This document shows, in pieces, positions 1 through 64,000 of a stretch of DNA of 64,000 nt. The position numbers and the translations under genes were made by a program. Within the stretch, counting starts at the first letter, position 1. The number at the start of each line of letters is the position of its first letter. This stretch comes from Stappia sediminis (GTDB lineage Bacteria; Pseudomonadota; Alphaproteobacteria; Rhizobiales; Stappiaceae): the NCBI RefSeq assembly GCF_009826895.1, contig NZ_WUMV01000002.1, positions 496,001 through 560,000 on the forward strand. Reading direction: 5' to 3'. The notes under the pieces were generated by a model, which did no database searches, had not been told where the DNA came from, and was given only the letters and a program-made list of their open reading frames with translations.

Positions 1-483
1 GCGCAATGCAAGCCATCCAATCGATTTTGGAATGGCGAAATGCGGGCGCACGATCACAGCCGCATCGAGTTCCCCGGCCAGAACGCCGTGATAAAGGTTT
101 ACCGAGGAATCTGGACGCAGGAAGAACTCAATTCGCGAATGACGCTTTCGCAATCCCGCGACAATTTCGGGTATCAAGCCGGTCATGGCGGTGGCCGTGG
201 CTCCGATGCGCAGCCTGCCTGCGGGTTCGTCATTGGCGGCGATAGCCTGAAGATCGCGAACACCTTCGATCAGCGGGCGCGCGTGGCGCAGAACCGCCAT
301 CCCCGAGGCGGTGGGCCGCACGGTTCGCCCGGCACGTTCAACCAGCTTGTGGCCCAGATCCTTTTCCAGCGCACGCAAGCGCTGAGCGAGTGCCGCCGGA
401 GTGACGTTCAACCGCCGCGATGCTTCGGCTATCGAACCGCAATCCGCTATGACGACGAAACTTTCAAGGAAGCGGGTATCCAT
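1..483 (-). CDS. LysR-family transcriptional regulator, 3' part missing at window edge
   Basis: The reverse strand from the ATG at 483 is open to base 1 (161 codons, no stop), so the gene continues outside the window. The protein begins MDTRFLESFVVIADCGSIAE. Residues 1-60 form the LysR winged helix-turn-helix (EASRRLNVTPAALAQRLRAL, then KDLGHKLVERAGR). A linker helix follows, and the periplasmic-binding-like effector domain starts near residue 90 (GRLRIGATATAMTGLIPEI). It is divergent from the aminotransferase/ridA pair, the usual arrangement for a LysR activator controlling its neighbour; that target is an inference. The ligand cannot be read from what is visible. Confidence 0.88.
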   Translation of the reverse strand, partial: MDTRFLESFVVIADCGSIAEASRRLNVTPAALAQRLRALEKDLGHKLVERAGRTVRPTASGMAVLRHARPLIEGVRDLQAIAANDEPAGRLRIGATATAMTGLIPEIVAGLRKRHSRIEFFLRPDSSVNLYHGVLAGELDAAVIVRPHFAIPKSIGWLALR

Positions 484-517
484 AGATAGATTGTCTATCT
501 TTTGAAAATATCAAAAG
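484..517. promoter_or_regulatory. Two abutting inverted repeats between lysR and the aminotransferase
   Basis: Directly upstream of the lysR start are two perfect palindromes: AGATAG-5-CTATCT at 484-500 and CTTTTGA-5-TCAAAAG at 499-517. They sit in the 110 bp divergent intergenic region, which is AT-rich compared with the flanking genes. LysR regulators typically bind interrupted dyads close to their own start, so these are good operator candidates. Binding is inferred only. Confidence 0.5.
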
Positions 518-593
518 CAATATTTTCCACCTTTCCATTTCACTCTAATACCAACCAGAACCAGAATATGATGCCTTTTTGCGAGGAACCGAC

Positions 594-1811
594 ATGGCGA
601 TTGAAGCAAAATTCAGCAAGCTAGGCGCTGACGATGCGCCTGGCCAAGAGGTGCGGCAGAACGCCAAAGACGTAGAGCTTCTGCTGAGAGGAGACACGGT
701 TCCCGGGCGCAAGGTCGACTTCTCGCACGGGGATGTCGACGCTCATGAACCGACGCCGGGCGCATTCGACCTATTCACTACGGGTGTGGAGCGGGGAGGG
801 TGCCAAGCCTATACCGAATATCGCGGCAATCTCGATATTCGTGCGCTCATTGCTCCAAGACTGGCCGACTTCACCGGTGCGCCCGTAGATGCCGATGACG
901 GCTTGATCATTACACCCGGCACCCAGGGGGCCCTGTTTCTCGCTGTCGCTTCCACCGTCGATCAGGGCGATAAAGTTGCAATAGTTCAGCCCGACTATTT
1001 CGCGAATCGAAAATTGGTCGAGTTCTTCGGCGGCGTAATGGTGCCGGTGCAGATGAGGTACGATCAGTCTCCGGAAGGGGAAGCGGGCCTCGATCTCGAT
1101 GAGCTCGAAGATGCATTCAAGGCAGGAGCGCGGGTGTTCCTGTTTTCCAACCCCAACAACCCGACGGGCGTCGTCTACTCTGCCGAAGAGATTTCGCGGA
1201 TCGCTGCCCTCGGCGAAAAATACGGCGCCACTGTCATCGTCGACCAACTCTATTCACGCCTGCGCTACACGGGCGCGTCCTACACGCATTTCCGTGCGCA
1301 GGCCGTTAATCCGGAAAACGTCATCACGATAATGGGACCATCGAAGACCGAGTCGCTGTCGGGATATCGGCTCGGCGTCGCCTTTGGGTCGGCCAGGATC
1401 ATCGCGCGGATGGAAAAGCTCCAGGCGATCGTCAGCCTTCGGGCGGCAGGCTACAGCCAGGCGGTCCTGCGTGGCTGGTTTGACGAGCCGGCAGCCTGGA
1501 TGGAGGAGCGCATCCGCAAGCATCAGGCTATTCGCGATGGCTTGGTCGATGCGCTGCGCGGCATAGAGGGCGCGTTCGTTCGACCCTCGATGGCAGGCAG
1601 CTACCTGTTCCCGCGGTTGCCTGACCTTTCGGTGAGTCATTCCGATTTCGTCAAAATCCTCCGCCTTCAAGCGGGCGTCATTGTAACGCCCGGGACAGAG
1701 TTTAGTCCCCATACCGCAAACAGCGTGCGATTGAACTTCTCGCAGGATCACGCCGCTGCTGTCGCGGCAGTTGAGCGGATGGCCGTTCTTGTCGAAAGGT
1801 ACCGGACATGA
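594..1811 (+). CDS. PLP-dependent class I/II aminotransferase
   Basis: A 405-residue fold-type I aminotransferase. Visible family features are SNPNNPTGVVYS (the NPTG substrate/PLP loop), the VIVDQLYSRL strand carrying the PLP-pyridine Asp, and GPSKTESLSGYRLG with the Schiff-base lysine followed by the phosphate-binding Arg. The ATG at 594 is preferred over the in-frame TTG at 579 because GAGGA lies just ahead of it. The stop overlaps the ATG of ridA (ATGA), so the two are translationally coupled. Aminotransferases make reactive enamine/imine intermediates that RidA hydrolyses, which fits the pairing. The donor amino acid is unknown; the family includes aspartate and arginine-pyruvate type enzymes. 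Confidence 0.88.
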   Translation: MAIEAKFSKLGADDAPGQEVRQNAKDVELLLRGDTVPGRKVDFSHGDVDAHEPTPGAFDLFTTGVERGGCQAYTEYRGNLDIRALIAPRLADFTGAPVDADDGLIITPGTQGALFLAVASTVDQGDKVAIVQPDYFANRKLVEFFGGVMVPVQMRYDQSPEGEAGLDLDELEDAFKAGARVFLFSNPNNPTGVVYSAEEISRIAALGEKYGATVIVDQLYSRLRYTGASYTHFRAQAVNPENVITIMGPSKTESLSGYRLGVAFGSARIIARMEKLQAIVSLRAAGYSQAVLRGWFDEPAAWMEERIRKHQAIRDGLVDALRGIEGAFVRPSMAGSYLFPRLPDLSVSHSDFVKILRLQAGVIVTPGTEFSPHTANSVRLNFSQDHAAAVAAVERMAVLVERYRT

Positions 1812-2239
1812 GTAATTCAATGCCAATTCCGCAGGGCAACTATGTTCCGGCCCAACGCGTGGGTAACATGGTCTACACGTCCGGCATGACCCCGCGGCAA
1901 GACGGCGAACTCAAGGTGACCGGGCAAATACCTGCGAACGCGAATATCGAGGAATACCGATTTGCCGTGGAATTGGCCTGCGGGAATGCGTTGACCGCGG
2001 CTCGCGGCCAAATGCTAGAAGGCGAATTTATCGACCAGATCGTGAGCATGTCAGTTTTCATAGCAGCCGAAGCCGGGTTTACGACACATGCGAAGCTGGC
2101 CGATTTCGCCTCCAACTACCTTTTCGCGGAACTCGGGGATAGGGGCATTGGAGCCCGCGCTGCCATAGGAGTTGCAACGCTGCCTGGAAATGCTCCGGTG
2201 GAAATTCAGCTGACCGCAGCGGTGAAATCGGGAGAATAG
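1808..2239 (+). CDS. RidA/YjgF/UK114-family enamine/imine deaminase-like protein
   Basis: A 143-residue single-domain RidA-superfamily protein. It has the typical N-terminal VGNMVYTSGMTPRQDGELK segment and the C-terminal active-site strand with RAAIGVATLPGNAPVEIQ, including the Arg that in RidA binds the substrate carboxylate. RidA proteins trim as homotrimers and hydrolyse reactive 2-aminoacrylate-type imines released by PLP enzymes. The four-base overlap with the upstream aminotransferase suggests a dedicated partner rather than the housekeeping RidA. It belongs to a subgroup (about 140 residues rather than about 128), so imine specificity may differ. Confidence 0.85.
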   Translation: MSNSMPIPQGNYVPAQRVGNMVYTSGMTPRQDGELKVTGQIPANANIEEYRFAVELACGNALTAARGQMLEGEFIDQIVSMSVFIAAEAGFTTHAKLADFASNYLFAELGDRGIGARAAIGVATLPGNAPVEIQLTAAVKSGE

Positions 2240-2260
2240 CCGGTTTCTTAGTATCTCCCG

Positions 2261-2281
2261 CCAAATCCTGCTCGGATTTGG
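2261..2281 (+). terminator. Hairpin after ridA
   Basis: A perfect 8 bp stem (CCAAATCC / GGATTTGG) with loop TGCTC lies 21 bases after the ridA stop. It is followed by TGGGGGG rather than a U-tract, so it may act as a 3' stabilising hairpin or weak terminator rather than a classical intrinsic terminator. Confidence 0.4.
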
Positions 2282-2566
2282 TGGGGGGCTCAACGCATTG
2301 ATTCCTGGTAAATTTCTTATCGATTGGACGACGCCATCCGGTAGGGCAAGCGCTCTAAGTCAGCACAACTTTTGTCCCAAACCCTTGGCGAAGCACACCT
2401 TTTACCCACGCTAAATCTCAGGCTGACTCGAATCTGTCTCCGAAACAAAGAATTGTTGGTTCCGCGGCAGCAGAATTGCGACGTCGAATGCGCATATGCC
2501 TGCTACTGCACGGGGAATGCCCGAGAGCGCAAAATCGTTCGAGATCATTGGAATAAATCAGGAAAG
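2282..2566. other. Non-coding stretch before the tRNA
   Basis: No convincing gene is visible. The open frames here run into and across the tRNA and have no recognisable protein features or ribosome binding sites. Confidence 0.5.
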
Positions 2567-2640
2567 TGGCTGGGGAACCTGGATTCGAACCAGGACTAAC
2601 GGAGTCAGAGTCCGTGGGTCTACCGTTAACCTATTCCCCA
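2567..2640 (-). tRNA. tRNA-Gln (anticodon CUG)
   Basis: On the reverse strand a 74-base cloverleaf runs from 2640 to 2567. The acceptor stem is TGGGGAA paired with TTCCCCA. The D arm contains GGTTAACGGTAGA-like sequence. The anticodon stem is ACGGA/TCCGT around loop CTCTGAC, giving anticodon CTG. The T arm is CCTGG/TTCGAAT/CCAGG, and the discriminator is G, with CCA encoded. The U1-A72 end and CUG anticodon match bacterial tRNA-Gln. It reads CAG codons. Confidence 0.95.
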
Positions 2641-2897
2641 GTGTGAACGACAGCGCGTGGGAAGAAGCCGTCCACGTTGCCGTTGGCATGTTTATATACA
2701 AACCCGCAGGGAGGATGCAACACCGTGAGGAGAATTTTTCGCCTATCCGCAACGCCTGTGCAAAAGGTGGCGCGTCCAAGCTGAACAAGCCTGCTCAGCA
2801 CCCGGCAGGCTTCTGTCCTTTAGCCTCATGTTCGATTTGCTCAATGAGCGCAAGCTGCTACACTCGCGTCAACTAACGATTGGAGGGCGGCGCCTTG

Positions 2898-4493
2898 ATG
2901 GGGCGCTGCCGAGGGCTTGAAGTGAGCGACACGGGCGAATTCGGGCCGGAGGCATTCCGGGCCGTGCCCGATACGGCGGAGAGTTCGGATGATGGACGCA
3001 AGTCTTCCTGGCGCGGGCCTCACAAGAGGCGAAAGGATGTTGACGGGCGTCTGAACGGATCTTCGCAACCCGCTTCCGTGGATGGTTCGTCCGTCCATGC
3101 GGTTGCGGGCGGATCGGGCATTAAACAGTCGAAGAAGAAAAAGCGTCGGCGCCGCCCGAACCGGGCTGAGCGTAGAGCGGAGCAATTCTCGGACAACAAT
3201 CAGGTTGAAGCGCCGCCCCAAGATTCAGGCAATGCCACGCTTCCATGCGCTGAAATTTCGAAGACAGATGCCTCAATAGACGCTTCGCGCTCCGGGGAAA
3301 CGGGAGGCGGGCATGCGGGCGGCGAACGGGCAGGCCGGCAGGATGAGCGTGGCGGCGGCGCAGGCAATCCCGCAGTTTACAAACCGGCGTATCTCAACGG
3401 CAAAGGGAACGCATACGCTCCCTCCGTTTCGTCGCAAGACCTTCGCGCCGAAGAAGGCCGCCAGCAGGACACCCTTTATGCGGCACTTGATCTGGGGACG
3501 AACAATTGTCGTCTGCTTGTGGCGCGCCCCGAGACGCGCGGCTTCAGGGTTGTCGATGCATTTTCGAAAATCGTTCGCCTTGGCGAGGGGCTGGGGCGCA
3601 CACGAAGGCTTTCCGATGATGCGATGGATCGTGCGGTCGAAGCGCTCGACTGCTGCCGCGACAAGCTCATGCAGCGCGGGGTGGAAAGGTTTCGCCTGAT
3701 TGCGACGGAAGCGTGCCGGGCAGCCGAAAACGGCGAGAGTTTCATAGACCGCGTGCGCGATCAGACCGGGCTTTCCCTCGAAATCGTTTCGCGTGAGACC
3801 GAAGCGCGTCTGGCCGTTGCGGGCTGCGCTTCGCTGGTCGATCCGGAAGCCGATGGTGTTGTGCTGTTTGATATCGGCGGTGGTTCTTCGGAAATCGTGT
3901 GGCTGGATCTGCGAAACCGCTGTGGCGCGCGCGGATATGCGCTGACGAAATTCATACGCGCGTGGATTTCGCTTCCTGTGGGCGTGGTCAACCTGGCCGA
4001 GCGCCACGGGGGACGGAATGTCACTTTGGACGTCTTCGAAGCGATGGTCGCGGATGCGGCGGGCCATCTTGAATCCTTCGCCCTTGGCGAACAACTGACG
4101 GATGCGATCTGCTCCGGCAAGGTTCACATGCTGGGCACTTCGGGTACGGTAACGACGCTGGCCGGCGTTCACTTCGGCCTGAAGCGATATGACCGTCGCA
4201 GGGTGGATGGTGCCTGGCTCGGTCATGAAGACGTTTCCTCCATGATAGACCGGCTGCGCTCGATGCCTTACGAAGAGCGGGTGAAGAACCCTTGCATTGG
4301 CGCGGATCGTGCCGATCTTGTGCTTGCGGGCTGCGCGATACTCGAAGCCATCCGCCGACGCTGGACATGCCAGCGGCTGAGGGTTGCCGACAGGGGCTTG
4401 CGCGAGGGTATCCTCATGGAGTTGATGTCGGCCGATGAAGTCTGGCGCAGATCGCGGCACGGCAAATGGCGCGGCAGACGCAGGCAAAGATAA
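2898..4493 (+). CDS. Ppx/GppA-family phosphatase with long basic N-terminal extension
   Basis: A 531-residue protein. Residues from about 194 on are an ASKHA-fold Ppx/GppA domain: [16 protein letters not shown] (phosphate 1 loop), [13 protein letters not shown], the catalytic Glu region [12 protein letters not shown], and [16 protein letters not shown] (phosphate 2 loop). These enzymes hydrolyse polyphosphate or pppGpp. The first ~190 residues are low-complexity and disordered, with a run of Lys/Arg ([15 protein letters not shown]), and the C-terminus ends in another Arg/Lys-rich tail ([11 protein letters not shown]). The ATG at 2898 is preferred over TTG 2880 because GGAGG lies 11 bases upstream. 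It is followed 22 bases later by rlmE, so the pair is probably cotranscribed. The sequence does not decide between exopolyphosphatase and pppGpp phosphatase. Confidence 0.88.
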
Positions 4494-4515
4494 TCAGGCA
4501 AACCGGAAAGGTTCC

Positions 4516-5229
4516 ATGGCCACTTCAGGGCGGGGTCGCGGTGAACGCGGCCTTTATCAACGCGTCAAGACGGCAGGCAAGCGCAAGGAATCCTCCACGC
4601 GCTGGCTTGAGCGTCATCTGAACGACCCTTATGTCCGCCGGTCGAAGATCGATGGCTACCGGTCACGGGCAGCTTACAAGCTGTTGGAAATCGACGAGAA
4701 ACACAAGCTTCTGAAACCCGGGATCCGCATTGTGGACCTTGGTGCCGCGCCCGGCGGCTGGTGCCAGATCGCGGCCGATGTGACGGGCTCGACCGACGAA
4801 AATCCGCTTGTCGTCGGTATCGACTATCTGGACGTCGAGCCGATCCCCGGTGTCGTGCTGTTGAAGAAGGACTTTCTGGACGACGATGCGCCGCAGGCGC
4901 TGATGGAGGCTTTGGGCGGGCACAAGGCGGATCTTGTCCTGTCCGATATGGCGGCGCCGACGACGGGGCATCGAAAGACGGATCACCTGCGCACAACGCA
5001 CCTGTTCGAAGTGGCGGCGGAATTCGCTCGCGAGAACTTGGTGACGGGCGGTAATTTTCTCTCGAAAGTCTTTCGCGGCGGAACGGAGAACGAACTGCTT
5101 CGTCAGTTGAAGCAGGACTACCATTCTGTCGTCCATGTGAAGCCGCCGGCGAGCCGCCAGGAAAGCCCTGAACTTTACGTTCTCGCAAAGGGTTTTCGTG
5201 GGCGCAATGACAATGAGCCCATGACTTAG
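4516..5229 (+). CDS. rlmE: 23S rRNA (uridine2552-2'-O)-methyltransferase RlmE (FtsJ/RrmJ)
   Basis: A 237-residue Rossmann methyltransferase that 2'-O-methylates U2552 of 23S rRNA on the 50S subunit. SAM motif I is [14 protein letters not shown]. The K-D-K-E catalytic tetrad is visible as the Lys of [10 protein letters not shown], the Asp of [10 protein letters not shown], the Lys of FLSKVFRG and the Glu of [15 protein letters not shown]. The N-terminus is basic (about 45 residues more than E. coli RlmE's core), typical of rhizobial homologues. The start ATG at 4516 has GGAAAGG just upstream; an earlier in-frame ATG at 4435 lies inside the Ppx gene and is unlikely. The stop codon falls within the left end of the repeat element at 5227. 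Confidence 0.95.
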
Positions 5230-5498
5230 GGGCTGTTGAGATTCAGGATTTGGTGCGTGGTATAAGCGAAAATCGTTCAGCTTCAGAAGCAGGACCGCAG
5301 GTAGGACTGCCCCCTTTTCAAGGTCCTGCGACGCAAAGATGGACGCTTTTCGCCATATCCCTTCGGGACGCGACGAATTTCGGCCCTGAATGCGTTGAAG
5401 AGCCCTTTTGATGGAATACACCACAGCGGTCTCTTCGCCTGTTCAGGCCCGAAATTCGCATTACGCCACGCTCGAAACCTGATTCTCAACAGACCCTA
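5227..5498. repeat. MITE-like element with long terminal inverted repeats, flanked by TA
   Basis: The left end (from 5229, GGGGCTGTTGAGATTCAGG) and the reverse complement of the right end (up to 5496, GGGTCTGTTGAGAATCAGG) match at all but two of 19 positions. The similarity extends inward (GCGTGG, then TAA, then GCGAA on both sides) to about 50 bp. Both outer ends abut TA dinucleotides (5227-5228, 5497-5498), consistent with a TA target duplication as made by IS630/Tc1-type and some IS5-group elements. The interior (~170 bp) has a second dyad around CGAATTTCGGSCCTGAA-like sequence and no transposase gene, so this is a non-autonomous element or the remnant of one. The element family is inferred. 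Confidence 0.7.
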
Positions 5499-6926
5499 AA
5501 CTCTGGTATCTGACGGCGGGCGCGACGCTCCGCCCACAGTGGCCGCGTGGCCGGAAACCGAAGCCCCGGCATCGCGGTCAAGGGTCAGGAACGAAACCGC
5601 CGAAACAAGCACGATTCCCGTGACGACGAGGAAAGCGATCGCATAGTCGGTGGGGCCGGCGCTTTGGGCGCCGCGCAACATCGTGGTCGCCGAAAGCGTC
5701 AATGCGGCAATGCTCACCCCTATCGAGAGCGACAATTGCTGCGCCATGGACGTGAAGCCTGTGGCCCGGCTCATCTGGGTGTCGCTCAAATCCGCAAATG
5801 CGATCGAATTCAGCGCCGTGAATTGCAGGGACCGGAAGAACCCGCCGATAAACAGGATCATTATCATCACGAAAGCGGGCGTAGCGGGCGAGAAAGCCGC
5901 GCAGGCGCCGATCGATATGGCGGCAAGCAAGGCGTTGAGGCTGAGGACGTTTCGGAAGCCGGCTCTTGCCAGAATGCGTGGGGCCGCGAATTTCATCGAT
6001 ATTGCTCCGGCTGCCGCCGCGAAAGTGATCAGCCCTGAAGTGAGAGCGGTCTTGCCGAAGCCCTGCTGAAGCATGAGCGGGAGGAGGAAAGGTATCGCGC
6101 CGATCCCGAATCGGAAAAAGGAACCTCCGAAGAGGCTGACGCGGAATGTGGAAATTCGAAGGAGCGAGAGGTCGAGGATCGGCGAGGCTGCCGAAATGGC
6201 GTGACGCACATAAACGAGACCGGCCAGAAACCCGGCTGCGATGAGCAGATGGCCCGTATAGCCGGCGATATTGGTATTGGGCGCCAGTTCGAACCCGAAA
6301 AGCAGCCCGGCAATGGCAACAGAAGAAAGGCAGAACCCTTTCAGGTCGAAGGGCGGCCTGTCTTCTCCGCGGATGTCCTCGAAATAGATCGTGGCGAGCG
6401 TAATTCCCAGCAGGCCGACCGGAACGTTTATCCAGAATATCCAGGGCCATTCGGCATAGGTCACGAGAAACCCTCCGAGCGGAGGGCCTACGACCGGGCC
6501 GATGAGCGCGGGAACCGTTACCCACGTCATCGCCTGAACGAGTTGCGATTTCGGCACCGCGCGCAGAAGCGCGAGCCGTGCAACCGGCACCATCATCGCC
6601 CCGCCCAGCCCCTGGACGATACGCATGATAATGAGCTCGGTAACCGAGGACGCCGCACCGCAGCCGATCGACGCGAGGACGAAGATCGCAACCGCCCAGC
6701 GGAAAACGTTGCGCGTGCCGAAGCGGTCCGCGATCCACCCGCTTGCCGGCATGAATACCGCAAGCGCGATCAGATAAGACGTCATTGCCAGGTGCAGGCG
6801 AACGGGATCTATCGAAAATGATCGCCCGATCGCCGGCAGTGCGGTGCCGAGGATCGTGGAATCGAGCGTTTGCATGAAAAGGGCGCAGGCCACGACAAGC
6901 GCGACCAGTCTTTGACGAGGAAGCAC
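5496..6926 (-). CDS. MFS transporter, DHA2 (EmrB/QacA-type) drug:H+ antiporter family
   Basis: An integral membrane protein of about 476 residues with the DHA2 hallmark motif in TM1 (FMQTLDSTILGTALPAIG), MFS motif A after TM2 (GWIADRFGTRNVF) and the antiporter motif C region (PALIGPVVGPPLGGFLV). Some 14 hydrophobic segments can be counted. It probably exports hydrophobic or toxic compounds with proton exchange; the substrate is unknown. The start is uncertain. A GTG at 6926 places seven residues before TM1, as is common in the family, while an ATG at 7058 would add 44 residues of non-membrane sequence and lacks a properly spaced ribosome site. It is convergent with rlmE, and its stop codon overlaps the right end of the inverted-repeat element. 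Confidence 0.85.
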   Translation of the reverse strand: MLPRQRLVALVVACALFMQTLDSTILGTALPAIGRSFSIDPVRLHLAMTSYLIALAVFMPASGWIADRFGTRNVFRWAVAIFVLASIGCGAASSVTELIIMRIVQGLGGAMMVPVARLALLRAVPKSQLVQAMTWVTVPALIGPVVGPPLGGFLVTYAEWPWIFWINVPVGLLGITLATIYFEDIRGEDRPPFDLKGFCLSSVAIAGLLFGFELAPNTNIAGYTGHLLIAAGFLAGLVYVRHAISAASPILDLSLLRISTFRVSLFGGSFFRFGIGAIPFLLPLMLQQGFGKTALTSGLITFAAAAGAISMKFAAPRILARAGFRNVLSLNALLAAISIGACAAFSPATPAFVMIMILFIGGFFRSLQFTALNSIAFADLSDTQMSRATGFTSMAQQLSLSIGVSIAALTLSATTMLRGAQSAGPTDYAIAFLVVTGIVLVSAVSFLTLDRDAGASVSGHAATVGGASRPPSDTRV

Positions 6927-7080
6927 TGGAAACTCTGAAATGCGAGGGTTTTGAAGCCTTATAGCAGGATTAAGTGTTGCCGGATCAATCACAAGGCGTT
7001 TTGTATGATAAAAATTCCCCGATTTGCGCGGATATTGCACGGCTAAGCCGCTTCCCATCCTGTCACGGTCGTGTTATTGA

Positions 7081-8685
<1,605 letters not shown>

Positions 8686-8743
8686 CGGTAATAAAAGAGG
8701 CCGACCGCACTGTGCCGATCGGTCCAAGTGGAGTGCTACTGGA

Positions 8744-10039
8744 ATGAAGGATGGCGGACGTATCGCCGCGGCGATCGATGTGTTGACCGACATCGAAAGC
8801 CGCCGCCGCCCGGTGCAGGACGCGCTCAAGGACTGGGGTATCAGCCACCGTTTTGCCGGCTCTGGCGACCGGGTTGCGATTGGCAACCTCGTGTTCGACG
8901 CATTGCGGGCGAAAGCGTCGCTTTCCTACATGTTGGACGATGCGGGCCCGCGTGCGCTTGCCATCGGCGTCTACGCGATTTCCTGGGGCAGGGGCGTGGA
9001 GGGTATAGCTACTGCATTCGATGCGGACAAGCATGCTCCGCCCGCCTTGACGGATAAGGAAACTGAAAGGCTGGCAGCCGCCTCGCTTGAGGGCGCGCCG
9101 GATTGGGTTCTCGCCGACGTACCGGAATGGCTTTGGCCCGAGTTTTCTTCCGCTTTTAGCGCAGATGCGGTCGCGGAGGGCAGGGCGCTCGCGAGCCGCG
9201 CGCCGATCGACATGCGGGTGAACCGGCTGAAGGCTACCCGCGAAAAGGTGTTGAAACGGCTTCATCATCTGGGTGCGGAAGTGACGCCGATATCCCCCCT
9301 CGGCTTACGTATCGCGCCGGCTGAAGGTGCCGGCCGGATGCCGCATGTCCAGGCGGAGGAGGGATTTCGCAAGGGCTGGTTCGAGCTCCAGGACGAGGCA
9401 AGTCAGACGGCTGCTCTGCTTGCGGGCGCAAAAGGCGGCGATCAGGTGCTCGACTATTGTGCCGGCGGCGGTGGCAAGACTTTGGCGCTGGCAGGCGAGA
9501 TGGAAAACCGCGGCCAGATCTACGCTTACGATGCTGATCGTTTGCGGCTTGCGCCTATACATGATCGTCTGCGCCGTGCCGGCGTGCGAAATGTTCAAAT
9601 TCGTGACCCCCAGACCGGCGGCTTGGAAGGGCTTGAGGGGCGGATGGATCTGGTTTTCGCCGATGTTCCGTGTTCAGGCACAGGCGTGTGGCGCAGGCGG
9701 CCCGATTCGAAGTGGCGTCTTTCTGAAAGAGCGCTCGGCGAGCGGATGACGGAGCAGCGCGAGGTCATTCGCGCGGCAAGCAGGTACGTGCGCCCCGGGG
9801 GGCGCCTTGTCTATGTCACCTGTTCGCTGCTCAGCAGCGAAAATCGCGAGCAACTTATCGGTTTTCTCGGTGAAAATCGGGATTTCAGACCGCTCGACTT
9901 GAAGGCGGATTGGACTCGGGTTCTCGGGGATACGTCCGATCGCTCGCGTTTCGACGACGCTGGTTTTGCGACGTTGTCACCTGCAAAAAGCGGCACGGAT
10001 GGCTTTTTCGTAAGTGTTTTGCAGCGCGCTGACGGATAG
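8744..10039 (+). CDS. RsmB/NOP-family rRNA (cytosine-5)-methyltransferase
   Basis: A 431-residue SAM-dependent RNA m5C methyltransferase. The N-terminal ~145 residues resemble the NusB-like RNA-binding region of RsmB. SAM motif I is LDYCAGGGGKTLALAG (about residue 236). The two functional cysteines are present: C310 in DVPCSGTGVW (motif IV, product release) and C360 in VTCSLLSSEN (motif VI, nucleophile). RsmB methylates C967 of 16S rRNA, and this is the probable role. In Hyphomicrobiales this gene sits between guaB and guaA, as here. It begins 58 bases after guaB and may be cotranscribed. Confidence 0.9.
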   Translation: MKDGGRIAAAIDVLTDIESRRRPVQDALKDWGISHRFAGSGDRVAIGNLVFDALRAKASLSYMLDDAGPRALAIGVYAISWGRGVEGIATAFDADKHAPPALTDKETERLAAASLEGAPDWVLADVPEWLWPEFSSAFSADAVAEGRALASRAPIDMRVNRLKATREKVLKRLHHLGAEVTPISPLGLRIAPAEGAGRMPHVQAEEGFRKGWFELQDEASQTAALLAGAKGGDQVLDYCAGGGGKTLALAGEMENRGQIYAYDADRLRLAPIHDRLRRAGVRNVQIRDPQTGGLEGLEGRMDLVFADVPCSGTGVWRRRPDSKWRLSERALGERMTEQREVIRAASRYVRPGGRLVYVTCSLLSSENREQLIGFLGENRDFRPLDLKADWTRVLGDTSDRSRFDDAGFATLSPAKSGTDGFFVSVLQRADG

Positions 10040-10056
10040 AGGCTCCTAAGGAGCCT
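10040..10056. terminator. Hairpin between convergent rsmB-like and TPR genes
   Basis: A perfect 7 bp stem (AGGCTCC / GGAGCCT) with a TAA loop starts right at the rsmB-like stop, in the 49 bp gap before the stop of the opposing TPR gene. It lacks a long U-tract on either side. It could serve both converging transcripts. Confidence 0.4.
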
Positions 10057-10088
10057 GTTGGTATCCACGTGAGGAGCGCAGCCGCAGT

Positions 10089-11300
10089 CTACCCGCGTCG
10101 CTGCGCCAACTCATCATCCTCGGCAAGAGGCTGTGAATCGTCGTGTTCGAGACGGTCTGGACTGGTGTCCGCCTCATAATCGTTTCCGCCGTTCGAAGGT
10201 GGCTGATTATCTTCGTCCCCATGAATGTGCGAAGGCGTTTCCGGTTCGCGCGCTGGTTGCGCCACTGTAGGGATTATGCCTTCCTCCCCGGCAGAATTTC
10301 GGATTTCTTCCGCAAGTTTTCGGACTTTGACCAGCGTTTCCGCCCTGACGTCCGCTCGTGCGCCTCCCGTGAGCAGTATTTCCCGGGCAAGCGAGTTTTT
10401 CCCAAGGGCGGAAAGCGTGGAGCCGAGAGCCTTCCCCGCGTGTTTGTTGGTCTGATCGAGCGTCCAGGCACGTTCCGCGTAGATCAGGGCGCGCCTTGCC
10501 TTGCCTGCTTTGCGGGCTGCCTCGGTCAAATGGATCAGGATCCTGACATCGTCGGGAGCAATTTCGAGCGCTTGCAGATAGGCCGTTTCCGCAGCTTCAT
10601 AGTCTTGCATCTCGGCGAGAATTGCGCCTTTCAGGTCATGTCCTGCCGGATTGAAAGGTTGTCGTTCGATTACCGCACAGGCGCAGTCGTAGGCTTCCTT
10701 GCTGCGCTTGCGTTGTTGCAATGCGCGTCCGAGGCCGAGATACGCGGGAACATAATCGCTGTCGATCCTGAGCGCTTGTCTGTAGCGCGCGATGGCTACG
10801 TCAAGCTGGGGATAGAGTGACCCCGCGTCGGCTGCGATGGTAAGCGCCGCCGGACTGTTCGGCAGTTCGTTGACCAGCCGTTGCGCAAGCGGCAGGGCTT
10901 CGCCGTGCCGATTTTGCCTGATCAGAATCGTTGCCAGGCCGAAGAGGGCGTTTTTGTTCTTCGGATCGAAATCAAGGACGGCGCGAAACGCTTCCGTCGC
11001 ATAGTCGTATTGTTCAAGCAGCAAATGCGCGTTGCCGAGGTTCGAGCGCGCCTTCGTATGGTCCGGGTCGTTGAAGACGACCTGACGCAAGACCGGAATG
11101 GCTTCCTCCAGCCGCCCCACGCGAAGCATCGCGGTTCCCGTGCGATATTTGAGGTCGATGTCCGTTGGATGGCGTTGATGTAGATTTTCGTAAATCGTCA
11201 GGGCTGCGTCGTAATCGCCGCTTTGCTCAAGACGGGCGGCTTCCGCGACAGCCGCGTCGATGGAGATTTTATCGTCGAACACTGCCATATCGAGCGTCAT
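10089..11300 (-). CDS. Tetratricopeptide repeat protein
   Basis: About 403 residues, nearly all TPR-like helical hairpins. Successive repeats include DYDAALTIYENLHQRHPTD, RLEEAIPVLRQVVFNDPDH, QYDYATEAFRAVLDFDPKN, RHGEALPLAQRLVNELPNS, LDVAIARYRQALRIDSD and DYEAAETAYLQALEIAPDD, so there are eight or more. The last ~60 residues are acidic and disordered (EDNQPPSNGGNDYEADTS). There is no signal peptide or membrane segment in this start version, so it is probably cytosolic and a protein-interaction scaffold. The start is uncertain: ATG 11300 is chosen, but TTG 11423 or ATG 11348 would lengthen it. It diverges from the marR gene. No specific partner can be named. Confidence 0.8.
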   Translation of the reverse strand: MTLDMAVFDDKISIDAAVAEAARLEQSGDYDAALTIYENLHQRHPTDIDLKYRTGTAMLRVGRLEEAIPVLRQVVFNDPDHTKARSNLGNAHLLLEQYDYATEAFRAVLDFDPKNKNALFGLATILIRQNRHGEALPLAQRLVNELPNSPAALTIAADAGSLYPQLDVAIARYRQALRIDSDYVPAYLGLGRALQQRKRSKEAYDCACAVIERQPFNPAGHDLKGAILAEMQDYEAAETAYLQALEIAPDDVRILIHLTEAARKAGKARRALIYAERAWTLDQTNKHAGKALGSTLSALGKNSLAREILLTGGARADVRAETLVKVRKLAEEIRNSAGEEGIIPTVAQPAREPETPSHIHGDEDNQPPSNGGNDYEADTSPDRLEHDDSQPLAEDDELAQRRG

Positions 11301-11542
11301 CCCGTCCGTGAAGACCGAAAATCGCTTTTGTCCTGCACCTACGGGCATGCCCGGTGCGGGTTCTCGGCCGAATCGTCCCCAATCCCCACCGCGAAGAGTA
11401 GGTATCAGGCCGTCTGTGGTCAAAGCGCCAATTGAATGTCCTTTGGATTATGGACAGCTTTATGTCGAAACCCGTTGCATGGCCGGTTCGTGTCGTTTCA
11501 TATGAAGCAATTTTGGTCCTCACGTCCTCGGATCGTGACTTC

Positions 11543-12019
11543 ATGGCACGTCATAAAACGCAAGCTGCCAATCAGATCCCGCTGTTCGGCGCCGAAGTCG
11601 AATCTTCGGAAAACTATCTTCCGTTTCGCGTATTACATGCCGCGCGGCTCGTTGAGCGCAGGATCGCCCGGGCGCTGACAGCGGAATTCGATCTTTCGCT
11701 GGCGGAGTGGATAGTGCTAAGCGCGTTGCTCGATGCCGATCAGGTATCTGTGCGCGACCTCGTTCCGCTGACGGGGCTGGATACGGTGGCTGTTAGCCGC
11801 GCGGCGACCCGGCTTTCGGACAAGCGTTTTGTGAGAAAAATCGTCAACAAGCATGACAAGCGCCTGGTTGTGCTCAGCCCGTCGAAAGCGGGGCGTGCGC
11901 TTGCTGGTGAGGTCGATCGAAAGATGTTGGACCTTGAGACCGCCTTCCTCAAGGGGCTGGGCGTCCAGGAGCGTGTACGGCTTGGGCAACTGCTCGGCGC
12001 CGTTATCGACAGCGCATGA
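11543..12019 (+). CDS. MarR-family winged-helix transcriptional regulator
   Basis: About 158 residues with the MarR fold: an N-terminal dimerisation helix (LPFRVLHAARLVERRIARAL), a helix-turn-helix (SLAEWIVLSALLDADQVSVRDLVPLTGLDTVAVSRAATRLSDKRFV, positions about 50-95) and the wing (VRKIVNKHDKRLVVLSPSKAG). The C-terminal helix closes the dimer. Several starts are possible (11432, 11462, 11543). ATG 11543 (MARHKTQAANQIPLFG) leaves the usual length ahead of the domain but has no strong ribosome site. It is immediately upstream of guaA and divergent from the TPR gene. The regulated gene is not evident. Confidence 0.85.
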   Translation: MARHKTQAANQIPLFGAEVESSENYLPFRVLHAARLVERRIARALTAEFDLSLAEWIVLSALLDADQVSVRDLVPLTGLDTVAVSRAATRLSDKRFVRKIVNKHDKRLVVLSPSKAGRALAGEVDRKMLDLETAFLKGLGVQERVRLGQLLGAVIDSA

Positions 12020-12085
12020 ATATCTGCCACGAGAACGGGCGCTTTTTGGGTTTAAAACATAAAGGTAAGGGTCTAGAAGCGGCGC

Positions 12086-13633
12086 ATGACAGATCGTGTT
12101 CTCATCATCGACTTCGGCTCCCAGGTTACCCAGCTCATCGCGCGGCGCGTGCGCGAATGCGGGGTCTATTCGGAGATAGTGCCTTTCCAGTCTGCCGGGA
12201 AGGCTTTTCGCGAGATGCAGCCCAAGGCGGTGATTCTGTCCGGAGGGCCTGCTTCGACCACGGACGTCGGCAGTCCCCGTGCTCCGCAAGAGGTGTTTGA
12301 AGCCGGAATTCCGGTTCTTGGCATCTGCTATGGCCAAATGACGATGGTTGCGCAGCTTGGCGGCGAGGCCGAGCCCGCCGATCATCGTGAGTTCGGCCGC
12401 GCCTTCGTTGAGATCAGGAAGGACAGCCGGATCTTCGACGGTGTCTGGAATGCGGGCGAGCAGCATCAGGTCTGGATGAGCCATGGCGACCGCGTAATCA
12501 GCCTGGCGCCCGGTTTCGAGGTTTTCGCAAGCTCGCCGAATGCGCCATTCGCGGTCTCGGCGGATGAGCAGCGTGGTTTCTATTCCTTCATGTTTCATCC
12601 GGAAGTCATCCATACGCCGGACGGCGCGAGGCTCTTGAGAAACTTCGTGCAGAAGATCGCGGGATGCTCCGGCGACTGGACCATGGCCTCTTTCCGCGAG
12701 GATGCCGTGGCGCGAATCCGCGAGCAGGTCGGTGATGGCAAGGTTATTTGCGGTCTGTCGGGCGGTGTCGACAGCGCGGTTGCCGCCGTCCTGATACATG
12801 AGGCGATCGGTGATCAGCTGACCTGCATTTTCGTCGACCATGGATTGTTGCGCATGAACGAAGCGGAGCAGGTCGTTACGCTTTTCCGCGAGCATTACAA
12901 CATTCCGCTCGTTCATGTGGATGCCTCGGATACCTTCATCAGCGCGCTGGAAGGCGAAAGCGATCCGGAAGCCAAACGCAAGACGATCGGGCGCTTGTTC
13001 GTTGAAGTATTCGAGGCCGAGGCGCGCAAGATCGGCGGGGCGGAATTTCTCGCACAAGGAACGCTCTACCCCGATGTGATCGAGAGCGTATCCTTCACCG
13101 GCGGTCCGTCGGTCACGATCAAGTCTCATCACAACGTCGGCGGCCTGCCTGAACGCATGAACATGAAGCTCGTCGAGCCGCTCAGAGAGCTTTTCAAGGA
13201 TGAGGTACGTTTACTCGGCAAGGAACTCGGCTTGCCGGAAGCGTTCGTCGGTCGTCATCCGTTCCCGGGGCCGGGCCTTGCCATCCGCTGTCCGGGCGGC
13301 ATCAGCCGCGAGAAGCTCGATATCCTGCGCAAGGCCGATGCGATCTATCTCGATGAAATCCGCAAGGCCGGCCTCTATGACGCTATCTGGCAGGCGTTTG
13401 CCGTCCTCCTGCCGGTGCAGACCGTTGGCGTGATGGGTGACGGACGGACCTACGAATATGTCTGTGCTTTGAGGGCGGTCACCTCGACCGATGGGATGAC
13501 CGCGGATTTCTACCATTTCGACATGGATTTCCTGTCGAAAGCGGCGACCCGCATCATCAACGAGGTCAAGGGCATCAATCGCGTCGTCTACGACGTGACG
13601 TCCAAGCCTCCCGGAACGATCGAGTGGGAGTAG
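12086..13633 (+). CDS. guaA: GMP synthase (glutamine-hydrolysing) GuaA
   Basis: A 515-residue two-domain enzyme that aminates XMP to GMP. Residues 1-200 are the class I glutamine amidotransferase with nucleophile in [10 protein letters not shown] and the His-x-Glu of [13 protein letters not shown]. The ATP pyrophosphatase P-loop is [15 protein letters not shown] (about residue 223). The C-terminal dimerisation domain ends KPPGTIEWE, the conserved family terminus. The intact 3' end shows the gene is not disrupted, although AT-rich foreign-looking sequence starts right after the stop. Confidence 0.97.
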
Positions 13634-14144
13634 TTATTATTGTGTAAGTCATCTATTCAATTATCCAACAGCCCTCGCAATGGATTCCGAAAAACCCAAT
13701 TTCCAGCCTATACGCCTCAGTTTCCGTTATCTAATCAACAGGATTTCTAACAAAATATACGGAAACCGCCAATAAATTTGCGGATTTATGCTATATAAGA
13801 GGTGCATTTTCATATTAGTATACTGACATAGAGAGGAATAGTTGAAAAGTTATGCCGCAAATACAAAGCAAGGCTGTAGGCGACGAGAAAGAATGATGAG
13901 TTTTAAAATGTATTTATTTTAGTTTAAATATTGAGGTTGAAAAAATACTCAGGGAATTGTTAGTGCGAAATTTCCGAAGAGCTGAAAGCTTAAATGGATT
14001 CACTACAACGGCAGATGGTTGAAGCGAAGAAGCGTAAATATGCAGAAGCGTTGAAAAATTGAAAGAGTTTTGCAATGGGTTTGGCTTTAGGGCTGGGATG
14101 TTGAAGGGCTCGTTAGCTGATAGCAGGGAGAAGGATTTAAGAGT
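13634..14144. other. AT-rich intergenic start of the post-guaA island
   Basis: These ~510 bases are far richer in A/T than guaA. No gene of credible length is visible. Several very short open frames (for example from 13993, 22 codons) could be decayed coding sequence but have no recognisable content. A spaced dyad GTTTCCGTTAT / ATACGGAAAC brackets 13721-13766, and a weak hairpin there may end guaA transcription. No second copy of the guaA 3' end, as would mark an attachment-site repeat, was found within the window. Confidence 0.5.
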
Positions 14145-15530
14145 ATGGGGCGCTTAATTGATCAAGAATCTAACTACGCGGGGGATTTCGGTGCCGCTTT
14201 CCGTTCGTCTGCAATATTTTACAAGCCAAATGGCGTAAAAACGACAATCTCTTTTAGCAATTATTGGTATTTTAAAAACAGTTTGGAGGTTGGGCTTGTC
14301 GTTAGTTATCGCCGTATGAATGGAGAGTTGGTTACTCGGAAAGAATATAGATTTACTGCAGGAAATGTAATCAACATAGAAGTTTCGGAAATTGATGAAG
14401 GTTCGGTAGAGATTGAGGCATTCTCGAGCAAAAACCTAAAAATTCCCTACGCGGCAATTATGTGCGTTTACGAGACTGAAAATGGTGTTTCGATGGTGCA
14501 CAGTTATGGAAGAAATCATTCGCTGATAGAATTAGAAGACGATAGGGCTATTACAGAAGCACGAGAGAGCTGCTGGACGCTGCGTGCATCGCCTGGAATT
14601 CGCAACCAAGCTATATTTCACAACGGGCATGTTGCTTTAGAAGCGCAAACTGGTTTGTTTGTGATTACTAGCTCAGACGGCACAGAAGAAAAGATAGAAT
14701 TTAACATTCCTTCTCTCGCGCCGTTTGAGACGTTAGTGTTCGAAGCGGAGAATATTTTTCCCAAACTGCAAGACTTCTTGTCTGGAAATATTGGATGGGG
14801 AACGTTGCACTTTGAATCCTATTCAAGCTTCACTCGTTTGCTTATTGTTTGGTTGGATGAAAATAGCGATGAAATCCAAGTAACTCATTCGAATTTTGAC
14901 TACAGTTCGCATCAAACAAACATGATTTCTTCTTCGAAGCCCGCATATATGGCATTACCATCCGTTTATGGCGAGCTTCCGAGTGTAATAGTGTATCCAA
15001 AATTTTCCAAGGGGATCTATGTCGTTAATGGTGATACCGAATTCACTAATGGCACTGTCTTGTCTGGTTCGAAATCGGAAATTACATTCACGAGAGAAGA
15101 TGGACTACTACCAGCTCGCATTGTTACAGCTGCCAGTGCCAAACTATCGGAAGACGTCTCGTTACCTTTTGAATGCTCTTTGGGTATTATTCATGAAAAG
15201 CGGCCGCCGAAGCGGTTTCATTGGTTCTTAGTTTCTTCGGTTTTGCCTACTGTCATTCACTTGACAGCTTATGATAAAATATATCCGAGTGAAGGAAAAT
15301 TGAGTTTAGTTGTTAGGCTATACTCACAATCAAACAAGGAAGTTAGTGAGGTTGTCCTGAATTACGACTCACTGGTTAATTTGCCTGGGGAAATTAAGCT
15401 CGAGGATATCTTCAATTTAGATAACCTCGAAGGGTTCGGTTATGCATCAGTCTTCTCTCACTACGGTGGGTTGATTATTTACTCCTCATTACGCAAAAAC
15501 GACGTTGTTACAGTTGAGCACTCTTTCTAG
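14145..15530 (+). CDS. Hypothetical protein in AT-rich island (beta-rich, unrecognised family)
   Basis: A 461-residue open frame with a good ribosome site (GGGAGAAGG) 11 bases before the ATG and markedly AT-rich codon use, unlike the flanking guaA and rpiB. I do not recognise the family. The sequence is rich in alternating hydrophobic/polar strands (TTISFSNYWYF, LEVGLVVSYRRM, FSKGIYVVNGD) with few predicted helices. No signal peptide, membrane span or catalytic motif is evident. A repeating pattern of roughly 100-residue beta segments suggests tandem beta-sandwich domains; this is an impression, not a measured repeat. A decayed IS3-type transposase directly downstream supports horizontal acquisition. 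The intact length argues against recent decay. Confidence 0.75.
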   Translation: MGRLIDQESNYAGDFGAAFRSSAIFYKPNGVKTTISFSNYWYFKNSLEVGLVVSYRRMNGELVTRKEYRFTAGNVINIEVSEIDEGSVEIEAFSSKNLKIPYAAIMCVYETENGVSMVHSYGRNHSLIELEDDRAITEARESCWTLRASPGIRNQAIFHNGHVALEAQTGLFVITSSDGTEEKIEFNIPSLAPFETLVFEAENIFPKLQDFLSGNIGWGTLHFESYSSFTRLLIVWLDENSDEIQVTHSNFDYSSHQTNMISSSKPAYMALPSVYGELPSVIVYPKFSKGIYVVNGDTEFTNGTVLSGSKSEITFTREDGLLPARIVTAASAKLSEDVSLPFECSLGIIHEKRPPKRFHWFLVSSVLPTVIHLTAYDKIYPSEGKLSLVVRLYSQSNKEVSEVVLNYDSLVNLPGEIKLEDIFNLDNLEGFGYASVFSHYGGLIIYSSLRKNDVVTVEHSF

Positions 15531-15648
15531 GGGTATGATACTTCGAGTCAAAGCGGGAGTGGTGCGAAAGCCGAGGGATAACTAACGGTGACGATTGCAA
15601 GTTGTCGCAAGGGCGCATATATGCGGATCTGACGCCTTTTTAGTCGGC

Positions 15649-16070
15649 CTGTGGGTTACCCGTGAGTTCGGCGCGCTCATTCGTCGGCGCGCCAAACCGT
15701 CCACTATCGTCTCTGGCAGCGGAACCGAACTCACCTCGAATGCCATGCTTAAATAGCTTCAGGAACGCGGTGTTGAATACCGCTATATCGTACCGGGCAA
15801 CCCCATGCAGAACGGCTTCGTGGAAAGCTTCAACACGCAGGTGAGGGGCGGATGTCTGATTGATACGCTGTTTTCGTGACTCGCCAGCATCGGGAGTCAT
15901 ATCGCCGCGTCGGGGTAGATGACAGCCGCAAGAGGTTCCATTCAACCCTAGGCAATCTCATGCCCTGCGAATTTGCCATGAAAATGACTTTGCAAACACG
16001 GACCACAAGAGGCCATTGGTCAACCGAAGGGCTCCGCGCTAAAGTTGACGGGAGTTCGGGTCTCAAGTTC
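15649..16070 (+). pseudogene. Remnant of IS3-family transposase (orfB C-terminal part)
   Basis: The reading frame from 15649 gives an IS3-type integrase core: REFGALIRRRAKPSTIVS, then SGTELTSNAMLK, an in-frame TAG at 15754, LQERGVEYRYIVPGNPMQNG, FVESFNTQVRGGCLIDTLFS and a TGA at 15877. A shifted frame then continues with SRKRFHSTLGNLMPCEFAMK, the usual C-terminal block (RPHSxLGNLTPxEF). The second catalytic Asp expected in DNGTE is changed (GSGTE), while the catalytic Glu of VESFN remains. Two stops and a frameshift make it non-functional. No upstream orfA or clear IS ends are seen. Confidence 0.8.
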
Positions 16071-16072
16071 CC

Positions 16073-16522
16073 ATGAAATCCAGTAACCGCATTGTGCTCT
16101 CTAGCGACCACGCCGCCATTCAGCTCCGACAAGCTATTGCCTCTCATATAGCGGCGTGCGGCTGGGTGGTGGTCGACATCGGGCCGACGACCCCGGAGAG
16201 CACGCACTATCCCAAGCACGGCGAGGCGGCAGCGCGGCTTGTGGCCTCTGGCGATTGCCGGTTTGGTATTATCCTGTGCGGCACCGGCCAAGGCATCATG
16301 ATGGCGGCGAACAAGGTAGCGGGCATCCGGTGCGGCATCTGCGCCGATACTTTCTCAGCCCGTATGATCCGCCAGCACAACGATGCCAACATGCTGTCGA
16401 TAGGTGCGCGTGTGGTGGGCGAAGGGTTGGCGCTCGATATTGTTGATGCGTTTCTGACCGCAAAGTTCGAGGGCGGCCGGCATGCGATGCGGGTGGAGAT
16501 GATTGCGGCTCTGGAAGGGTAG
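16073..16522 (+). CDS. rpiB: RpiB/LacAB-family sugar-phosphate isomerase
   Basis: A 149-residue RpiB-type enzyme interconverting phosphorylated aldose and ketose, typically ribose 5-phosphate and ribulose 5-phosphate. Seen are the N-terminal VLSSDHAAIQLRQAI (phosphate/active-site Asp-His), YPKHGEAAARLVASG, the catalytic Cys loop GIILCGTGQGIMMAANK and the catalytic His segment RQHNDANMLSIGARVVG. Length is normal. In Hyphomicrobiales RpiB paralogues also act on tetrose phosphates (erythritol pathway), so the exact sugar is open. It sits directly after the IS3 remnant and convergent with the flavoprotein gene, 20 bp away. Confidence 0.88.
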   Translation: MKSSNRIVLSSDHAAIQLRQAIASHIAACGWVVVDIGPTTPESTHYPKHGEAAARLVASGDCRFGIILCGTGQGIMMAANKVAGIRCGICADTFSARMIRQHNDANMLSIGARVVGEGLALDIVDAFLTAKFEGGRHAMRVEMIAALEG

Positions 16523-16542
16523 CGCCGTTCTTTTTCCGATCG

Positions 16543-18987
16543 TCAGACTTTCACACGCTCCATCTTCGGATCGTATAGGGGGGAAAGCGCCACGCTGCAG
16601 GGCACCCTTTCGGTTGCGACTTCAAGCTCGTATTCGCCGTCGGCTATATAGTCCGCGCTCACGCCTGACGGATTGCGGATATAGCCCATGCCGATCGACC
16701 TGCCGATCGTGTGGCCGAAGCCTGCGGAAGACAGCCAGCCGACCCGTTCTCCATTGCGGTAGATCGTTTCGCGGCCAAGCAATATGATGCTCGGATCGGC
16801 GATGAAGGTCGCCATTCTTTTCTTCACGCCCTGCTGGCGTTGAGCCTCGATAGCGGCTCGTCCCTTGAAGTCGATGTTCTTTCTCATTTTCACCGCCCAG
16901 CCGAGGCCGGCCTCATCCGGGGTGTGATCGGGCCCAATGTCGGAAGACCAGGCGCGGTAGCCCTTCTCCAGGCGCAAGGTCTCTATCGCCCGATACCCGG
17001 CATTTACGAGACCGAGAGGGTCGCCGGCTTCGTGAAGCGCTGCATAAACGGTCGTTGTGTATTCCACCGGAATATGCAGCTCCCATCCGAGTTCGCCGAC
17101 GTATGTCACGCGCAGAGCAGTGACCGGGCAGCCGGCAATGCCGATTACATTGGCGGTGCCGAATGGGAACGCCTCGTTGGAGACGTCCGCCGATGTTACC
17201 TTGCTCAGGATATCCCGCGCCCTCGGTCCCATCAGCGACAAAACCGAATTCGATGAGGTGATGTCTACCAGCTGGGCATTCATGCCGTTGGGAATGTTTC
17301 GCGAAATCCAGTCGAAATCATGCGTCGCGAAGCCGGTGCCGGTGACGATGTAATATTCATCGGGCTTCATCCGGGCGACCGTCAGGTCGCACTCGATTCC
17401 GCCATGGTCGTTCAGCATCTGGGTGTAGACCAGACTGCCGACGGGCTTGTCGACATCGTTGGAGGCGATCCAGCTCAGCGCGTCGCAGGCATCCGGACCC
17501 TTGAGGATGAACTTTGCGAACGAGGTCTGATCGAAGAGCGCGGCCGCCTCTCGGCAGGCCTTGTGCTCGCGACCTACCGCGTCGTGCCAGTTCGGCCGTC
17601 CGAAGGTGTAGATATCCTTCTGCTCCTCTCCGGCAGCGGCATCAGCGTACCAGTTCGGCCGTTCCCAGCCGAGCTTTTCTCCGAACACTGCACCATTGGC
17701 CAGGAGTGTGTCGTAAAGCGGCGACTTCCTGCAGGGGCGGGCGGATCGGTTTTCCTCCGACGGCCATGCCATGGTGTAGTGCTTGCCGTACGCCTCGTAG
17801 GTGCGCTTTCTGATCCAGTCATCATCGAAATGAGGACGTCCGAAGCGGCGTATGTCGGCGGGCCAGAGGTCGAATGGCGCTTCCCCATTGCGTATCCATT
17901 CGGCCAATGCCATGCCGGCGCCGCCTCCGGACGCGATGCCGAAAGCGTTGAAACCCGCGCCGACGAAGAAGTTGCGTTGCTCCGGAGCTTCCCCGAGGAT
18001 GAACATGCCATCCGGCGTGAAACTTTCCGGCCCGTTGATCAGTTCCTTGATGCCCGCCGTTTCGAGGGCCGGGACCCGGCCAAGCGACAATTCCATCAGT
18101 TGCTCGAAATGGTCGAAATCGCTGTCGAGGAGCGTGTAGTGGAACCCCCTGGGAATGCCATCCTTTGCCCAGAGGACCGGGTTCGGTTCGTAGCCGCCCA
18201 TTACCAAACCGCCGACCTCTTCCTTGTAGTAGGTGAGGCGATCCGGGTCTCGCAGGGTCGGCAGATTGGAAGGCACGCCGTCTATCCGCTCCGTCACCAT
18301 GTACTGGTGCTCGACAGGGACGAGCGGCACATTGATGCCGTGGATTTTCGCGAATGCGCGCGTCCATTGCCCGCAGCAGGCAACGACCTTTTCGCAGTCG
18401 ACGCGCCCGTGTTCGGTCTCAACGCCCTTGATGACACCGTCCTGGATATCGACCGACAGTACCTTGGTGTCTTCGAATATCCTGGCGCCCGCCATTCTTG
18501 CGCCCTTCGCGAGCGCTTGCGTGATATCGGACGGATTTGCCTGTCCGTCCGTTGGCAGGAAGGCGGCGCCAACGACATCGTCGATATTCATCAGCGGCCA
18601 CAGATCGAGTGCTTCCTTCGGCGTCAGCAGCTGCATATCCAGGCCGAAGCTGTGAGCCGTCGTTGCCTGCCGGCGCACTTCCGTCCATCGTTCCTCGTTG
18701 CAGGCAAGGCGCAAGCCACCGTTCATTTTCCAGCCGGTCGCCTGTCCGGTTTCTTCCTCCAGCTTGTTGTACAGGTCAATCGAATATCCCAGAAGCTGGG
18801 TCACATTGGCGTTCGAACGCAACTGTCCGACAAGGCCCGCGGCGTGGAATGTCGTTCCGGACGTCAGCTTCTTGCGCTCGAACAGGACGACTTCGACCCC
18901 GGCCTTTGCAAGGTGATAGGCGGTCGAACAGCCGATAATGCCGCCGCCGATGACGATCACCTTGGAGGAGGAGGGAAGCTGGGTCAT
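16543..18987 (-). CDS. FAD-dependent dimethylglycine/sarcosine dehydrogenase-like protein (DAO + GcvT domains), copy 1
   Basis: An 814-residue two-part flavoenzyme. Residues 1-400 are a D-amino-acid-oxidase-type FAD domain (VIVIGGGIIGCSTAYHLAKAG, then TTFHAAGLVGQLRSN, where the His matches the residue that covalently holds FAD in mitochondrial DMGDH). Residues ~430-814 are the aminomethyltransferase-like folate-binding region (LGWELHIPVEYTTTV, RAIETLRLEKGYRAWSSD). The family oxidatively demethylates N-methylglycines and passes the one-carbon unit to tetrahydrofolate. Length matches the two-domain family. It is transcribed divergently from the DeoR regulator. AGAGGA precedes the ATG. It is similar along its whole length to the protein at 20370-22793. 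The actual methylated substrate is not known. Confidence 0.85.
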   Translation of the reverse strand: MTQLPSSSKVIVIGGGIIGCSTAYHLAKAGVEVVLFERKKLTSGTTFHAAGLVGQLRSNANVTQLLGYSIDLYNKLEEETGQATGWKMNGGLRLACNEERWTEVRRQATTAHSFGLDMQLLTPKEALDLWPLMNIDDVVGAAFLPTDGQANPSDITQALAKGARMAGARIFEDTKVLSVDIQDGVIKGVETEHGRVDCEKVVACCGQWTRAFAKIHGINVPLVPVEHQYMVTERIDGVPSNLPTLRDPDRLTYYKEEVGGLVMGGYEPNPVLWAKDGIPRGFHYTLLDSDFDHFEQLMELSLGRVPALETAGIKELINGPESFTPDGMFILGEAPEQRNFFVGAGFNAFGIASGGGAGMALAEWIRNGEAPFDLWPADIRRFGRPHFDDDWIRKRTYEAYGKHYTMAWPSEENRSARPCRKSPLYDTLLANGAVFGEKLGWERPNWYADAAAGEEQKDIYTFGRPNWHDAVGREHKACREAAALFDQTSFAKFILKGPDACDALSWIASNDVDKPVGSLVYTQMLNDHGGIECDLTVARMKPDEYYIVTGTGFATHDFDWISRNIPNGMNAQLVDITSSNSVLSLMGPRARDILSKVTSADVSNEAFPFGTANVIGIAGCPVTALRVTYVGELGWELHIPVEYTTTVYAALHEAGDPLGLVNAGYRAIETLRLEKGYRAWSSDIGPDHTPDEAGLGWAVKMRKNIDFKGRAAIEAQRQQGVKKRMATFIADPSIILLGRETIYRNGERVGWLSSAGFGHTIGRSIGMGYIRNPSGVSADYIADGEYELEVATERVPCSVALSPLYDPKMERVKV

Positions 18988-19082
18988 CTGGTCCTCTGAT
19001 TGCGTTGAGCCGCCGTCGGGCGGGTCCTTGATGCGTCTACGCGAGTCGTTTCCTCGCGATCAATGATCATTGCACCTTGAAA

Positions 19083-19169
19083 TCCACAATTACGCTTGAA
19101 ATATGCACGTCATCCCTCAAAAGTCCACAAAAGAGCTCGGGAATTCGTTGGATATTGTGATATTGTCAC
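19083..19169. promoter_or_regulatory. Putative DeoR operator half-sites in divergent promoter
   Basis: The 262 bp between the divergent dehydrogenase and deoR genes contains TCCACAAT (19083), GTCCACAAAAG (19123-19133) and ATATTGTGATATTGTCAC (19152-19169). These resemble, in both orientations, the TTTGTGGAA and ATTGTGTTG half-sites found upstream of the other dehydrogenase and of the transporter. Their arrangement is looser than in those two promoters. Autoregulation by the DeoR protein is an inference. Confidence 0.4.
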
Positions 19170-19249
19170 GAATGCCACGGTGAATGTGGCCTTGCGTGGG
19201 AGTTTCTGCCGGCGTAAGGCGTTCGGCCGGGCGAAGGAGGCTGATACGG

Positions 19250-20053
19250 ATGGATGCATACCCCAATCATACGCAACGGCAGATTCTGAACGAGTTGCGC
19301 AAGGTGGGTGGACTGCAAAAGATCAGCGTTCTTGCTGAAACGTTGGACATTTCCGGCGAGACCGTGCGGCGCAACGTCAAGCGGCTCGTCGAAATGGGAA
19401 CCGTGGAAAAATCGCACGGCAGCGTGCAGCTGATCGATCAGGAGGAACAGGAAGAAGGCAACCTTCAGGAGCGGCTGAACCTGAACCAGGCGGCCAAGAA
19501 ACGAATTGCCGGCTTTGTCGCAAGGATGATCCCCAACGAGTGCTCGCTCTTTTTGGATATCGGCAGTACCACCGCCTTCATCGCAGACGCACTTCGTGGT
19601 CACCGCAAACTCATGATCGTGACCAACTCGGTCTACGTCGCCTACCGGCTTTCCATGCGCAATGAGAACCGCGTGTTCATGGCGGGAGGTGAATTGCGGG
19701 GCGAAGATGGTGGTGCTTTCGGGGCCGATGCGATGGCATTCGTTTCCAATTTCCACACGGATTTCGCCATCCTTTCCACCGCGGGTCTCGATCCTCGAAA
19801 TGGCTTTACGCTTTTCGATCTGGAGGAAGCCAAGTTTTCCCGGCACATTATGGGAAATTCCGGCACCCGGATCATGGCTTGCGATTCAAGCAAGTTCGGA
19901 CGGGAAGGGGCGGTAACGATCGGCAATCCCGAGCAGGTTGACCACCTCGTGACCGACACCACACCGCCGGAGGCCTTGCAGGTTGCGATGCGCGACTGGG
20001 GCATCGAAGTGCACCTCGCCGATTGGGTCAAAAACGCCGCCGCAGGCTCTTGA
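19250..20053 (+). CDS. DeoR/GlpR-family transcriptional regulator
   Basis: A 267-residue DeoR-type repressor. The N-terminal helix-turn-helix (RQILNELRKVGGLQKISVLAETLDIS, then GETVRRNVKRLVEMGTVEK) is followed by the sugar-isomerase-like effector domain with LFLDIGSTTAFIADAL, IVTNSVYVAYRLS, GGELRGEDGGAFG and MACDSSKFGREGAVTIG. DeoR proteins usually sense phosphorylated metabolites. That fits the two small-molecule kinases in the cluster and suggests a phosphorylated inducer. The ATG at 19250 has a strong GGAGG ribosome site. It is transcribed divergently from the first dehydrogenase and is the only regulator in the 16-30 kb block. Confidence 0.88.
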   Translation: MDAYPNHTQRQILNELRKVGGLQKISVLAETLDISGETVRRNVKRLVEMGTVEKSHGSVQLIDQEEQEEGNLQERLNLNQAAKKRIAGFVARMIPNECSLFLDIGSTTAFIADALRGHRKLMIVTNSVYVAYRLSMRNENRVFMAGGELRGEDGGAFGADAMAFVSNFHTDFAILSTAGLDPRNGFTLFDLEEAKFSRHIMGNSGTRIMACDSSKFGREGAVTIGNPEQVDHLVTDTTPPEALQVAMRDWGIEVHLADWVKNAAAGS

Positions 20054-20260
20054 TGATTTAGTCCGGCCCGTTTCTTCCGGGGAGAGTTAAGGCAACGCCA
20101 TTGGAAAGCGGTTGTCGGTCGGCGGTCTTCTTGAAGATTCCCTGTTGGATTGAGTGGCGTGGGCAACTGCCTGCCGCCGGAGGTTTTGTCGCGTCCTGAA
20201 TTGAGGGAAGATTTGAACGGATGAATTTGAGTGGCGCCGAAATTTACGCTTGATGTGTGA

Positions 20261-20303
20261 AATAACACAAAAAGCTGCAAATTGTGTTGATATTTGTGGA
20301 AAC
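20261..20303. promoter_or_regulatory. Operator-like motif upstream of second dehydrogenase
   Basis: ATTGTGTTG at 20281-20289 and TTTGTGGAA at 20293-20301 are separated by three bases. The same two nine-mers with the same spacing occur at 24704-24724 before the transporter. An inverted AACACAA lies just ahead at about 20264-20270, giving a dyad AACACAA...TTGTGTT. The 316 bases between deoR and the dehydrogenase otherwise hold no gene. Confidence 0.6.
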
Positions 20304-20369
20304 ATATTGCCCATTTAAACGGAGAAAGCATCGGGAGTGTGGTTCGAATTGCATGATGGGGAGCCGGAA

Positions 20370-22793
20370 ATGAGCCGCCTTGAAGCAAAGCACCTGATCA
20401 TTGGCGGCGGCATCATTGGGTGCTCGATAGCCTATCATCTGGCCAGGAACGGCGAGAAGGATGTCGTGCTTCTGGAAAAGTCATCCCTGACCGAAGGTGC
20501 TACATGGCATGCCGCTGGTCTGATCGGTCAGCTTCGCTCTTCCCGGAACACGACCCGGATGCTGAAGCGTTCGGTTGCCATGTACGATAGTCTGGAAAAA
20601 GAAACCGGCATGGCTTTCGACTGGAAGAAAGTCGGCAGCCTGCGTCTCGCGGTCACGAAAGAACGTCTTCTGGAAGCCCGGCGCCTGACGACGATGGCGC
20701 GCAGCTTCGGTCTGGAAATGCATATGATTTCCGCAGAAGAGGCAAAGTCGCTTTTCCCTTATATCGATGCCACCGGACTTCTTGGCGCTGCCTATGTCCC
20801 CTCCGACGGTCATGTGGATCCGGCAAGCCTGACCCAGGCGATCGCATCCGCCGCGCGAAAAGCCGGCGTAAAGATCAGGCAGGGCATCAAGGTTGAGGGT
20901 TTTGAAGTCGATGAAGGCCGCATCACCAAGGTGCAGACAAATGGGGGGGATTATTCGGCTGATGTCGTTGTCCTTGCCGCCGGCATGTGGAGCCGGGAAC
21001 TTGGCGCGAAGCTTGGAATTCGTGTGCCGGCATGCGCCGTCGAGCATCAGTACATCGTTACCGAACCTCTGCCGGATGTGGAACTGGTCAGGAACCTGCC
21101 AACGCTGCGCGATCCGGAGCGGCTGGTCTATTACAAGCCCGATGCCGGCGGGCGGCTGGTAATCGGTGGATATGAAGAGGGGACATTACCGTTCGGGGAA
21201 AACGGAATTCCCGGAGAATTCGCCCGTCAACTTCTTCCTGACAATCTGGATCGGTTTGGGCCGCTAGCCGAGCTTGCCGCCGAGGTGACACCCGTCTTGA
21301 ACGAGGTCGGTATCAGGACCGTGATCAATGGACCTATCCCATATTCCGCCGATGGCGACTTCGTGATGGGCTGGGCGCCAGGCTTCGATAATCTGATGAT
21401 GGCCACCGGCTTTTTATACGGTATTGCCGCCGGTGGCGGTGCGGGCGAAATGATTGCCGAATGGATTACGCAGGGGCGCCCGAGCCTGGATCTCTGGCCA
21501 CTCGACATTCGTCGCTTCGGTCCGCATCACGGGACGAAAGCCTTCATGTATCCCCGCGCGGTGGAGCATTATGCCCACCATTACAAGATGCGTTATCCAG
21601 GTCAGGAGCACGAGAGCGCCCGCCAGCTCCGTCTTTCGCCGCTCTATGGCATCCTGAAGGAGCGTGGCGCGGTCTATGGATCCAAGAACGGCTGGGAACG
21701 GCCTTTGTGGTTCGCGCCCGAAGGTGTGGAACCTGTCGACCAGCTCGACTTCCTCGAACCCGGCTGGCACAAATACGCCGCCGAGGAACACAAGGCGGTC
21801 CGCGAAGGCGTGGCGTTGATCGACCAGTCGAGCTTTTCAAAGTTCGAGATGATTGGTCCGGGCTCTCTCGATCTCCTGCAAAAGATTGCGGCCTGCAACA
21901 TGGACAGGCCCACGGGTTCGGTCATCTACGCCCAGTTGTGCAACGACCGCGGCGGGATCGAGGCGGATGTGACGGTCACCCGGCTCGGAAGAGACCATTT
22001 CTATATAATCACCGGTTCGGGCTTCGGCACGCACGATGCGGACTGGATTCGTCGGCACATGCCGAAGGATGGCTCGGTGCAGTTGATCGAGATGACCTCG
22101 GCGCGTGCGGTCATCAACATTTGCGGCCCGAAGTCACGCGATGTCTTGCAAGCGGTTTGCGAGCAGGATGTTTCCAACGACGCGTTTCCCTTCGCAACAG
22201 CGCGGGAAATTGTCATCGGGGCGGCCCCGGTACGTGCGGCGCGGATCGGCTTTGTCGGCGAACTGGGGTGGGAGCTGCATGCGCCAACCGAATTCGGCGC
22301 TCATGTCTATAGCGTTCTGCGCGAAGCCGGTGAACCGTTCGGGATCCGCGATGTTGGCTATCGTGCGATCGACAGTCTGCGCCTTGAGAAAGGTTATCTC
22401 TATTGGTCCGCCGATATTTCTCCCGACTATACGCCTCTCGAAGCCGGATTGGGTTTTCGGGTTCATCTGAAATCGGGTGGTGCTTTCCTCGGCCGAGATG
22501 TGCTGGCAAGGCAGAAAGCAGAGGGGGTGCAGCGTAAACTCTGCACTTTCGTTACCGATGCAAGGCTTCCGGTTTTCGGTGGCGAGACTATCCTCCATGG
22601 CGGTGAAACGGTCTCGCTCGCGACGTCGGCAGGCTTCGGTCACACCGTCGGCAAGTCAATCATCTTCGGATATCTGGGTGCCGAACTGTGGGATCGCGAG
22701 GCATTCGAGATCGAGGTCTTTGGAAACCGCCATCCAGTCGAGCGTGTGGACGGGCCGCTTTACGATCCGCGAAACGAACGGTTGAAAGCCTGA
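20370..22793 (+). CDS. FAD-dependent dimethylglycine/sarcosine dehydrogenase-like protein (DAO + GcvT domains), copy 2
   Basis: An 807-residue paralogue of the flavoprotein on the opposite strand at 16543-18987. FAD domain: HLIIGGGIIGCSIAYHLARNG and ATWHAAGLIGQLRSSRNTT, with the candidate covalent-FAD His. C-terminal folate/GcvT half: FVGELGWELHAPTEF and RAIDSLRLEKGYLYWSADIS. The ATG at 20370 is chosen over GTG 20337 because GGGGAG is suitably placed. It is followed after 10 bases by a choline-kinase-like gene, so the two form an operon. Having two divergent paralogues in one cluster suggests sequential removal of two methyl groups or two related substrates. This is an inference. Confidence 0.85.
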   Translation: MSRLEAKHLIIGGGIIGCSIAYHLARNGEKDVVLLEKSSLTEGATWHAAGLIGQLRSSRNTTRMLKRSVAMYDSLEKETGMAFDWKKVGSLRLAVTKERLLEARRLTTMARSFGLEMHMISAEEAKSLFPYIDATGLLGAAYVPSDGHVDPASLTQAIASAARKAGVKIRQGIKVEGFEVDEGRITKVQTNGGDYSADVVVLAAGMWSRELGAKLGIRVPACAVEHQYIVTEPLPDVELVRNLPTLRDPERLVYYKPDAGGRLVIGGYEEGTLPFGENGIPGEFARQLLPDNLDRFGPLAELAAEVTPVLNEVGIRTVINGPIPYSADGDFVMGWAPGFDNLMMATGFLYGIAAGGGAGEMIAEWITQGRPSLDLWPLDIRRFGPHHGTKAFMYPRAVEHYAHHYKMRYPGQEHESARQLRLSPLYGILKERGAVYGSKNGWERPLWFAPEGVEPVDQLDFLEPGWHKYAAEEHKAVREGVALIDQSSFSKFEMIGPGSLDLLQKIAACNMDRPTGSVIYAQLCNDRGGIEADVTVTRLGRDHFYIITGSGFGTHDADWIRRHMPKDGSVQLIEMTSARAVINICGPKSRDVLQAVCEQDVSNDAFPFATAREIVIGAAPVRAARIGFVGELGWELHAPTEFGAHVYSVLREAGEPFGIRDVGYRAIDSLRLEKGYLYWSADISPDYTPLEAGLGFRVHLKSGGAFLGRDVLARQKAEGVQRKLCTFVTDARLPVFGGETILHGGETVSLATSAGFGHTVGKSIIFGYLGAELWDREAFEIEVFGNRHPVERVDGPLYDPRNERLKA

Positions 22794-22803
22794 GGAGAGA
22801 TTT

Positions 22804-23733
22804 ATGGTGCAACATGCGGACTCGGTCATTTCAGCCCTTCGCAAGGCCCCCGGCTTTTCCGATCTCAAGGCTGAGGAATGTTCGATAACGCGCCTCGGCG
22901 GGCTCACCAATCTGGTGCATCGGGTTTCAGCGCCTCAGGGCGATGTGATCGTCCGCATACCTGGCGAAGGCACGGAGGAATATATCGACCGCGCGGTAGA
23001 GGCCACCAACGCCAGGGCCGCGCATCGTGCCGGGGTCTCGCCGGAAGTGTTATGGGCGGATGCCGAAACTGGAGTGATGATCACGCGCGCCATCGATGGC
23101 ATCACCACCATGACGCCCGATCTCTTCAAATCCCGCTCAGGCTCGCCTGCTCGGGCCGGCCAAGCACTGGCGAAACTGCATCGTTCGGGTGAAACGTTCG
23201 ACTTCCGGTTCGAGCTGTTTTCCATGATCGACGGATATCTGAAAGTGCTCTCCACGAAGGATACGGATCTGCCTGAAGGGTATCATGGCATCGTCAAGGC
23301 GGCGGAACCGGTCAAGGAAGTTCTAGCAGCCAGTCGGGTGCAACTGGCCCCCTGTCATTGCGACCCGCTTTGCGAAAACTTCCTGGACGACGGCGAGATC
23401 ATGTGGATCGTCGACTGGGAATATTCAGGCATGAACGATCCATTGTGGGATGTGGGCGATCTCTCGGTCGAGGCGGGGATGGACGAAAGGCAGGAAGCTG
23501 AGCTCCTGCGCGGTTATTTCGGCAGGAACCCGAGCGCGGCGGAGAAGGGACGCGTCGTGATCTACAAGGCGATGTGCGATCTGCTCTGGACCTTGTGGGG
23601 GCTGATCCAGCATGCCGACGGCAATCCGGCGGAAGATTTCTGGGCCTATGCCACCACCCGGTTCGAGCGCTGCAAGGCGCTGATGCAGAGTGCGGAATTC
23701 GACAGCCACGTTGCAGCGATACGCGCCGTATAG
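22804..23733 (+). CDS. Choline/ethanolamine-kinase-like phosphotransferase (APH fold), copy 1
   Basis: A 309-residue kinase-like protein. A glycine-rich N-lobe (SITRLGGLTNLVHRVSAP) precedes the invariant Lys-equivalent region VIVRIPGEGTEEYIDR. The Brenner motif is CHCDPLCENFL (Asp base, Asn metal ligand), followed by the metal-binding IVDWEYSGMNDPLWDVG. This pattern (H-x-D-x4-N plus DWEY) is characteristic of choline/ethanolamine and related small-alcohol kinases. Context, with a betaine-type transporter and N-demethylating flavoproteins, suggests an N-methylated amino alcohol as substrate. It lies 10 bases after the dehydrogenase gene and is cotranscribed. The target is not proven; the APH superfamily also includes antibiotic kinases. 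Confidence 0.82.
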   Translation: MVQHADSVISALRKAPGFSDLKAEECSITRLGGLTNLVHRVSAPQGDVIVRIPGEGTEEYIDRAVEATNARAAHRAGVSPEVLWADAETGVMITRAIDGITTMTPDLFKSRSGSPARAGQALAKLHRSGETFDFRFELFSMIDGYLKVLSTKDTDLPEGYHGIVKAAEPVKEVLAASRVQLAPCHCDPLCENFLDDGEIMWIVDWEYSGMNDPLWDVGDLSVEAGMDERQEAELLRGYFGRNPSAAEKGRVVIYKAMCDLLWTLWGLIQHADGNPAEDFWAYATTRFERCKALMQSAEFDSHVAAIRAV

Positions 23734-23787
23734 AGGCCAATTCGATTTAATGACCGTCTTGTTCGCTGCCATGCGTCCGGCAATTTT

Positions 23788-24564
23788 TCAGGCGTCGATT
23801 ACGGCGAGCAATTCGTCGCGTAGCGCCGGGGTCGCGGCGGTGACGACACGGCCGTCCGAGTCGATGCCGAGCGGATTGCCCTTCCAGTCGCTCATCACGC
23901 CGCCTGCGGCTGCGACAAGCCCAACCAGAGGAAGATAGTCGTAAGGCTCCAGTCCGAAATCCACCACCGCGTCGATCTGTCCCGAGGCGACGAGCGCATG
24001 GGGATAGCAATCATAGGCCATGCGCCGGGTATGGCCTGTCCTGCAAAGGCGAAAGAAGCGCTCCGGGTCATCGGCGCTCAGCCGTTCTGCCTCATTGATA
24101 TAGACCATGGCCTCGCCAAGGCGTGTAGTGTCGCGGCAGGTTATCGTCTCTCCATTGCGCGTGGCGCGCTGGCCCGAAAAGCCGACATAGGTTTCATTCA
24201 GCGCGGGCATGCGCACGATGCCGATTTGCGGGGTACCGTTCACGATGCGCCCGAGCAACATTCCAAACAGCGGATTTCCTGTAATGAACGACCGCGTGCC
24301 ATCGATCGGGTCGATGAACCAGATCGCGTCTGCGCCCTGATTTTCGGTTCCGAACTCTTCGCCGAAAATCCCGTCATCGGGAAAAGCTTCGGCCAGTTCC
24401 TTGCGTATGAAGGCTTCCGTTGACCGGTCCGCGATGGTCACCGGGCTGTCGTCGGCCTTGGCCTCCAGATCGAGCGGAGAGCGGAAATATTCCATCGGGA
24501 TGCGGCTTGCCCGCTCCACGATTTTGCTCGCCCGTCGGACAATATCGTCGATATCGGCTTCCAT
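23788..24564 (-). CDS. Inositol monophosphatase-family phosphatase (HisN-like)
   Basis: A 258-residue IMPase-superfamily Mg2+-dependent phosphatase. Metal-site motifs are visible: the Glu pair in DDGIFGEEFG, WFIDPIDGTRSFITGNPLFG (the DPxDG motif) and the C-terminal LEPYDYLPLVGLVAAAGG (Asp ligand). The DGTRSFITG wording is typical of the HisN type of histidinol-phosphatase common in Hyphomicrobiales. The start is the ATG at 24564. Its position, divergent from the transporter and sharing its promoter region with the repeated operator, suggests a dedicated role in dephosphorylating a cluster metabolite. A housekeeping histidine role cannot be excluded. Confidence 0.82.
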   Translation of the reverse strand: MEADIDDIVRRASKIVERASRIPMEYFRSPLDLEAKADDSPVTIADRSTEAFIRKELAEAFPDDGIFGEEFGTENQGADAIWFIDPIDGTRSFITGNPLFGMLLGRIVNGTPQIGIVRMPALNETYVGFSGQRATRNGETITCRDTTRLGEAMVYINEAERLSADDPERFFRLCRTGHTRRMAYDCYPHALVASGQIDAVVDFGLEPYDYLPLVGLVAAAGGVMSDWKGNPLGIDSDGRVVTAATPALRDELLAVIDA

Positions 24565-24685
24565 GTTTTTTCCGCTCGGTCCGGCCGCCAGTTGGCTGTC
24601 GTTGCAGCCGATAACTGGCACTGCGCGTGATGGCATTGTGAAGGTTATGCAAAAGCACGCCGGACCGCCACAGATAAGCGCATAT

Positions 24686-24724
24686 TTCCACAAAATCTGT
24701 TGGATTGTGTTGCGTTTTGTGGAA
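24686..24724. promoter_or_regulatory. Operator-like motif between phosphatase and transporter genes
   Basis: A perfect 10 bp inverted repeat TTCCACAAAA (24686-24695) / TTTTGTGGAA (24715-24724) brackets ATTGTGTTG (24704-24712). The arrangement ATTGTGTTG, three bases, TTTGTGGAA is identical to that upstream of the second dehydrogenase. It lies in the divergent promoter region of the HisN-like phosphatase and the periplasmic binding protein and so could regulate both. Confidence 0.65.
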
Positions 24725-24790
24725 TCGTTGATACGTTTTATGCCGGTCGTCAAAAAGATCGGGCGAGGAAAACCAGCGGGGAATATTGAG

Positions 24791-25732
24791 ATGGCACGTA
24801 AACTCCTGGCGGCTGTGGCTGCCTTCTCCACCTTGGCGGTTCATGGCGCGTTGGCGGAACCGGAATCGACCGACCCGATCAAGCTGACTACCCATGACTG
24901 GACCGGTCAGATTGTGACCACGACGATCATGGGCGAGGTGCTGAAGAACGCCGGTTACAATGTCGAATATGTCCAGGCCGACTACATCGCCCAGTTCGCA
25001 GGGTTGAAAACCGGTGATCTCCACGTCGCCATGGAGATTTGGGAAACGACCGGCCGCGAAGCGATGGATGAAGCGACTGCCACCGGCAATGTCGTGAACA
25101 TGGGCGAAACGGGGATGGTCGCGATCGAGGAGTGGTGGTACCCGGCCTATATGGCGGACGTTTGCCCCGGTCTGCCGGATTGGAAAGCGCTGAACGACTG
25201 CGCTGAGGAATTCGCGACGCCGGAAACCGCGCCGCTCGGACGCTATCTCGGCGGGCCGGTCACCTGGGGCGGCTTTGACGATGAACGCGTTGAAGCCCTC
25301 GGGATGGATTTCGAAGTCGTCCATGCCGGCACGGATGCGGCTCTCTTTGCAGAGCTTGAATCCGCCTATCAACGCAAGGCGCCGATCGTGCTCTGGCTCT
25401 ACACCCCTCACTGGGCGCCGTCGAAATACGAAGGCAGTTTCGTGAAATTCCCGCCTTATTCGGCGGAATGTTACAACGATCCGTCAGTCGGCATTAATCC
25501 CGACGCCGCTTATGACTGTGGCAAGCCGACGGGGCCGATCTGGAAAGTCGCGTGGAAAGGCGTCGAGGAAAAATGGCCGGGCGCGGCGAAAGCGATAAAG
25601 GCTTTCAAGGTCAGCAACGCGGATATGGGCGAGATGGTCGCAAAGGTCGATCTTCAGGGAATGTCCGTCGATGACGTGGTTGCCGAGTGGATGGCGGCCA
25701 ACAAAGATAGCTGGAGTTCCTGGGCGCAGTAA
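24791..25732 (+). CDS. Glycine betaine-type ABC transporter substrate-binding protein (OpuAC/ProX family)
   Basis: A 313-residue periplasmic protein with a signal peptide of about 22 residues (ending in HGALAEP). The mature part is an OpuAC/ProX-type domain. Aromatic residues likely to cage a quaternary ammonium are seen in THDWTGQ, EIWETTG, EEWWYPAYM and LWLYTPHWAP. There are several cysteines (ADVCPGLP, NDCAEEF, AECYNDP, YDCGKP) that could form two disulphides. It heads a four-gene operon with the ATPase, permease and a kinase. It binds a betaine-like ligand by family; which one is unknown. Confidence 0.88.
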   Translation: MARKLLAAVAAFSTLAVHGALAEPESTDPIKLTTHDWTGQIVTTTIMGEVLKNAGYNVEYVQADYIAQFAGLKTGDLHVAMEIWETTGREAMDEATATGNVVNMGETGMVAIEEWWYPAYMADVCPGLPDWKALNDCAEEFATPETAPLGRYLGGPVTWGGFDDERVEALGMDFEVVHAGTDAALFAELESAYQRKAPIVLWLYTPHWAPSKYEGSFVKFPPYSAECYNDPSVGINPDAAYDCGKPTGPIWKVAWKGVEEKWPGAAKAIKAFKVSNADMGEMVAKVDLQGMSVDDVVAEWMAANKDSWSSWAQ

Positions 25733-25744
25733 TGAAAACTTTAT

Positions 25745-25770
25745 CGGCGGTGTCTCCAACGGCACCGCCG
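25745..25770 (+). terminator. Intercistronic hairpin after binding-protein gene
   Basis: CGGCGGTG / CACCGCCG form an 8 bp stem with a 10-base loop, followed by TTATTG, between the binding-protein and ATPase genes. Such partial attenuators often give excess binding protein over the membrane components; that role is inferred. Confidence 0.5.
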
Positions 25771-25812
25771 TTATTGTGTCTGACGACCTGATGCTCAAGA
25801 CCGGAGTTGGCG

Positions 25813-26841
25813 ATGGAGCGCCCCGTCATCCTTGATTGCCGCGGAGTGTGGAAACTTTACGGGCCTCATACCAGGAATTTTCTTGAAAAACATAACGGCT
25901 CGCCCACCGACATGGCTTTGGCGGAAGCCAACATCATCAGCGCGGTGCGCGATGCCAGCGTGAAAATCCGCAAGGGCGAAATTTTCGTCATCATGGGTTT
26001 GTCGGGATCGGGCAAGTCCACGTTGGTGCGTTGCCTGTCCCGTCTCGTCGAGCCGACGGCAGGCGAAATCCGCTTCGAGGGCAGCGATCTGCTGGCGATG
26101 AGCGAGAACGAACTCATTCATCTGCGGCGGAAGAAGATGGGCATGGTGTTTCAGCACTTTGCCTTGTTGCCGCACCTCACGGTGCTTCAGAACGCGGCCT
26201 TTCCGCTTGATGTTCAGGGCGTGGATCGCCGCACTCGCGAGGAAAAGGCGCGCCAGATGATCGACATCGTCGGTCTGACCGGGAGGGAAGATTACTATCC
26301 CCGGCAGTTGTCCGGTGGCCAGCAGCAGCGCGTCGGCATTGCCCGCTCGCTTGTCGCAGATCCTGACCTGTGGTTCCTCGACGAACCGTTTTCGGCGCTG
26401 GATCCGCTTATTCGCCGTGAGATGCAGGATGAGTTTCTCCGGCTTCAATCGATGTTACAAAAGACGATTGTCTTCATCACGCATGATTTCGACGAGGCGA
26501 TCCGGCTTGCAGATCGTATTGCGGTCATGAAGGGCGGGCGCATCGAGCAGACGGCCACGCCCGAGGAACTGGTTCTCAATCCTTCGACGCCTTATGTCGA
26601 GGAGTTCACGCGCCACGTTCCGCGCGCCAAGGTGATGAAACTGCGCTCCGTCATGTCGCCGGATGTTCCCGATGGCGTCTACGCGGGGGAACTTTCGGGC
26701 AATCGGACCGTCGCGGATACAATCCATCAGATCGATGCCGCGACGCACCCCTTCAAGGTGACCGGGGAAGAAGGCGAGGTCATCGGAACCATCGATGCCC
26801 GCACCGCGATAGACGTCATGATCGGGCGGACCGGCGCATGA
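25813..26841 (+). CDS. Glycine betaine-type ABC transporter ATP-binding protein (ProV/OpuAA family)
   Basis: A 342-residue ABC ATPase. Walker A is GLSGSGKSTLVRCLSRLVEP, the Q-loop region is MVFQHFALLPH, the signature LSGGQQQRVGIARSL, Walker B LWFLDEPFSALD and the switch His FITHDFDEA. It has the insertions typical of the ProV class, N-terminally a long segment before Walker A (YGPHTRNFLEKHNGSPTD). The C-terminal ~80 residues are a reduced regulatory region with one CBS-like stretch. The ATG at 25813 has CGGAG six bases ahead. Its stop overlaps the permease start by four bases. Confidence 0.92.
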   Translation: MERPVILDCRGVWKLYGPHTRNFLEKHNGSPTDMALAEANIISAVRDASVKIRKGEIFVIMGLSGSGKSTLVRCLSRLVEPTAGEIRFEGSDLLAMSENELIHLRRKKMGMVFQHFALLPHLTVLQNAAFPLDVQGVDRRTREEKARQMIDIVGLTGREDYYPRQLSGGQQQRVGIARSLVADPDLWFLDEPFSALDPLIRREMQDEFLRLQSMLQKTIVFITHDFDEAIRLADRIAVMKGGRIEQTATPEELVLNPSTPYVEEFTRHVPRAKVMKLRSVMSPDVPDGVYAGELSGNRTVADTIHQIDAATHPFKVTGEEGEVIGTIDARTAIDVMIGRTGA

Positions 26842-28883
26842 CGGATGGGGTGCACAATCGTGCTCGCCCGGCCCGGGCCCCGACAGCGGGTCTAAGCGGC
26901 TTCCCATCCTTTTCGGCGGTCTTCTGGATAGGGCTTTTTCTTGTCACCTGGGCGCTGTCGACATGGTCGTTTGCGCTTTACAAGACGTTCGATGCGCGCT
27001 GGATCATCCGCTATCCCAAGAAGCTTGAAATTCCCCTCGATACATGGATTTCCAACGCAACCAACTGGCTTGTCGAGGATTTGAATTTCGGGTTCTTCAC
27101 CTTTCGCGATGTTACGCGTTTCATCTCCGCCATTATCGAAGCGCCTTACGACATCATGCGTTCATTGCTGGTCGACGGCTTCATGATCGGGCAGGGGCAG
27201 CAGGCGATTGACGTCGCGCCGCCACTCAGTTGGATCGCGATTATCTCAATTGCCGTTTCGCTTGCACTTTATGCAAAGGACCGGTGGCTTGCCATTCTGG
27301 TTGGCGTTTGCTTTGCCTATCTCGCTGCCTTCGGACAGTGGGATAGCGCCATGGTTACACTGGCTTCGGTGCTGATAGCCGTTCCCATCGGTGTTGCCGG
27401 GGGGCTTGCGCTTGGCATCGTCGCCTACCGGCTGCCGGCGTTCGAACGGATGTTGCGTCCCGTTCTGGACCTGATGCAGACCGTGCCTGTCTTCGCCTAT
27501 CTCGTGCCTATTCTGGTGCTGTTCGGCTTTGGCCCCGTGGCCGCGTTGATCGCAACCGTGATCTACGCCATGCCGCCGATGGTGCGCATCTCGACAGTGG
27601 CGCTCCATTCGGTGCCCGAAGAGGTGATCGAGGCAGGTCGCATGGTCGGGTGCCGGCGCGGTCAGCTCATGTGGAAGGTCCTGATCCCGACCGCAATGCC
27701 GTCTCTCATGGTTGGCGTCAACCAGGTCATCATGCTTACCCTCAATATGGTGATTATCGCATCGATGATCGGAGCAGGCGGGCTTGGCTACGACGTTTTG
27801 ACGGCGTTGCGACGCCTCGACATCGGCGGCGGCATAGAGGCGGGGCTCGCCATCGTCGTAATGGCCATCGCGCTGGACCGTCTAAGTCAGGCATTCGCCG
27901 TAAGGCGCGTGCGCCCGCACCTGGATCCGCAGCTGCCTTTTCACAAACGCCATCCCGTTTTTACGCTTGTCGTTGCAATTGCTGTCTTTACGACACTCGC
28001 GGGCGCCTATCTTCCGGCATTTCGTGAATATCCGGCAAGGCTGACTTTGACCACGGGAACGTTCTGGAACTCCACAATCGAGTGGATCAACGTCAATTTC
28101 TTCGATTCGATCGAGGCCGTAAAAACTGTCCTGCTGAACGTCCTGCTGCTTCCGGTAAAGCGGTTCTTCACAGGCATTCCATGGGCTTGGGGTATCGTTG
28201 TGGTCGGCCTGGCGGCGGCGCGCATATGCGGCTGGAAGCTTGGCGTCATGGCGGCGGCGATGACTTTTTTCATCGCCGCATCCGGCCTTTGGCGCGAGGC
28301 GATGACCACCGTCTACCTTTGTTCGGTTTCAGTGTTGATCGCGAGCGTGATCGGTATCCCGCTGGGCATTTGGGCCGGTCAGAATCCAAGAGCCAACTCG
28401 GTCATCGGTGCGATGATCGACACGCTGCAGACGTTGCCTAGTTTCGTTTATCTTATCCCGGTGGTGATGCTTTTCCGTGTGGGCGATTTTTCGGCGATGA
28501 TAGCGGTTGTGCTTTATGCGCTGGCGCCGGCCGTGCGTTACGCCGCGCACGGGATCCGCTCGGTCGATGAAGAGTTGATAGAAGCCGGAAAGGTGTCCGG
28601 CTGCACCAGCCGCCAGATCCTTTGGCGGATCAAGTTGCCTCTCGCTGCGCCGTCGCTTCTCCTGGGCCTGAACCAGACCATCATGCTGGCGATTTCGATG
28701 CTCGTCATAACGGCGCTCGTCGGCACGCGCGACCTCGGTCAGGAGGTCTATATCGCTCTCACCAAGGCCAACATAGGCCAGGGCATCGTCGCCGGCCTTT
28801 CGGTGGCCTTCATCGCGATCATCGCGGATCGGGTGGTCACGGCGCTTGCACGGTCCTCTCAACAAAAGCTGGGGCTGACATGA
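26838..28883 (+). CDS. Glycine betaine-type ABC permease, tandem-duplicated (two permease domains)
   Basis: A 681-residue membrane protein, about twice the size of a typical ProW permease. Each half carries a BPD transporter domain with its EAA loop: EEVIEAGRMVGCRRGQLMW in the first and EELIEAGKVSGCTSRQILWR in the second. These are followed by homologous helices (VGVNQVIMLTLNMVIIASM and LGLNQTIMLAISMLVITAL). The halves join near residue 360. A single chain thus likely supplies both membrane subunits that normally dimerise. Start and stop overlap neighbouring genes by four bases on each side, so coupling is tight. Confidence 0.9.
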   Translation: MTDGVHNRARPARAPTAGLSGFPSFSAVFWIGLFLVTWALSTWSFALYKTFDARWIIRYPKKLEIPLDTWISNATNWLVEDLNFGFFTFRDVTRFISAIIEAPYDIMRSLLVDGFMIGQGQQAIDVAPPLSWIAIISIAVSLALYAKDRWLAILVGVCFAYLAAFGQWDSAMVTLASVLIAVPIGVAGGLALGIVAYRLPAFERMLRPVLDLMQTVPVFAYLVPILVLFGFGPVAALIATVIYAMPPMVRISTVALHSVPEEVIEAGRMVGCRRGQLMWKVLIPTAMPSLMVGVNQVIMLTLNMVIIASMIGAGGLGYDVLTALRRLDIGGGIEAGLAIVVMAIALDRLSQAFAVRRVRPHLDPQLPFHKRHPVFTLVVAIAVFTTLAGAYLPAFREYPARLTLTTGTFWNSTIEWINVNFFDSIEAVKTVLLNVLLLPVKRFFTGIPWAWGIVVVGLAAARICGWKLGVMAAAMTFFIAASGLWREAMTTVYLCSVSVLIASVIGIPLGIWAGQNPRANSVIGAMIDTLQTLPSFVYLIPVVMLFRVGDFSAMIAVVLYALAPAVRYAAHGIRSVDEELIEAGKVSGCTSRQILWRIKLPLAAPSLLLGLNQTIMLAISMLVITALVGTRDLGQEVYIALTKANIGQGIVAGLSVAFIAIIADRVVTALARSSQQKLGLT

Positions 28884-29755
28884 ATGGGCTGGAACAAGCC
28901 ATAGCAAGAGCGCGGGCACTGCCTTGCTGGAGCGACCCGCGAGAGATCGAACCGCTTGAGGGCGGTATAACAAATCTTAATCTGACGCTGATGGACCGGG
29001 GCCGAAAATACGTCGTTCGCTTCGGAGACGATATCCCCGAACACGGCGTGATGCGGTTCAACGAACTTGCAATCAGCCGTGCCGCGGCAGCGGCCGGGAT
29101 TTCGCCGGCGGTGCATCATGTCGAAGCCGGCATTCTCGTGCTTGAATTCGTAGAGGCCGCGCCGCTGGCCGAAACGGATCTACACGACCAGGCTACGCTT
29201 GAGGATGTGGCACACCTCATTGCCCGGGCGCACCGTGAGGTTACAGCGCTCGCGCGTGGTCCGATCGTGACGTTCTGGGTGTTCCATATCCTTCGCGACT
29301 ACGCGGGATTTTTATCCAGCCGAAATTCTCCCCACGTTTCCAAGCTCCCACGGCTGATGCAGGAAGCCGAAAATCTCGAAAAAGCCGTCGGCAAGGTTGA
29401 TCTGGTGCTTGGGCACAACGACCTTTTGCCCGCGAATATTCTGCGAGGAGAAGATCGGTTCTGGCTCGTGGACTGGGAATACGGCGGCTTCAACTCGCCG
29501 CTGTTCGATCTCGGCGGTCTTGCGACCAATTGCGGCCTGCCGGATGAGGCAGAGCGGTTCCTGCTCAAGACCTATTTCGGTGCGGAGCCGGACGCCGGCC
29601 TGAAGCAGAGCTACAATGCGATGAAATGCGCCTCTCTGCTGCGCGAGACGATGTGGAGCATGGTATCTGAACTCACGTCCTCCATCGAATTCGATTATCG
29701 CGCCTATACAGATTCCAATCTCGACCGTTACCGGCGGGCTTACGAAAAGCTTTGA
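28880..29755 (+). CDS. Choline/ethanolamine-kinase-like phosphotransferase (APH fold), copy 2
   Basis: A 291-residue kinase-like protein related to the gene at 22804-23733. N-lobe: PLEGGITNLNLTLMDRGRKYVVRFGDD. Brenner motif: LVLGHNDLLPANIL. Metal loop: FWLVDWEYGGFNSPLFDLGG. It overlaps the permease stop by four bases, so it is made with the transporter and could trap the imported compound by phosphorylation. That role is inferred from position and family. Two different kinases in one cluster suggest either two substrates or two steps. Confidence 0.82.
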   Translation: MNGLEQAIARARALPCWSDPREIEPLEGGITNLNLTLMDRGRKYVVRFGDDIPEHGVMRFNELAISRAAAAAGISPAVHHVEAGILVLEFVEAAPLAETDLHDQATLEDVAHLIARAHREVTALARGPIVTFWVFHILRDYAGFLSSRNSPHVSKLPRLMQEAENLEKAVGKVDLVLGHNDLLPANILRGEDRFWLVDWEYGGFNSPLFDLGGLATNCGLPDEAERFLLKTYFGAEPDAGLKQSYNAMKCASLLRETMWSMVSELTSSIEFDYRAYTDSNLDRYRRAYEKL

Positions 29756-29905
29756 TATTTCCAGGTTGGAGCGAGACGGGCTATTGCGGCGGATGCGATC
29801 GAGGCATCTATCGACCGCGAGAAGGCACTTCATGCGGGTCTCGGGTGCTTGTGAACGCCCTTTTGTAGAGAACCTGCTGGCTATCGCTCCTTTCGATGAT
29901 CCGCT

Positions 29906-30163
29906 TTACAGAAACCGCTCGAACGATACGCCCATTTCCCTGTCGTTTCGCCATTTAACAAGCGCCATGACGTGGATGTCCTCGTTGACGATCCTGAATT
30001 CGAACTCCGTAGGAATACCGATGGTGCTCTCAAGCTTCAGCCGTGCGCCCGTATCCGAAAGATTGCGGACCATGCAATCGTAAACGGACGTGCCGTTAAT
30101 GATGATCTTGCCGCCTTTGATGGTGCGGCGGCGAGGAGCTATTCGGCGATCTTGCTCCGACAT
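29906..30163 (-). CDS. Small PilZ-domain protein
   Basis: About 85 residues forming one PilZ domain: RRIAPRRRTIKGGKI supplies the Arg-rich c-di-GMP loop (RRxxxR), and CMVRNLSDTGARLKLES the (D/N)xSxxG motif. The rest is beta-rich (EFEFRIVNEDIHVMALVKW). The ATG at 30163 has GGAGAG upstream; an in-frame ATG at 30229 would add 22 residues. PilZ domains bind cyclic di-GMP and act as effectors. Its target is not evident, though DksA-like and PilZ genes are neighbours on the same strand. Confidence 0.85.
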   Translation of the reverse strand: MSEQDRRIAPRRRTIKGGKIIINGTSVYDCMVRNLSDTGARLKLESTIGIPTEFEFRIVNEDIHVMALVKWRNDREMGVSFERFL

Positions 30164-30262
30164 TCTGCTCTCCAACATCCCTGAACCTGTACCGTTTTTC
30201 TTGGTATCCCGTTTGCGGTCAAGTGCCATCCAAAAGCTTGAGAAATCGCAAATGCAATTCGT

Positions 30263-30607
30263 TCAGTTTTCCTTCGCTCCTGCGCAGTGAATGCAGAGGC
30301 TCGCGGACGGGTCGATTTCAAGACGCTTATGCGCGATTTCCTCGCCGCATTCCTGGCAATATCCGTAGTCGCCGGTCGCAATCCGGGCTAACGCAGCGTC
30401 GATTCGCTGAAGTTCGAGGTTTCTGCTACGTTCCGATGCCTGCGCCATGGCTTGCATCTGCAGCGAATCCATTCTCGAAAGACGCCCGACCGATTGCTGA
30501 TCGAGATCTACCGTCGAGCGCGAATCTTCGGAGATTTCGCTGAGGCGCTTGATCTCTTGCATGCGATCAACAAGTCGTGTTTTCGCGGCATCGATATCGA
30601 TCGTCAT
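30263..30607 (-). CDS. TraR/DksA-family zinc-finger protein
   Basis: About 114 residues. A coiled-coil N-terminal part (RLVDRMQEIKRLSEISEDS) precedes the C-terminal four-Cys zinc finger CQECGEEIAHKRLEIDPSA / CIHCAG. This is the DksA/TraR layout, acting on the secondary channel of RNA polymerase. It is shorter than E. coli DksA (151 residues). The ATG at 30607 has AGGAAGG ahead of it. It is one of the small DksA-like paralogues common in Hyphomicrobiales. Confidence 0.88.
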   Translation of the reverse strand: MTIDIDAAKTRLVDRMQEIKRLSEISEDSRSTVDLDQQSVGRLSRMDSLQMQAMAQASERSRNLELQRIDAALARIATGDYGYCQECGEEIAHKRLEIDPSASLCIHCAGAKEN

Positions 30608-30773
30608 CCGTACCTTCCTGATCGCCAAGCTCAGGTGAATGCCGCAGCTTAGCCGAAATAGCACCGGTTCGTCACGGAGTTGACACGACAATCGCGATCC
30701 TTCAAAGCCGTTTGCGGGCGAAGGCGATTTCCGCCGGAGCAACACCTATTGGTCGGCCGGGAGCGTGAAACGG

Positions 30774-31352
30774 ATGGCATATCTCGTCTTGGGGCTGGTT
30801 CTCTTTCTCGGCGCACACAGCTTGCCGATGTTCGCGGCGGCCGAATCCGGCTTGAGAACGCGGCTTGGCGAAGGCCCGTTCAAGGGTATCCACTCTCTGA
30901 TTTCCGCAGTCGGCATTGTTCTAATCGTGATTGGATATGGCCAAGCGCGGGCCGCCGGGCCGGCGTTACTTTACGATCCGCCGGTGTGGATGGCGCATCT
31001 GGTGATGTTGCTGATGCTTCCTGTATTCGTGCTGATCCTTTCGACATATCTGCCGGGAAGGATAAAGGCGGCGGCGAAGCACCCGACGATCCTTGCGGTC
31101 AAGATCTGGGCCTTTGCGCATTTGCTGGCGAACGGCGACGCCGCTTCCGTACTGTTGTTCGGCGCGTTTCTGGGCTGGGCAGTTGCCGACCGCATTTCGC
31201 TCAAGCGCCGGGGCAAGCTTGGTGGCGTGGCGCCGGGAGAAGGTTCGCCGAAGAACGACATAACGGCGATTGTCGGCGGACTTGCGGTCTATGCGCTGTT
31301 CGTCTGGCAGCTTCACTCCTGGTTGATTGGCGTGCCGATACTGCAGGGCTGA
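30774..31352 (+). CDS. NnrU-family membrane protein
   Basis: A 192-residue protein with six or so hydrophobic helices (YLVLGLVLFLGAHSLPMFA, SAVGIVLIVIGYGQAR, MLLMLPVFVLILSTYLPG, IVGGLAVYALFVWQLHSW). It matches the NnrU/YjiY-like family, named from nitrite/nitric oxide reductase gene neighbourhoods. Members are conserved in Hyphomicrobiales away from denitrification genes, as here. Function is unproven. The ATG at 30774 is chosen over GTG 30765. Confidence 0.85.
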   Translation: MAYLVLGLVLFLGAHSLPMFAAAESGLRTRLGEGPFKGIHSLISAVGIVLIVIGYGQARAAGPALLYDPPVWMAHLVMLLMLPVFVLILSTYLPGRIKAAAKHPTILAVKIWAFAHLLANGDAASVLLFGAFLGWAVADRISLKRRGKLGGVAPGEGSPKNDITAIVGGLAVYALFVWQLHSWLIGVPILQG

Positions 31353-31550
31353 ATTAGCACTGTATTTTGCGTGAAAATTCTGGCATTCCGTGCCTCGCCT
31401 CACTGCCGCCATCAATGCGTTGGAGGGAGGGGCGCTGTTCGTTTGCCAGCGACAGCACGAGTGGATACTGTGACGCGCCGCGCAGGAAGCGGTGCGGCGG
31501 TACAACGGGCCGTGTGAAACGGCTTCAACCGGATTGGGAATACTGAGCGC

Positions 31551-32225
31551 ATGTCCGATATTTTCCGCGAGGTCGACGAGGAAATCAGGCGCGAGCGATA
31601 TAAATCGCTTTGGGATCGATTTGGTCCTTACGTCATCGGCGTGGCGGTGCTGATCGTCGTGGCAACCGCCGGATATCGGGGCTGGCAATATTGGCAGGCC
31701 ACCGCGGCCCAGGAGGCTGGCGACCGGTTCATTCAGGCGATCAGCCTGTCTGACGAGGACCAGCAGCAGGAAGCGATCGCGCAATTGAACGGCCTGAGCG
31801 ATGCGACTGGCGGATATCCGCTGCTTTCGCGCATGCGCAAGGCGACGGACCTTGCCCTGTCGGGCCAGAAGGAGGAAGCGCTGGCCGAGTTCGACGCGGT
31901 TGCCGCCGATAGTTCCAACGATCCGGTTTACCGTGATCTTGCCGCATTGCGGGGCGGTTATATCGCCATGGAACTTGAGGACTATGCCGGCGTGGCGGAT
32001 CGTCTGGAGAAACTGACGGGAGATACCAATCCCTGGCGGTTTCTCGCGCGCGAAGCGCTCGCATTTTCCGCCTGGAAGAACGGTGACAATGCCGGCGCGC
32101 GCAAATGGCTGGAAGGTGTCGTGGACGCCGAGGGCGTGCCGGCGGAGGTTGGCAGCCGCGCGAGCCTCCTCCTCGATCTCTTGAATGCCTCCGAAGGTAC
32201 GCCGGAAAAAGGAAACAATTCGTGA
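31551..32225 (+). CDS. YfgM-like TPR membrane protein (ancillary SecYEG factor family)
   Basis: A 224-residue protein with one N-terminal transmembrane helix (GPYVIGVAVLIVVATAGYRGWQ, residues ~22-45) and a periplasmic TPR-like domain. This is the YfgM/CcmH-like architecture that in Enterobacteria associates with SecYEG and PpiD. It is the first gene of a likely operon with bamB, whose GTG start overlaps its stop by four bases, and then der. The pairing with an outer-membrane assembly factor fits a role in export or envelope assembly. Confidence 0.88.
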   Translation: MSDIFREVDEEIRRERYKSLWDRFGPYVIGVAVLIVVATAGYRGWQYWQATAAQEAGDRFIQAISLSDEDQQQEAIAQLNGLSDATGGYPLLSRMRKATDLALSGQKEEALAEFDAVAADSSNDPVYRDLAALRGGYIAMELEDYAGVADRLEKLTGDTNPWRFLAREALAFSAWKNGDNAGARKWLEGVVDAEGVPAEVGSRASLLLDLLNASEGTPEKGNNS

Positions 32226-33589
32226 CGCGCGCTGCCTATCATAGACGGCCGGTCCAAACGGCTTTGGTCGTCTCCTTCGCGCTGATGCTCGCAGGTTGCG
32301 GAACCGTCTCCGATTTCGCGGATTCGGTGAACCCGTTCTCCTCAAAGGAGAAGATCCTGCCGGGCGAGCGTCAGGCTCTGTTCGATGTCGAGAACAACCC
32401 GGCTCAGATTTCCGGGCAGGAAGCTTCGCTCGGGCCGGCCAGCGGTGGTCAGTCCTGGCCTCAGGCCGGGGGCGATGCCAGCAACAATCCGGGCAATGTC
32501 GCCGTTTCGGCATCGGGTGCTCGCGCCTGGCGGGCGTCGCTCGGTTCTTCCGGCGGGGGCATCGGCAGCTTCGTTTCTTCGCCCATGCGCCTCGCCGCGC
32601 GTCCGGTCTCCGATGGTGGGCGCATCTTCGTCTACAAGCAGGACGGCACGGTGGTGGCCCTCTCTGCAGGTAATGGCGGACGTGTCTGGTCGCGTAGCCT
32701 TCGCCCCGAAAATGAGCGCGATGTCGCGGCAGGCGGCGGCGTGGCGACCGACAATGGCGGTGTTTTCGTCGCCACCGGTTACGGCCAGCTTGCCGCGTTG
32801 AATGCGGCCAATGGCGCCGTGCTTTGGACGGTCGATCTCGACGCTCCGGCGCGTGAGGCGCCGACCGCGGCCAGTGGCCATGTCTTCGTCGTTACGCAAA
32901 ACAATGAAGTCGTTGCCGTTTCGCAGGAAGATGGGTCCGAGAAATGGACTTTTTCCGGAATTCCCGAAACCGGCGGTGTATTGTCGGCGGCAAACCCGGC
33001 TGTCTCGGGCGGTACGGTCGTGTTTCCGTCCTCTTCCGGTGAAGTGCTTGCCATGGACATCGAGAAGGGCGAGCCGAAGTGGATTGACGGCGTATCGCGT
33101 TCCTACCGTACGCGTGCCGTTTCCGGCTTGGTCGATGTTGCGGGAAGCCCCGTCATTGCCGATGGCCTGGTCTTCACCGTCGGTGTCGCGGGGCGCGTGA
33201 TAGCGACCGATCTAAAGACGGGAGAGCGCAGGTGGGAGCTTGACTACGGTTCGGTCCACACTCCAGTTACTTCCGGCAATGCGCTTTTCCTGATAGATCT
33301 CGACGACAATCTCGTCGCGATCGAGCGCAAGTCCGGAACGCCGCTCTGGCAGCTTCCCCTACCGCAGCCGGAAGATGATGACGACCGGGCGAATTGGGCC
33401 GGACCGATCCTGGCGAGTGGAACGCTTCTCGCATTTTCCAGCGACGGTCGGATTGCGCGGGTGGATGCCAAAACGGGCCGCCTTCAGGACACGCGCGAAA
33501 CCTCGGTCGATATCTACGTAAGCCCGATCGTTGCGGGCGGGCGCATTGTTGCCGTGTCGTCCAAGGGCGAAGTGGTAGCGTTCAACTGA
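32222..33589 (+). CDS. bamB: Outer membrane protein assembly factor BamB (lipoprotein)
   Basis: A 455-residue secreted lipoprotein. A lipobox LMLAGCGTV places the lipidated Cys near residue 26. The rest is an eight-bladed PQQ-like beta propeller with recurring blades such as DGGRIFVYKQDGTVVALS, GGVFVATGYGQLAALNA and GHVFVVTQNNEVVAVS. BamB helps BamA insert outer-membrane beta barrels. The GTG start at 32222 overlaps the yfgM stop (GTGA). An insertion of acidic-Pro linker precedes the first blade. Confidence 0.92.
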   Translation: MTRAAYHRRPVQTALVVSFALMLAGCGTVSDFADSVNPFSSKEKILPGERQALFDVENNPAQISGQEASLGPASGGQSWPQAGGDASNNPGNVAVSASGARAWRASLGSSGGGIGSFVSSPMRLAARPVSDGGRIFVYKQDGTVVALSAGNGGRVWSRSLRPENERDVAAGGGVATDNGGVFVATGYGQLAALNAANGAVLWTVDLDAPAREAPTAASGHVFVVTQNNEVVAVSQEDGSEKWTFSGIPETGGVLSAANPAVSGGTVVFPSSSGEVLAMDIEKGEPKWIDGVSRSYRTRAVSGLVDVAGSPVIADGLVFTVGVAGRVIATDLKTGERRWELDYGSVHTPVTSGNALFLIDLDDNLVAIERKSGTPLWQLPLPQPEDDDDRANWAGPILASGTLLAFSSDGRIARVDAKTGRLQDTRETSVDIYVSPIVAGGRIVAVSSKGEVVAFN

Positions 33590-33612
33590 ACCTAATCTGA
33601 AAAGGCCCTTCC

Positions 33613-35013
33613 GTGGTTGCTAAGGTTGCGATTGTCGGCCGGCCGAATGTCGGCAAGTCGACGCTGTTCAATCGTCTTGTCGGCAAGCGTCTTGCCCTTG
33701 TTGATGACACTCCCGGCGTCACGCGTGACCGCCGGGTTGGAGAAGCGCGTCTAGGCGACCTGAAGTTTCAGGTGATCGACACGGCGGGGCTTGAGGAAGC
33801 TGCGGCGCATTCTCTCGAAGGGCGGATGCGCAAGCAAACCGAAGAGGCGATTGGCGATGCCGACGTCGCGCTTTTCGTCATCGATGCGCGTTCAGGCCTG
33901 ACGCCGACGGATGAGACGTTCGCCGATCTCCTGCGTAAATCACCGACGCCCGTACTGCTGCTTGCCAACAAGGCCGAGGGACGGGCGGGGGAAGGCGGTC
34001 TGCTTGAGGCCTATTCGCTGGGCCTCGGCGATCCGATCGCCATATCGGCCGAACATGGCGAGGGCCTTGCCGATCTCTACGACGTCCTTCGTCCCGTCGT
34101 CGATGCGGCGAAGGAGCGGGAGGGCGGCGACGCTGCCGTCGCCGAGACGGATGTCGACGTTGATGACGTCGATGAGCGTGCTCCTGCCGGGTCTGCCGAG
34201 CGGCCGTTGAGGATCGCGATTGTCGGGCGGCCCAATGCAGGCAAGTCGACGTTGATCAATCGTATCCTCGGCGAGGAACGGCTTCTAACCGGTCCGGAGG
34301 CCGGTATCACGCGTGATTCCATCGCTGTCGACTGGGTCTGGAACGACCGGCATGTGAAGCTTTTCGATACGGCAGGCTTGCGTCGCAAGGCCCGCGTACA
34401 GGAAAAGCTCGAAAAGCTTTCCGTTGCAGACGCGCTGCGGGCGGTCCGCTTCGCCGAGGTCGTGATCGTCACGCTCGATGCAACGATATCCTTCGAAAAA
34501 CAGGACCTTCAGATCATCGACCTTGTTGCTCGCGAAGGCCGGGCCGTTGTCATTGCGCTGAACAAATGGGATCTCGTGGAAGATCGCGCCGAGGCCATGC
34601 AGGCGGTACGCGACGCGAGCGAGCGATATCTCAACCAGATTCGCGGCGTTCAGATCGTGACCATGTCCGGGCTGCACGGTCAGGGTCTCGACAAGGTGCT
34701 GGATGCCGCCTTCAAGGCGCATGAGGTCTGGAACCGGCGCGTGTCGACATCGCGGCTGAACCGCTGGCTCGACGGTGTTTTGACCCACCATCCACCGCCG
34801 GCGGCTTCCGGCAGACGGATCAAGCTGCGTTACATGACCCAGCCGAAGACGCGCCCGCCGCATTTCGTGGTTTTCTGCTCAAAGCCCGAAAACCTGCCGG
34901 AAAGCTATACGCGCTATCTGGTGAATGGTCTGCGTGAAACGTTCGACATGCCGGGCACGCCGATCCGCTTGTCCTACCGCAAGGGTGACAATCCCTATCA
35001 TTCGAAACGATAG
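33613..35013 (+). CDS. der: Ribosome-biogenesis GTPase Der (EngA)
   Basis: A 466-residue protein with two tandem GTPase domains and a C-terminal KH-like domain. G1 motifs are [13 protein letters not shown] and [13 protein letters not shown], each with DTAG (G3) and NKxD-like G4 (LLANKAEG in the first domain, ALNKWDLV in the second). The KH-like region begins about residue 380 ([12 protein letters not shown]). Der is needed for 50S subunit assembly. It starts with GTG 24 bases after bamB and converges with the SDR gene. Length and domain order are normal. Confidence 0.95.
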
Positions 35014-35026
35014 GCCGCGATTTCTG

Positions 35027-35767
35027 TCAGTTAACAGCGGTAAGGCGTTCTTCGATCAGCGAAAACGTCTCTCCGCTTTCAGTGCAGCTTGGCGTCAGGA
35101 GCGCCAGCAACGCGGGCACGACATCTTCCGGCCGTTGCAGTGTTTCGGGGTTTTCGCCCGGCATTGCCTTGGCGCGCAGCCCGGTGCGTGTCGGGCCGGG
35201 GTCGAAGAGATTGGCGCATACGGCCATGGAGCGTGTCTCGTTCGCGTAGGTGTGAACGAGCGCATCAAGCGCGGCTTTCGTCGTCGCCTGAATGCTCCAG
35301 TACGGCTTGCACTCTTCCGCCATGTCGGAAGTCAGAAACACGGCGCGGCCGGCGTCCGATTGACGAAGCAGCGGGTCCAGCGAGCGTAGCAGACGCCAGT
35401 TGGCCGTTACGTTTATCGCAAGCGCTTCCTCGAAGACCTTGGGCGTTATATGGCCGACCGGGGAAAGCACGCCAAGCACGCCGGCATTGCCAACAAGGAT
35501 GTCGAGCTTTTTCCAGCGCTCGTAAATCGCGGCACCCAAACGGTCGATTGCCTCGAAGTCCTTGAGGTCGAGCGGCACCAGCGTTGCCGATCCGCCTGCC
35601 TTCCGGATCTCGTCGTCAAGTTCTTCCAATCCGCCAACCGTGCGCGCGATCGCGATCACATGTGCACCTTCCGCGCCCAATGCTTTGGCGACCTGGTATC
35701 CGATGCCTCGCGATGCTCCGGTAACGACGGCGACCCGGCCTTCGAAACGTTTTATCGCGCTCATCAT
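35027..35767 (-). CDS. Short-chain dehydrogenase/reductase
   Basis: A 246-residue NAD(P)-dependent SDR. The Rossmann motif is VAVVTGASRGIGYQVAKALG, NNAG-equivalent LVGNAGVLG, and the active-site Tyr/Lys appear in YWSIQATTKAALDAL. The pattern reads Y-x-x-x-K as YWSIQATTK, with the Tyr displaced, so the canonical catalytic triad is not clear. Translation overlaps purF by four bases (ATGA), a linkage also seen in other rhizobia. Substrate unknown. Confidence 0.82.
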   Translation of the reverse strand: MMSAIKRFEGRVAVVTGASRGIGYQVAKALGAEGAHVIAIARTVGGLEELDDEIRKAGGSATLVPLDLKDFEAIDRLGAAIYERWKKLDILVGNAGVLGVLSPVGHITPKVFEEALAINVTANWRLLRSLDPLLRQSDAGRAVFLTSDMAEECKPYWSIQATTKAALDALVHTYANETRSMAVCANLFDPGPTRTGLRAKAMPGENPETLQRPEDVVPALLALLTPSCTESGETFSLIEERLTAVN

Positions 35768-37242
35768 CCGGCCTCCGCCAGTCGGGTCGCTTTCACCACG
35801 TCGTTCGGTTTCTCATGGTCGGTCAGCGCGGTCGGGTATTCGCCGGTGAAACAGGCATCGCAAAACTGCGGTATCTCGTTGTTCCTCTTGGCTTCGCCAA
35901 CGGCCCGGTAAAGCCCGTCGATGGTGAGGAAGGCAAGGCTGTCCACCTTGATATAGGCGGCCATCTCCTCGATCGACATGCGGGATGCCAGCAGTTTCGC
36001 CTTTTCAGGCGTGTCGACGCCGTAGAAGCAGGAATTCGTGGTCGGCGGGCTGGCTATGCGCATGTGCACTTCGCGCGCGCCTGCCTCGCGCACCATCTGT
36101 ACGATCTTGAGCGACGTTGTGCCGCGCACGATGGAATCATCGACCAGAACGACGCGCTTGCCGTCCAGCATTTCCCGGTTCGCGTTGTGCTTCAGCTTCA
36201 CGCCCATGTGGCGGATCGAATCCGTCGGCTGAATGAAGGTCCGCCCGACATAGTGGTTGCGGATAATGCCGAGCTCGAAGGGAAGGTTGGCCGCCTGCGC
36301 GAAACCGATCGCGGCCGGCGTGCCGGAATCCGGCACGGGCACCACAAGGTCGGCATCCGCCGGTGCTTCGCGAGCGAGTTCTTCGCCGATGCGCTTGCGA
36401 ACTCCATAGACATTCACACCGTTCACAGCGGAGTCCGGCCTTGCGAAATAGACGTATTCGAAGATGCAGAACCGCGGGTGGTTGCGCTGCTCGAACGGGC
36501 GAAGCGACTGCAGACCGTCCTTGGAAATAACGACCATTTCACCGGGTTCGATATCGCGCACGAAGCGAGCGCCGATGATGTCGAGTGCGCAGGTTTCCGA
36601 TGCGAGCACGTATGATCCGTGCAAGTCGCCAAGGAGGAGCGGGCGAACGCCGAGCGGATCGCGCGCGCCGATCAGTTTCTTTTCCGACAACGCGACGAGG
36701 GCATAAGCACCTTCCACTTGTCGCAGGGCGTCGATCAGCTTGTCGACGAGGTTCTTGCCGTCGCTGGTCGCGATCAGGTGGAGGATGGTTTCGCTGTCGG
36801 AGGTCGACTGGAAGATGGAGCCGCGCTGCTGCAACTGGCGCTGCAGCGTCATGGCGTTGGTGAGATTGCCATTGTGGGCCATGGCGAAGCCGCCGCCTGC
36901 GAAATCGGCGTAAAGCGGCTGGACGTTGCGAAGGGCCGATGCGCCGGTCGTCGAATATCGCGTGTGGCCGATGGCGCAGGAGCCGGCGAGGCGGTCGAGC
37001 ACCGCTTTTTTCGTGAAGTTGTCGCCGACCAGGCCCATATGCCGTTCGCTGTGGAACTGGCTGCCGTCGAAGGTGACGATACCGGCTGCTTCCTGCCCCC
37101 TGTGCTGGAGCGCGTGAAGGCCGAGCGTGGAAAGTGCTGCAGCGTCGGTATGGCTGAAAATGCCGAAAACCCCGCATTCTTCGTGCAGATGATCGCCATC
37201 CGCATCGATGAAGGGGTTTGTGCTCAAGGTGTCGTCGGACAT
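35764..37242 (-). CDS. purF: Amidophosphoribosyltransferase PurF
   Basis: A 492-residue enzyme of de novo purine synthesis, converting PRPP and glutamine to phosphoribosylamine. The catalytic Cys is exposed after a 22-residue propeptide ([16 protein letters not shown]). The glutaminase half includes [15 protein letters not shown], and the phosphoribosyltransferase half has the PRPP motif [14 protein letters not shown]. It follows cvpA on the same strand (137 bp between) and overlaps the SDR downstream, giving the usual cvpA-purF pair. Confidence 0.96.
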
Positions 37243-37378
37243 CGCGTCCTATCTCTCGATCCTGGAACCGCCTGCGGCGCTGATTATTTCTCGCGCGAAG
37301 ACAGGTTGATCGTTTACAGGTTTCTGGAGCAGGCTGCTTGCGGATTATTCATGCAGCGTGCTCTGGATTTCATATGGA

Positions 37379-37998
37379 TCAATTGCCGCCCGAAGTCGTC
37401 AATTGGTCGAGGCCCTGGCGCTCTGATTCCGAATAGTTCGGCTCTTCTGCCGGTGCGGTGGCGGCATCTCCGTTCGTGTTCTGGCCACGATTGCGAATGC
37501 GCTCCAGGATCGCCTTCTCGGGGTCTTCCGGAAGTGCGGCTATAAGCCGGTTTCCGATGCTGTCCATCAGCGGCTTGGATTTCGCCCGCGCGATCCATTG
37601 CGGCTGGGTTTCCTGGGGTACGAACCAATTGAAGAACAGCATTGCCACGACAACGAGAAGCAGTCCGCGAACCGCGCCGAAGACGAAGCCAAGCGTACGA
37701 TCGAGCGCTCCGATCCGGCTGTCCAGCACGAAATCGGAAATGCGCATGGTGATATAGCTCACGATGATCAAGGTGACCAGAAAAACGGCCGCGACAGAAA
37801 CGCCGAGTGCCACGTATTCCTGCGAGATGTACTGCTTCGCGAAGGGAAGCACCTGCCCGTAAAGAAGGTAGGCCGCCACCGCTGCCGCAACCCAGGAGGC
37901 GATCGACAGGACCTCACGCACGAAGCCGCGGATCATGGCCAGCACCGCCGACAAAAGCATGATGACGAGAAGGATTCCGTCGAGAAGCGTGATTGGCA
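37379..37998 (-). CDS. cvpA: CvpA-family membrane protein
   Basis: A 206-residue protein with four hydrophobic helices in the first ~150 residues (LLDGILLVIMLLSAVLAM, IASWVAAAVAAYLLYG, LGVSVAAVFLVTLIIVSYI, GAVRGLLLVVVAMLFFNW). The C-terminal tail is polar and probably cytosolic. CvpA homologues are required for colicin V export in E. coli and lie beside purF across many proteobacteria, as here. Biochemical function is unknown. Confidence 0.88.
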
Positions 37999-38079
37999 TT
38001 GCTCGGTTCAGCCCCTGATCCTCGCCGCCGTGGGCGTTTGCCGGTCCAGATTGCCGCGTGGACCCGTCGCGGACGTCCT

Positions 38080-39471
38080 TCAGCCTTGCGCTTCGCTTCC
38101 GCGGCCCGCTGCGATACGGGCAACCATGTCGCCAAGCTCCGTCAGGCCCGTGATCGACGGCATGTCCTTCAAACCGTCCTTCAGATTCGCCTGCGGCGCA
38201 AGCGCGCTGGAGAAGCCGAGTTTCTGCGCTTCCTTCAAACGCGACTGTGCCTGCGAGACGGGCCTGATGGCACCCGACAGGCTGACTTCGCCGAAATAGA
38301 CGCAATCGGGAGGAAGGGCAACCCCGCTGAGGCTGGATACGAGTGCCGCTGCAACCGCAAGGTCCGCCGCCGGTTCGTTGATCCGCAAGCCGCCGGCCAC
38401 ATTCAGGTAGACGTCGTGTTGCGCGAACTTCACGCCGCATCGCGCCTCGAGAACCGCTAGGATCATGGAAAGCCTGGCGTTATCCCATCCGATCACGGCG
38501 CGTCGAGGGGTGCCAAGCGGGGAAGGGGCGACGAGCGCCTGGATTTCTATGAGAAGCGGGCGGGTGCCCTCAAGACCCGCGAATACGGATGCGCCGGGGC
38601 TTGAGGAATTGCGTTCTCCAAGGAAAAGTGCCGACGGGTTCGCAACCTGTTTCAGCCCGTTGTCGGTCATCTCGAAGACGCCGATTTCGTCCGTAGCGCC
38701 GAAACGGTTCTTGACGGAACGCAGGATGCGGTACTGGTGCGCGCCGTCCCCTTCGAAATAGAGCACAGCGTCGACCATATGCTCCACGACGCGTGGGCCC
38801 GCGATCTGGCCATCTTTTGTGACGTGACCCACCATGACGACGGTGGCGCCGCTCGTCTTCGCGTATCTGACAAGCGCTTGCGCCGACGCGCGCACCTGCG
38901 TGACCGTGCCGGGCGGCGATTCTGCGAGTTCCGTCCACAGCGTCTGGATGGAATCGATGATGACAAGCGCTGGCGGCGGACCGGCTTTCAACGTCGCGAG
39001 AATGTCCTCCACGGATGTTTCCGCGGCAAGGCCCACTTCGGCGTCGGTCAGGCCCAGGCGTTCTGCGCGAAGGCGCACCTGATCGACCGCCTCTTCGCCG
39101 GAGATATAAACGGTTTTGTGGCCGAGGCGTGCGATCTGGGCCGCTGCCTGGATCAGCAACGTCGATTTGCCGATGCCAGGGTCCCCGCCGACGAGGAGGG
39201 CGGAGCCGCGCACGAAACCGCCGCCAGTGACCCTATCGAGTTCGGCAACCTTGGTGCCGATGCGCGGCGCTTCCTTTGTTTCTCCCGAAAGGCCGACGAG
39301 CGGGACGACGCGCCCTTTTTTTGCCTGTGCCTGGCGCGGAGCGGCACCGACACCGCCGGTCTGCTCTTCGACGATCGAGTTCCATTCGCCGCAGGATTCG
39401 CAGCGTCCGGCCCATTTTCCCGTCACCGCGCCGCAGTTCTGGCAGACGAAGGAGGATGCGCGCCGCGCCAT
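38080..39471 (-). CDS. radA: DNA repair protein RadA (Sms)
   Basis: A 463-residue RecA-like protein promoting branch migration in recombination. The N-terminal zinc finger is CQNCGAVTGKWAGRCESCGE, Walker A is GGDPGIGKSTLLIQAA (about residue 92), the family-specific KNRFG motif is SVKNRFGATDE, and the C-terminal Lon-like domain includes DVYLNVAGGLRINEPAADL. The ATG shares a base with the alr stop. Length is normal. Confidence 0.95.
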   Translation of the reverse strand: MARRASSFVCQNCGAVTGKWAGRCESCGEWNSIVEEQTGGVGAAPRQAQAKKGRVVPLVGLSGETKEAPRIGTKVAELDRVTGGGFVRGSALLVGGDPGIGKSTLLIQAAAQIARLGHKTVYISGEEAVDQVRLRAERLGLTDAEVGLAAETSVEDILATLKAGPPPALVIIDSIQTLWTELAESPPGTVTQVRASAQALVRYAKTSGATVVMVGHVTKDGQIAGPRVVEHMVDAVLYFEGDGAHQYRILRSVKNRFGATDEIGVFEMTDNGLKQVANPSALFLGERNSSSPGASVFAGLEGTRPLLIEIQALVAPSPLGTPRRAVIGWDNARLSMILAVLEARCGVKFAQHDVYLNVAGGLRINEPAADLAVAAALVSSLSGVALPPDCVYFGEVSLSGAIRPVSQAQSRLKEAQKLGFSSALAPQANLKDGLKDMPSITGLTELGDMVARIAAGRGSEAQG

Positions 39472-40601
39472 CAGGCCTGAACTCCCGAAGAGCGGCCAAT
39501 GTATTCCCGCTCGAAGCGGCGGCCGAGCGCGGTCAAGAATTCGTAGCCGATGGTGTCGGCGCGTTCGGCGGTTCTGTCGATTGCCATGTTGGGCCCGAAG
39601 ACCTCGATCATCATCCCTGGTGTCAATTCGCTTTCCGCCACGTGAGTGACATCGATCACCGTCTGGTCCATGGAGACACGTCCAACAACCGGCAAGTCCT
39701 TGCCGGATAAATGGAAACACGCTCCTTCGCGATCGTCCGTACTGCCGGAACGGCGCAGAAAACCGTCCGCATAACCGATCGCGACAAGTCCGGCACGCAT
39801 GTCGCGCGGTGCGGTGAAGCGCGCGCCGTAGCCGATCGTTTCGCCTTTCTTGAGCATGCGAACCATGAGGAGGCGGGCTTCCAGAGTGACCACGGTTTCA
39901 AGCGGAGTTTCGGCGGTTTTGCTTGCCTTTGCGCCGTATAGCGCGATTCCCGGCCGGGTGAGAGCGAAATGATAATCGGGTCCCAACAGGATGCCGCCGG
40001 AATTGGCAAGCGAATTCCGCGCGGCGGGGAAAAGTCTGGAAACATGCCGGAAACGGTCACGCTGCAAAGCATTCATAGGGTGGTCGGGATCATCCGCGCA
40101 GGCCAGGTGAGATATGATCAGACCTGGCGAAAAAGGCCTATATTCATCAATGGCTTCGGCAATCTCCTCAGCTTCGGAAAGCGTCAGGCCGAGCCGGTTT
40201 ATCCCCGTGCAGACATGCAGCCCGGCATCAGCTTTAGCGCCTGAAGAACGGAGGAAATCCGCCCATTCGCGAACTTCGGGCAGTGAGCCCAGAACGGGAC
40301 GCAGCGCGTTTTCCGCGTAAGTGGAGGCTGAACCCCGATAAAGGCCGTTCAGGATATATATCCCCGCCTTTGGGAGGATGGCGCGAAGCTCCAGCCCTTC
40401 GTCGGGCGTGGCGACGAAAAACGTCCTCGCGCCGGCGGCAAATAGCGCTTCGGCAGCCGGTTTTATGCCGATTCCATAAGCGTTTGCCTTGACCACGGCT
40501 CCACATTCGGACGTCGCGGAATGTCGTGCGGCGAGCACCTGCCAGTTACGGGCAAGGGCGCCGAGATCGATGGTTATCCGCCCGTTCGAAAGTGGGTTCA
40601 A
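39471..40601 (-). CDS. alr: Alanine racemase
   Basis: A 376-residue fold-type III PLP enzyme making D-alanine for peptidoglycan. The PLP Lys is in GAVVKANAYGIG (K38), and the second catalytic base Tyr in GETIGYGARFTAPRD. The C-terminal beta domain holds RVSMDQTVIDVTHV, the usual substrate-side segment. Its stop overlaps the radA start by one base, indicating coupling. Confidence 0.95.
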   Translation of the reverse strand: MNPLSNGRITIDLGALARNWQVLAARHSATSECGAVVKANAYGIGIKPAAEALFAAGARTFFVATPDEGLELRAILPKAGIYILNGLYRGSASTYAENALRPVLGSLPEVREWADFLRSSGAKADAGLHVCTGINRLGLTLSEAEEIAEAIDEYRPFSPGLIISHLACADDPDHPMNALQRDRFRHVSRLFPAARNSLANSGGILLGPDYHFALTRPGIALYGAKASKTAETPLETVVTLEARLLMVRMLKKGETIGYGARFTAPRDMRAGLVAIGYADGFLRRSGSTDDREGACFHLSGKDLPVVGRVSMDQTVIDVTHVAESELTPGMMIEVFGPNMAIDRTAERADTIGYEFLTALGRRFEREYIGRSSGVQA

Positions 40602-40706
40602 TGCTCGTACCGGTCTTGCGGCGTTAGAATGAGCCGAATCTCCAAGGTTATTCGCTCAACCCTAAACCATCGAATTGCGTCACGAAAACGATCCGCGAGG
40701 AAATAT

Positions 40707-40731
40707 CCAGAACGGGAAAATTCGTTTCTGG
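40707..40731 (-). terminator. Possible hairpin after dnaB
   Basis: On the reverse strand, CCAGAAACG and CGTTCTGG form a bulged stem with an AT-rich loop about 25 bases beyond the dnaB stop. The following T-run is short. It is in the 153 bp gap between dnaB and alr and may partially separate the two. Confidence 0.3.
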
Positions 40732-40754
40732 ACGTGCCGAAAAAGGTTTCTGAG

Positions 40755-42236
40755 TTAGTCGTGACGGTCGGGCAGGCGATCCGTCTCGGCAAGATCGGAA
40801 AATCTCGTGAATTCACCCTGGAAGTGGAGGTCGACGGTGCCGGTCGGACCGTGACGCTGCTTGGCTATGATCACCTCGGCCCGGTTCTTCACCCGGTCGA
40901 GCTTTTCCTGCCATTTGAAGAATTCCTCGGTGCCTTCCTCCGGCATGGTTTTGCCGAGGTAATATTCCTCGCGGTAAATGAAAAGGACCACGTCGGCATC
41001 CTGCTCGATGGAGCCGGATTCGCGAAGGTCGGAGAGGATGGGGCGCTTGTCGTCTCGTGATTCCACCTGGCGCGAGAGCTGAGACAGCGCGATGATCGGC
41101 ACGTTCAACTCTTTGGCGAGCGCCTTGAGGCCCGTCGTGATTTCGGTGATCTCCTGAACGCGGTTGCCCTGGTTCTTGCCGGAGCCGGACAGGAGCTGGA
41201 TATAGTCGACGATCAGAAGGTCGAGCCCGCGCTGTCTCTTCAGCCTTCTAGCGCGTGCGACGAGCTGGGCAATGGAGATGCCGCCCGTCTGGTCGACGTG
41301 GAGCGGTACGGTCTGCATGTTCTGGGAGGCGGCGACGAGCATTTCGAACTCCGCCTCGTTCAGATCGCCGCGGCGGATCTTGGAGGAGGAAATTTCCGTC
41401 TGCTCGGAAATGATACGCGTCGCCAGCTGCTCCGCCGACATTTCAAGCGAGAAGAAACCGACCACGCCGCCGTTGACGGTCTTCAAGGTGCCGTCGGCCT
41501 GCTCCTCCGCCATATAGGCTTCGGCGATGTTGTATGCGATGTTCGTCACGAGCGATGTCTTGCCCATGGCAGGACGGGCAGCGAGCACCACAAGGTCCGA
41601 CCGCTGAAGCCCGCCCATCTTCTCGTCCAGATCACGCAGGCCTGTGGATATCCCCGAGAGCTTGCCCTGGCGCTGGAAGGCGGCGGCCGCCATTTCAATG
41701 GTCTGCGTCAGCGCCTCGCCGAAGCCGAGGAAGCCGGTATTCTCCCGCCCTTGCTCGGCCAGTTCGAAGAGCCTGCGCTCCGCATCGTCGATCTGCTGGC
41801 CGGGCGGCATGTCGATCGGCGCGTCGAACGCGATGTTGACCATGTCCTCGCCAATTCGGATCAGATTGCGGCGAATGGCGAGATCGTAGATCGCGCGCCC
41901 GTAATCCTCCGCGTTGATGATCGACGTGGCGTCGGCGGCAAGGCGCAGCAGATATTGCGCAGGCGCAAGGTCCGCGATCTTGGAATCGGTGGAAAAGAAG
42001 GTTTTCAGCGTGATCGGAGAGGCGATCTTACCGGCGCGGATAAGCTGGCTGACCTTCTCGTAGATATCGCGGTGTGGCTCGACATAAAAATGCCCCGCTT
42101 CCAGAAAGTCGGATACGCGGTAGTAGGTCTCGTTGTTGACGAGGATGGCGCCGAGAAGCTGGCGCTCGGCCTCGGCGTTGTGCGGAGCGACCCGCATCAA
42201 TTCCGCCGACTCTACCTTCTGAAGCTGCCCATTCAT
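40755..42236 (-). CDS. dnaB: Replicative DNA helicase DnaB
   Basis: About 493 residues. The N-terminal primase-binding domain (NAEAERQLLGAILVNNETYY) and linker are followed by the RecA-like helicase core with Walker A ARPAMGKTSLVTN, Walker B LLIVDYIQLL and the arginine-finger region EIGSIEQDADVVLFIYR-like DLRESGSIEQDADVV. It unwinds DNA at the fork. The start is taken as the ATG at 42236; an upstream GTG at 42257 would add seven residues. Upstream on the same strand lie rplI, rpsR and rpsF, separated by a terminator. Confidence 0.95.
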   Translation of the reverse strand: MNGQLQKVESAELMRVAPHNAEAERQLLGAILVNNETYYRVSDFLEAGHFYVEPHRDIYEKVSQLIRAGKIASPITLKTFFSTDSKIADLAPAQYLLRLAADATSIINAEDYGRAIYDLAIRRNLIRIGEDMVNIAFDAPIDMPPGQQIDDAERRLFELAEQGRENTGFLGFGEALTQTIEMAAAAFQRQGKLSGISTGLRDLDEKMGGLQRSDLVVLAARPAMGKTSLVTNIAYNIAEAYMAEEQADGTLKTVNGGVVGFFSLEMSAEQLATRIISEQTEISSSKIRRGDLNEAEFEMLVAASQNMQTVPLHVDQTGGISIAQLVARARRLKRQRGLDLLIVDYIQLLSGSGKNQGNRVQEITEITTGLKALAKELNVPIIALSQLSRQVESRDDKRPILSDLRESGSIEQDADVVLFIYREEYYLGKTMPEEGTEEFFKWQEKLDRVKNRAEVIIAKQRHGPTGTVDLHFQGEFTRFSDLAETDRLPDRHD

Positions 42237-42400
42237 TTCTGCCCCCGCACTGCCCACACTTGGTTACCCTGCGAAAGGCTTTTGGGGAAGGAGAATGCGC
42301 AGCATCGGCTGCTGATTCTTTCCTGTGGGGATCAACGGGGATAACTCCGCAGACCCGTTGACCGTGACACCGCTGCCGGGGGCCTTGAGTTCAAACGAAA

Positions 42401-42423
42401 AACGGCGCCACGAGGGCGCCGTT
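42401..42423 (-). terminator. Rho-independent terminator of the rpsF-rpsR-rplI operon
   Basis: A perfect 9 bp GC-rich stem (AACGGCGCC / GGCGCCGTT) with 5-base loop. On the reverse strand it is followed by TTTTTCGTTT. It lies 32 bases past the rplI stop and upstream of dnaB. Confidence 0.8.
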
Positions 42424-42454
42424 CTCCAATTTCGATTGTCCACAGAGGGAAGGG

Positions 42455-43075
42455 TCAGGCGTTTTCCTCGCCTTCGGCCCCGGCGTCGTCGCCAGCGGAT
42501 TCGGCCTCAGCCTCACCCTCGGCAACTTCGCCTTCAGCGCCTTCGCCCTCTTCTTCTTCCTCTTCGAACTCGAAGACGTCGACATCGCGCTGGGTGAGGT
42601 CTTCACCGCGCGCCTGACGCTCCGCCTCGTCGTTCGAGCGGGCGACGTTGACCGTCACGGTGACCTCGACCTCCGGGTGGAGGAGGATTTCGACCGCGTG
42701 CAGGCCGATCGTCTTGATCGGGCGGTTGAGGCGAACCTGGTCGCGACCGACGGAGAAACCGCCTTCCGTCAGAACGTCGGCGATATCGCGCGTCGACACG
42801 GAACCATAGAGCTGGCCGGTTTCGCCGGCGGAGCGGATGGCGACGAAACGCTCGTTGTCGAGTTTGGCGGCAACGCCTTCGGCTTCCGTCTTGCGCTCAA
42901 GGTTGCGCGCCTCAAGCTGTGCACGCTCCGCCTCGAAACGGGCGAGGTTGCCCTTGTTGGCGCGAAGCGCCTTTTCCTGCGGCAGCAGGTAGTTGCGCGC
43001 ATAGCCGTCGCGAACCTTCACGACGTCGCCCATCTGGCCGAGCTTGGCGATACGCTCCAGAAGAATGACTTCCAT
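42455..43075 (-). CDS. rplI: 50S ribosomal protein L9 with acidic C-terminal extension
   Basis: A 206-residue L9. The conserved N-terminal domain ([20 protein letters not shown], then [16 protein letters not shown]) and C-terminal globular domain are present (residues ~1-155). A tail of about 50 residues is almost entirely Glu/Gly/Ala ([20 protein letters not shown]), which L9 of E. coli (149 residues) lacks. Such acidic tails are known in Alphaproteobacteria. It is the last gene of the S6-S18-L9 operon. Confidence 0.95.
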
Positions 43076-43226
43076 AATAGTCTCCTTGACCGTCTGTCCC
43101 GCTTTCCCGTCAGTTTTCAGGAAGCGGTTAGGGGCAGGTGGTTGGTCCCGAATGCCCCAGCCGGGAGGCCCGGACGCTCCGGGCCTGATCGGGCAGCGGC
43201 GCGCGCTGCCCTGAATTTTTCGCGTC

Positions 43227-43475
43227 TTACTTGATCACGAAGGGCAGCAGGCCGAGGAAGCGCGCGCGCTTGATGGCGCGGGCGAGCTCACGCTGCTTCT
43301 TCGCCGAAACCGCCGTGATGCGGCTCGGTACGATCTTGCCGCGCTCGGAGATGTAGCGCTGCAGCAGACGAATGTCCTTGTAGTCGATCTTCGGCGCGTT
43401 GGCACCCGAGAACGGGCACGTCTTGCGACGGCGGAAGAACGGACGGCGGGTGGGAAGCTGTGCTATATCGACCAT
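43227..43475 (-). CDS. rpsR: 30S ribosomal protein S18
   Basis: An 82-residue S18 ([60 protein letters not shown]). It binds 16S rRNA together with S6, encoded 12 bases upstream. Length and motifs are standard. Confidence 0.97.
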
Positions 43476-43487
43476 CGTTCGCTCTCC

Positions 43488-43901
43488 TTATTCTGCATCG
43501 CCACGGCGCGGACCACGTCCGCCACCGCCACCGCGCTCGCCACGGTCGTCGCGGTCACGACGACGGCGATCGTCGCGATCGCGCTTCTGCATCATTGCGG
43601 AGGGCTCTTCCTCGTGTTCCTTGACCTTGATGGTCATGAAACGAAGGATATCCTCGTTAAGGCCCATCTGGCGCTCCATCTCGGCGATGGCTGCCGGCTC
43701 CGCCGTCAGGTTCATCAGCGTGTAATGCGCCTTGCGGTTCTTCTTGATGCGGTAGGTGAGGGTGCGAAGACCCCAGGTCTCCACCTTGCCGACGGACCCG
43801 CCGTTTTCCTCGATGAGGGACTTGTACTGCTCCGTCAAAGCCTCGACCTGCTGCGGCGAGACGTCCTGACGAGCAAGGAACACATGCTCATAGAGAGTCA
43901 T
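43488..43901 (-). CDS. rpsF: 30S ribosomal protein S6 with RD/RG-rich tail
   Basis: A 137-residue S6. The ferredoxin-like fold is seen as [38 protein letters not shown] and [19 protein letters not shown]. The C-terminal ~35 residues are Arg/Asp then Arg/Gly-rich ([19 protein letters not shown]). S6 tails are frequent in rhizobia, and the extended form may bind RNA. The ATG at 43901 has AAAGG upstream. Confidence 0.96.
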
Positions 43902-44368
43902 GATGTTTTGCCTTTCTCTGGAGCATATCCCGGCAATTCCGAAATCGGATTTGGCGACATGGATATGCTCGACTTGTTGATTCTGGAGCGATTTCTGATC
44001 GATCGGGAATTTCATCCCGATCGGAAAATCGCCCTAGCGTCTTCAAACATGGAACCTGGCGCTAAGCCTCTTCGAGCCGCCGGAAAGGCGAACGAAGCAA
44101 CTTCGAGAGCGGAGACACGGGAAGTCGGATCCCCCTTTAAGATCCTGCCGTGCCTTCCATAAAGAAGACGCAGCCTTCCGTTCAGCCCCCGGCCAAAGTC
44201 CCGGATGAAGCGCGGCTTATACCGAAAGCGAGCGAAAAGGCAAGTGCGATGAGGGGTTTTGGGGAAATTCCGGGCAAGAGGTGGGGTTTGTGGTAAATGC
44301 GTGGGGTGTGGAGACCGGTGTGGGATGGAAGGGTGGAGGAAGCGATGTTAGAGAATGAATGGAGAATC
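43902..44368. other. Intergenic region upstream of rpsF
   Basis: About 470 bases that should carry the promoter and leader of the S6 operon. I see no gene or strong leader hairpin by inspection. Base composition becomes AT-rich toward 44300, at the boundary of the island-like patch. Confidence 0.5.
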
Positions 44369-45253
44369 CTACTCGGCGAGAGCTTCAAAAACATCGCGGG
44401 GCAACGCATCTTCTCCCCCACGTTTCATAAATTCTAAGTATCTATCCATAATTCTCCACGCGCGCTGGGTTACCTCCATTTGTATCATTCCATCAGTGGC
44501 TCCTCGATTGCCATGTCTGGGTTGGCGTGAGGTGTCTGTAATGTATTGAAGGTATTTGCGTTCAATATTTAGCTTATCGCGCATGTTCTCCCATGCTTGT
44601 AATTTCGGGGTATCAGGAGATATGAGGTCGCGAATCGCTTCGATAGATCGCGAAGCTGCGATTGCAGAGTAATTAAGAGTGCTTAAGCTCGATATAAGAT
44701 CGCGAAAAGCAAATCTCAGATTAAAATTATTGAGAGTAATATTTAATATTTTTTGAAAGTCGTCGGAATTTTTGATTGCTGAGCATTTATCGAGGGCGCT
44801 TTTCTCGCTGAGTGCAATTCTCCGATGCATATTATTATGAACCGCTGTATCTATTATCACTGACAAAGCCCATCCATTCGAAAAGGCATGAATATCAACT
44901 AATGTTGTCACAAATTCATAACAGCGGATAATGCTAAATTGAAAGAAATTTTCACATTTACGAAAGATTTCGCATAAGATAATAAATTGCCCGTTTTCGA
45001 TATTAAAAGTATAAATTGCTTGAAATCCATTTGGATCTTCTAAATGTATGTTTGGAATATTTGGTATGGATACCTCTCTTATTTCAGGTAGAATGCGGCC
45101 TTTTATGGAAATTTTTTCTAGTATTACATTGGTCATATTGAATATCCCGTTGTTAATGCGATCTATCCAAATATGTAGATCGATAAAAGGTATTGCAATG
45201 CTAACTGCAGGAGTTATGCGAGTTGAAGGTTTGTTTATTTTAAATTTATGCAT
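44369..45253 (-). CDS. Hypothetical protein in AT-rich patch
   Basis: A 294-residue open frame with strongly AT-rich codon use (many Ile/Asn/Lys codons such as ATA, AAT, AAA), unlike adjacent rpsF. I do not recognise the family. No signal peptide, membrane span or enzymatic motif is visible. The C-terminal third is helical and charged (MIQMEVTQRAWRIMDRYLEF, MKRGGEDALPRDVFEALAE). The ribosome site is weak. It looks horizontally acquired. Function is not assignable. Confidence 0.65.
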   Translation of the reverse strand: MHKFKINKPSTRITPAVSIAIPFIDLHIWIDRINNGIFNMTNVILEKISIKGRILPEIREVSIPNIPNIHLEDPNGFQAIYTFNIENGQFIILCEIFRKCENFFQFSIIRCYEFVTTLVDIHAFSNGWALSVIIDTAVHNNMHRRIALSEKSALDKCSAIKNSDDFQKILNITLNNFNLRFAFRDLISSLSTLNYSAIAASRSIEAIRDLISPDTPKLQAWENMRDKLNIERKYLQYITDTSRQPRHGNRGATDGMIQMEVTQRAWRIMDRYLEFMKRGGEDALPRDVFEALAE

Positions 45254-45403
45254 AATGCTTCTTTTTTGGTAGATGCGTGGTGCGGCATTACGAATTATTA
45301 TGGCGTTAATTCTTCGATTTTAACATCGATATTGCCCGTTGAACCGCAATTGGACCTCTACTCGGAGATTTTGGGGAAGATGGGCCTGCCAAAAGCTCCG
45401 CAC

Positions 45404-45790
45404 TGTCACCCCAACGAAGACGGGGGGCCAGTATTCTCCTCATGAGCGCTTCCAGCAGCGGTGGTGCGTACTGGATGCCCGTCTTCACGGGCATGACAGG
45501 CAAGGGGCACGAACGCGGGATGGATTGCCGGGTCAAGCCCGGCAAAGACGAAGGAGAGGGTGTGCGCTTCTGACTGCTTCTTTGCAGTGACCTCTCAGTT
45601 CGTCATGCGCGGGTTCGACCCGCGCACCCACGCGGCGTCTGCGTGTTTCGCCAATCTTTATGGGTCACCGGGTCTGGGCCTCCCCGATCAGGTCGAGGAC
45701 AGGCGGCAATGAGGGAGGAGGGGCACGGCGTGTTTCGCGAGATGTCCGTCTGCACGGGCATGACAGGAAAGAAGTGGCGCGCCCGGTGTA
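45404..45790. repeat. Cluster of short palindromic (REP-like) repeats
   Basis: Several GC-rich dyads occur close together: ATGCCCGT / ACGGGCAT around 45474-45494, TTGCCGGG / CCCGGCAA around 45525-45545, GCGCGGG / CCCGCGC around 45607-45625. A segment CACGGGCATGACAGG is present twice (about 45486 and 45754). The wording resembles short intergenic palindromes of rhizobia. No convincing gene lies between 45254 and 45927: the open frames there are short and repeat-derived. Confidence 0.6.
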
Positions 45791-45927
45791 ACGGACAAGA
45801 GGCGTCAGGGCATATGAAGCACCCCGTCAAGAAAATTCCGCCACCACGCGGACCTCGATGATTGCGCCTTCGCGTCGGCGGCCGGCTTCCTGGCGACAGG
45901 CAACGGCGCTTCGGGTAAATTCATCTG

Positions 45928-47646
45928 ATGCCCGAACATGGCCTGCGCAAACTTGAAGCGGTGCTGGCCGCGGATGTGGCCGGATATTCGCGGATGATGG
46001 GCGAGGACGAGGCAGGGACGCTGAACGACCTGCGGCGCCTTCGCGGCGAACTTTTCGCGCCCGCCGTTAAGCGCTACAGGGGCACCATAATCAAGAGCAT
46101 GGGCGACGGGTGGCTGGTCGAGTTCCCATCCGTCGTGGACGCCGTTTCCTGCGCCATAGAGATCCAGGAAGGGCTTGCGGGCGGGAACATCAAGCTGCGC
46201 ATGGGCCTGCACCTGGGCGATATCACCCATGAGGGTGAGGACATCTACGGCGACGGCGTGAATATCGCCGCGCGGCTGCAGGAGGTCGCGGAGCCGGGAA
46301 GCATCGTCATTTCCGACATGATCCACCGCAGTATCGGCGGCAAGCTGACCGCGCCTTTCCTCGCGCTTGGCGCGCTCAACCTGAAGAACATCAAGGAGCC
46401 CGTTTCCGCCTACGCCTGGGGTGCGGCGCCGCGGACAAGCGAAAACGTCGCCTTGCCGCTGCCCGACAAGCCGTCGATTGCCGTGCTGCCTTTCACCAAC
46501 ATGTCGGGCGACCCGGAGCAGGAATATTTTTCCGACGGAATTACCGAGGACATCATCGCCGCGCTGTCCCGGATCGGATGGCTGTTCGTGATCGCGCGCA
46601 ATTCCTCTTTCCTGCTCAAGGGGAAGCGGGTGGATGTGCGCCGGGTCTCAGCCGATCTCGGCGTGCGCTACGTTCTGGAAGGCAGCGTCAGGAAGGCGGC
46701 GAACAAGATCCGCATCCATGCTCAATTGATCGACGCACGCTCGTCCGCGCACTTGTGGGCTGAGCGATACGACCGCGATTTCGACGAGATACTGGCCGTG
46801 CAGGACGAGGTTGTCGGTTCCATCGTCCATGCCATCGGCGCGCCCGACGGCGTTCTGGAGAAATCGGAACGCCAACGCAGCCTGGAAACGCGGACGAAAA
46901 ACCCCACCGCCTATGATTATTACCTGCGCGGGCGCAGCCAGCTCGACCGCCAAGGCGTCGGCAACTGGGAAAAGGCCGAAACCTTGTTCAAGAAGGCTAT
47001 CGAAACGGATGCGGGTTTCGCGCAGGCTTATTCCGCCCTGGCGTGGCTCTATTTCCTGCGCTTCAAGATGCTCCGCGTTTCATCCTTCGATGAGATCCAC
47101 GATCAGGTCCGCGATCTGGCGCTTCACGCGATCCGGCTGGACCAGAACGACTACCGTGCCCACTGGGTGCTTGGCTTTCTCAACACCCACATGGGCAAAC
47201 ACGCACAAGGCCTTGCCTGCTTCGACAGGGCCCTGTCCATCAATCCGAACGACGCGAACGTGCTGGTCTGGTCCTCGGAAGTGCTGATCTACTGGGGCCG
47301 CCCGGAAGAGGCGCTGGAACGCTGCGAACGCGCTCTCAGGCTCAATCCGAATTGCCCGGACTTCTATTACTGGCTGCGCGGCTTCGCCTGTTTTCACCTC
47401 GGGCGGTACGAAGATGCCCTCTCGGACCTTGAACGGATGATCGAGCCGCAATACGCCCGCCGCCTGCTGGCCGCGACCTATGCCCATCTCGGCAGGCTGG
47501 AGGAGGCGAAGGCGGAAGCCGCGCAATACATGAAGATCGACCCGGAATTCTCGATATCGGAATGGTCGAAGACGGAATATTACAAGGTGCCGGAGGAGCT
47601 TCGACGGTTTGTCGACGGCCTTGAGAAGGCGGGTTTTCCCGCGTGA
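45928..47646 (+). CDS. Class III adenylate cyclase fused to TolB-like and TPR domains
   Basis: A 572-residue protein. Residues 1-165 are a class III nucleotidyl cyclase: AADVAGYSRMMGEDE (first metal Asp), KSMGDGWLVEFPSVVDAV (second metal Asp), and GDGVNIAARLQEVAEPG (Asn and Arg that stabilise the transition state). A segment KPSIAVLPFTNMSGDPEQEY at about residue 187 begins a TolB N-terminal-like/periplasmic-type domain with YVLEGSVRKAANKIRIHAQLI. TPR-like repeats fill about 330-540. No membrane helix is seen. Proteins of this plan are multiplied in Mesorhizobium and related genera; their signals are unknown. Whether it makes cAMP is untested but the catalytic residues look complete. Confidence 0.88.
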   Translation: MPEHGLRKLEAVLAADVAGYSRMMGEDEAGTLNDLRRLRGELFAPAVKRYRGTIIKSMGDGWLVEFPSVVDAVSCAIEIQEGLAGGNIKLRMGLHLGDITHEGEDIYGDGVNIAARLQEVAEPGSIVISDMIHRSIGGKLTAPFLALGALNLKNIKEPVSAYAWGAAPRTSENVALPLPDKPSIAVLPFTNMSGDPEQEYFSDGITEDIIAALSRIGWLFVIARNSSFLLKGKRVDVRRVSADLGVRYVLEGSVRKAANKIRIHAQLIDARSSAHLWAERYDRDFDEILAVQDEVVGSIVHAIGAPDGVLEKSERQRSLETRTKNPTAYDYYLRGRSQLDRQGVGNWEKAETLFKKAIETDAGFAQAYSALAWLYFLRFKMLRVSSFDEIHDQVRDLALHAIRLDQNDYRAHWVLGFLNTHMGKHAQGLACFDRALSINPNDANVLVWSSEVLIYWGRPEEALERCERALRLNPNCPDFYYWLRGFACFHLGRYEDALSDLERMIEPQYARRLLAATYAHLGRLEEAKAEAAQYMKIDPEFSISEWSKTEYYKVPEELRRFVDGLEKAGFPA

Positions 47647-47860
47647 CCGGCAATATCCGTCTTCCGTCGCCAGCCGGCGGCGAATTGAGGACTGCCGCCA
47701 GAGCTTTCAGCGTCTCGGGGACCGATTGTCGGGCATAAATTGAAGCCCGACCCTTGACAGGCGCGCCTTACCCCGTGTTCTTGCGCTCGATCGAATGACG
47801 CACGGGCGGGCGCGAGCCCCGGTTATAATCGTGCGGCGAGGAACCGAGGCCAGGGCTGAC

Positions 47861-48805
47861 ATGAGCATCGCATTCACCTTTCCGGGGCAAGGCAGCCAGA
47901 GCGTGGGTATGGGCAAGGAACTTGCCGACGCCTTTTCCGAAGCGCGTGCGGTTTTCGAGGAAATCGACACCGCCCTCGGCGAATCCTTGAGCAAGATCAT
48001 GTGGGAAGGGCCCATAGAAACCCTGACGCTGACCGCAAACGCCCAGCCGGCGCTGATGGCGGTGAGCCTTGCCACCATGCGCGTGCTCGAAGCGAAGGGG
48101 CTCGACCTCAAGGCGAGCGTCGCCTTCGTCGCGGGGCATTCGCTCGGCGAATATTCCGCCCTTGCCGCCGCCGGCAGCCTGAGCGTTGCGAATGCGGCCC
48201 ACCTGCTTCGCATTCGCGGAACCTCCATGCAGAAGGCCGTGCCCGTCGGCGAAGGGGCGATGGCGGCCCTTCTCGGGCTCGATTTCGAAGCGGCGAAAGC
48301 TGTTGCGGAAGAGGCGGCCAAGGGCCAGGTCTGCCAGGCGGCGAACGACAATGCGCCGGGGCAGGTGGTCGTTTCCGGCCACAAGGCGGCTGTCGAGCGT
48401 GCCGTGGAAATCGCCAAGGGAAGGGGCGCGCGCCGCGCCGTGCTGCTGCCTGTCAGTGCGCCTTTCCATTGCGCGCTGATGGAACCGGCCGCCGACATGA
48501 TGGCCGATGCGCTCTCGCTTGTGGATATCGAGGCGCCTTGCGTGCCGCTGGTCTCAAACGTGCTGGCGAGCGCGATAACGGATCCGGGCGAAATTCGCCG
48601 CCGCCTGATCGAGCAGGTGACAGGTACGGTGCGCTGGCGAGAATCGGTCGAGTATCTCGCGGGCCAGGGCGTCGACACTTTCTGCGAGATCGGCACGGGC
48701 AAGGTGCTGACCGGCATGGTCAAGCGCATCGCCAGGGAAGCCGAGGGAATCGCGGTCAACACGGGCGCGGATATCGACGCGCTGATCGAACGCGTTTCCA
48801 AGTGA
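47861..48805 (+). CDS. fabD: Malonyl-CoA:ACP transacylase FabD
   Basis: A 314-residue enzyme loading malonate onto acyl carrier protein. The N-terminal FTFPGQGSQSVGMG is typical, the nucleophile is S94 in AGHSLGEYSALAAAG, and the catalytic His sits near SAPFHCALMEPA. The start ATG at 47861 follows a short spacer. It is the first gene of the fabD-fabG-acpP-fabF series. Confidence 0.96.
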   Translation: MSIAFTFPGQGSQSVGMGKELADAFSEARAVFEEIDTALGESLSKIMWEGPIETLTLTANAQPALMAVSLATMRVLEAKGLDLKASVAFVAGHSLGEYSALAAAGSLSVANAAHLLRIRGTSMQKAVPVGEGAMAALLGLDFEAAKAVAEEAAKGQVCQAANDNAPGQVVVSGHKAAVERAVEIAKGRGARRAVLLPVSAPFHCALMEPAADMMADALSLVDIEAPCVPLVSNVLASAITDPGEIRRRLIEQVTGTVRWRESVEYLAGQGVDTFCEIGTGKVLTGMVKRIAREAEGIAVNTGADIDALIERVSK

Positions 48806-48830
48806 ATCAAAGGAATAGGGGATCGCCCAG

Positions 48831-49568
48831 ATGTTCGACTTGACGGGAAAGACCGCGCTTGTGACCGGTGCGACGGGCGGCATCGGCGAGGGAATCGCCC
48901 GCGCGCTGCACGAACGCGGCGCGACGGTGACGCTTTCGGGCACGCGGGAGGAGAAGCTGCAGGCGCTTGCCGCCGATCTTGGCGAGCGCGTTCACTACCG
49001 GGTCGCGAACCTTTCCGATCGCGAGGCGGTGGACGCCCTGGTGCCGGCGGCGGAAGAGGCAATGGGCTCTCTCGACATTCTCGTCAACAACGCCGGCATA
49101 ACCCGCGACAATATCTTCATGCGCATGAAGGACGATGAGTGGGACCAGGTGATGGAAGTGAACCTCGCTTCCGCCTTCCGCCTTTCGCGCGCGGCGATCA
49201 AGGGCATGATGCGCCGCCGGTACGGGCGCATCATCGGCATCACCTCCGTCGTGGGCGTTACCGGCAACCCGGGCCAGGCGAACTACGCGGCCGCGAAAGC
49301 GGGCATGATCGGCATGACGAAATCGATCGCCCGCGAGGTCGCAAGCCGCAACATCACGGCGAACGCGATCGCGCCCGGTTTCATCGAAACGGCGATGACG
49401 GATGCGCTGAACGACAAGCAGCGGGAATCGATTCTCCAGAGCGTTCCGGCAGCCCGTCTCGGCACCACTCTGGACATTGCCGCCGCAGCCGTATATCTCG
49501 CCAGCGAAGAGGCCGGTTACGTGACCGGCCAAACGCTTCATGTCAATGGCGGTATGGCCATGATATGA
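48831..49568 (+). CDS. fabG: 3-oxoacyl-ACP reductase FabG
   Basis: A 245-residue SDR catalysing the first reduction of fatty acid elongation. NADPH-binding TGATGGIGEGIARALHERG and NNAGITRDN are present. The Ser-Tyr-Lys triad lies in ITSVVGVTGNPGQANYAAAK (Y152, K156). It starts 25 bases after fabD. Confidence 0.96.
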   Translation: MFDLTGKTALVTGATGGIGEGIARALHERGATVTLSGTREEKLQALAADLGERVHYRVANLSDREAVDALVPAAEEAMGSLDILVNNAGITRDNIFMRMKDDEWDQVMEVNLASAFRLSRAAIKGMMRRRYGRIIGITSVVGVTGNPGQANYAAAKAGMIGMTKSIAREVASRNITANAIAPGFIETAMTDALNDKQRESILQSVPAARLGTTLDIAAAAVYLASEEAGYVTGQTLHVNGGMAMI

Positions 49569-49853
49569 TTACAGGAATTGCCTTTGGGGCGTCGCGCTGC
49601 GGTTGCGGTTCCGCTGCGTGCCCCTCTGGCTGGTCAAGCCCCGTAAAGTGTGTTACCAACCCGCCGGCCGGTTGACATGTTCATGAATGGACTGCAAGCG
49701 GTTCGGATCCGCGCCGACAACGAATTCAAAGTTTTCGGGGAATGGAACGGTTCGGGCTGGTGTGGCGACCCCGGTGTTTTTATGATCCCGGTCGGTTGCA
49801 GCGCACGGGGCGTCTTGAGTTCGAGCACCGCGAAGTTATCGAGGAACTAGAAA

Positions 49854-50090
49854 ATGAGCGATATCGCAGATCGTGTTAAGAAGATCGTTGTCGAGCACCT
49901 GGGCGTCGACACCGACAAGGTGAAGGACAATGCCAGCTTCATCGACGACCTTGGCGCAGACAGCCTAGACACCGTCGAGCTGGTCATGGCCTTCGAGGAA
50001 GAATTCGGCGTCGAAATCCCGGATGATGCCGCCGAAACGATCCTGACTGTCGGCGACGCCGTGCAGTTCCTCGAAAAGAACGCCGGCTGA
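49854..50090 (+). CDS. acpP: Acyl carrier protein
   Basis: A 78-residue ACP. The phosphopantetheine attachment Ser is S37 in [17 protein letters not shown]. Very acidic, four-helix length. It is 285 bases after fabG, the gap holding no gene but likely its own promoter, which fits the high demand for ACP. A terminator follows. Confidence 0.97.
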
Positions 50091-50102
50091 ACGAAGTGCT
50101 TG

Positions 50103-50136
50103 AAACGGACGGTTTTCACCCTACCGTCCGTTTTGC
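50103..50136 (+). terminator. Intrinsic terminator after acpP
   Basis: AAACGGACGG and CCGTCCGTTT form a 10 bp stem with an 11-base loop starting 12 bases past the acpP stop, ending in TTTT. It lies before fabF and could let acpP be expressed above fabF. Confidence 0.75.
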
Positions 50137-50166
50137 ATTCTTGCGGCGTATGAAGACGGGATTGTG

Positions 50167-51432
50167 ATGAGGCGAGTTGTCGTAACGGGACTTGGGATGG
50201 TGACGCCGCTGGCATGCGGTGTCGATGCCACCTGGAAGCGCATTCTGAATGGTGAAAGCGGGGCAAACCGCGTCGAGAAATTCAAGGTCGACGACATGCC
50301 CTGCCAGATCGCCTGCCAGATAACGCGCGGCGACGGATCGAACGGGTCGTTCAATCCGGACGACTGGATGGATCCCAAGGAACAGCGCAAGGTCGACGAT
50401 TTCATCATCTACGCCATGGCGGCCGCCGACCAGGCGCTCGCCGACGCCGACTGGAAGCCGGAAGACTATGAAGACCAGATTCGCTCCGGCGTTCTGGTCG
50501 GGTCCGGTATCGGCGGGCTGGAAGGTATCGAGAAATCCTCGCTTCTTCTGGCCGAAAAAGGGCCGCGGCGCATAAGCCCGTTCTTCATTCCTGGGCGGCT
50601 TATCAATCTCGCCGGCGGCTACATATCCATCCGCCACGGACTGCGCGGCCCGAACCATGCGGTCGTGACGGCCTGCTCCACCGGAGCGCACGCCATCGGC
50701 GACGCATCGCGGCTGATCGCCCTCGGCGATGCCGACGTGATGGTTGCGGGCGGCACGGAATCGCCGATCACGCGGCTTTCGCTCGCTGGGTTCGCTGCCT
50801 GCCGCGCGCTTTCCACCGGCTACAACGACACGCCGGCCAAGGCGTCACGCCCCTATGACGAAGGCCGTGACGGATTCGTGATGGGCGAGGGCGCCGGTGT
50901 CGTGGTGCTCGAGGAATACGAGCATGCCCGCGCACGCGGCGCGAAAATCTACGGCGAAGTGATCGGCTACGGCCTTTCGGGCGACGCCTATCACATCACC
51001 GCGCCCACGCCGGACGGCGATGGCGCCTACCGCTGCATGGAAGCCGCGCTGAAGCGCGCCGGAGTGATGGCGGGCGAGGTCGACTACGTCAACGCGCACG
51101 GCACCTCCACGCCCCTTGGCGACGAGATCGAGCTTGGCGCGATCCAGCGGCTTGCCGGCAACGATGCCGCGCGCATCACCATGTCATCGACAAAATCCTC
51201 CACCGGCCATCTCCTGGGTGCCGCCGGTGCCATCGAGGCGATCTTTTCGCTGCTCGCCATGCGTGACGGCGTGGCGCCGCCGACCATCAATCTTGAAAAT
51301 CCGTCGGTGGAGACCGAGATCGACCTGGTGCCCAACAAGGCCAAACCGATGGAGATCAACGTCGCCCTGTCGAACTCCTTCGGCTTCGGCGGAACGAACG
51401 CTTCGCTGGTTTTCCGCAAGGTAGCCGCGTAA
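50167..51432 (+). CDS. fabF: 3-oxoacyl-ACP synthase II FabF
   Basis: A 421-residue condensing enzyme. The Cys-His-His triad is visible: C170 in VVTACSTGAHAIG, a His in YVNAHGTSTPLGD, and a His in STKSSTGHLLGAAG. It extends acyl-ACP chains, notably C16:1 to C18:1. GTG 50164 is an alternative start. It begins 76 bases after acpP. Confidence 0.96.
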   Translation: MRRVVVTGLGMVTPLACGVDATWKRILNGESGANRVEKFKVDDMPCQIACQITRGDGSNGSFNPDDWMDPKEQRKVDDFIIYAMAAADQALADADWKPEDYEDQIRSGVLVGSGIGGLEGIEKSSLLLAEKGPRRISPFFIPGRLINLAGGYISIRHGLRGPNHAVVTACSTGAHAIGDASRLIALGDADVMVAGGTESPITRLSLAGFAACRALSTGYNDTPAKASRPYDEGRDGFVMGEGAGVVVLEEYEHARARGAKIYGEVIGYGLSGDAYHITAPTPDGDGAYRCMEAALKRAGVMAGEVDYVNAHGTSTPLGDEIELGAIQRLAGNDAARITMSSTKSSTGHLLGAAGAIEAIFSLLAMRDGVAPPTINLENPSVETEIDLVPNKAKPMEINVALSNSFGFGGTNASLVFRKVAA

Positions 51433-51523
51433 GGTCCGTTCCCCGCTTTGGCCCTATTCGGGCCGCGGCCCAATGGCGCGGCGGCCCGGTAACCGAGACA
51501 AGGCAGACCGGGTGGCGAAACGA

Positions 51524-52717
51524 ATGAGCGAGAACGGCAAGTCCGATACCGACCTGTCGCAAGGCGCCGAAGACGCGGCGGACTTCCGCGTCAATCCCAA
51601 GAGCCCGCGCGAGGCTATCCAGCCCGAGCCGGTGCCGGCCCCGCCCGCACGTTCCAGGCATGTGCGCAATCCCGTTGTCGTGTTCGTGAATTTCCTGCTG
51701 ACCGTGGCAGTGCTCGGCGTTATCGCGGTCGGTGTCGGGCTCTACTGGGGCAAGACGGAATTCGACAGGCAGGGCCCCCTTGCCGAGAGAAAGACCGTTA
51801 TCATCGCCTCCGGGTCCGGACTCAATTCCATTGCCGCCACGCTGGAAGCCAACGGCGTTATCGACGACGGACTGGTCTTCAAGACCGGTGTCTGGATCTA
51901 CAAGAACGCGGGCAATCTGAAAGCCGGCGAATATGCCTTCGCGCCCGGCGTTTCCATGCAGGAAGTCATGAAGGATCTCGTCGAGGGGAAGGCGGTGTAT
52001 CATGCCGTGACGTTCCCCGAAGGCTGGACGAGCGCGCAGATCGTGGAACGGTTGCGCAGTGATCCGATCCTCCTCGGGGAAATCGAGGATATCCCCGATG
52101 AAGGCTCGCTCCTGCCCGATACATACAGCTTCACGCGGGGCACGACACGCCAGCAGATCGTCAACCAGATGAAGCGGGCGCAAGACAAGGCGCTTACCGA
52201 AATCTGGGCACGCCGCAGCGACGATCTTCCGATCAAAAGCCCGGAGGAACTGGTGATCCTTGCCTCGATCGTGGAAAAGGAAACTGCGAGGGCGGATGAG
52301 CGCCCGCGTGTTGCCGGCGTGTTCGTGAACAGGCTGAACAGGGGCATGCGCCTTCAGTCCGACCCGACGATCCTCTATGGGCTGCACGGCGGAAACGCCT
52401 GGAAGGAAGATCGCTCGGCGATCAAGCAATCCGAACTCAACGCCGACAACCCCTATAATACGTACCAGATAGCCGGATTGCCGCCGGGGCCGATCGGCAA
52501 TCCCGGCCGGGCGGCTATGGAAGCTGTCGCGTCGCCTTCGCGCACCAAGGATCTTTATTTCGTGGCGGACGGCAGTGGCGGGCATTCGTTCGCCGAAACC
52601 TACGAGCAGCACCAGCGAAACGTGCGCCGCTGGCGCGAAGTGGAGCGCGAAAAGCGCGCTCAGGAAGCCGAAGAGGCGGAAAACGGCGGCGACGGTCAAA
52701 ACGGCACGAGCCAGTGA
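51524..52717 (+). CDS. mltG: Endolytic transglycosylase MltG (YceG-like)
   Basis: About 397 residues. One N-terminal membrane helix (VVVFVNFLLTVAVLGVIAVGV) anchors a periplasmic domain with the YceG/LysM-like start (TVIIASGSGLNSIAATLEAN) and the catalytic Glu region LVILASIVEKETARADERP. It cleaves nascent glycan strands and sets their length. The start is ambiguous: 51473 or 51524, the latter chosen. The C-terminus is charged and Glu-rich (EVEREKRAQEAEEAE). Confidence 0.9.
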   Translation: MSENGKSDTDLSQGAEDAADFRVNPKSPREAIQPEPVPAPPARSRHVRNPVVVFVNFLLTVAVLGVIAVGVGLYWGKTEFDRQGPLAERKTVIIASGSGLNSIAATLEANGVIDDGLVFKTGVWIYKNAGNLKAGEYAFAPGVSMQEVMKDLVEGKAVYHAVTFPEGWTSAQIVERLRSDPILLGEIEDIPDEGSLLPDTYSFTRGTTRQQIVNQMKRAQDKALTEIWARRSDDLPIKSPEELVILASIVEKETARADERPRVAGVFVNRLNRGMRLQSDPTILYGLHGGNAWKEDRSAIKQSELNADNPYNTYQIAGLPPGPIGNPGRAAMEAVASPSRTKDLYFVADGSGGHSFAETYEQHQRNVRRWREVEREKRAQEAEEAENGGDGQNGTSQ

Positions 52718-52754
52718 TGCGGGTATCGAAGGCCGGCCGTTGGAGTGAGAAACG

Positions 52755-53645
52755 ATGACATTGGCGAGCATGACGGGCTTTGCCAGGGCGGAAGGGGCGC
52801 GTGGCGCCGTTCGCTGGACGTGGGAACTGCGCTCGGTCAACGGAAAAGGCCTCGATATTCGCATGCGCTTGCCGACCGGGCTGGAGGATCTCGAGACATC
52901 CTTGCGCGAGGCGGCATCGAAGGTGCTCAACCGCGGGAATGTATCGATAGGCCTCAGCATGCAGCGCGAGCAGGGCGATGCGGTGCTGCAAGTAAACGAA
53001 GCGGCACTCGAGGCCGTGTTGAACGCCGTTCACGTACTGCACCGGCGCCTGCCGGACGCAGCACCCGTTTCGCTGGATGGCATCCTTTCCCACAAGGGCG
53101 TTTTGGAACTGAGGGAACCGGAAGAGGACGAAACGGAGCGGGCCGCGCTGCGTTCCGAACTAAGCGCGAGCTTCGCAAAGGCGCTGGAAGACCTTGTGGC
53201 CATGCGCCGTGGCGAAGGAAAGGCGATCCGCGATCTTTTGCTGACGCAGCTGAAGACAATCGAAACGCTGACGAAGCGTGCCGAAGACCATCCGGCGCGC
53301 ACGCCCGAGGCCATCCGCGCGCGCATGCGCGCCCAGGTGGAAATGCTGCTTGAGGCGAGCGACGCCTTCGATGCCGCGCGGCTGCACCAGGAAGCCGCAC
53401 TGCTGGCGACACGGGCCGACATTCGCGAGGAAATCGATCGTCTCTATGCCCATGTTGCGGCGGCGCGCGATCTCATCGAAAAGGGAAGCCCGGCGGGACG
53501 GCGGCTCGACTTCCTGGCGCAAGAGTTCAATCGGGAAACCAATACGCTCTGCTCCAAGTCGAACGACACGGAGGTAACGGCGATCGGGCTGGAGATGAAA
53601 GCCGTCATCGATCAGATGCGCGAGCAGATACAGAATGTGGAGTGA
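52755..53645 (+). CDS. YicC-family endoribonuclease-like protein
   Basis: A 296-residue YicC protein with the typical N-terminus SMTGFARAEGARGAVRW and WELRSVNGKGLDIRMRLP, and the C-terminal DUF1732 ending RRLDFLAQEFNRETNTLCSK (the conserved family end block). YicC proteins are stress-linked RNases in E. coli. It overlaps none but ends four bases before gmk starts, so the two are cotranscribed. Confidence 0.92.
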   Translation: MTLASMTGFARAEGARGAVRWTWELRSVNGKGLDIRMRLPTGLEDLETSLREAASKVLNRGNVSIGLSMQREQGDAVLQVNEAALEAVLNAVHVLHRRLPDAAPVSLDGILSHKGVLELREPEEDETERAALRSELSASFAKALEDLVAMRRGEGKAIRDLLLTQLKTIETLTKRAEDHPARTPEAIRARMRAQVEMLLEASDAFDAARLHQEAALLATRADIREEIDRLYAHVAAARDLIEKGSPAGRRLDFLAQEFNRETNTLCSKSNDTEVTAIGLEMKAVIDQMREQIQNVE

Positions 53646-53649
53646 GAGT

Positions 53650-54342
53650 ATGAGCGAAGCGCCCAATGGCACAGTCGTCACCGCGGATGAAGCGGAAGCG
53701 CGCCGCCGCGGGCTCATGCTCGTGCTTTCCTCGCCCTCGGGTGCGGGAAAATCCACCATTGCCCGCCAGCTTCTGGAGCAGGAAAAGCCGTTGATCGACC
53801 TGTCGATCTCCGTGACGACGCGCCCGCGCCGCACGAGCGAGATCGACGGCGTTCACTACCACTTCATTTCGCAGGAACGCTTCCAGCACATGCGCGAGCG
53901 CGATGAACTGCTTGAATGGGCGGAGGTGCACGGCAACTTCTACGGCACGCCGCGCGATCCCGTGGAAAAGGCGCTGGAAAACGGGAGGGACGTGCTCTTC
54001 GACATCGATATCCAGGGCACTTTCCAGCTTTACGAGAAGATGCGCTCCGACGTCGTCTCCATCTTCATCCTGCCGCCCTCGATCGCGGAGATGAAATCGC
54101 GCCTGCACCGCCGCGCCGAGGACACCGATGAGGTGATCCTGCGCCGGCTTGAAACCGCGGTCGGCGAAATGCGCCACTGGAAAGACTACGACTATGTGAT
54201 CGTCAACGAGGATCTGGAACGTGCCTTCAACGGCGCGCGCGCGATCCTTCAGGCGGAACGTCTGCGCAGGGAGCGCTCTCCGGCCATCGGCCCCTTCATA
54301 GAAGGCATGGTGAAGGACCTGGAGCGCGAACTGGGGCAGTAG
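53650..54342 (+). CDS. gmk: Guanylate kinase
   Basis: A 230-residue kinase phosphorylating GMP to GDP. P-loop SSPSGAGKSTIARQLL, GMP-binding VTTRPRRTSEIDGVHYHF, and the lid/catalytic DVLFDIDIQGTFQL are present. The ATG at 53650 has GGAG upstream and is more likely than the in-frame ATG at 53635. The C-terminus extends about 20 residues beyond E. coli Gmk. It converges with rsmA, 16 bases away. Confidence 0.95.
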   Translation: MSEAPNGTVVTADEAEARRRGLMLVLSSPSGAGKSTIARQLLEQEKPLIDLSISVTTRPRRTSEIDGVHYHFISQERFQHMRERDELLEWAEVHGNFYGTPRDPVEKALENGRDVLFDIDIQGTFQLYEKMRSDVVSIFILPPSIAEMKSRLHRRAEDTDEVILRRLETAVGEMRHWKDYDYVIVNEDLERAFNGARAILQAERLRRERSPAIGPFIEGMVKDLERELGQ

Positions 54343-54358
54343 GCGGGCGCTCGGAATC

Positions 54359-55204
54359 TCAGCTATCGCCCGCAAACGCCTTCGCCAGTGCGATAAAACC
54401 CTCCACCGAAATTTCTTCCGCCCGCCGTGTCGGCTCGATGCCCGCTTCGCGGATGAGCGTTTCCGCGTCAGGGGAAAGGGCCTTCAGGCTTGCCCGCAGC
54501 ATCTTTCGCCGCTGACCGAAGGCAGCCGCCGTCACCCGTTCCAGAGCCTTGAGAGGGCAGGGCACCGGCTCTGCCTTCGGTGTGATATGGACGATCGCCG
54601 AGGTGACCTTCGGCGGCGGGGTGAAGGCCTTCGGGCTTACGTCGAAGAGGATTTTCGCATCCGTTCGCCAGCCGGCAAGAACGCCGAGGCGCCCGTACGC
54701 CTTGGTGCCGGGTTTGGCGACGATGCGTTCTGCCACTTCCTTCTGGAACATCAGCGTCAGCGAGGTCCATTCCGGCGGCCAATCCTCGCAGGCGACCCAA
54801 TTGACGAGAAGCTGGGTGCCGACGTTGTAGGGCAGGTTCGCGACGATCTTGAGCGGTTCGCCCTTCGCCACATCGCGCAAGCCGATTTTCAGCGCGTCAC
54901 CCTCGATAACCTCCAGACGTCCTGGATAATGCGCTGCAATTTCGCCAAGCGCGCCGAGGCAGCGCCGATCCTTTTCCACCGCCACCACCCGCTTCGCGCC
55001 GCCCGCAAGCAGTCCGCGCGTCAGCCCACCCGGACCGGGACCAACTTCAAGCACCGTGACGTTTTCCAGATCACCCGCCGAACGCGCGATGCGGGAGGTG
55101 AGGTTGAGATCGAGCAGGAAGTTCTGGCCGAGGGATTTGCGCGCATCGAGCGCGTGAGTGCGGATCACGTCCCTGAGCGGGGGAAGATCGTCGATCTGGC
55201 TCAT
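54359..55204 (-). CDS. rsmA: 16S rRNA (adenine1518/1519-N6)-dimethyltransferase RsmA (KsgA)
   Basis: A 281-residue methyltransferase dimethylating two adenosines in helix 45 of 16S rRNA. SAM motif I is [16 protein letters not shown]. The catalytic NLPY motif is [15 protein letters not shown]. The N-terminal [10 protein letters not shown] is standard. It lies directly after pdxA on the minus strand (12 bases), so the group lptF-lptG-lptD-surA-pdxA-rsmA is likely one transcription unit. Confidence 0.96.
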
Positions 55205-55216
55205 TCGAGTGGCACT

Positions 55217-56236
55217 TCAGTCGATCGTGCGCGGATCGGCAAGGGCGGCGGCAAGACGCACCGACGCCTCGAAACTCGTCGGACGTGCGTCGCCCGTGCC
55301 CGCGAGCCGGAATGCCGTGCCGTGGTCGGGAGAAGTGCGCACGAAGGGAAGGCCAAGCGTGACATTGACCGCTTCGTCGAATTCGATCGTCTTGATCGGC
55401 ACGAGGGCCTGGTCGTGGTACATGGCGAGCGCACAGTCGTAGTTTTCACGCGCACGCTCGTGAAACAGCGTATCCGCCGGATGCGGGCCGGTGGCGATGA
55501 TGCCGGCGGCGTTCAGCTCCTCGATCGCGGGAGCAATCGTCTCGATTTCCTCGCGGCCCATGGTCCCGCCTTCACCCGCATGCGGATTGAGCCCGCAAAG
55601 TGCCAGTCGCGGATTTGCAATGCCGAAACGCTCACGAAGATCGCGGGCGACGATCTTCGCCGTGGAGACGATCAGTTCCCTCGACAAGGCGGAAGGCACG
55701 TCCTTCAGCGGAATATGCACCGTCACAGGCACGACCAGCATGTCCGGCCCGGCCAGAAGCATGACCGGCTGGCGCCGGTCTCCCCCGAATCTGGCCGCAA
55801 GCGCACCCAGAAATTCCGTGTGTCCAGGGTAGGTAAAGCCAACGTCGTAAAGGGCTTTTTTCGAGATCGGATTGGTCACGATCGCCGAGGCAACGCCGGA
55901 GCGGACATCCTCCACCGCCTGTTCGATCGATTTGACGACCGCCTTGCCGGCGGCCGGAGAAGGTTCGCCCGGCAGATCGTCAAGCCCGATGGAGACCGGG
56001 ACAACGGGCAGCGCATCGGTGAAAACATCCACCGTGTCGCCTGGCTCGACCTGCCGGATCGGCACGTTGAGATTCAGCCGCCTGGCCCTTTTTTGCAGGA
56101 AATCGGCATCTCCAAGAACATAAAATGCCGGAAGCCCTTCGCGTATGCGCCTCGACCACGCCATGAGCGTGATGTCCGGTCCGATACCGGCAGGTTCGCC
56201 GAGTGTTACCGCGAGAGGCAGGGATGGATTGCGCAT
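55217..56236 (-). CDS. pdxA: 4-hydroxythreonine-4-phosphate dehydrogenase PdxA
   Basis: A 339-residue enzyme of pyridoxal-phosphate synthesis. Seen are LGEPAGIGPDITLMAW, GHTEFLGALAARFGGD (metal His), LCGLNPHAGEGGTMG (second metal His) and MYHDQALVPIKTIEFDEAVN (third). Length normal. It lies between the surA-like and rsmA genes, a common arrangement in Proteobacteria. Confidence 0.95.
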   Translation of the reverse strand: MRNPSLPLAVTLGEPAGIGPDITLMAWSRRIREGLPAFYVLGDADFLQKRARRLNLNVPIRQVEPGDTVDVFTDALPVVPVSIGLDDLPGEPSPAAGKAVVKSIEQAVEDVRSGVASAIVTNPISKKALYDVGFTYPGHTEFLGALAARFGGDRRQPVMLLAGPDMLVVPVTVHIPLKDVPSALSRELIVSTAKIVARDLRERFGIANPRLALCGLNPHAGEGGTMGREEIETIAPAIEELNAAGIIATGPHPADTLFHERARENYDCALAMYHDQALVPIKTIEFDEAVNVTLGLPFVRTSPDHGTAFRLAGTGDARPTSFEASVRLAAALADPRTID

Positions 56237-56256
56237 CGGGAGACCGGGACTATCGT

Positions 56257-57183
56257 TCAGCGATAGTCGATCAGCGCGCGGCGGCGCAGGTCGCGCAGGT
56301 ATTGACGTGACAACTGCTCACCCTCCTTCGCGCGCAGTTCCACTTCAAGCGCGGCGCGTGCGTCGGCCGAGCCGGAAAATTCGCGCTTGTCGCATATGGC
56401 CGTCACCTCGTAGCCCTTTTCGCCAAGGTTTACGTCCGCAACACGCCCCACGCTCGCCTGCTTGGCCTTTTCGCGCAGGTTCGGCGGAATCTCGGATTCA
56501 AGAAGGCGGCGGGCGGGCATCGTCACGACTTCCTTCAGGCCGTCGGCGATTCTCTTCGCCTCATCGCAGGAGGTGAAGCGGGAGCGAAACTGGTCGACCT
56601 CGCGCTTGCGCTGCGCCTTGAAGGAATTCGATGCCTTGGACGGAATGACGAACACGAACTGCTGAAGGCTGTATTCCACGCTCTTGTTGGTATTTTTGGA
56701 TTCCTGTTCGCGAAGGGCGGCAATGATATCGGCATCCGAAATATTCACCTCCGCCCGGAACCTGAGCCGCACGGCCTCGCCCCACGCGATCTGCGCCCTC
56801 AGGCGGTCCTTCAGTGTATTGGGGCTGACGCCCTGCTGGCGCAGCGCCGCGGAAAGGCGGTCCGTCGAAAGCTTGACGTTTCTCGCGATATCCGCGAATG
56901 CGGAATCCACCTGCGACTGCGACACGCTGATGTTGAGGCGGTTCGCTTCCTGCAGCTGCAGCGTCTCGTCCACCAGTTCCTCGAGCGCGGCCTTGCGCGC
57001 GGCCGATCCTGATCGTCGGCTCGTGAGCCGGATAAGCTTCGCCCTCTGGTCGACGTCATAGTTGGTAATCGCCTTGTCGTTGACGATCACCTCGATCTTG
57101 GTGGCCGAGTGCGCTGGCGCGCCGGCGAAACCGGCAAAGACCAGCAGAAGAAAGGTGAGGCGGAACCAGTGCATCAAGTTCAT
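56257..57183 (-). CDS. surA: SurA-like periplasmic chaperone (peptidylprolyl isomerase family)
   Basis: A 308-residue secreted protein with a signal peptide (LTFLLLVFAGFAGAPAHSA). A SurA N-terminal chaperone domain follows (KIEVIVNDKAITNYDVDQRA, then ALEELVDETLQLQEANRLN). The remaining half matches only weakly to a parvulin domain, and canonical PPIase motifs are not clear, so it may be mainly a chaperone. It escorts outer membrane proteins, fitting its position beside lptD. ATG 57183 chosen over an upstream ATG at 57252. Confidence 0.85.
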   Translation of the reverse strand: MNLMHWFRLTFLLLVFAGFAGAPAHSATKIEVIVNDKAITNYDVDQRAKLIRLTSRRSGSAARKAALEELVDETLQLQEANRLNISVSQSQVDSAFADIARNVKLSTDRLSAALRQQGVSPNTLKDRLRAQIAWGEAVRLRFRAEVNISDADIIAALREQESKNTNKSVEYSLQQFVFVIPSKASNSFKAQRKREVDQFRSRFTSCDEAKRIADGLKEVVTMPARRLLESEIPPNLREKAKQASVGRVADVNLGEKGYEVTAICDKREFSGSADARAALEVELRAKEGEQLSRQYLRDLRRRALIDYR

Positions 57184-57348
57184 TTTTTCGCTCCGTTGCC
57201 GAGCATGTCCGCGGCGGAACAGATTTGTTTTTCTCGTATCCGGTTTTGGCACAAGCCGGCGCCGAATTGAAGTGCATGCTCAGGCGTAAACCGCCGGGTG
57301 ATTTGTTCCCGGTATTGCCCGGCGCGGTTCTGCGGGATCGACTACGCG

Positions 57349-59784
57349 CTACTCTTCCGAAATGCCGGAGGAGAACTGCGTCGCACCCAGCGTACGGAAT
57401 CCGAGGCGTAGGAAAAACAGCCTGTCGGTCAGTTCCCCGTTGTTCCGGCTCCGGTCTTCCGAATACGTCATCGATACGGAGAAGCCTTCATCGTCATAGC
57501 CGACACCGATCCCGTTTTGAACGATGTTGGAATTTTCGATGTCGTAGCGCAGGGAACCGAACAGGCGCCAGTTTTCCTCTACGCGAACGCTCGTGGAGCC
57601 GAGCAGTTCCTCGCGCGGGGCGTCGATACCGAGATCCGGCTGCGCGTCGAGGAAGGCGTAGGCCAGCGTGCCGACGACGGGGCCGTAGATGCCGGACGCC
57701 TGCACCTGTGCGCGATTCACGTTGAAATCTTCCCTGTCGAAACGCGCCTGCCCGCCGATGCGGAAGCCGAACGTGGAATCGAAATAAAGGCTGCCGACAT
57801 AGTCGGACTGCGTGGAATCGAGGCCGGAATTGCCGGTCGCATCGAGGATGTCCGGCGTGGCGAAGGAGTTTTCCCCGGCAAGCTGATAGGAGCGGCCGAA
57901 GAGGGCGCTGAGGTAGCTCCCTTCGTCGAGCTGAAGCTTGTACCTGACGCCGAGATTGGCGCGTGTGCCGCCTTCCGACCTGTCGAAACCGGAGAATTTG
58001 TCCCATTCGAACAGCGTTGTGGAATCGAACACGATGCTCTGCGCATCCTCGTTCGGGAGGTCGCCGATGCGCTGCTCGTCGGGCCGGATGACGATCTGTC
58101 CGATGGGTTCGAGCACATGGTTGCCGCCGTCGAATGTGGCGATGAACGGATAGCGGTATTCCAGGCCGGCGGCCGGCATGATGCGGCCCACCACCGCCTC
58201 GTCGGTCAGGGCGGCGACATTGTCGTCGGCGGAGGCGAGGAAGAAGACATCGCCCTGCACGTAGGCGAAAGGCGTGAAGACCTGGCCCAGAGGGTCGATC
58301 AGCGACCGGCGCCACTGCCCGTCGAGCGTGGCGCGGGTGAAGGTTCCCTCGACGCCACGGAAACGGTTGGTCGTGTCCTTGACGCGGATCGCGTCCGTCT
58401 CGTCGCGCGTCAGGCTCGTGAAATTGCCCGCCAGTGAAAGTTCTCCGCCCGCCAGCGGATCCTCGAAAATGTAATTCCAGTCGATCACCGGATGCACGAA
58501 CGGCTGCTTGTCCTGCAGATCCGAACCAACGGGAGAAAACGGAACGCCAGCGTTCAGGGTAGGCGGGTCCGCGTTGTAATCTTCCTGCGAGATGCGGAAG
58601 GCATAGGCGTCGGCCTCGAAGCGGTTCCGTTCGGTCTGCCCGAGCAGGAAGATGTTCGAAATGTCGCTGGCCCTGCCGAACTTCGTGAAATTGTAGTCTT
58701 TCAGGAAGGCCCGGTCGCTGCGAAGCGAGAGATCCCAACCCCACGACCAGCGGCTATTGATGTTGAACTTGCCATCCGACGCGATGACGCCGCGAAAATC
58801 TCGATCGCCACTCGATCCGGCGAATTCATTCGGCTGCGCCTGGTAGAGCCCGCCCGCGCTGATGGAATAGGCGCCGTTGATCAGGCGCTGACGCCATTCG
58901 CCCTGGACGAGAGCGCCCTGTTTGGTAAGCGGCGTCGCCTGGAGCAGCAGGTCCCGGCTTTCGTCGATGACGATCTCATAGGGAACCGTCGCGCCCACGC
59001 CGACACGGCCGCCGACGACAAGGGAAGGAACGAGGAAGCCCGTCTTGTTGCGAACCGTCGGGTCGGGCATCGACAAATATGGCAGGTAGGCGATCGGTTT
59101 GCCGAAGAATTCGAACTTCGCATCCTCGAAATAGATCGTCTGTTCCTGCTGATTGTGGATGATCTTTGCCGCTGTAACGCGCCAAAGGGGCGGTTTGCCG
59201 GGCGGCGTCGTCGGACGCGTGTAGACGGTGTAGAGGCCGTTGTCGAAGGTCGTCAGATTGCCTTCGGACCGGTTTGCGCCGTCCGCGATGAAGCGCGTGC
59301 GCTGAGGCGTGTCGAGCTGGAGGGCATTGGCGAAGCCGTCACGAAAATCCTCCGAAAGCGCCAGCTTATCCGCTGTCACGACATTGCCGTTCGGCTCCGT
59401 CATTCTCACGTTGCCGGAAGCCGTGAACACCTGCGTGCGGCGATTGAGATCGACACGGTCGGCCTCCACCGCGTAATCGCCGTAGTAGATCTGGACGTCG
59501 CCGACGGCCGAAATGACATCCCGGTCGAAGTCGTAACGCAGTTCCCTGGCTTCCAGGAGGAGCGGGGTTTCCTCCTCCACCGTGCCGCCGATTGCGCCGA
59601 GGACCGAATCGCCTTGCGCGCGAACATCCGCCGTACCCGCCAGCGACACCGCGAAAACGATGCCCGCCAAAGCCGTGGTGCGCAGAAGAACGTCCGTCAA
59701 ATTCCGGGCGCGCGAAAGCGAGCCGCGCGCGGCTTCAGCGCGCGCATCACGAACCGCATGCGGGAAGAGGCGCGGCACGTCCAT
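57349..59784 (-). CDS. lptD: LPS-assembly protein LptD (OstA/Imp)
   Basis: An 811-residue outer-membrane protein that inserts LPS into the outer leaflet with LptE. A secretory segment is visible near residue 32 (LLRTTALAGIVFAVSLAG). The N-terminal OstA-like domain (ARELRYDFDRDVISAVGDVQ, VFTASGNVRMTEPNGNVVTA) is followed by a long beta barrel with alternating aromatic strands, ending FLRLGFRTLGATQFSSGISEE. Its ATG at 59784 overlaps the lptG stop. Length is normal for the family. Confidence 0.93.
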   Translation of the reverse strand: MDVPRLFPHAVRDARAEAARGSLSRARNLTDVLLRTTALAGIVFAVSLAGTADVRAQGDSVLGAIGGTVEEETPLLLEARELRYDFDRDVISAVGDVQIYYGDYAVEADRVDLNRRTQVFTASGNVRMTEPNGNVVTADKLALSEDFRDGFANALQLDTPQRTRFIADGANRSEGNLTTFDNGLYTVYTRPTTPPGKPPLWRVTAAKIIHNQQEQTIYFEDAKFEFFGKPIAYLPYLSMPDPTVRNKTGFLVPSLVVGGRVGVGATVPYEIVIDESRDLLLQATPLTKQGALVQGEWRQRLINGAYSISAGGLYQAQPNEFAGSSGDRDFRGVIASDGKFNINSRWSWGWDLSLRSDRAFLKDYNFTKFGRASDISNIFLLGQTERNRFEADAYAFRISQEDYNADPPTLNAGVPFSPVGSDLQDKQPFVHPVIDWNYIFEDPLAGGELSLAGNFTSLTRDETDAIRVKDTTNRFRGVEGTFTRATLDGQWRRSLIDPLGQVFTPFAYVQGDVFFLASADDNVAALTDEAVVGRIMPAAGLEYRYPFIATFDGGNHVLEPIGQIVIRPDEQRIGDLPNEDAQSIVFDSTTLFEWDKFSGFDRSEGGTRANLGVRYKLQLDEGSYLSALFGRSYQLAGENSFATPDILDATGNSGLDSTQSDYVGSLYFDSTFGFRIGGQARFDREDFNVNRAQVQASGIYGPVVGTLAYAFLDAQPDLGIDAPREELLGSTSVRVEENWRLFGSLRYDIENSNIVQNGIGVGYDDEGFSVSMTYSEDRSRNNGELTDRLFFLRLGFRTLGATQFSSGISEE

Positions 59785-60881
59785 CAGCCGTCTTCCTGAT
59801 GCAAGAGGATCGTGGAACCCATCAATATACCCAGCACTCCCGGAGCCCATGCAGCGATGACCGGCGGCACAAGACCTGCACCGCCGAAATCTTTCGCCAG
59901 TTCGGAGAGAACGTAAAGCACGAACCCGGCTACGATACCACCCACAATCAATCGTCCGATCCCACCCATACGTGAAACTCTTAGTGAAACCGAAGCGGCG
60001 ATCAGCACCATCGCCGCCAGAAGCAAAGGCCTGGATAGAAGTACCTGATATTGTAGCGAATATCGATAGGCAGGCAGGCCCGCACGTTCAGACAGTTCGA
60101 CAATCCGCGGAAGATCCCAGAACGCGATCGCCTCCGGCGCCCCGATGCTGGAGCGAATTTCCTGCGGCGTGAGATACGTGCTGACGGAGTAGTGTTCGAA
60201 TTTCTGTGGATCACCGCCCGTCGTGTAGACGGTCGCATTCGTCAGCTGCCAGCGCCCATCGTCAAGGACCGCCTCGTCGGCCTCGATGCGTTCCATAAAA
60301 CTGCCGTCCTGGTTGAAAGTCAGGATCATCACGCCGAACAGCCTTTCGCCCTGGGCGAGGAGCTGGCGTGCATGGAGAATCGATTCGCCGTCGTCCCCGT
60401 CCTGCCTGAGCCAAACGTCGTCCGTCGTCTGGAGCAGGAAGCTCTCTTCGCGGCTGAACAGGCCGGCGGCGATCTCGTCGGAAAGGGTCCGCGAATAAAC
60501 GGCCAGCGGATTGTAAACCGTGATCGCTAACATGCCGATGGCGAGCCCGACGAAAAGCCCGGGCGCCACGAACTGCCAGACCGACACGCCGGCCGCGCGC
60601 GTTACCACCAGTTCGAGCGAGCGGCTGAGCGTCAGGAATGCCGCGATCGAACCAAAGAGCACTGCGAAGGGCAGCACTTCCTCCATCAACTGCGGCACCC
60701 GCAGCAGCGAGATCAAGGCCACGCGAAGGACCGAAAAGGCTTCCTCGTCTCCCGAGCGGCGAACAAGCTCCAGAAAGTCGAAGATGAAAATGAGGACGGC
60801 CGCCAACAGGAAGAGGCCGGCTATCGCGCCGATAAAACGAAGCGAGAAATATGAGGCGAGCGTGAAACCCTTGAGCGTCAT
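59784..60881 (-). CDS. lptG: LPS export ABC transporter permease LptG
   Basis: A 365-residue permease with about six transmembrane helices (FIGAIAGLFLLAAVLIFIFD near the N-terminus and PVIAAWAPGVLGILMGSTIL near the C-terminus) enclosing a periplasmic beta domain. With LptF and LptB it extracts LPS from the inner membrane. It starts 2 bases after lptF and overlaps lptD by one base. Confidence 0.9.
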   Translation of the reverse strand: MTLKGFTLASYFSLRFIGAIAGLFLLAAVLIFIFDFLELVRRSGDEEAFSVLRVALISLLRVPQLMEEVLPFAVLFGSIAAFLTLSRSLELVVTRAAGVSVWQFVAPGLFVGLAIGMLAITVYNPLAVYSRTLSDEIAAGLFSREESFLLQTTDDVWLRQDGDDGESILHARQLLAQGERLFGVMILTFNQDGSFMERIEADEAVLDDGRWQLTNATVYTTGGDPQKFEHYSVSTYLTPQEIRSSIGAPEAIAFWDLPRIVELSERAGLPAYRYSLQYQVLLSRPLLLAAMVLIAASVSLRVSRMGGIGRLIVGGIVAGFVLYVLSELAKDFGGAGLVPPVIAAWAPGVLGILMGSTILLHQEDG

Positions 60882-60883
60882 GA

Positions 60884-62071
60884 TCAGGCTACCCCGCCCG
60901 ACCTGTCGACACGCCTGCGGGAAACAAGCTCCTCGACACGCTCGGCGATATGCTCTGCCCTGGCGACAAGCGATGCGACCCAGGCCGGGCGCGAAGACAG
61001 CAGGCTGAACCAGAGCGCGATCGCAAATCCGGCTATCGGCACGACGTACAGTGCGAAGCGGGCCGAGGGAAACGCGGAAACGAGCGTCAGCGCCCCGAAG
61101 CCCGCCGTGCGAAGCGCGACGCAGGCAATGATCGCGCCAAGAAGCGCAACGCTTCGGTTCTGGCGCGTCGTGCGCGCGCTTCCCAGGCAGGCCAGCACGA
61201 TCATCGCGAAGGCGAGAGGGTACAGCGGCTGGCTGAGCCGGTCATGGATTTCCGCGAGAATCCGCTCTTCGTTCTCTGCCGCATATCGGTCGCCGGGAGG
61301 TGGGTTGAAAAGCTCCGCCATCGAACGTTCGGTCGCCTTGTAGGTCGGTTGGGCGGCCTGGGGAATGAGGCTTGAAAGATCGAATGCATACGACTGGAAG
61401 CGCACGATGGAGATGGTGCCACTGTTGCGCCCGCGCCGCTGGATCGTGCCGTCCTGCATGACCAGAAGCGTATGGCCGCCCGCCTCGACGATGCGCCCGC
61501 GCGCGGCTTCGTAGGTGTTGATCGTGTCCGCATCCCGCTCGTCGTGCATCATCAGCCCGTCAAGCTGGCCGTCGCCGGAGCGGTTGCGGATATGGAAGGT
61601 CAGGCCGTCCTCCACGCCGATGAACCGGCCGGGCTTGACGATATTGGCGACAAGGTCGACGCGAACGCGCGTGATTTCGTTTCTCAGCAGGGAAAGGGAT
61701 GCGGGCGAAAGATATATCGCGAGGAAAGCGGAAAGCGCGGCGACGCCGACGGCGAAGACCATGACGGGCTTGCGCAGGATATTGCGCGAAGCCCCGGAGG
61801 CAGTGATGACGATAAGCTCGCTGTCCTGCGACAGCGAATTAAGCACGAGAATGAGCGCGATCAACAATGCGAAAGGCGCGACGGCCAGCACCAGGAACGG
61901 CATGGCGAGCATCGTGATGCCGACAAACTGGACGATCGTCTGGCCCTTGGAAGTGACGAGGTCCAGCTCCCTGAGCGCCTGCGTCGACCACACGACGGCG
62001 GACAGCGCTGTCAACGCCATGACAAAGGCGAGTGTCAACCGTCGAAGAACATAGCGCTCGAACGTTTTCAT
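60884..62071 (-). CDS. lptF: LPS export ABC transporter permease LptF
   Basis: A 395-residue permease with the same layout as LptG: FVMALTALSAVVWSTQAL and MLAMPFLVLAVAPFALLIAL in the N-terminal half, a periplasmic domain, and helices such as LALYVVPIAGFAIALWFSLL toward the C-terminus. ATG 62071 (MKTFERYVLRRLTLAF) is preferred over an in-frame ATG at 62101. It is the first gene of the minus-strand Lpt/SurA/PdxA/RsmA group. Confidence 0.9.
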   Translation of the reverse strand: MKTFERYVLRRLTLAFVMALTALSAVVWSTQALRELDLVTSKGQTIVQFVGITMLAMPFLVLAVAPFALLIALILVLNSLSQDSELIVITASGASRNILRKPVMVFAVGVAALSAFLAIYLSPASLSLLRNEITRVRVDLVANIVKPGRFIGVEDGLTFHIRNRSGDGQLDGLMMHDERDADTINTYEAARGRIVEAGGHTLLVMQDGTIQRRGRNSGTISIVRFQSYAFDLSSLIPQAAQPTYKATERSMAELFNPPPGDRYAAENEERILAEIHDRLSQPLYPLAFAMIVLACLGSARTTRQNRSVALLGAIIACVALRTAGFGALTLVSAFPSARFALYVVPIAGFAIALWFSLLSSRPAWVASLVARAEHIAERVEELVSRRRVDRSGGVA

Positions 62072-62536
62072 GGACACACAGTTGTTTATTGGCCGGCGCA
62101 TAACGGCAAGTCCGGTGACGGGTACGCAAGGACCGTGCCGACGGGAAACGCCGAGTCGCTGATGTTTCGGTATTTTTAAACGAATTTAGGTAAAAAAAGG
62201 CGGAAGAAAAAGAGTTAACAAATCGTTAGTTGACCACTGTTGCGGATGCGCAAGCCGTTGGCGGCTTGCCCGATGGACGCAGCCGCGCCATTGTTGGCTG
62301 GTATGGCGAATTTGAAACGTGCCTCATTTCGGCGTCTTTCGCCGGAGCCAATTTCAAATTCGAAAACCACACTGGAATTACGAAGCTGCCGGTCGCCCTG
62401 ACATGACGTTCGTTCAGAATATGACGGGAGTTGGAACGAACTCCATATCAGGGCGGCTGCAGGTTCTCCGATCTTCGCATCCGTTCAGCGGTGCGCACCG
62501 TCCGAAATCTTCGCCACTGAAAAAAGGGAATTCACC
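62072..62536. other. Divergent intergenic region between lptF and pepA
   Basis: About 465 bases between the two divergently transcribed genes. It is AT-rich near 62160-62230 (TTTTTAAACGAATTTAGG), a probable promoter area. No gene is supported; a short open frame at 62319 overlaps pepA and has no features. Confidence 0.5.
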
Positions 62537-64000
62537 TTGCTGCCCGATATTTCATTCGCAAAACCCGCGGCGCCCAAAAAGGGCGTCGCGGTCGTATTCG
62601 TCGACGAGAAGCTGAACCTCGGCCCTGCCGCGGGCGAATTTCTTTCCGCTGCCGACGGCCTTCTGGACAAGGCGGCAAAGGCCGCTTCGTTCAAGGGAAA
62701 AGCGAATGCCGTGCTGGACCTGATCGCTCCGGCCGGCCTTTCCTGCGACCGGCTGATCGTCATCGGCCTCGGCAAGCCCGACGAGCTCGGCGAGAGCGAG
62801 TGGATGAAGCTTGGCGGCATCGCGATGGGGGCCATCAAATCGGCCAAGGCGACGGCGGCAACGGTGTTTCTGGAAGTTCCGGGCACCGACCTGTCAGCGG
62901 ATACGGCAGCGACTTTCGCCGCCGGCGCAAAGCTTCGCGCGTACACCTTCGACAAGTACAAGAGCAAGAAAACGAACGACGACGAAAACGGCGAACCGCA
63001 ATCGCCCGTCAAGCTTGTCGTCGGCGTCGACAATGCAAAGGATGCAAAGAAGCTGTGGGCGGCGGCCGATGGTGTAACCGACGGCGTCGTGCTTGCGCGC
63101 GATCTCGTGAACGAGCCCGCGAACGTGCTCGACACCGTGGAGTTCGCCAAGCGCGCAAAGGCGCTTGAAGCACTGGGTGTCGAAATCGAGATCCTCGAAG
63201 AAAAGGACATGAAGAAGCTCAAGATGGATGCGCTTCTTGGTGTCGCCCAAGGATCGGTCAAGCCGCCGAAGCTCGTCATCATGAAATGGAACGGCGGCAA
63301 GAAGCACGACAAGCCGATCGCATTCGTCGGCAAGGGCGTGGTCTTCGATACCGGCGGCATCTCCATCAAACCGGCGGGCAGCATGGAGGACATGAAGGGC
63401 GACATGGGTGGTGCGGCAGCCGTAACGGGCCTCATGCATGCCGTGGCCGCGCGCAAGGCCAAGGCGAACGTGATCGGCGTCATCGGCCTTGTGGAGAACA
63501 TGCCGGACGGCAATGCGCAGCGTCCCGGCGACATCGTCACCGCCATGTCCGGAGCGACGATCGAGATCATCAACACCGACGCCGAAGGCCGTCTCGTGCT
63601 TGCGGATGCGCTCTGGTATACGCAGGAGCGCTTCAAGCCGAGGTTCATGATCAATCTCGCGACGCTGACCGGTGCGATCATCATCGCGCTCGGCAACCAC
63701 CACGCCGGCGTCTTTTCAAATGATGACGAGCTTGTGGAAAACCTTGCAAGGGCGGGAAAGGCGACGCAGGAAAACGTCTGGCGGCTGCCGCTTTCCAAGG
63801 ATTACGACAAGCTGATCGACACGCCGAATGCCGACATGAAGAACACCGGCGGACGCGCCGCCGGCTCCATCACCGCCGCGCAGTTCCTGCAGCGCTTCGT
63901 CAACGACGTGCCCTGGGTCCATATCGATGTGGCAGGCACTGCGATGGGCAGCCCGAAGACGGATATCAGCAAAGGGTGGGCGTCAGGCTTCGGCGTTCGC
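62537..64000 (+). CDS. pepA: Leucyl aminopeptidase PepA, 3' end beyond window
   Basis: 488 codons visible without a stop. The start is read as TTG 62537, with AAGGGAA six bases upstream; no ATG fits. The enzyme is a dinuclear-metal M17 aminopeptidase. Seen are [15 protein letters not shown] (active-site Lys and metal Asp), [25 protein letters not shown] (metal-binding signature) and [12 protein letters not shown]. The N-terminal ~150 residues form the less conserved regulatory domain. It is divergent from lptF. Confidence 0.93.

Follow-up and report, generated by a model that had tools for sequence, protein, structure and literature searches.

A candidate DeoR-controlled gene cluster of Stappia sediminis, predicted to break down N-methylated ethanolamines via phosphorylated amines

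The cluster described here lies within a 64-kb stretch of DNA from Stappia sediminis (the window) and comprises nine intact open genes between positions 16543 and 29755, assigned by their Pfam and NCBIfam matches. All the genes named in an earlier note on this DNA are present and open, and several starts were moved: those of deoR (19250), DH2 (20370), the phosphatase (24564, minus strand), the binding protein (24791) and kin2 (28880) are corrected ones. The minus strand encodes DH1 (16543..18987), an 814-aa FAD/THF N-demethylase of the dimethylglycine dehydrogenase (DMGDH) type with DAO, FAO_M, GCV_T and GCV_T_C domains. On the plus strand there follow the DeoR-family regulator gene deoR (19250..20053; PF08220 and PF00455), a second DMGDH-type flavoenzyme with the same four domains, DH2 (20370..22793; 807 aa), and the choline-kinase-like kinase kin1 (22804..23733; PF01633/PF01636). 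A HisN/IMPase-like phosphatase (23788..24564; PF00459) is encoded on the minus strand, and the last four genes, all on the plus strand, encode a TmoX-like periplasmic binding protein (SBP, OpuAC; 24791..25732), a ProV-type ABC ATPase (25813..26841; TIGR01186, 332 bits, above the cut-off), a double ProW/ChoW-type ABC permease (26838..28883; TIGR03416, 436 bits, above the cut-off) and a choline/ethanolamine-kinase-like kinase, kin2 (28880..29755; PF01633).

The intergenic regions between DH1 and deoR, deoR and DH2, and the phosphatase and SBP genes account for roughly 1.3% of the window and contain all four of its copies of the octamer TTTGTGGA. Operator-like sites with this octamer are found on the minus strand at 19124..19131, between DH1 and deoR, and at 24687..24694, where it forms the inverted partner of a longer plus-strand site, TGTTGCGTTTTGTGGAA (24708..24724), between the phosphatase and SBP genes. 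Another longer site, TGTTGATATTTGTGGAA (20285..20301, plus strand), lies 5' of DH2. Both longer sites match exactly the 17-mer TGTTGNNNTWTGTGGAA, a pattern derived from these same two sites, so that the test is its uniqueness in the genome and not the match itself: they are the only two exact matches in the whole 4.79 Mb, and the reversed control gives none. Look-alike sites can be seen by eye at equivalent places in three relatives (L009-L011). The confinement of the octamer to the three intergenic regions and the genome-wide uniqueness of the 17-mer make it likely that the cluster is under one shared regulator, that is, a regulon, and the co-regulation claimed earlier thereby gains comparative evidence in the form of sites common to all three regions. 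The shared regulator may be the cluster's own DeoR; deoR is present in 21 of the 24 loci that carry both kin2 and the SBP gene.

DH1 aligns with the DMGDH structure 4P9S at 520 bits. The covalent His48, the dyad His227/Tyr253 and the folate-site Asp534 are kept in all 58 sequences of the two enzymes (47/47 for DH1, 11/11 for DH2), the His/Tyr catalytic dyad having been described for dimethylglycine oxidase (DMGO) and human DMGDH in the paper on the human enzyme (PMC5082570). These conserved residues, together with the genes for FolD, PurU and ETF next to kin2-DH1 in Salipiger, bear out the suggested transfer of one-carbon units to folate. Nine residues past the covalent His48 stands Arg57, also invariant in 58 of 58 sequences; its position is occupied by His in rat DMGDH and by Asn in DMGO and in two paralogues of the focal genome. 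Arg250 is likewise typical of DH1 and DH2, and Lys87 is mostly present. It is hypothesised that Arg57 and the other extra basic residues bind a phosphate; the AlphaFold model of DH1 has a mean pLDDT of 68, falling below 50 around the active site. Both the pairing with kinases and Arg57 argue, indirectly, against dimethylglycine or sarcosine as the substrate of DH1 and DH2. Glycine betaine degradation was rejected as the role of the cluster, as the kinases would be superfluous and other FAD-GcvT enzymes, as well as a sarcosine-oxidase-like locus, are encoded elsewhere in the genome.

The kin1 kinase aligns with 3DXQ, an uncharacterised structure from M. loti, at 405 bits. The Brenner motif of choline/ethanolamine kinases, with its catalytic Asp and Asn, and the DxE motif are found in 12 of 12 kin1 sequences, and the corresponding residues of kin2 are nearly as constant (Asp176 63/63, Asn181 62/63, Asp194 63/63). 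Compared with the choline-binding pocket of LicA (PMC4364537), kin1 has the complete cage (Tyr197, Glu213, Trp251, Trp254, Tyr268), the positions of the WxxW part having been placed by pairwise alignments and by their fixed distance to Tyr268. In kin2, by the same placement, one cage Trp is replaced by Glu in 61 of 63 sequences and the equivalent of Glu213 by Asn in all 63. These replacements suggest that the amine preferred by kin2 is probably another one, perhaps with fewer methyl groups. The earlier note would have given up its proposal if the kinases acted on unrelated sugars or antibiotics; their sequences give no sign of this, and kin1 retains the LicA choline pocket.

The phosphatase reaches 226 bits with the HisN model TIGR02067, whose cut-off is 275, and a role as the HisN of histidine biosynthesis was rejected on this score and on the presence of the real HisN elsewhere in the genome (C12:778243, 308 bits), of which the cluster enzyme is a paralogue. 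Phosphoethanolamine is proposed as its substrate.

The binding protein aligns with TmoX (4XZ6) at 277 bits. The trimethylamine N-oxide (TMAO) pocket of TmoX is formed by W55, W102, F106, E131, W177, F220 and W222 (PMC8918994). W55, W102, E131 and W177 are kept in SBP, and 23-24 of 24 relatives carry the changes F106G, F220W and W222Y; with three of the seven positions different, the protein is described as TmoX-like and not as TmoX. Such a pocket would fit a methylated amine that is small but slightly bigger than TMAO and that has a polar oxygen. Choline is also bound by TmoX proteins (Kd 2.5 uM in HTCC1062; PMC8918994), which, with the full choline cage of kin1, would fit a start from choline: phosphocholine would be made first, another enzyme would take the first methyl group, and the cluster would handle the second and third. 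An MttB-like gene between the flavoenzyme genes and kin2 (L104), a BHMT-like gene beside kin2 (L093) and a BetA-like gene beside the SBP gene (L097) point the same way in individual loci. This route is nevertheless quite unlikely, since the cluster lacks a quaternary-amine demethylase (MttB type, Rieske GbcAB or BHMT) and DMGDH-type enzymes work on tertiary and secondary amines.

The nine-gene cluster is widespread. A scan of GTDB with kin2 as query gave 13 further loci, four of them with the full nine-gene set; in three of these four the locus stops within DH1, and the gene order depends on the lineage. The focal order is found in Hongsoonwoonella and Roseibium, and the same nine genes occur rearranged in Hwanghaeella and Marinosulfonomonas, a recurrence that speaks against a chance assembly. 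Among 385 alphaproteobacterial genomes, kin2 is found in 47 at E<=1e-20 and in 42 at E<1e-50; its carriers make up about 11% of the sample, some with genomes of just 1.4 Mb. In the focal family, 22 of 61 genomes have it.

Across these genomes the kinases keep to particular demethylases. The kin2 gene immediately adjoins DH1 in 50 of 63 loci, and the pair is also joined where no transporter or phosphatase gene is nearby, while 10 of the 12 true kin1 genes lie directly 3' of a DH2. In a tree of 64 flavoenzymes, built by a quick method with SH-aLRT support and containing long branches, DH1 and DH2 form separate clades, both apart from two further FAD-GcvT enzymes that the focal genome encodes. 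Gene adjacency and the separate clades thus define two kinase-demethylase modules, kin2-DH1 (module 1) and DH2-kin1 (module 2). Of the 385 genomes, 13 carry kin1 and 42 carry kin2, and the two genes coincide in 12 (Fisher p = 7e-12, an optimistic value given that relatives among the genomes do not count as independent). Module 2 is thus nested in module 1, a pattern predicted by sequential steps in which module 2 feeds module 1. Genome G015, with kin1 but no kin2, counts against the proposed pathway.

The same adjacency bears on whether the amines are phosphorylated before demethylation at all. Free dimethyl- and monomethylethanolamine could be the substrates of DH1 and DH2, the kinases making phospho-amines for another use, for instance to induce DeoR or as precursors of lipid head groups. 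In favour of this are the usual role of choline kinases in the synthesis of lipids or teichoic acid (PMC4364537), the unchanged DMGDH core of DH1 and DH2, and the frequent absence of the HisN-like phosphatase, which is present in 10 of the 24 loci that have the transporter. However, kin2 stays with DH1 in most loci even when transporter and phosphatase genes are not near, the annotated loci show no cytidylyltransferase, and the relatives of DH1 and DH2 lack their extra invariant basic residues, all of which makes demethylation of the free amines improbable, if the least so of the rival readings considered.

The identity of the backbone is suggested by the genes that accompany the kin2-DH1 module in other bacteria. 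In Salipiger abyssi (L022) and in an Octadecabacter MAG (L016), kin2-DH1 is followed in the same operon by genes for an N-formylglutamate-amidohydrolase-like protein, a glutamine-synthetase-like protein, an aldehyde dehydrogenase and an iron alcohol dehydrogenase (GGAH-GS-ALDH-FeADH), with ETF, FolD and PurU (L022) or an AraC-type regulator (L016) in between; an ethanolamine TRAP transporter is absent from these two operons. Hwanghaeella (L011) has the ethanolamine-type ALDH (77% identity), and FeADH lies directly 3' of DH1 in two other Salipiger and in genome G257 (L014/L015/L080; 66/64/52% identity). In Nitratireductor OM-1 and genome G159 (L029, L106), a gene for the ethanolamine permease EutH follows kin2-DH1. 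In Phaeobacter MED193, phosphoethanolamine induces a four-gene set of the same type, which has been assigned to the gamma-glutamylation of ethanolamine (PMC10132767). The focal genome has, on another contig (C12, L127), a complete ethanolamine operon for an RpiR regulator, amidohydrolase, TRAP transporter, GS-like protein, ALDH and Fe-ADH, whose gene order matches that of PMC10132767. A glutamine-synthetase neighbour in Shinella (L024) was discarded as support for ethanolamine, having no match to the ethanolamine enzyme. Ethanolamine ammonia-lyase was also rejected as the downstream step, as EutB was not found in the focal genome and seldom co-occurs with kin2, being present in 2 of the 42 kin2 genomes among the 385, which is not above chance.

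Nor does kin2 co-occur significantly with the ethanolamine GS homologue across the 385 genomes (7/42, a slight excess over chance; one-sided p = 0.17), so that most of its carriers must handle the product otherwise. This lack of genome-wide co-occurrence would be expected if the backbone were another N-methylated hydroxy compound, such as an amino acid or a sugar amine, and the ethanolamine links were particular to some lineages. Ethanolamine genes, however, adjoin the module in several lineages and the SBP pocket belongs to the small TMAO/choline type, which leaves another backbone as doubtful as the start from choline. The amino-alcohol backbone of the earlier note is thus upheld by the neighbours in several relatives, and ethanolamine is proposed as this backbone with fair confidence.

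Lipids of bacteria and eukaryotes carry dimethyl- and monomethylethanolamine as head groups; both amines also arise from choline breakdown and are industrial chemicals. A somewhat favoured interpretation is that the cluster is a DeoR-controlled regulon for the catabolism of N-methylated ethanolamines via phosphorylated amines, ending at ethanolamine. The TmoX-type ABC transporter would import dimethylethanolamine, monomethylethanolamine or both, and the choline-kinase-like enzymes would place a phosphate on the hydroxyl group, kin1 with its full aromatic cage acting on the dimethyl compound and kin2 with its altered cage on the monomethyl one. Since one phosphorylation would serve both demethylations, a second kinase would have a use only with the import of both amines. 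The phosphate would act as the acidic group required by DMGDH-type enzymes, whose substrates are tertiary and secondary amines and otherwise amino acids. DH2, and then DH1 as the proposed phospho-monomethylethanolamine demethylase, would oxidatively remove the methyl groups in FAD-dependent reactions, with tetrahydrofolate taking them up as methylene-THF. Phosphoethanolamine would then be cleaved by the HisN-like phosphatase to ethanolamine, which would enter the gamma-glutamylation pathway encoded elsewhere in the focal genome.

At the sequence level this scheme is carried by gene content, module pairing, nestedness, shared operators and, in several relatives, the linkage to ethanolamine genes; the phosphorylated intermediates, the order of the steps, the division between dimethyl and monomethyl compounds, the substrate of the phosphatase and the inducer are what we infer. 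For the phosphorylated amino-alcohol route first suggested, comparative evidence speaks for co-regulation, kinase-demethylase pairing, one-carbon transfer to folate and an amino-alcohol backbone; the demethylases would act on a phosphorylated amine, which is the inferred part. The underlying principle, about which opinion is evenly poised, would be an aerobic one: phosphorylation makes N-methylated amino alcohols acidic substrates for duplicated DMGDH-type flavoenzymes, with kinase and demethylase paired in two nested modules, one for the dimethyl and the next for the monomethyl compound, so that phosphobase methylation is run backwards and ethanolamine and methylene-THF are formed. If this is true, the cluster links phospholipid turnover to the supply of one-carbon units and nitrogen, and gives a function to many proteins annotated as 'FAD-dependent oxidoreductase' or 'phosphotransferase' and to proteins homologous to the orphan structure 3DXQ. 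In the open-access papers searched, no aerobic pathway for dimethyl- or monomethylethanolamine in bacteria was found.

Among known systems, dimethylglycine dehydrogenase/oxidase (4P9S, 5L46, 1PJ5) shares with DH1 and DH2 the domain layout, covalent His, His/Tyr dyad and folate-site acidic residue, but only DH1 and DH2 have the invariant Arg57 (with, mostly, Lys87 and Arg250) and a near-constant kinase neighbour. The choline pocket of LicA (4R77) is kept in kin1, of which M. loti 3DXQ is a close homologue, except for Val178 (Leu); unlike LicA, the cluster kinases have no teichoic-acid or LPS genes beside them, and kin2 is without one cage Trp and the Glu213 equivalent. The TMAO transporter TmoXWV (4XZ6) has Trp55, Trp102, Glu131 and Trp177 in common with SBP, where the replacement of Phe106 by Gly, Phe220 by Trp and Trp222 by Tyr likely makes room for a larger ligand.

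The EtoVWX/gamma-glutamylation pathway of Phaeobacter MED193 (PMC10132767) is represented by its four enzyme genes 3' of kin2-DH1 in two genomes and by a complete operon in the focal genome; that pathway imports ethanolamine itself, whereas the cluster would derive it from methylated precursors. A biochemical precedent is the Mth system of the gut bacterium Eubacterium limosum (MthK with MthB/MthC/MthA), reported in 2025, in which a LicA-like kinase also primes an N-methylated ethanolamine for a demethylase and the methyl group goes to THF. MthK phosphorylates choline and the corrinoid demethylase MthB converts phosphocholine to dimethylaminoethanol phosphate, phosphorylation having been argued to make choline acceptable to a demethylase of a carboxylated-amine family; the pair is reported from Firmicutes and delta-proteobacteria (PMC12155760). 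None of the nine cluster genes encodes an MttB-superfamily methyltransferase, a corrinoid protein or MthA. Mth is anaerobic, uses a corrinoid methyltransferase on quaternary phosphocholine and ends at dimethylaminoethanol phosphate, whereas the cluster is predicted to use flavin/THF enzymes for tertiary and secondary amines, together with a transporter, a phosphatase and an ethanolamine pathway. The cluster would thus carry on aerobically, with unrelated demethylases, where the Mth route ends, and phosphate tagging for N-demethylation would have arisen with two unrelated demethylase chemistries.

At locus L104 (G261 C1:181001-201000, locus positions 2773-10358), a gene for a kinase similar to kin2, the choline/ethanolamine-kinase-like enzyme paired with the flavoenzyme DH1, adjoins those of an MttB-family methyltransferase and two DMGDH-type proteins. 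The equivalent of Arg57, the extra arginine invariant in DH1 and DH2, is present in one of these two DMGDH-type proteins and absent from the other. This gene set possibly represents the whole route from phosphocholine to phosphoethanolamine within a single organism.

The core pair kin2-DH1 is still retained in streamlined 1.4-Mb genomes of family f33 (L093, L095, and L097), with EtfA, EtfB, and ETF-QO encoded close by. A BHMT-like methyltransferase is additionally found near the pair in L093, and a BetA-like enzyme, a periplasmic binding protein (SBP), and a permease in L097. On Shinella and Roseateles plasmids (L024, L032-L034), the DeoR/kin2-DH1 unit adjoins a sugar ABC transporter/GlpD-like cluster. 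FrmR-DmeF, a metal/formaldehyde-sensitive repressor, is a further neighbour in three of these loci (L024, L033, and L034), and its proximity would fit with formaldehyde being set free in demethylation. In three marine Rhodobacteraceae loci (L017, L018, and L021), a gene for a DsrC-like protein (PF04358) lies directly 3' of DH1 (L017:3382-3831).

Beside the cluster itself, G+C content falls to 0.497 across window positions 12001-16000, versus about 0.60 in the surroundings. This stretch, possibly acquired recently, holds a 461-aa ORF (14145-15530) for which a Pfam search returned no match.

A cassette differing from the nine-gene cluster is borne by Ri/opine and other plasmids, namely pRi1724 (L030 1-10435), pAoF64/95 (L039), and pYEE1 from Paracoccus yeei (L037 1-10938); in P. 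yeei, EutB-EutC come next after it. Its genes, in a varying set, encode an Opp-type ABC transporter, a Zn-dependent hydrolase, two APH/choline-kinase-like kinases, HisN/IMPase, and DeoR. Together these features point to a second route that likewise relies on kinases and runs in parallel, its substrate being an ethanolamine with an N-substituent, for instance an amide.

Follow-up and report, generated by a model that had tools for sequence, protein, structure and literature searches.

A short motif, repeated at three promoters of one gene cluster of Stappia sediminis, is very probably the docking site of the DeoR-type regulator that the cluster itself encodes. The motif consists of TGTKG half-sites that recur every 10 bp, and from this it follows that successive half-sites lie on the same side of the DNA helix. 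There is good reason to regard the phased array that they form as the operator of the local DeoR protein, which would bind it cooperatively, repress the module, and respond to a phosphorylated inducer.

The cluster lies within a 64-kb stretch of DNA, the window. The gene for the DeoR-family regulator (19250..20053, plus strand; 267 aa, with an HTH_DeoR domain, a DeoRC sensor and the recognition helix ETVRRNVKRL) is divergent from DAOa (16543..18987, minus strand), which encodes the second DAO/GCV_T protein of the module. On the plus strand follow DAOb (20370..22793), encoding a DAO/FAO_M/GCV_T demethylating-dehydrogenase-like protein of 807 aa, and APH1 (22804..23733), encoding a choline/ethanolamine-kinase-like protein. 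A HisN-like phosphatase of the inositol-monophosphatase family (23788..24564, minus strand) is divergent from the transporter, which comprises an OpuAC-type substrate-binding protein (SBP; 24791..25732), an ABC transporter ATPase of the ProV/choline type (25807..26841), and an ABC permease of 681 aa with two permease domains (26838..28883), all on the plus strand, as is APH2 (28877..29755), which encodes a second choline-kinase-like protein. Two choline-kinase-like proteins thus occur within one module, and APH1 is close to the structural-genomics entry 3DXQ. An RpiB-type sugar-phosphate isomerase adjoins the module (16073-16522), and it was not found with the module in relatives.

The closest named genome is that of Hongsoonwoonella zoysiae, where the DeoR protein is 92% identical. 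Orthologous modules occur in the Rhodobacteraceae and in other families, with the same genes in other orders, and some of them are without DAOb, APH1, and the phosphatase. In the typical layout among relatives, SBP and deoR are divergent and the phosphatase lies directly behind deoR. No further genes recur widely beside the module across the relatives, and a literature search for a studied DeoR protein with the same gene set found none. The inclusion of the HisN-like phosphatase in the regulated block, as originally proposed, is reasonable, in that its gene diverges from the transporter across an operator and in many relatives is the next gene after deoR, in the same orientation.

The module is probably one for the uptake and demethylation of a methylated amine. 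SBP aligns over its full length with TmoX, from the trimethylamine N-oxide (TMAO) transporter TmoXWV (PDB 4XZ6; E 8.7e-81), in which the TMAO pocket is formed by Trp55, Trp102, Phe106, Glu131, Trp177, Phe220, and Trp222 (PMC8918994). Four of these seven residues have equivalents in SBP (Trp55, Trp102, Glu131, and Trp177), while Gly stands in place of Phe106, Trp in place of Phe220, and Tyr in place of Trp222, so that the complete pocket of a TMAO-specific TmoX is not present. Because these three residues differ, the ligand of SBP may be a methylated amine other than TMAO. A further difference from the TmoXWV setting is that the module includes kinases and DAO-GcvT enzymes and has no gene that was recognised as Tdm-type.

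The starting observation was a 21-bp motif, ATTGTGTTG-N3-TTTGTGGAA, at 20281-20301 and 24704-24724, and both copies were located exactly there, as was an inverted TTCCACAAAA at 24686. When the window was scanned with up to three mismatches, these two copies alone were returned, while 0.02 would be expected from shuffled sequences. Pattern scans were also run on the whole genome (4.79 Mb), and there the two copies of the 21-bp motif had no other match with fewer than three mismatches. A degenerate 15-mer, TGTKGMNWTWTGTKG, had two exact matches genome-wide, which are the two motif copies, and its reversed-pattern control had none. With one mismatch allowed, the number of genome matches was 14, near the control level of nine; one of the 14 is the site in the deoR promoter, and the other loci that were inspected offered no convincing additional target. 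Among these matches, a folD-like gene (L058, G000:C12:422963) was considered as an extra target, with an operator match of one mismatch about 85 bp upstream, and was rejected in view of the absence of a phased partner array; the match is probably due to chance. A folD-like target would fit one-carbon flow. In 15 genomes, 12 of the 20 matches to the strict pattern fell inside the module, with one locus counted twice among the 12 (G498, G508), and the remainder were near control level. The motif is, accordingly, not frequent elsewhere in the genome, which was the first of the checks attached to the original prediction.

The copy upstream of DAOb contains the operator unit TGTTG-ATATT-TGTGG (20285..20299, plus strand), and it is preceded by an inverted unit that had been overlooked (20265..20279, minus strand; model match of 20 bp at 20261-20280, with the top score in the window). 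This inverted partner, ACACAAAAAG from 20265, stands at the same distance from the first copy as the corresponding element does from the second. The second copy, upstream of SBP, is part of three direct half-sites, TGTTG/TGTTG/TGTGG, in exact 10-bp steps (24698..24722, plus strand), with an inverted half-site CCACA within TTCCACAAAA (24688..24692, minus strand) and, 20 bp ahead of it, an outer inverted CCACA (24668..24672, minus strand). The SBP promoter therefore has five perfect half-sites, at offsets of 0, 20, 30, 40, and 50 bp. The orientation of its inner-left half-site is opposite to the usual pattern, and this counts against the operator model preferred here.

The divergent promoter of deoR and DAOa carries a weaker phased array, with half-sites at 0, 31, 41, 62, and, in diverged form, 72 bp. 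The first is TGTGG (19084..19088, minus strand), in a conserved AAATCCACAA; the next two, 31 and 41 bp away, form the unit TGTGG-ACTTT-TGAGG (19115..19129, minus strand), with a score of 11.0 in a model trained without the clade of the window. A weak unit, CGTTG-GATAT-TGTGA (19146..19160, plus strand), which has two mismatches to TGTKG-N5-TGTKG, follows, separated by 21 bp, or two turns, from the inverted half-site before it. The looser versions noted earlier at 19083-19169 are in this sense real: two half-sites are exact and several have one mismatch, and they are in helical phase and kept in two relatives, at lower strength than in the other two promoters. An imperfect palindrome, GTGA-N5-TCAC, also lies in the deoR promoter (19157-19169), largely kept in the relative L005 and not in G030, and may be the site of another factor.

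The near identity of two 21-mers in one genome could in principle be due to chance or to a promoter fragment that was duplicated recently. When each motif copy is taken together with its inverted partner, the two 37-bp elements agree at 25 of their 37 positions, and no other place in the window matches the first element as well as the second element does. This identity is, however, concentrated at the half-site positions, both sites are kept in two close relatives together with the half-sites of the deoR promoter, and the motif is found in distant families, so that duplication or chance has a negligible probability.

De novo motif finding in the promoters of orthologous clusters gave aTGTTGCTTTTTGTgG, that is, TGTKG half-sites 10 bp apart, and expectation-maximisation on the regions upstream of SBP and DAOb gave aTGTTGCTTTTTGTgGttTt, with a log-likelihood of 250 for a reduced set of 26 regions, compared with 62-76 in 12 dinucleotide-preserving shuffles. 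When the model was trained on a set from which the window, its genus, and G030 had been removed, its top three matches in the 64 kb were at 20261 (minus strand), 20284 (plus), and 24707 (plus), and it also detected 19111 (minus) in the deoR promoter. Both of the sites from which the analysis set out are thus predicted out of sample. What changes is the unit: the motif itself stands, while its natural description is one TGTKG per 10 bp on one face of the helix, with an inverted partner run, rather than ATTGTGTTG-N3-TTTGTGGAA. A compact inverted pair, with a start-to-start distance of 23 and inner half-sites 10 bp apart, recurs exactly in seven loci from three families that were fetched later (L063, L064, L065, L077, L078, L079, and L084), and the SBP/deoR promoters of Rhodobacteraceae mostly have an inverted pair that is three turns wider.

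Same-strand half-sites are spaced by 10, 21, or 31 bp, and inverted pairs (CMACA followed by TGTKG) cluster at 10, 20, 30, 41, 51, and 61 bp. In 35 promoter regions, a set without the closest relatives and without the duplicate locus L083 (= L010), a spacing of exactly 10 bp was counted for 24 same-strand pairs, against a shuffle mean of 0.1, and the phasing of inverted pairs has a Rayleigh nR2 of 37.3, where 300 shuffles reached no more than 3.7. Eight loci outside the motif discovery give a significant nR2 of 7.8, against 2.6. Since the loci share descent, such shuffle tests overstate independence, and the stronger point is that different whole-turn spacings recur in different lineages.

The regulator is assigned to the DeoR family by PF08220 (1.8e-8) and PF00455 (2.2e-45), both above the curated cut-offs, while among the named NCBIfam DeoR equivalogs (GlpR, AgaR, SrlR, UlaR, and others) the best score is 165 bits, compared with 331 required. 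It is the sole regulator conserved with the module. The motif adjoins a deoR gene in every family examined and recurs within deoR's own promoter, so that a second of the three checks, recurrence in orthologous clusters, also came out in favour of the original prediction. Its rarity in the genome and this recurrence support a single regulator, probably DeoR, for the block. In some clusters of Rhodobacteraceae a second DeoR protein, 37-39% identical and with RRI in its recognition helix, is encoded beside DAOb (L007:15106, L008:14437, L009:12741, and L014:15119), and its promoter carries the same motif, equally strong, so more than one DeoR paralogue may read it. From this one could argue that the motif is read mainly by another regulator, either a DeoR paralogue encoded elsewhere or a different factor, and that the local DeoR acts on other genes or on its own gene only. 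This is quite unlikely, in that the motif is not globally distributed in the genome, the local deoR promoter also carries it, and the window and close relatives have just one DeoR in the module. The recognition helix of the window-type DeoR has RRN, while many DeoR proteins have RRD. Clusters with RRN reach best promoter scores of 12.7-30.2, and those with RRD 3.6-27.3. Because these ranges overlap and RRN clusters were the ones on which the model had been trained, a link between RRN and the TGTKG motif is a weak trend, only suggestive, and is given no weight in the assignment.

Direct TGTKG runs are accompanied by inverted half-sites at whole-turn distances, and according to the preferred model this layout would allow several DeoR subunits, probably as a tetramer or as two dimers, to sit next to one another on the DNA and bind cooperatively. 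As long as substrate is absent, DeoR would occupy three places, namely the region ahead of DAOb, the intergenic region that separates SBP from the phosphatase, and the promoter that deoR shares with DAOa, and would keep the TmoX-like transporter, the two DAO-GcvT demethylases, the two choline-kinase-like enzymes, and the HisN-like phosphatase repressed. Substrate that enters through the transporter would be converted by a choline-kinase-like enzyme to a phosphorylated intermediate, which would bind the DeoRC domain and free the operators; both kinases could produce such an inducer and the phosphatase could remove it. Of the characterised regulators with a DeoRC domain, most (GlpR, DeoR, and AgaR) repress transcription until a phosphorylated metabolite releases them, and by this analogy the likeliest mode of control here is repression that such a metabolite lifts. 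The operators stop about 70 bp short of the start codons. A search near them for a consensus sigma-70 promoter found none, so that occlusion of a promoter is no more than a possible mode of repression, and this result counts against the preferred model. Both facts would fit an array that serves as an activator site, where ligand-bound DeoR activates DAOb and SBP. Against this stand the repressor mode of most characterised relatives and the frequent lack of a clear consensus in alphaproteobacterial promoters, and activation is considered unlikely.

Palindromic operators and looping are features of E. coli DeoR. The DeoRC sensor of the deoxyribose operon repressor DeoR (PDB 7L6L) is homologous to that of the present regulator over about 160 residues (E 1.4e-15), and the gene sets differ. 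A closer parallel in operator structure is RhaR, another local catabolic regulator of the DeoR family, whose operators were predicted to consist of a pair of imperfect direct repeats with a period of 10-11 bp, and for which a 38-bp region with four tandem sites from Chloroflexus was studied by EMSA with purified RhaR (PMC3870299). TGTKG-N5-TGTKG in the cluster promoters is an imperfect direct repeat of the same kind, but the half-site is TGTKG rather than TCGAAA, inverted partners occur at whole-turn distances, and the target is a methylated-amine-type module rather than a sugar pathway. DeoR operators with 10-11-bp direct repeats are thus already known, and what is new in this case is the TGTKG half-site, together with its target module and the arrangement of inverted half-sites in phase.

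A broader proposal, put forward tentatively, is that there is a DeoR subfamily that reads TGTKG arrays on one face of the helix, with direct and inverted runs one to five turns apart, where helical phase rather than a fixed palindrome would set repression, and that controls kinase-dependent demethylation of an N-methylated alcohol or amine with the phosphorylated form as inducer. With this array, an alphaproteobacterial module that has apparently not been studied before gains an operator code open to testing, and the inducer of the module would be a route to its substrate. Furthermore, lineages differ in the number of whole turns between half-sites, and this variation amounts to a natural experiment on how DeoR proteins use helical phase.
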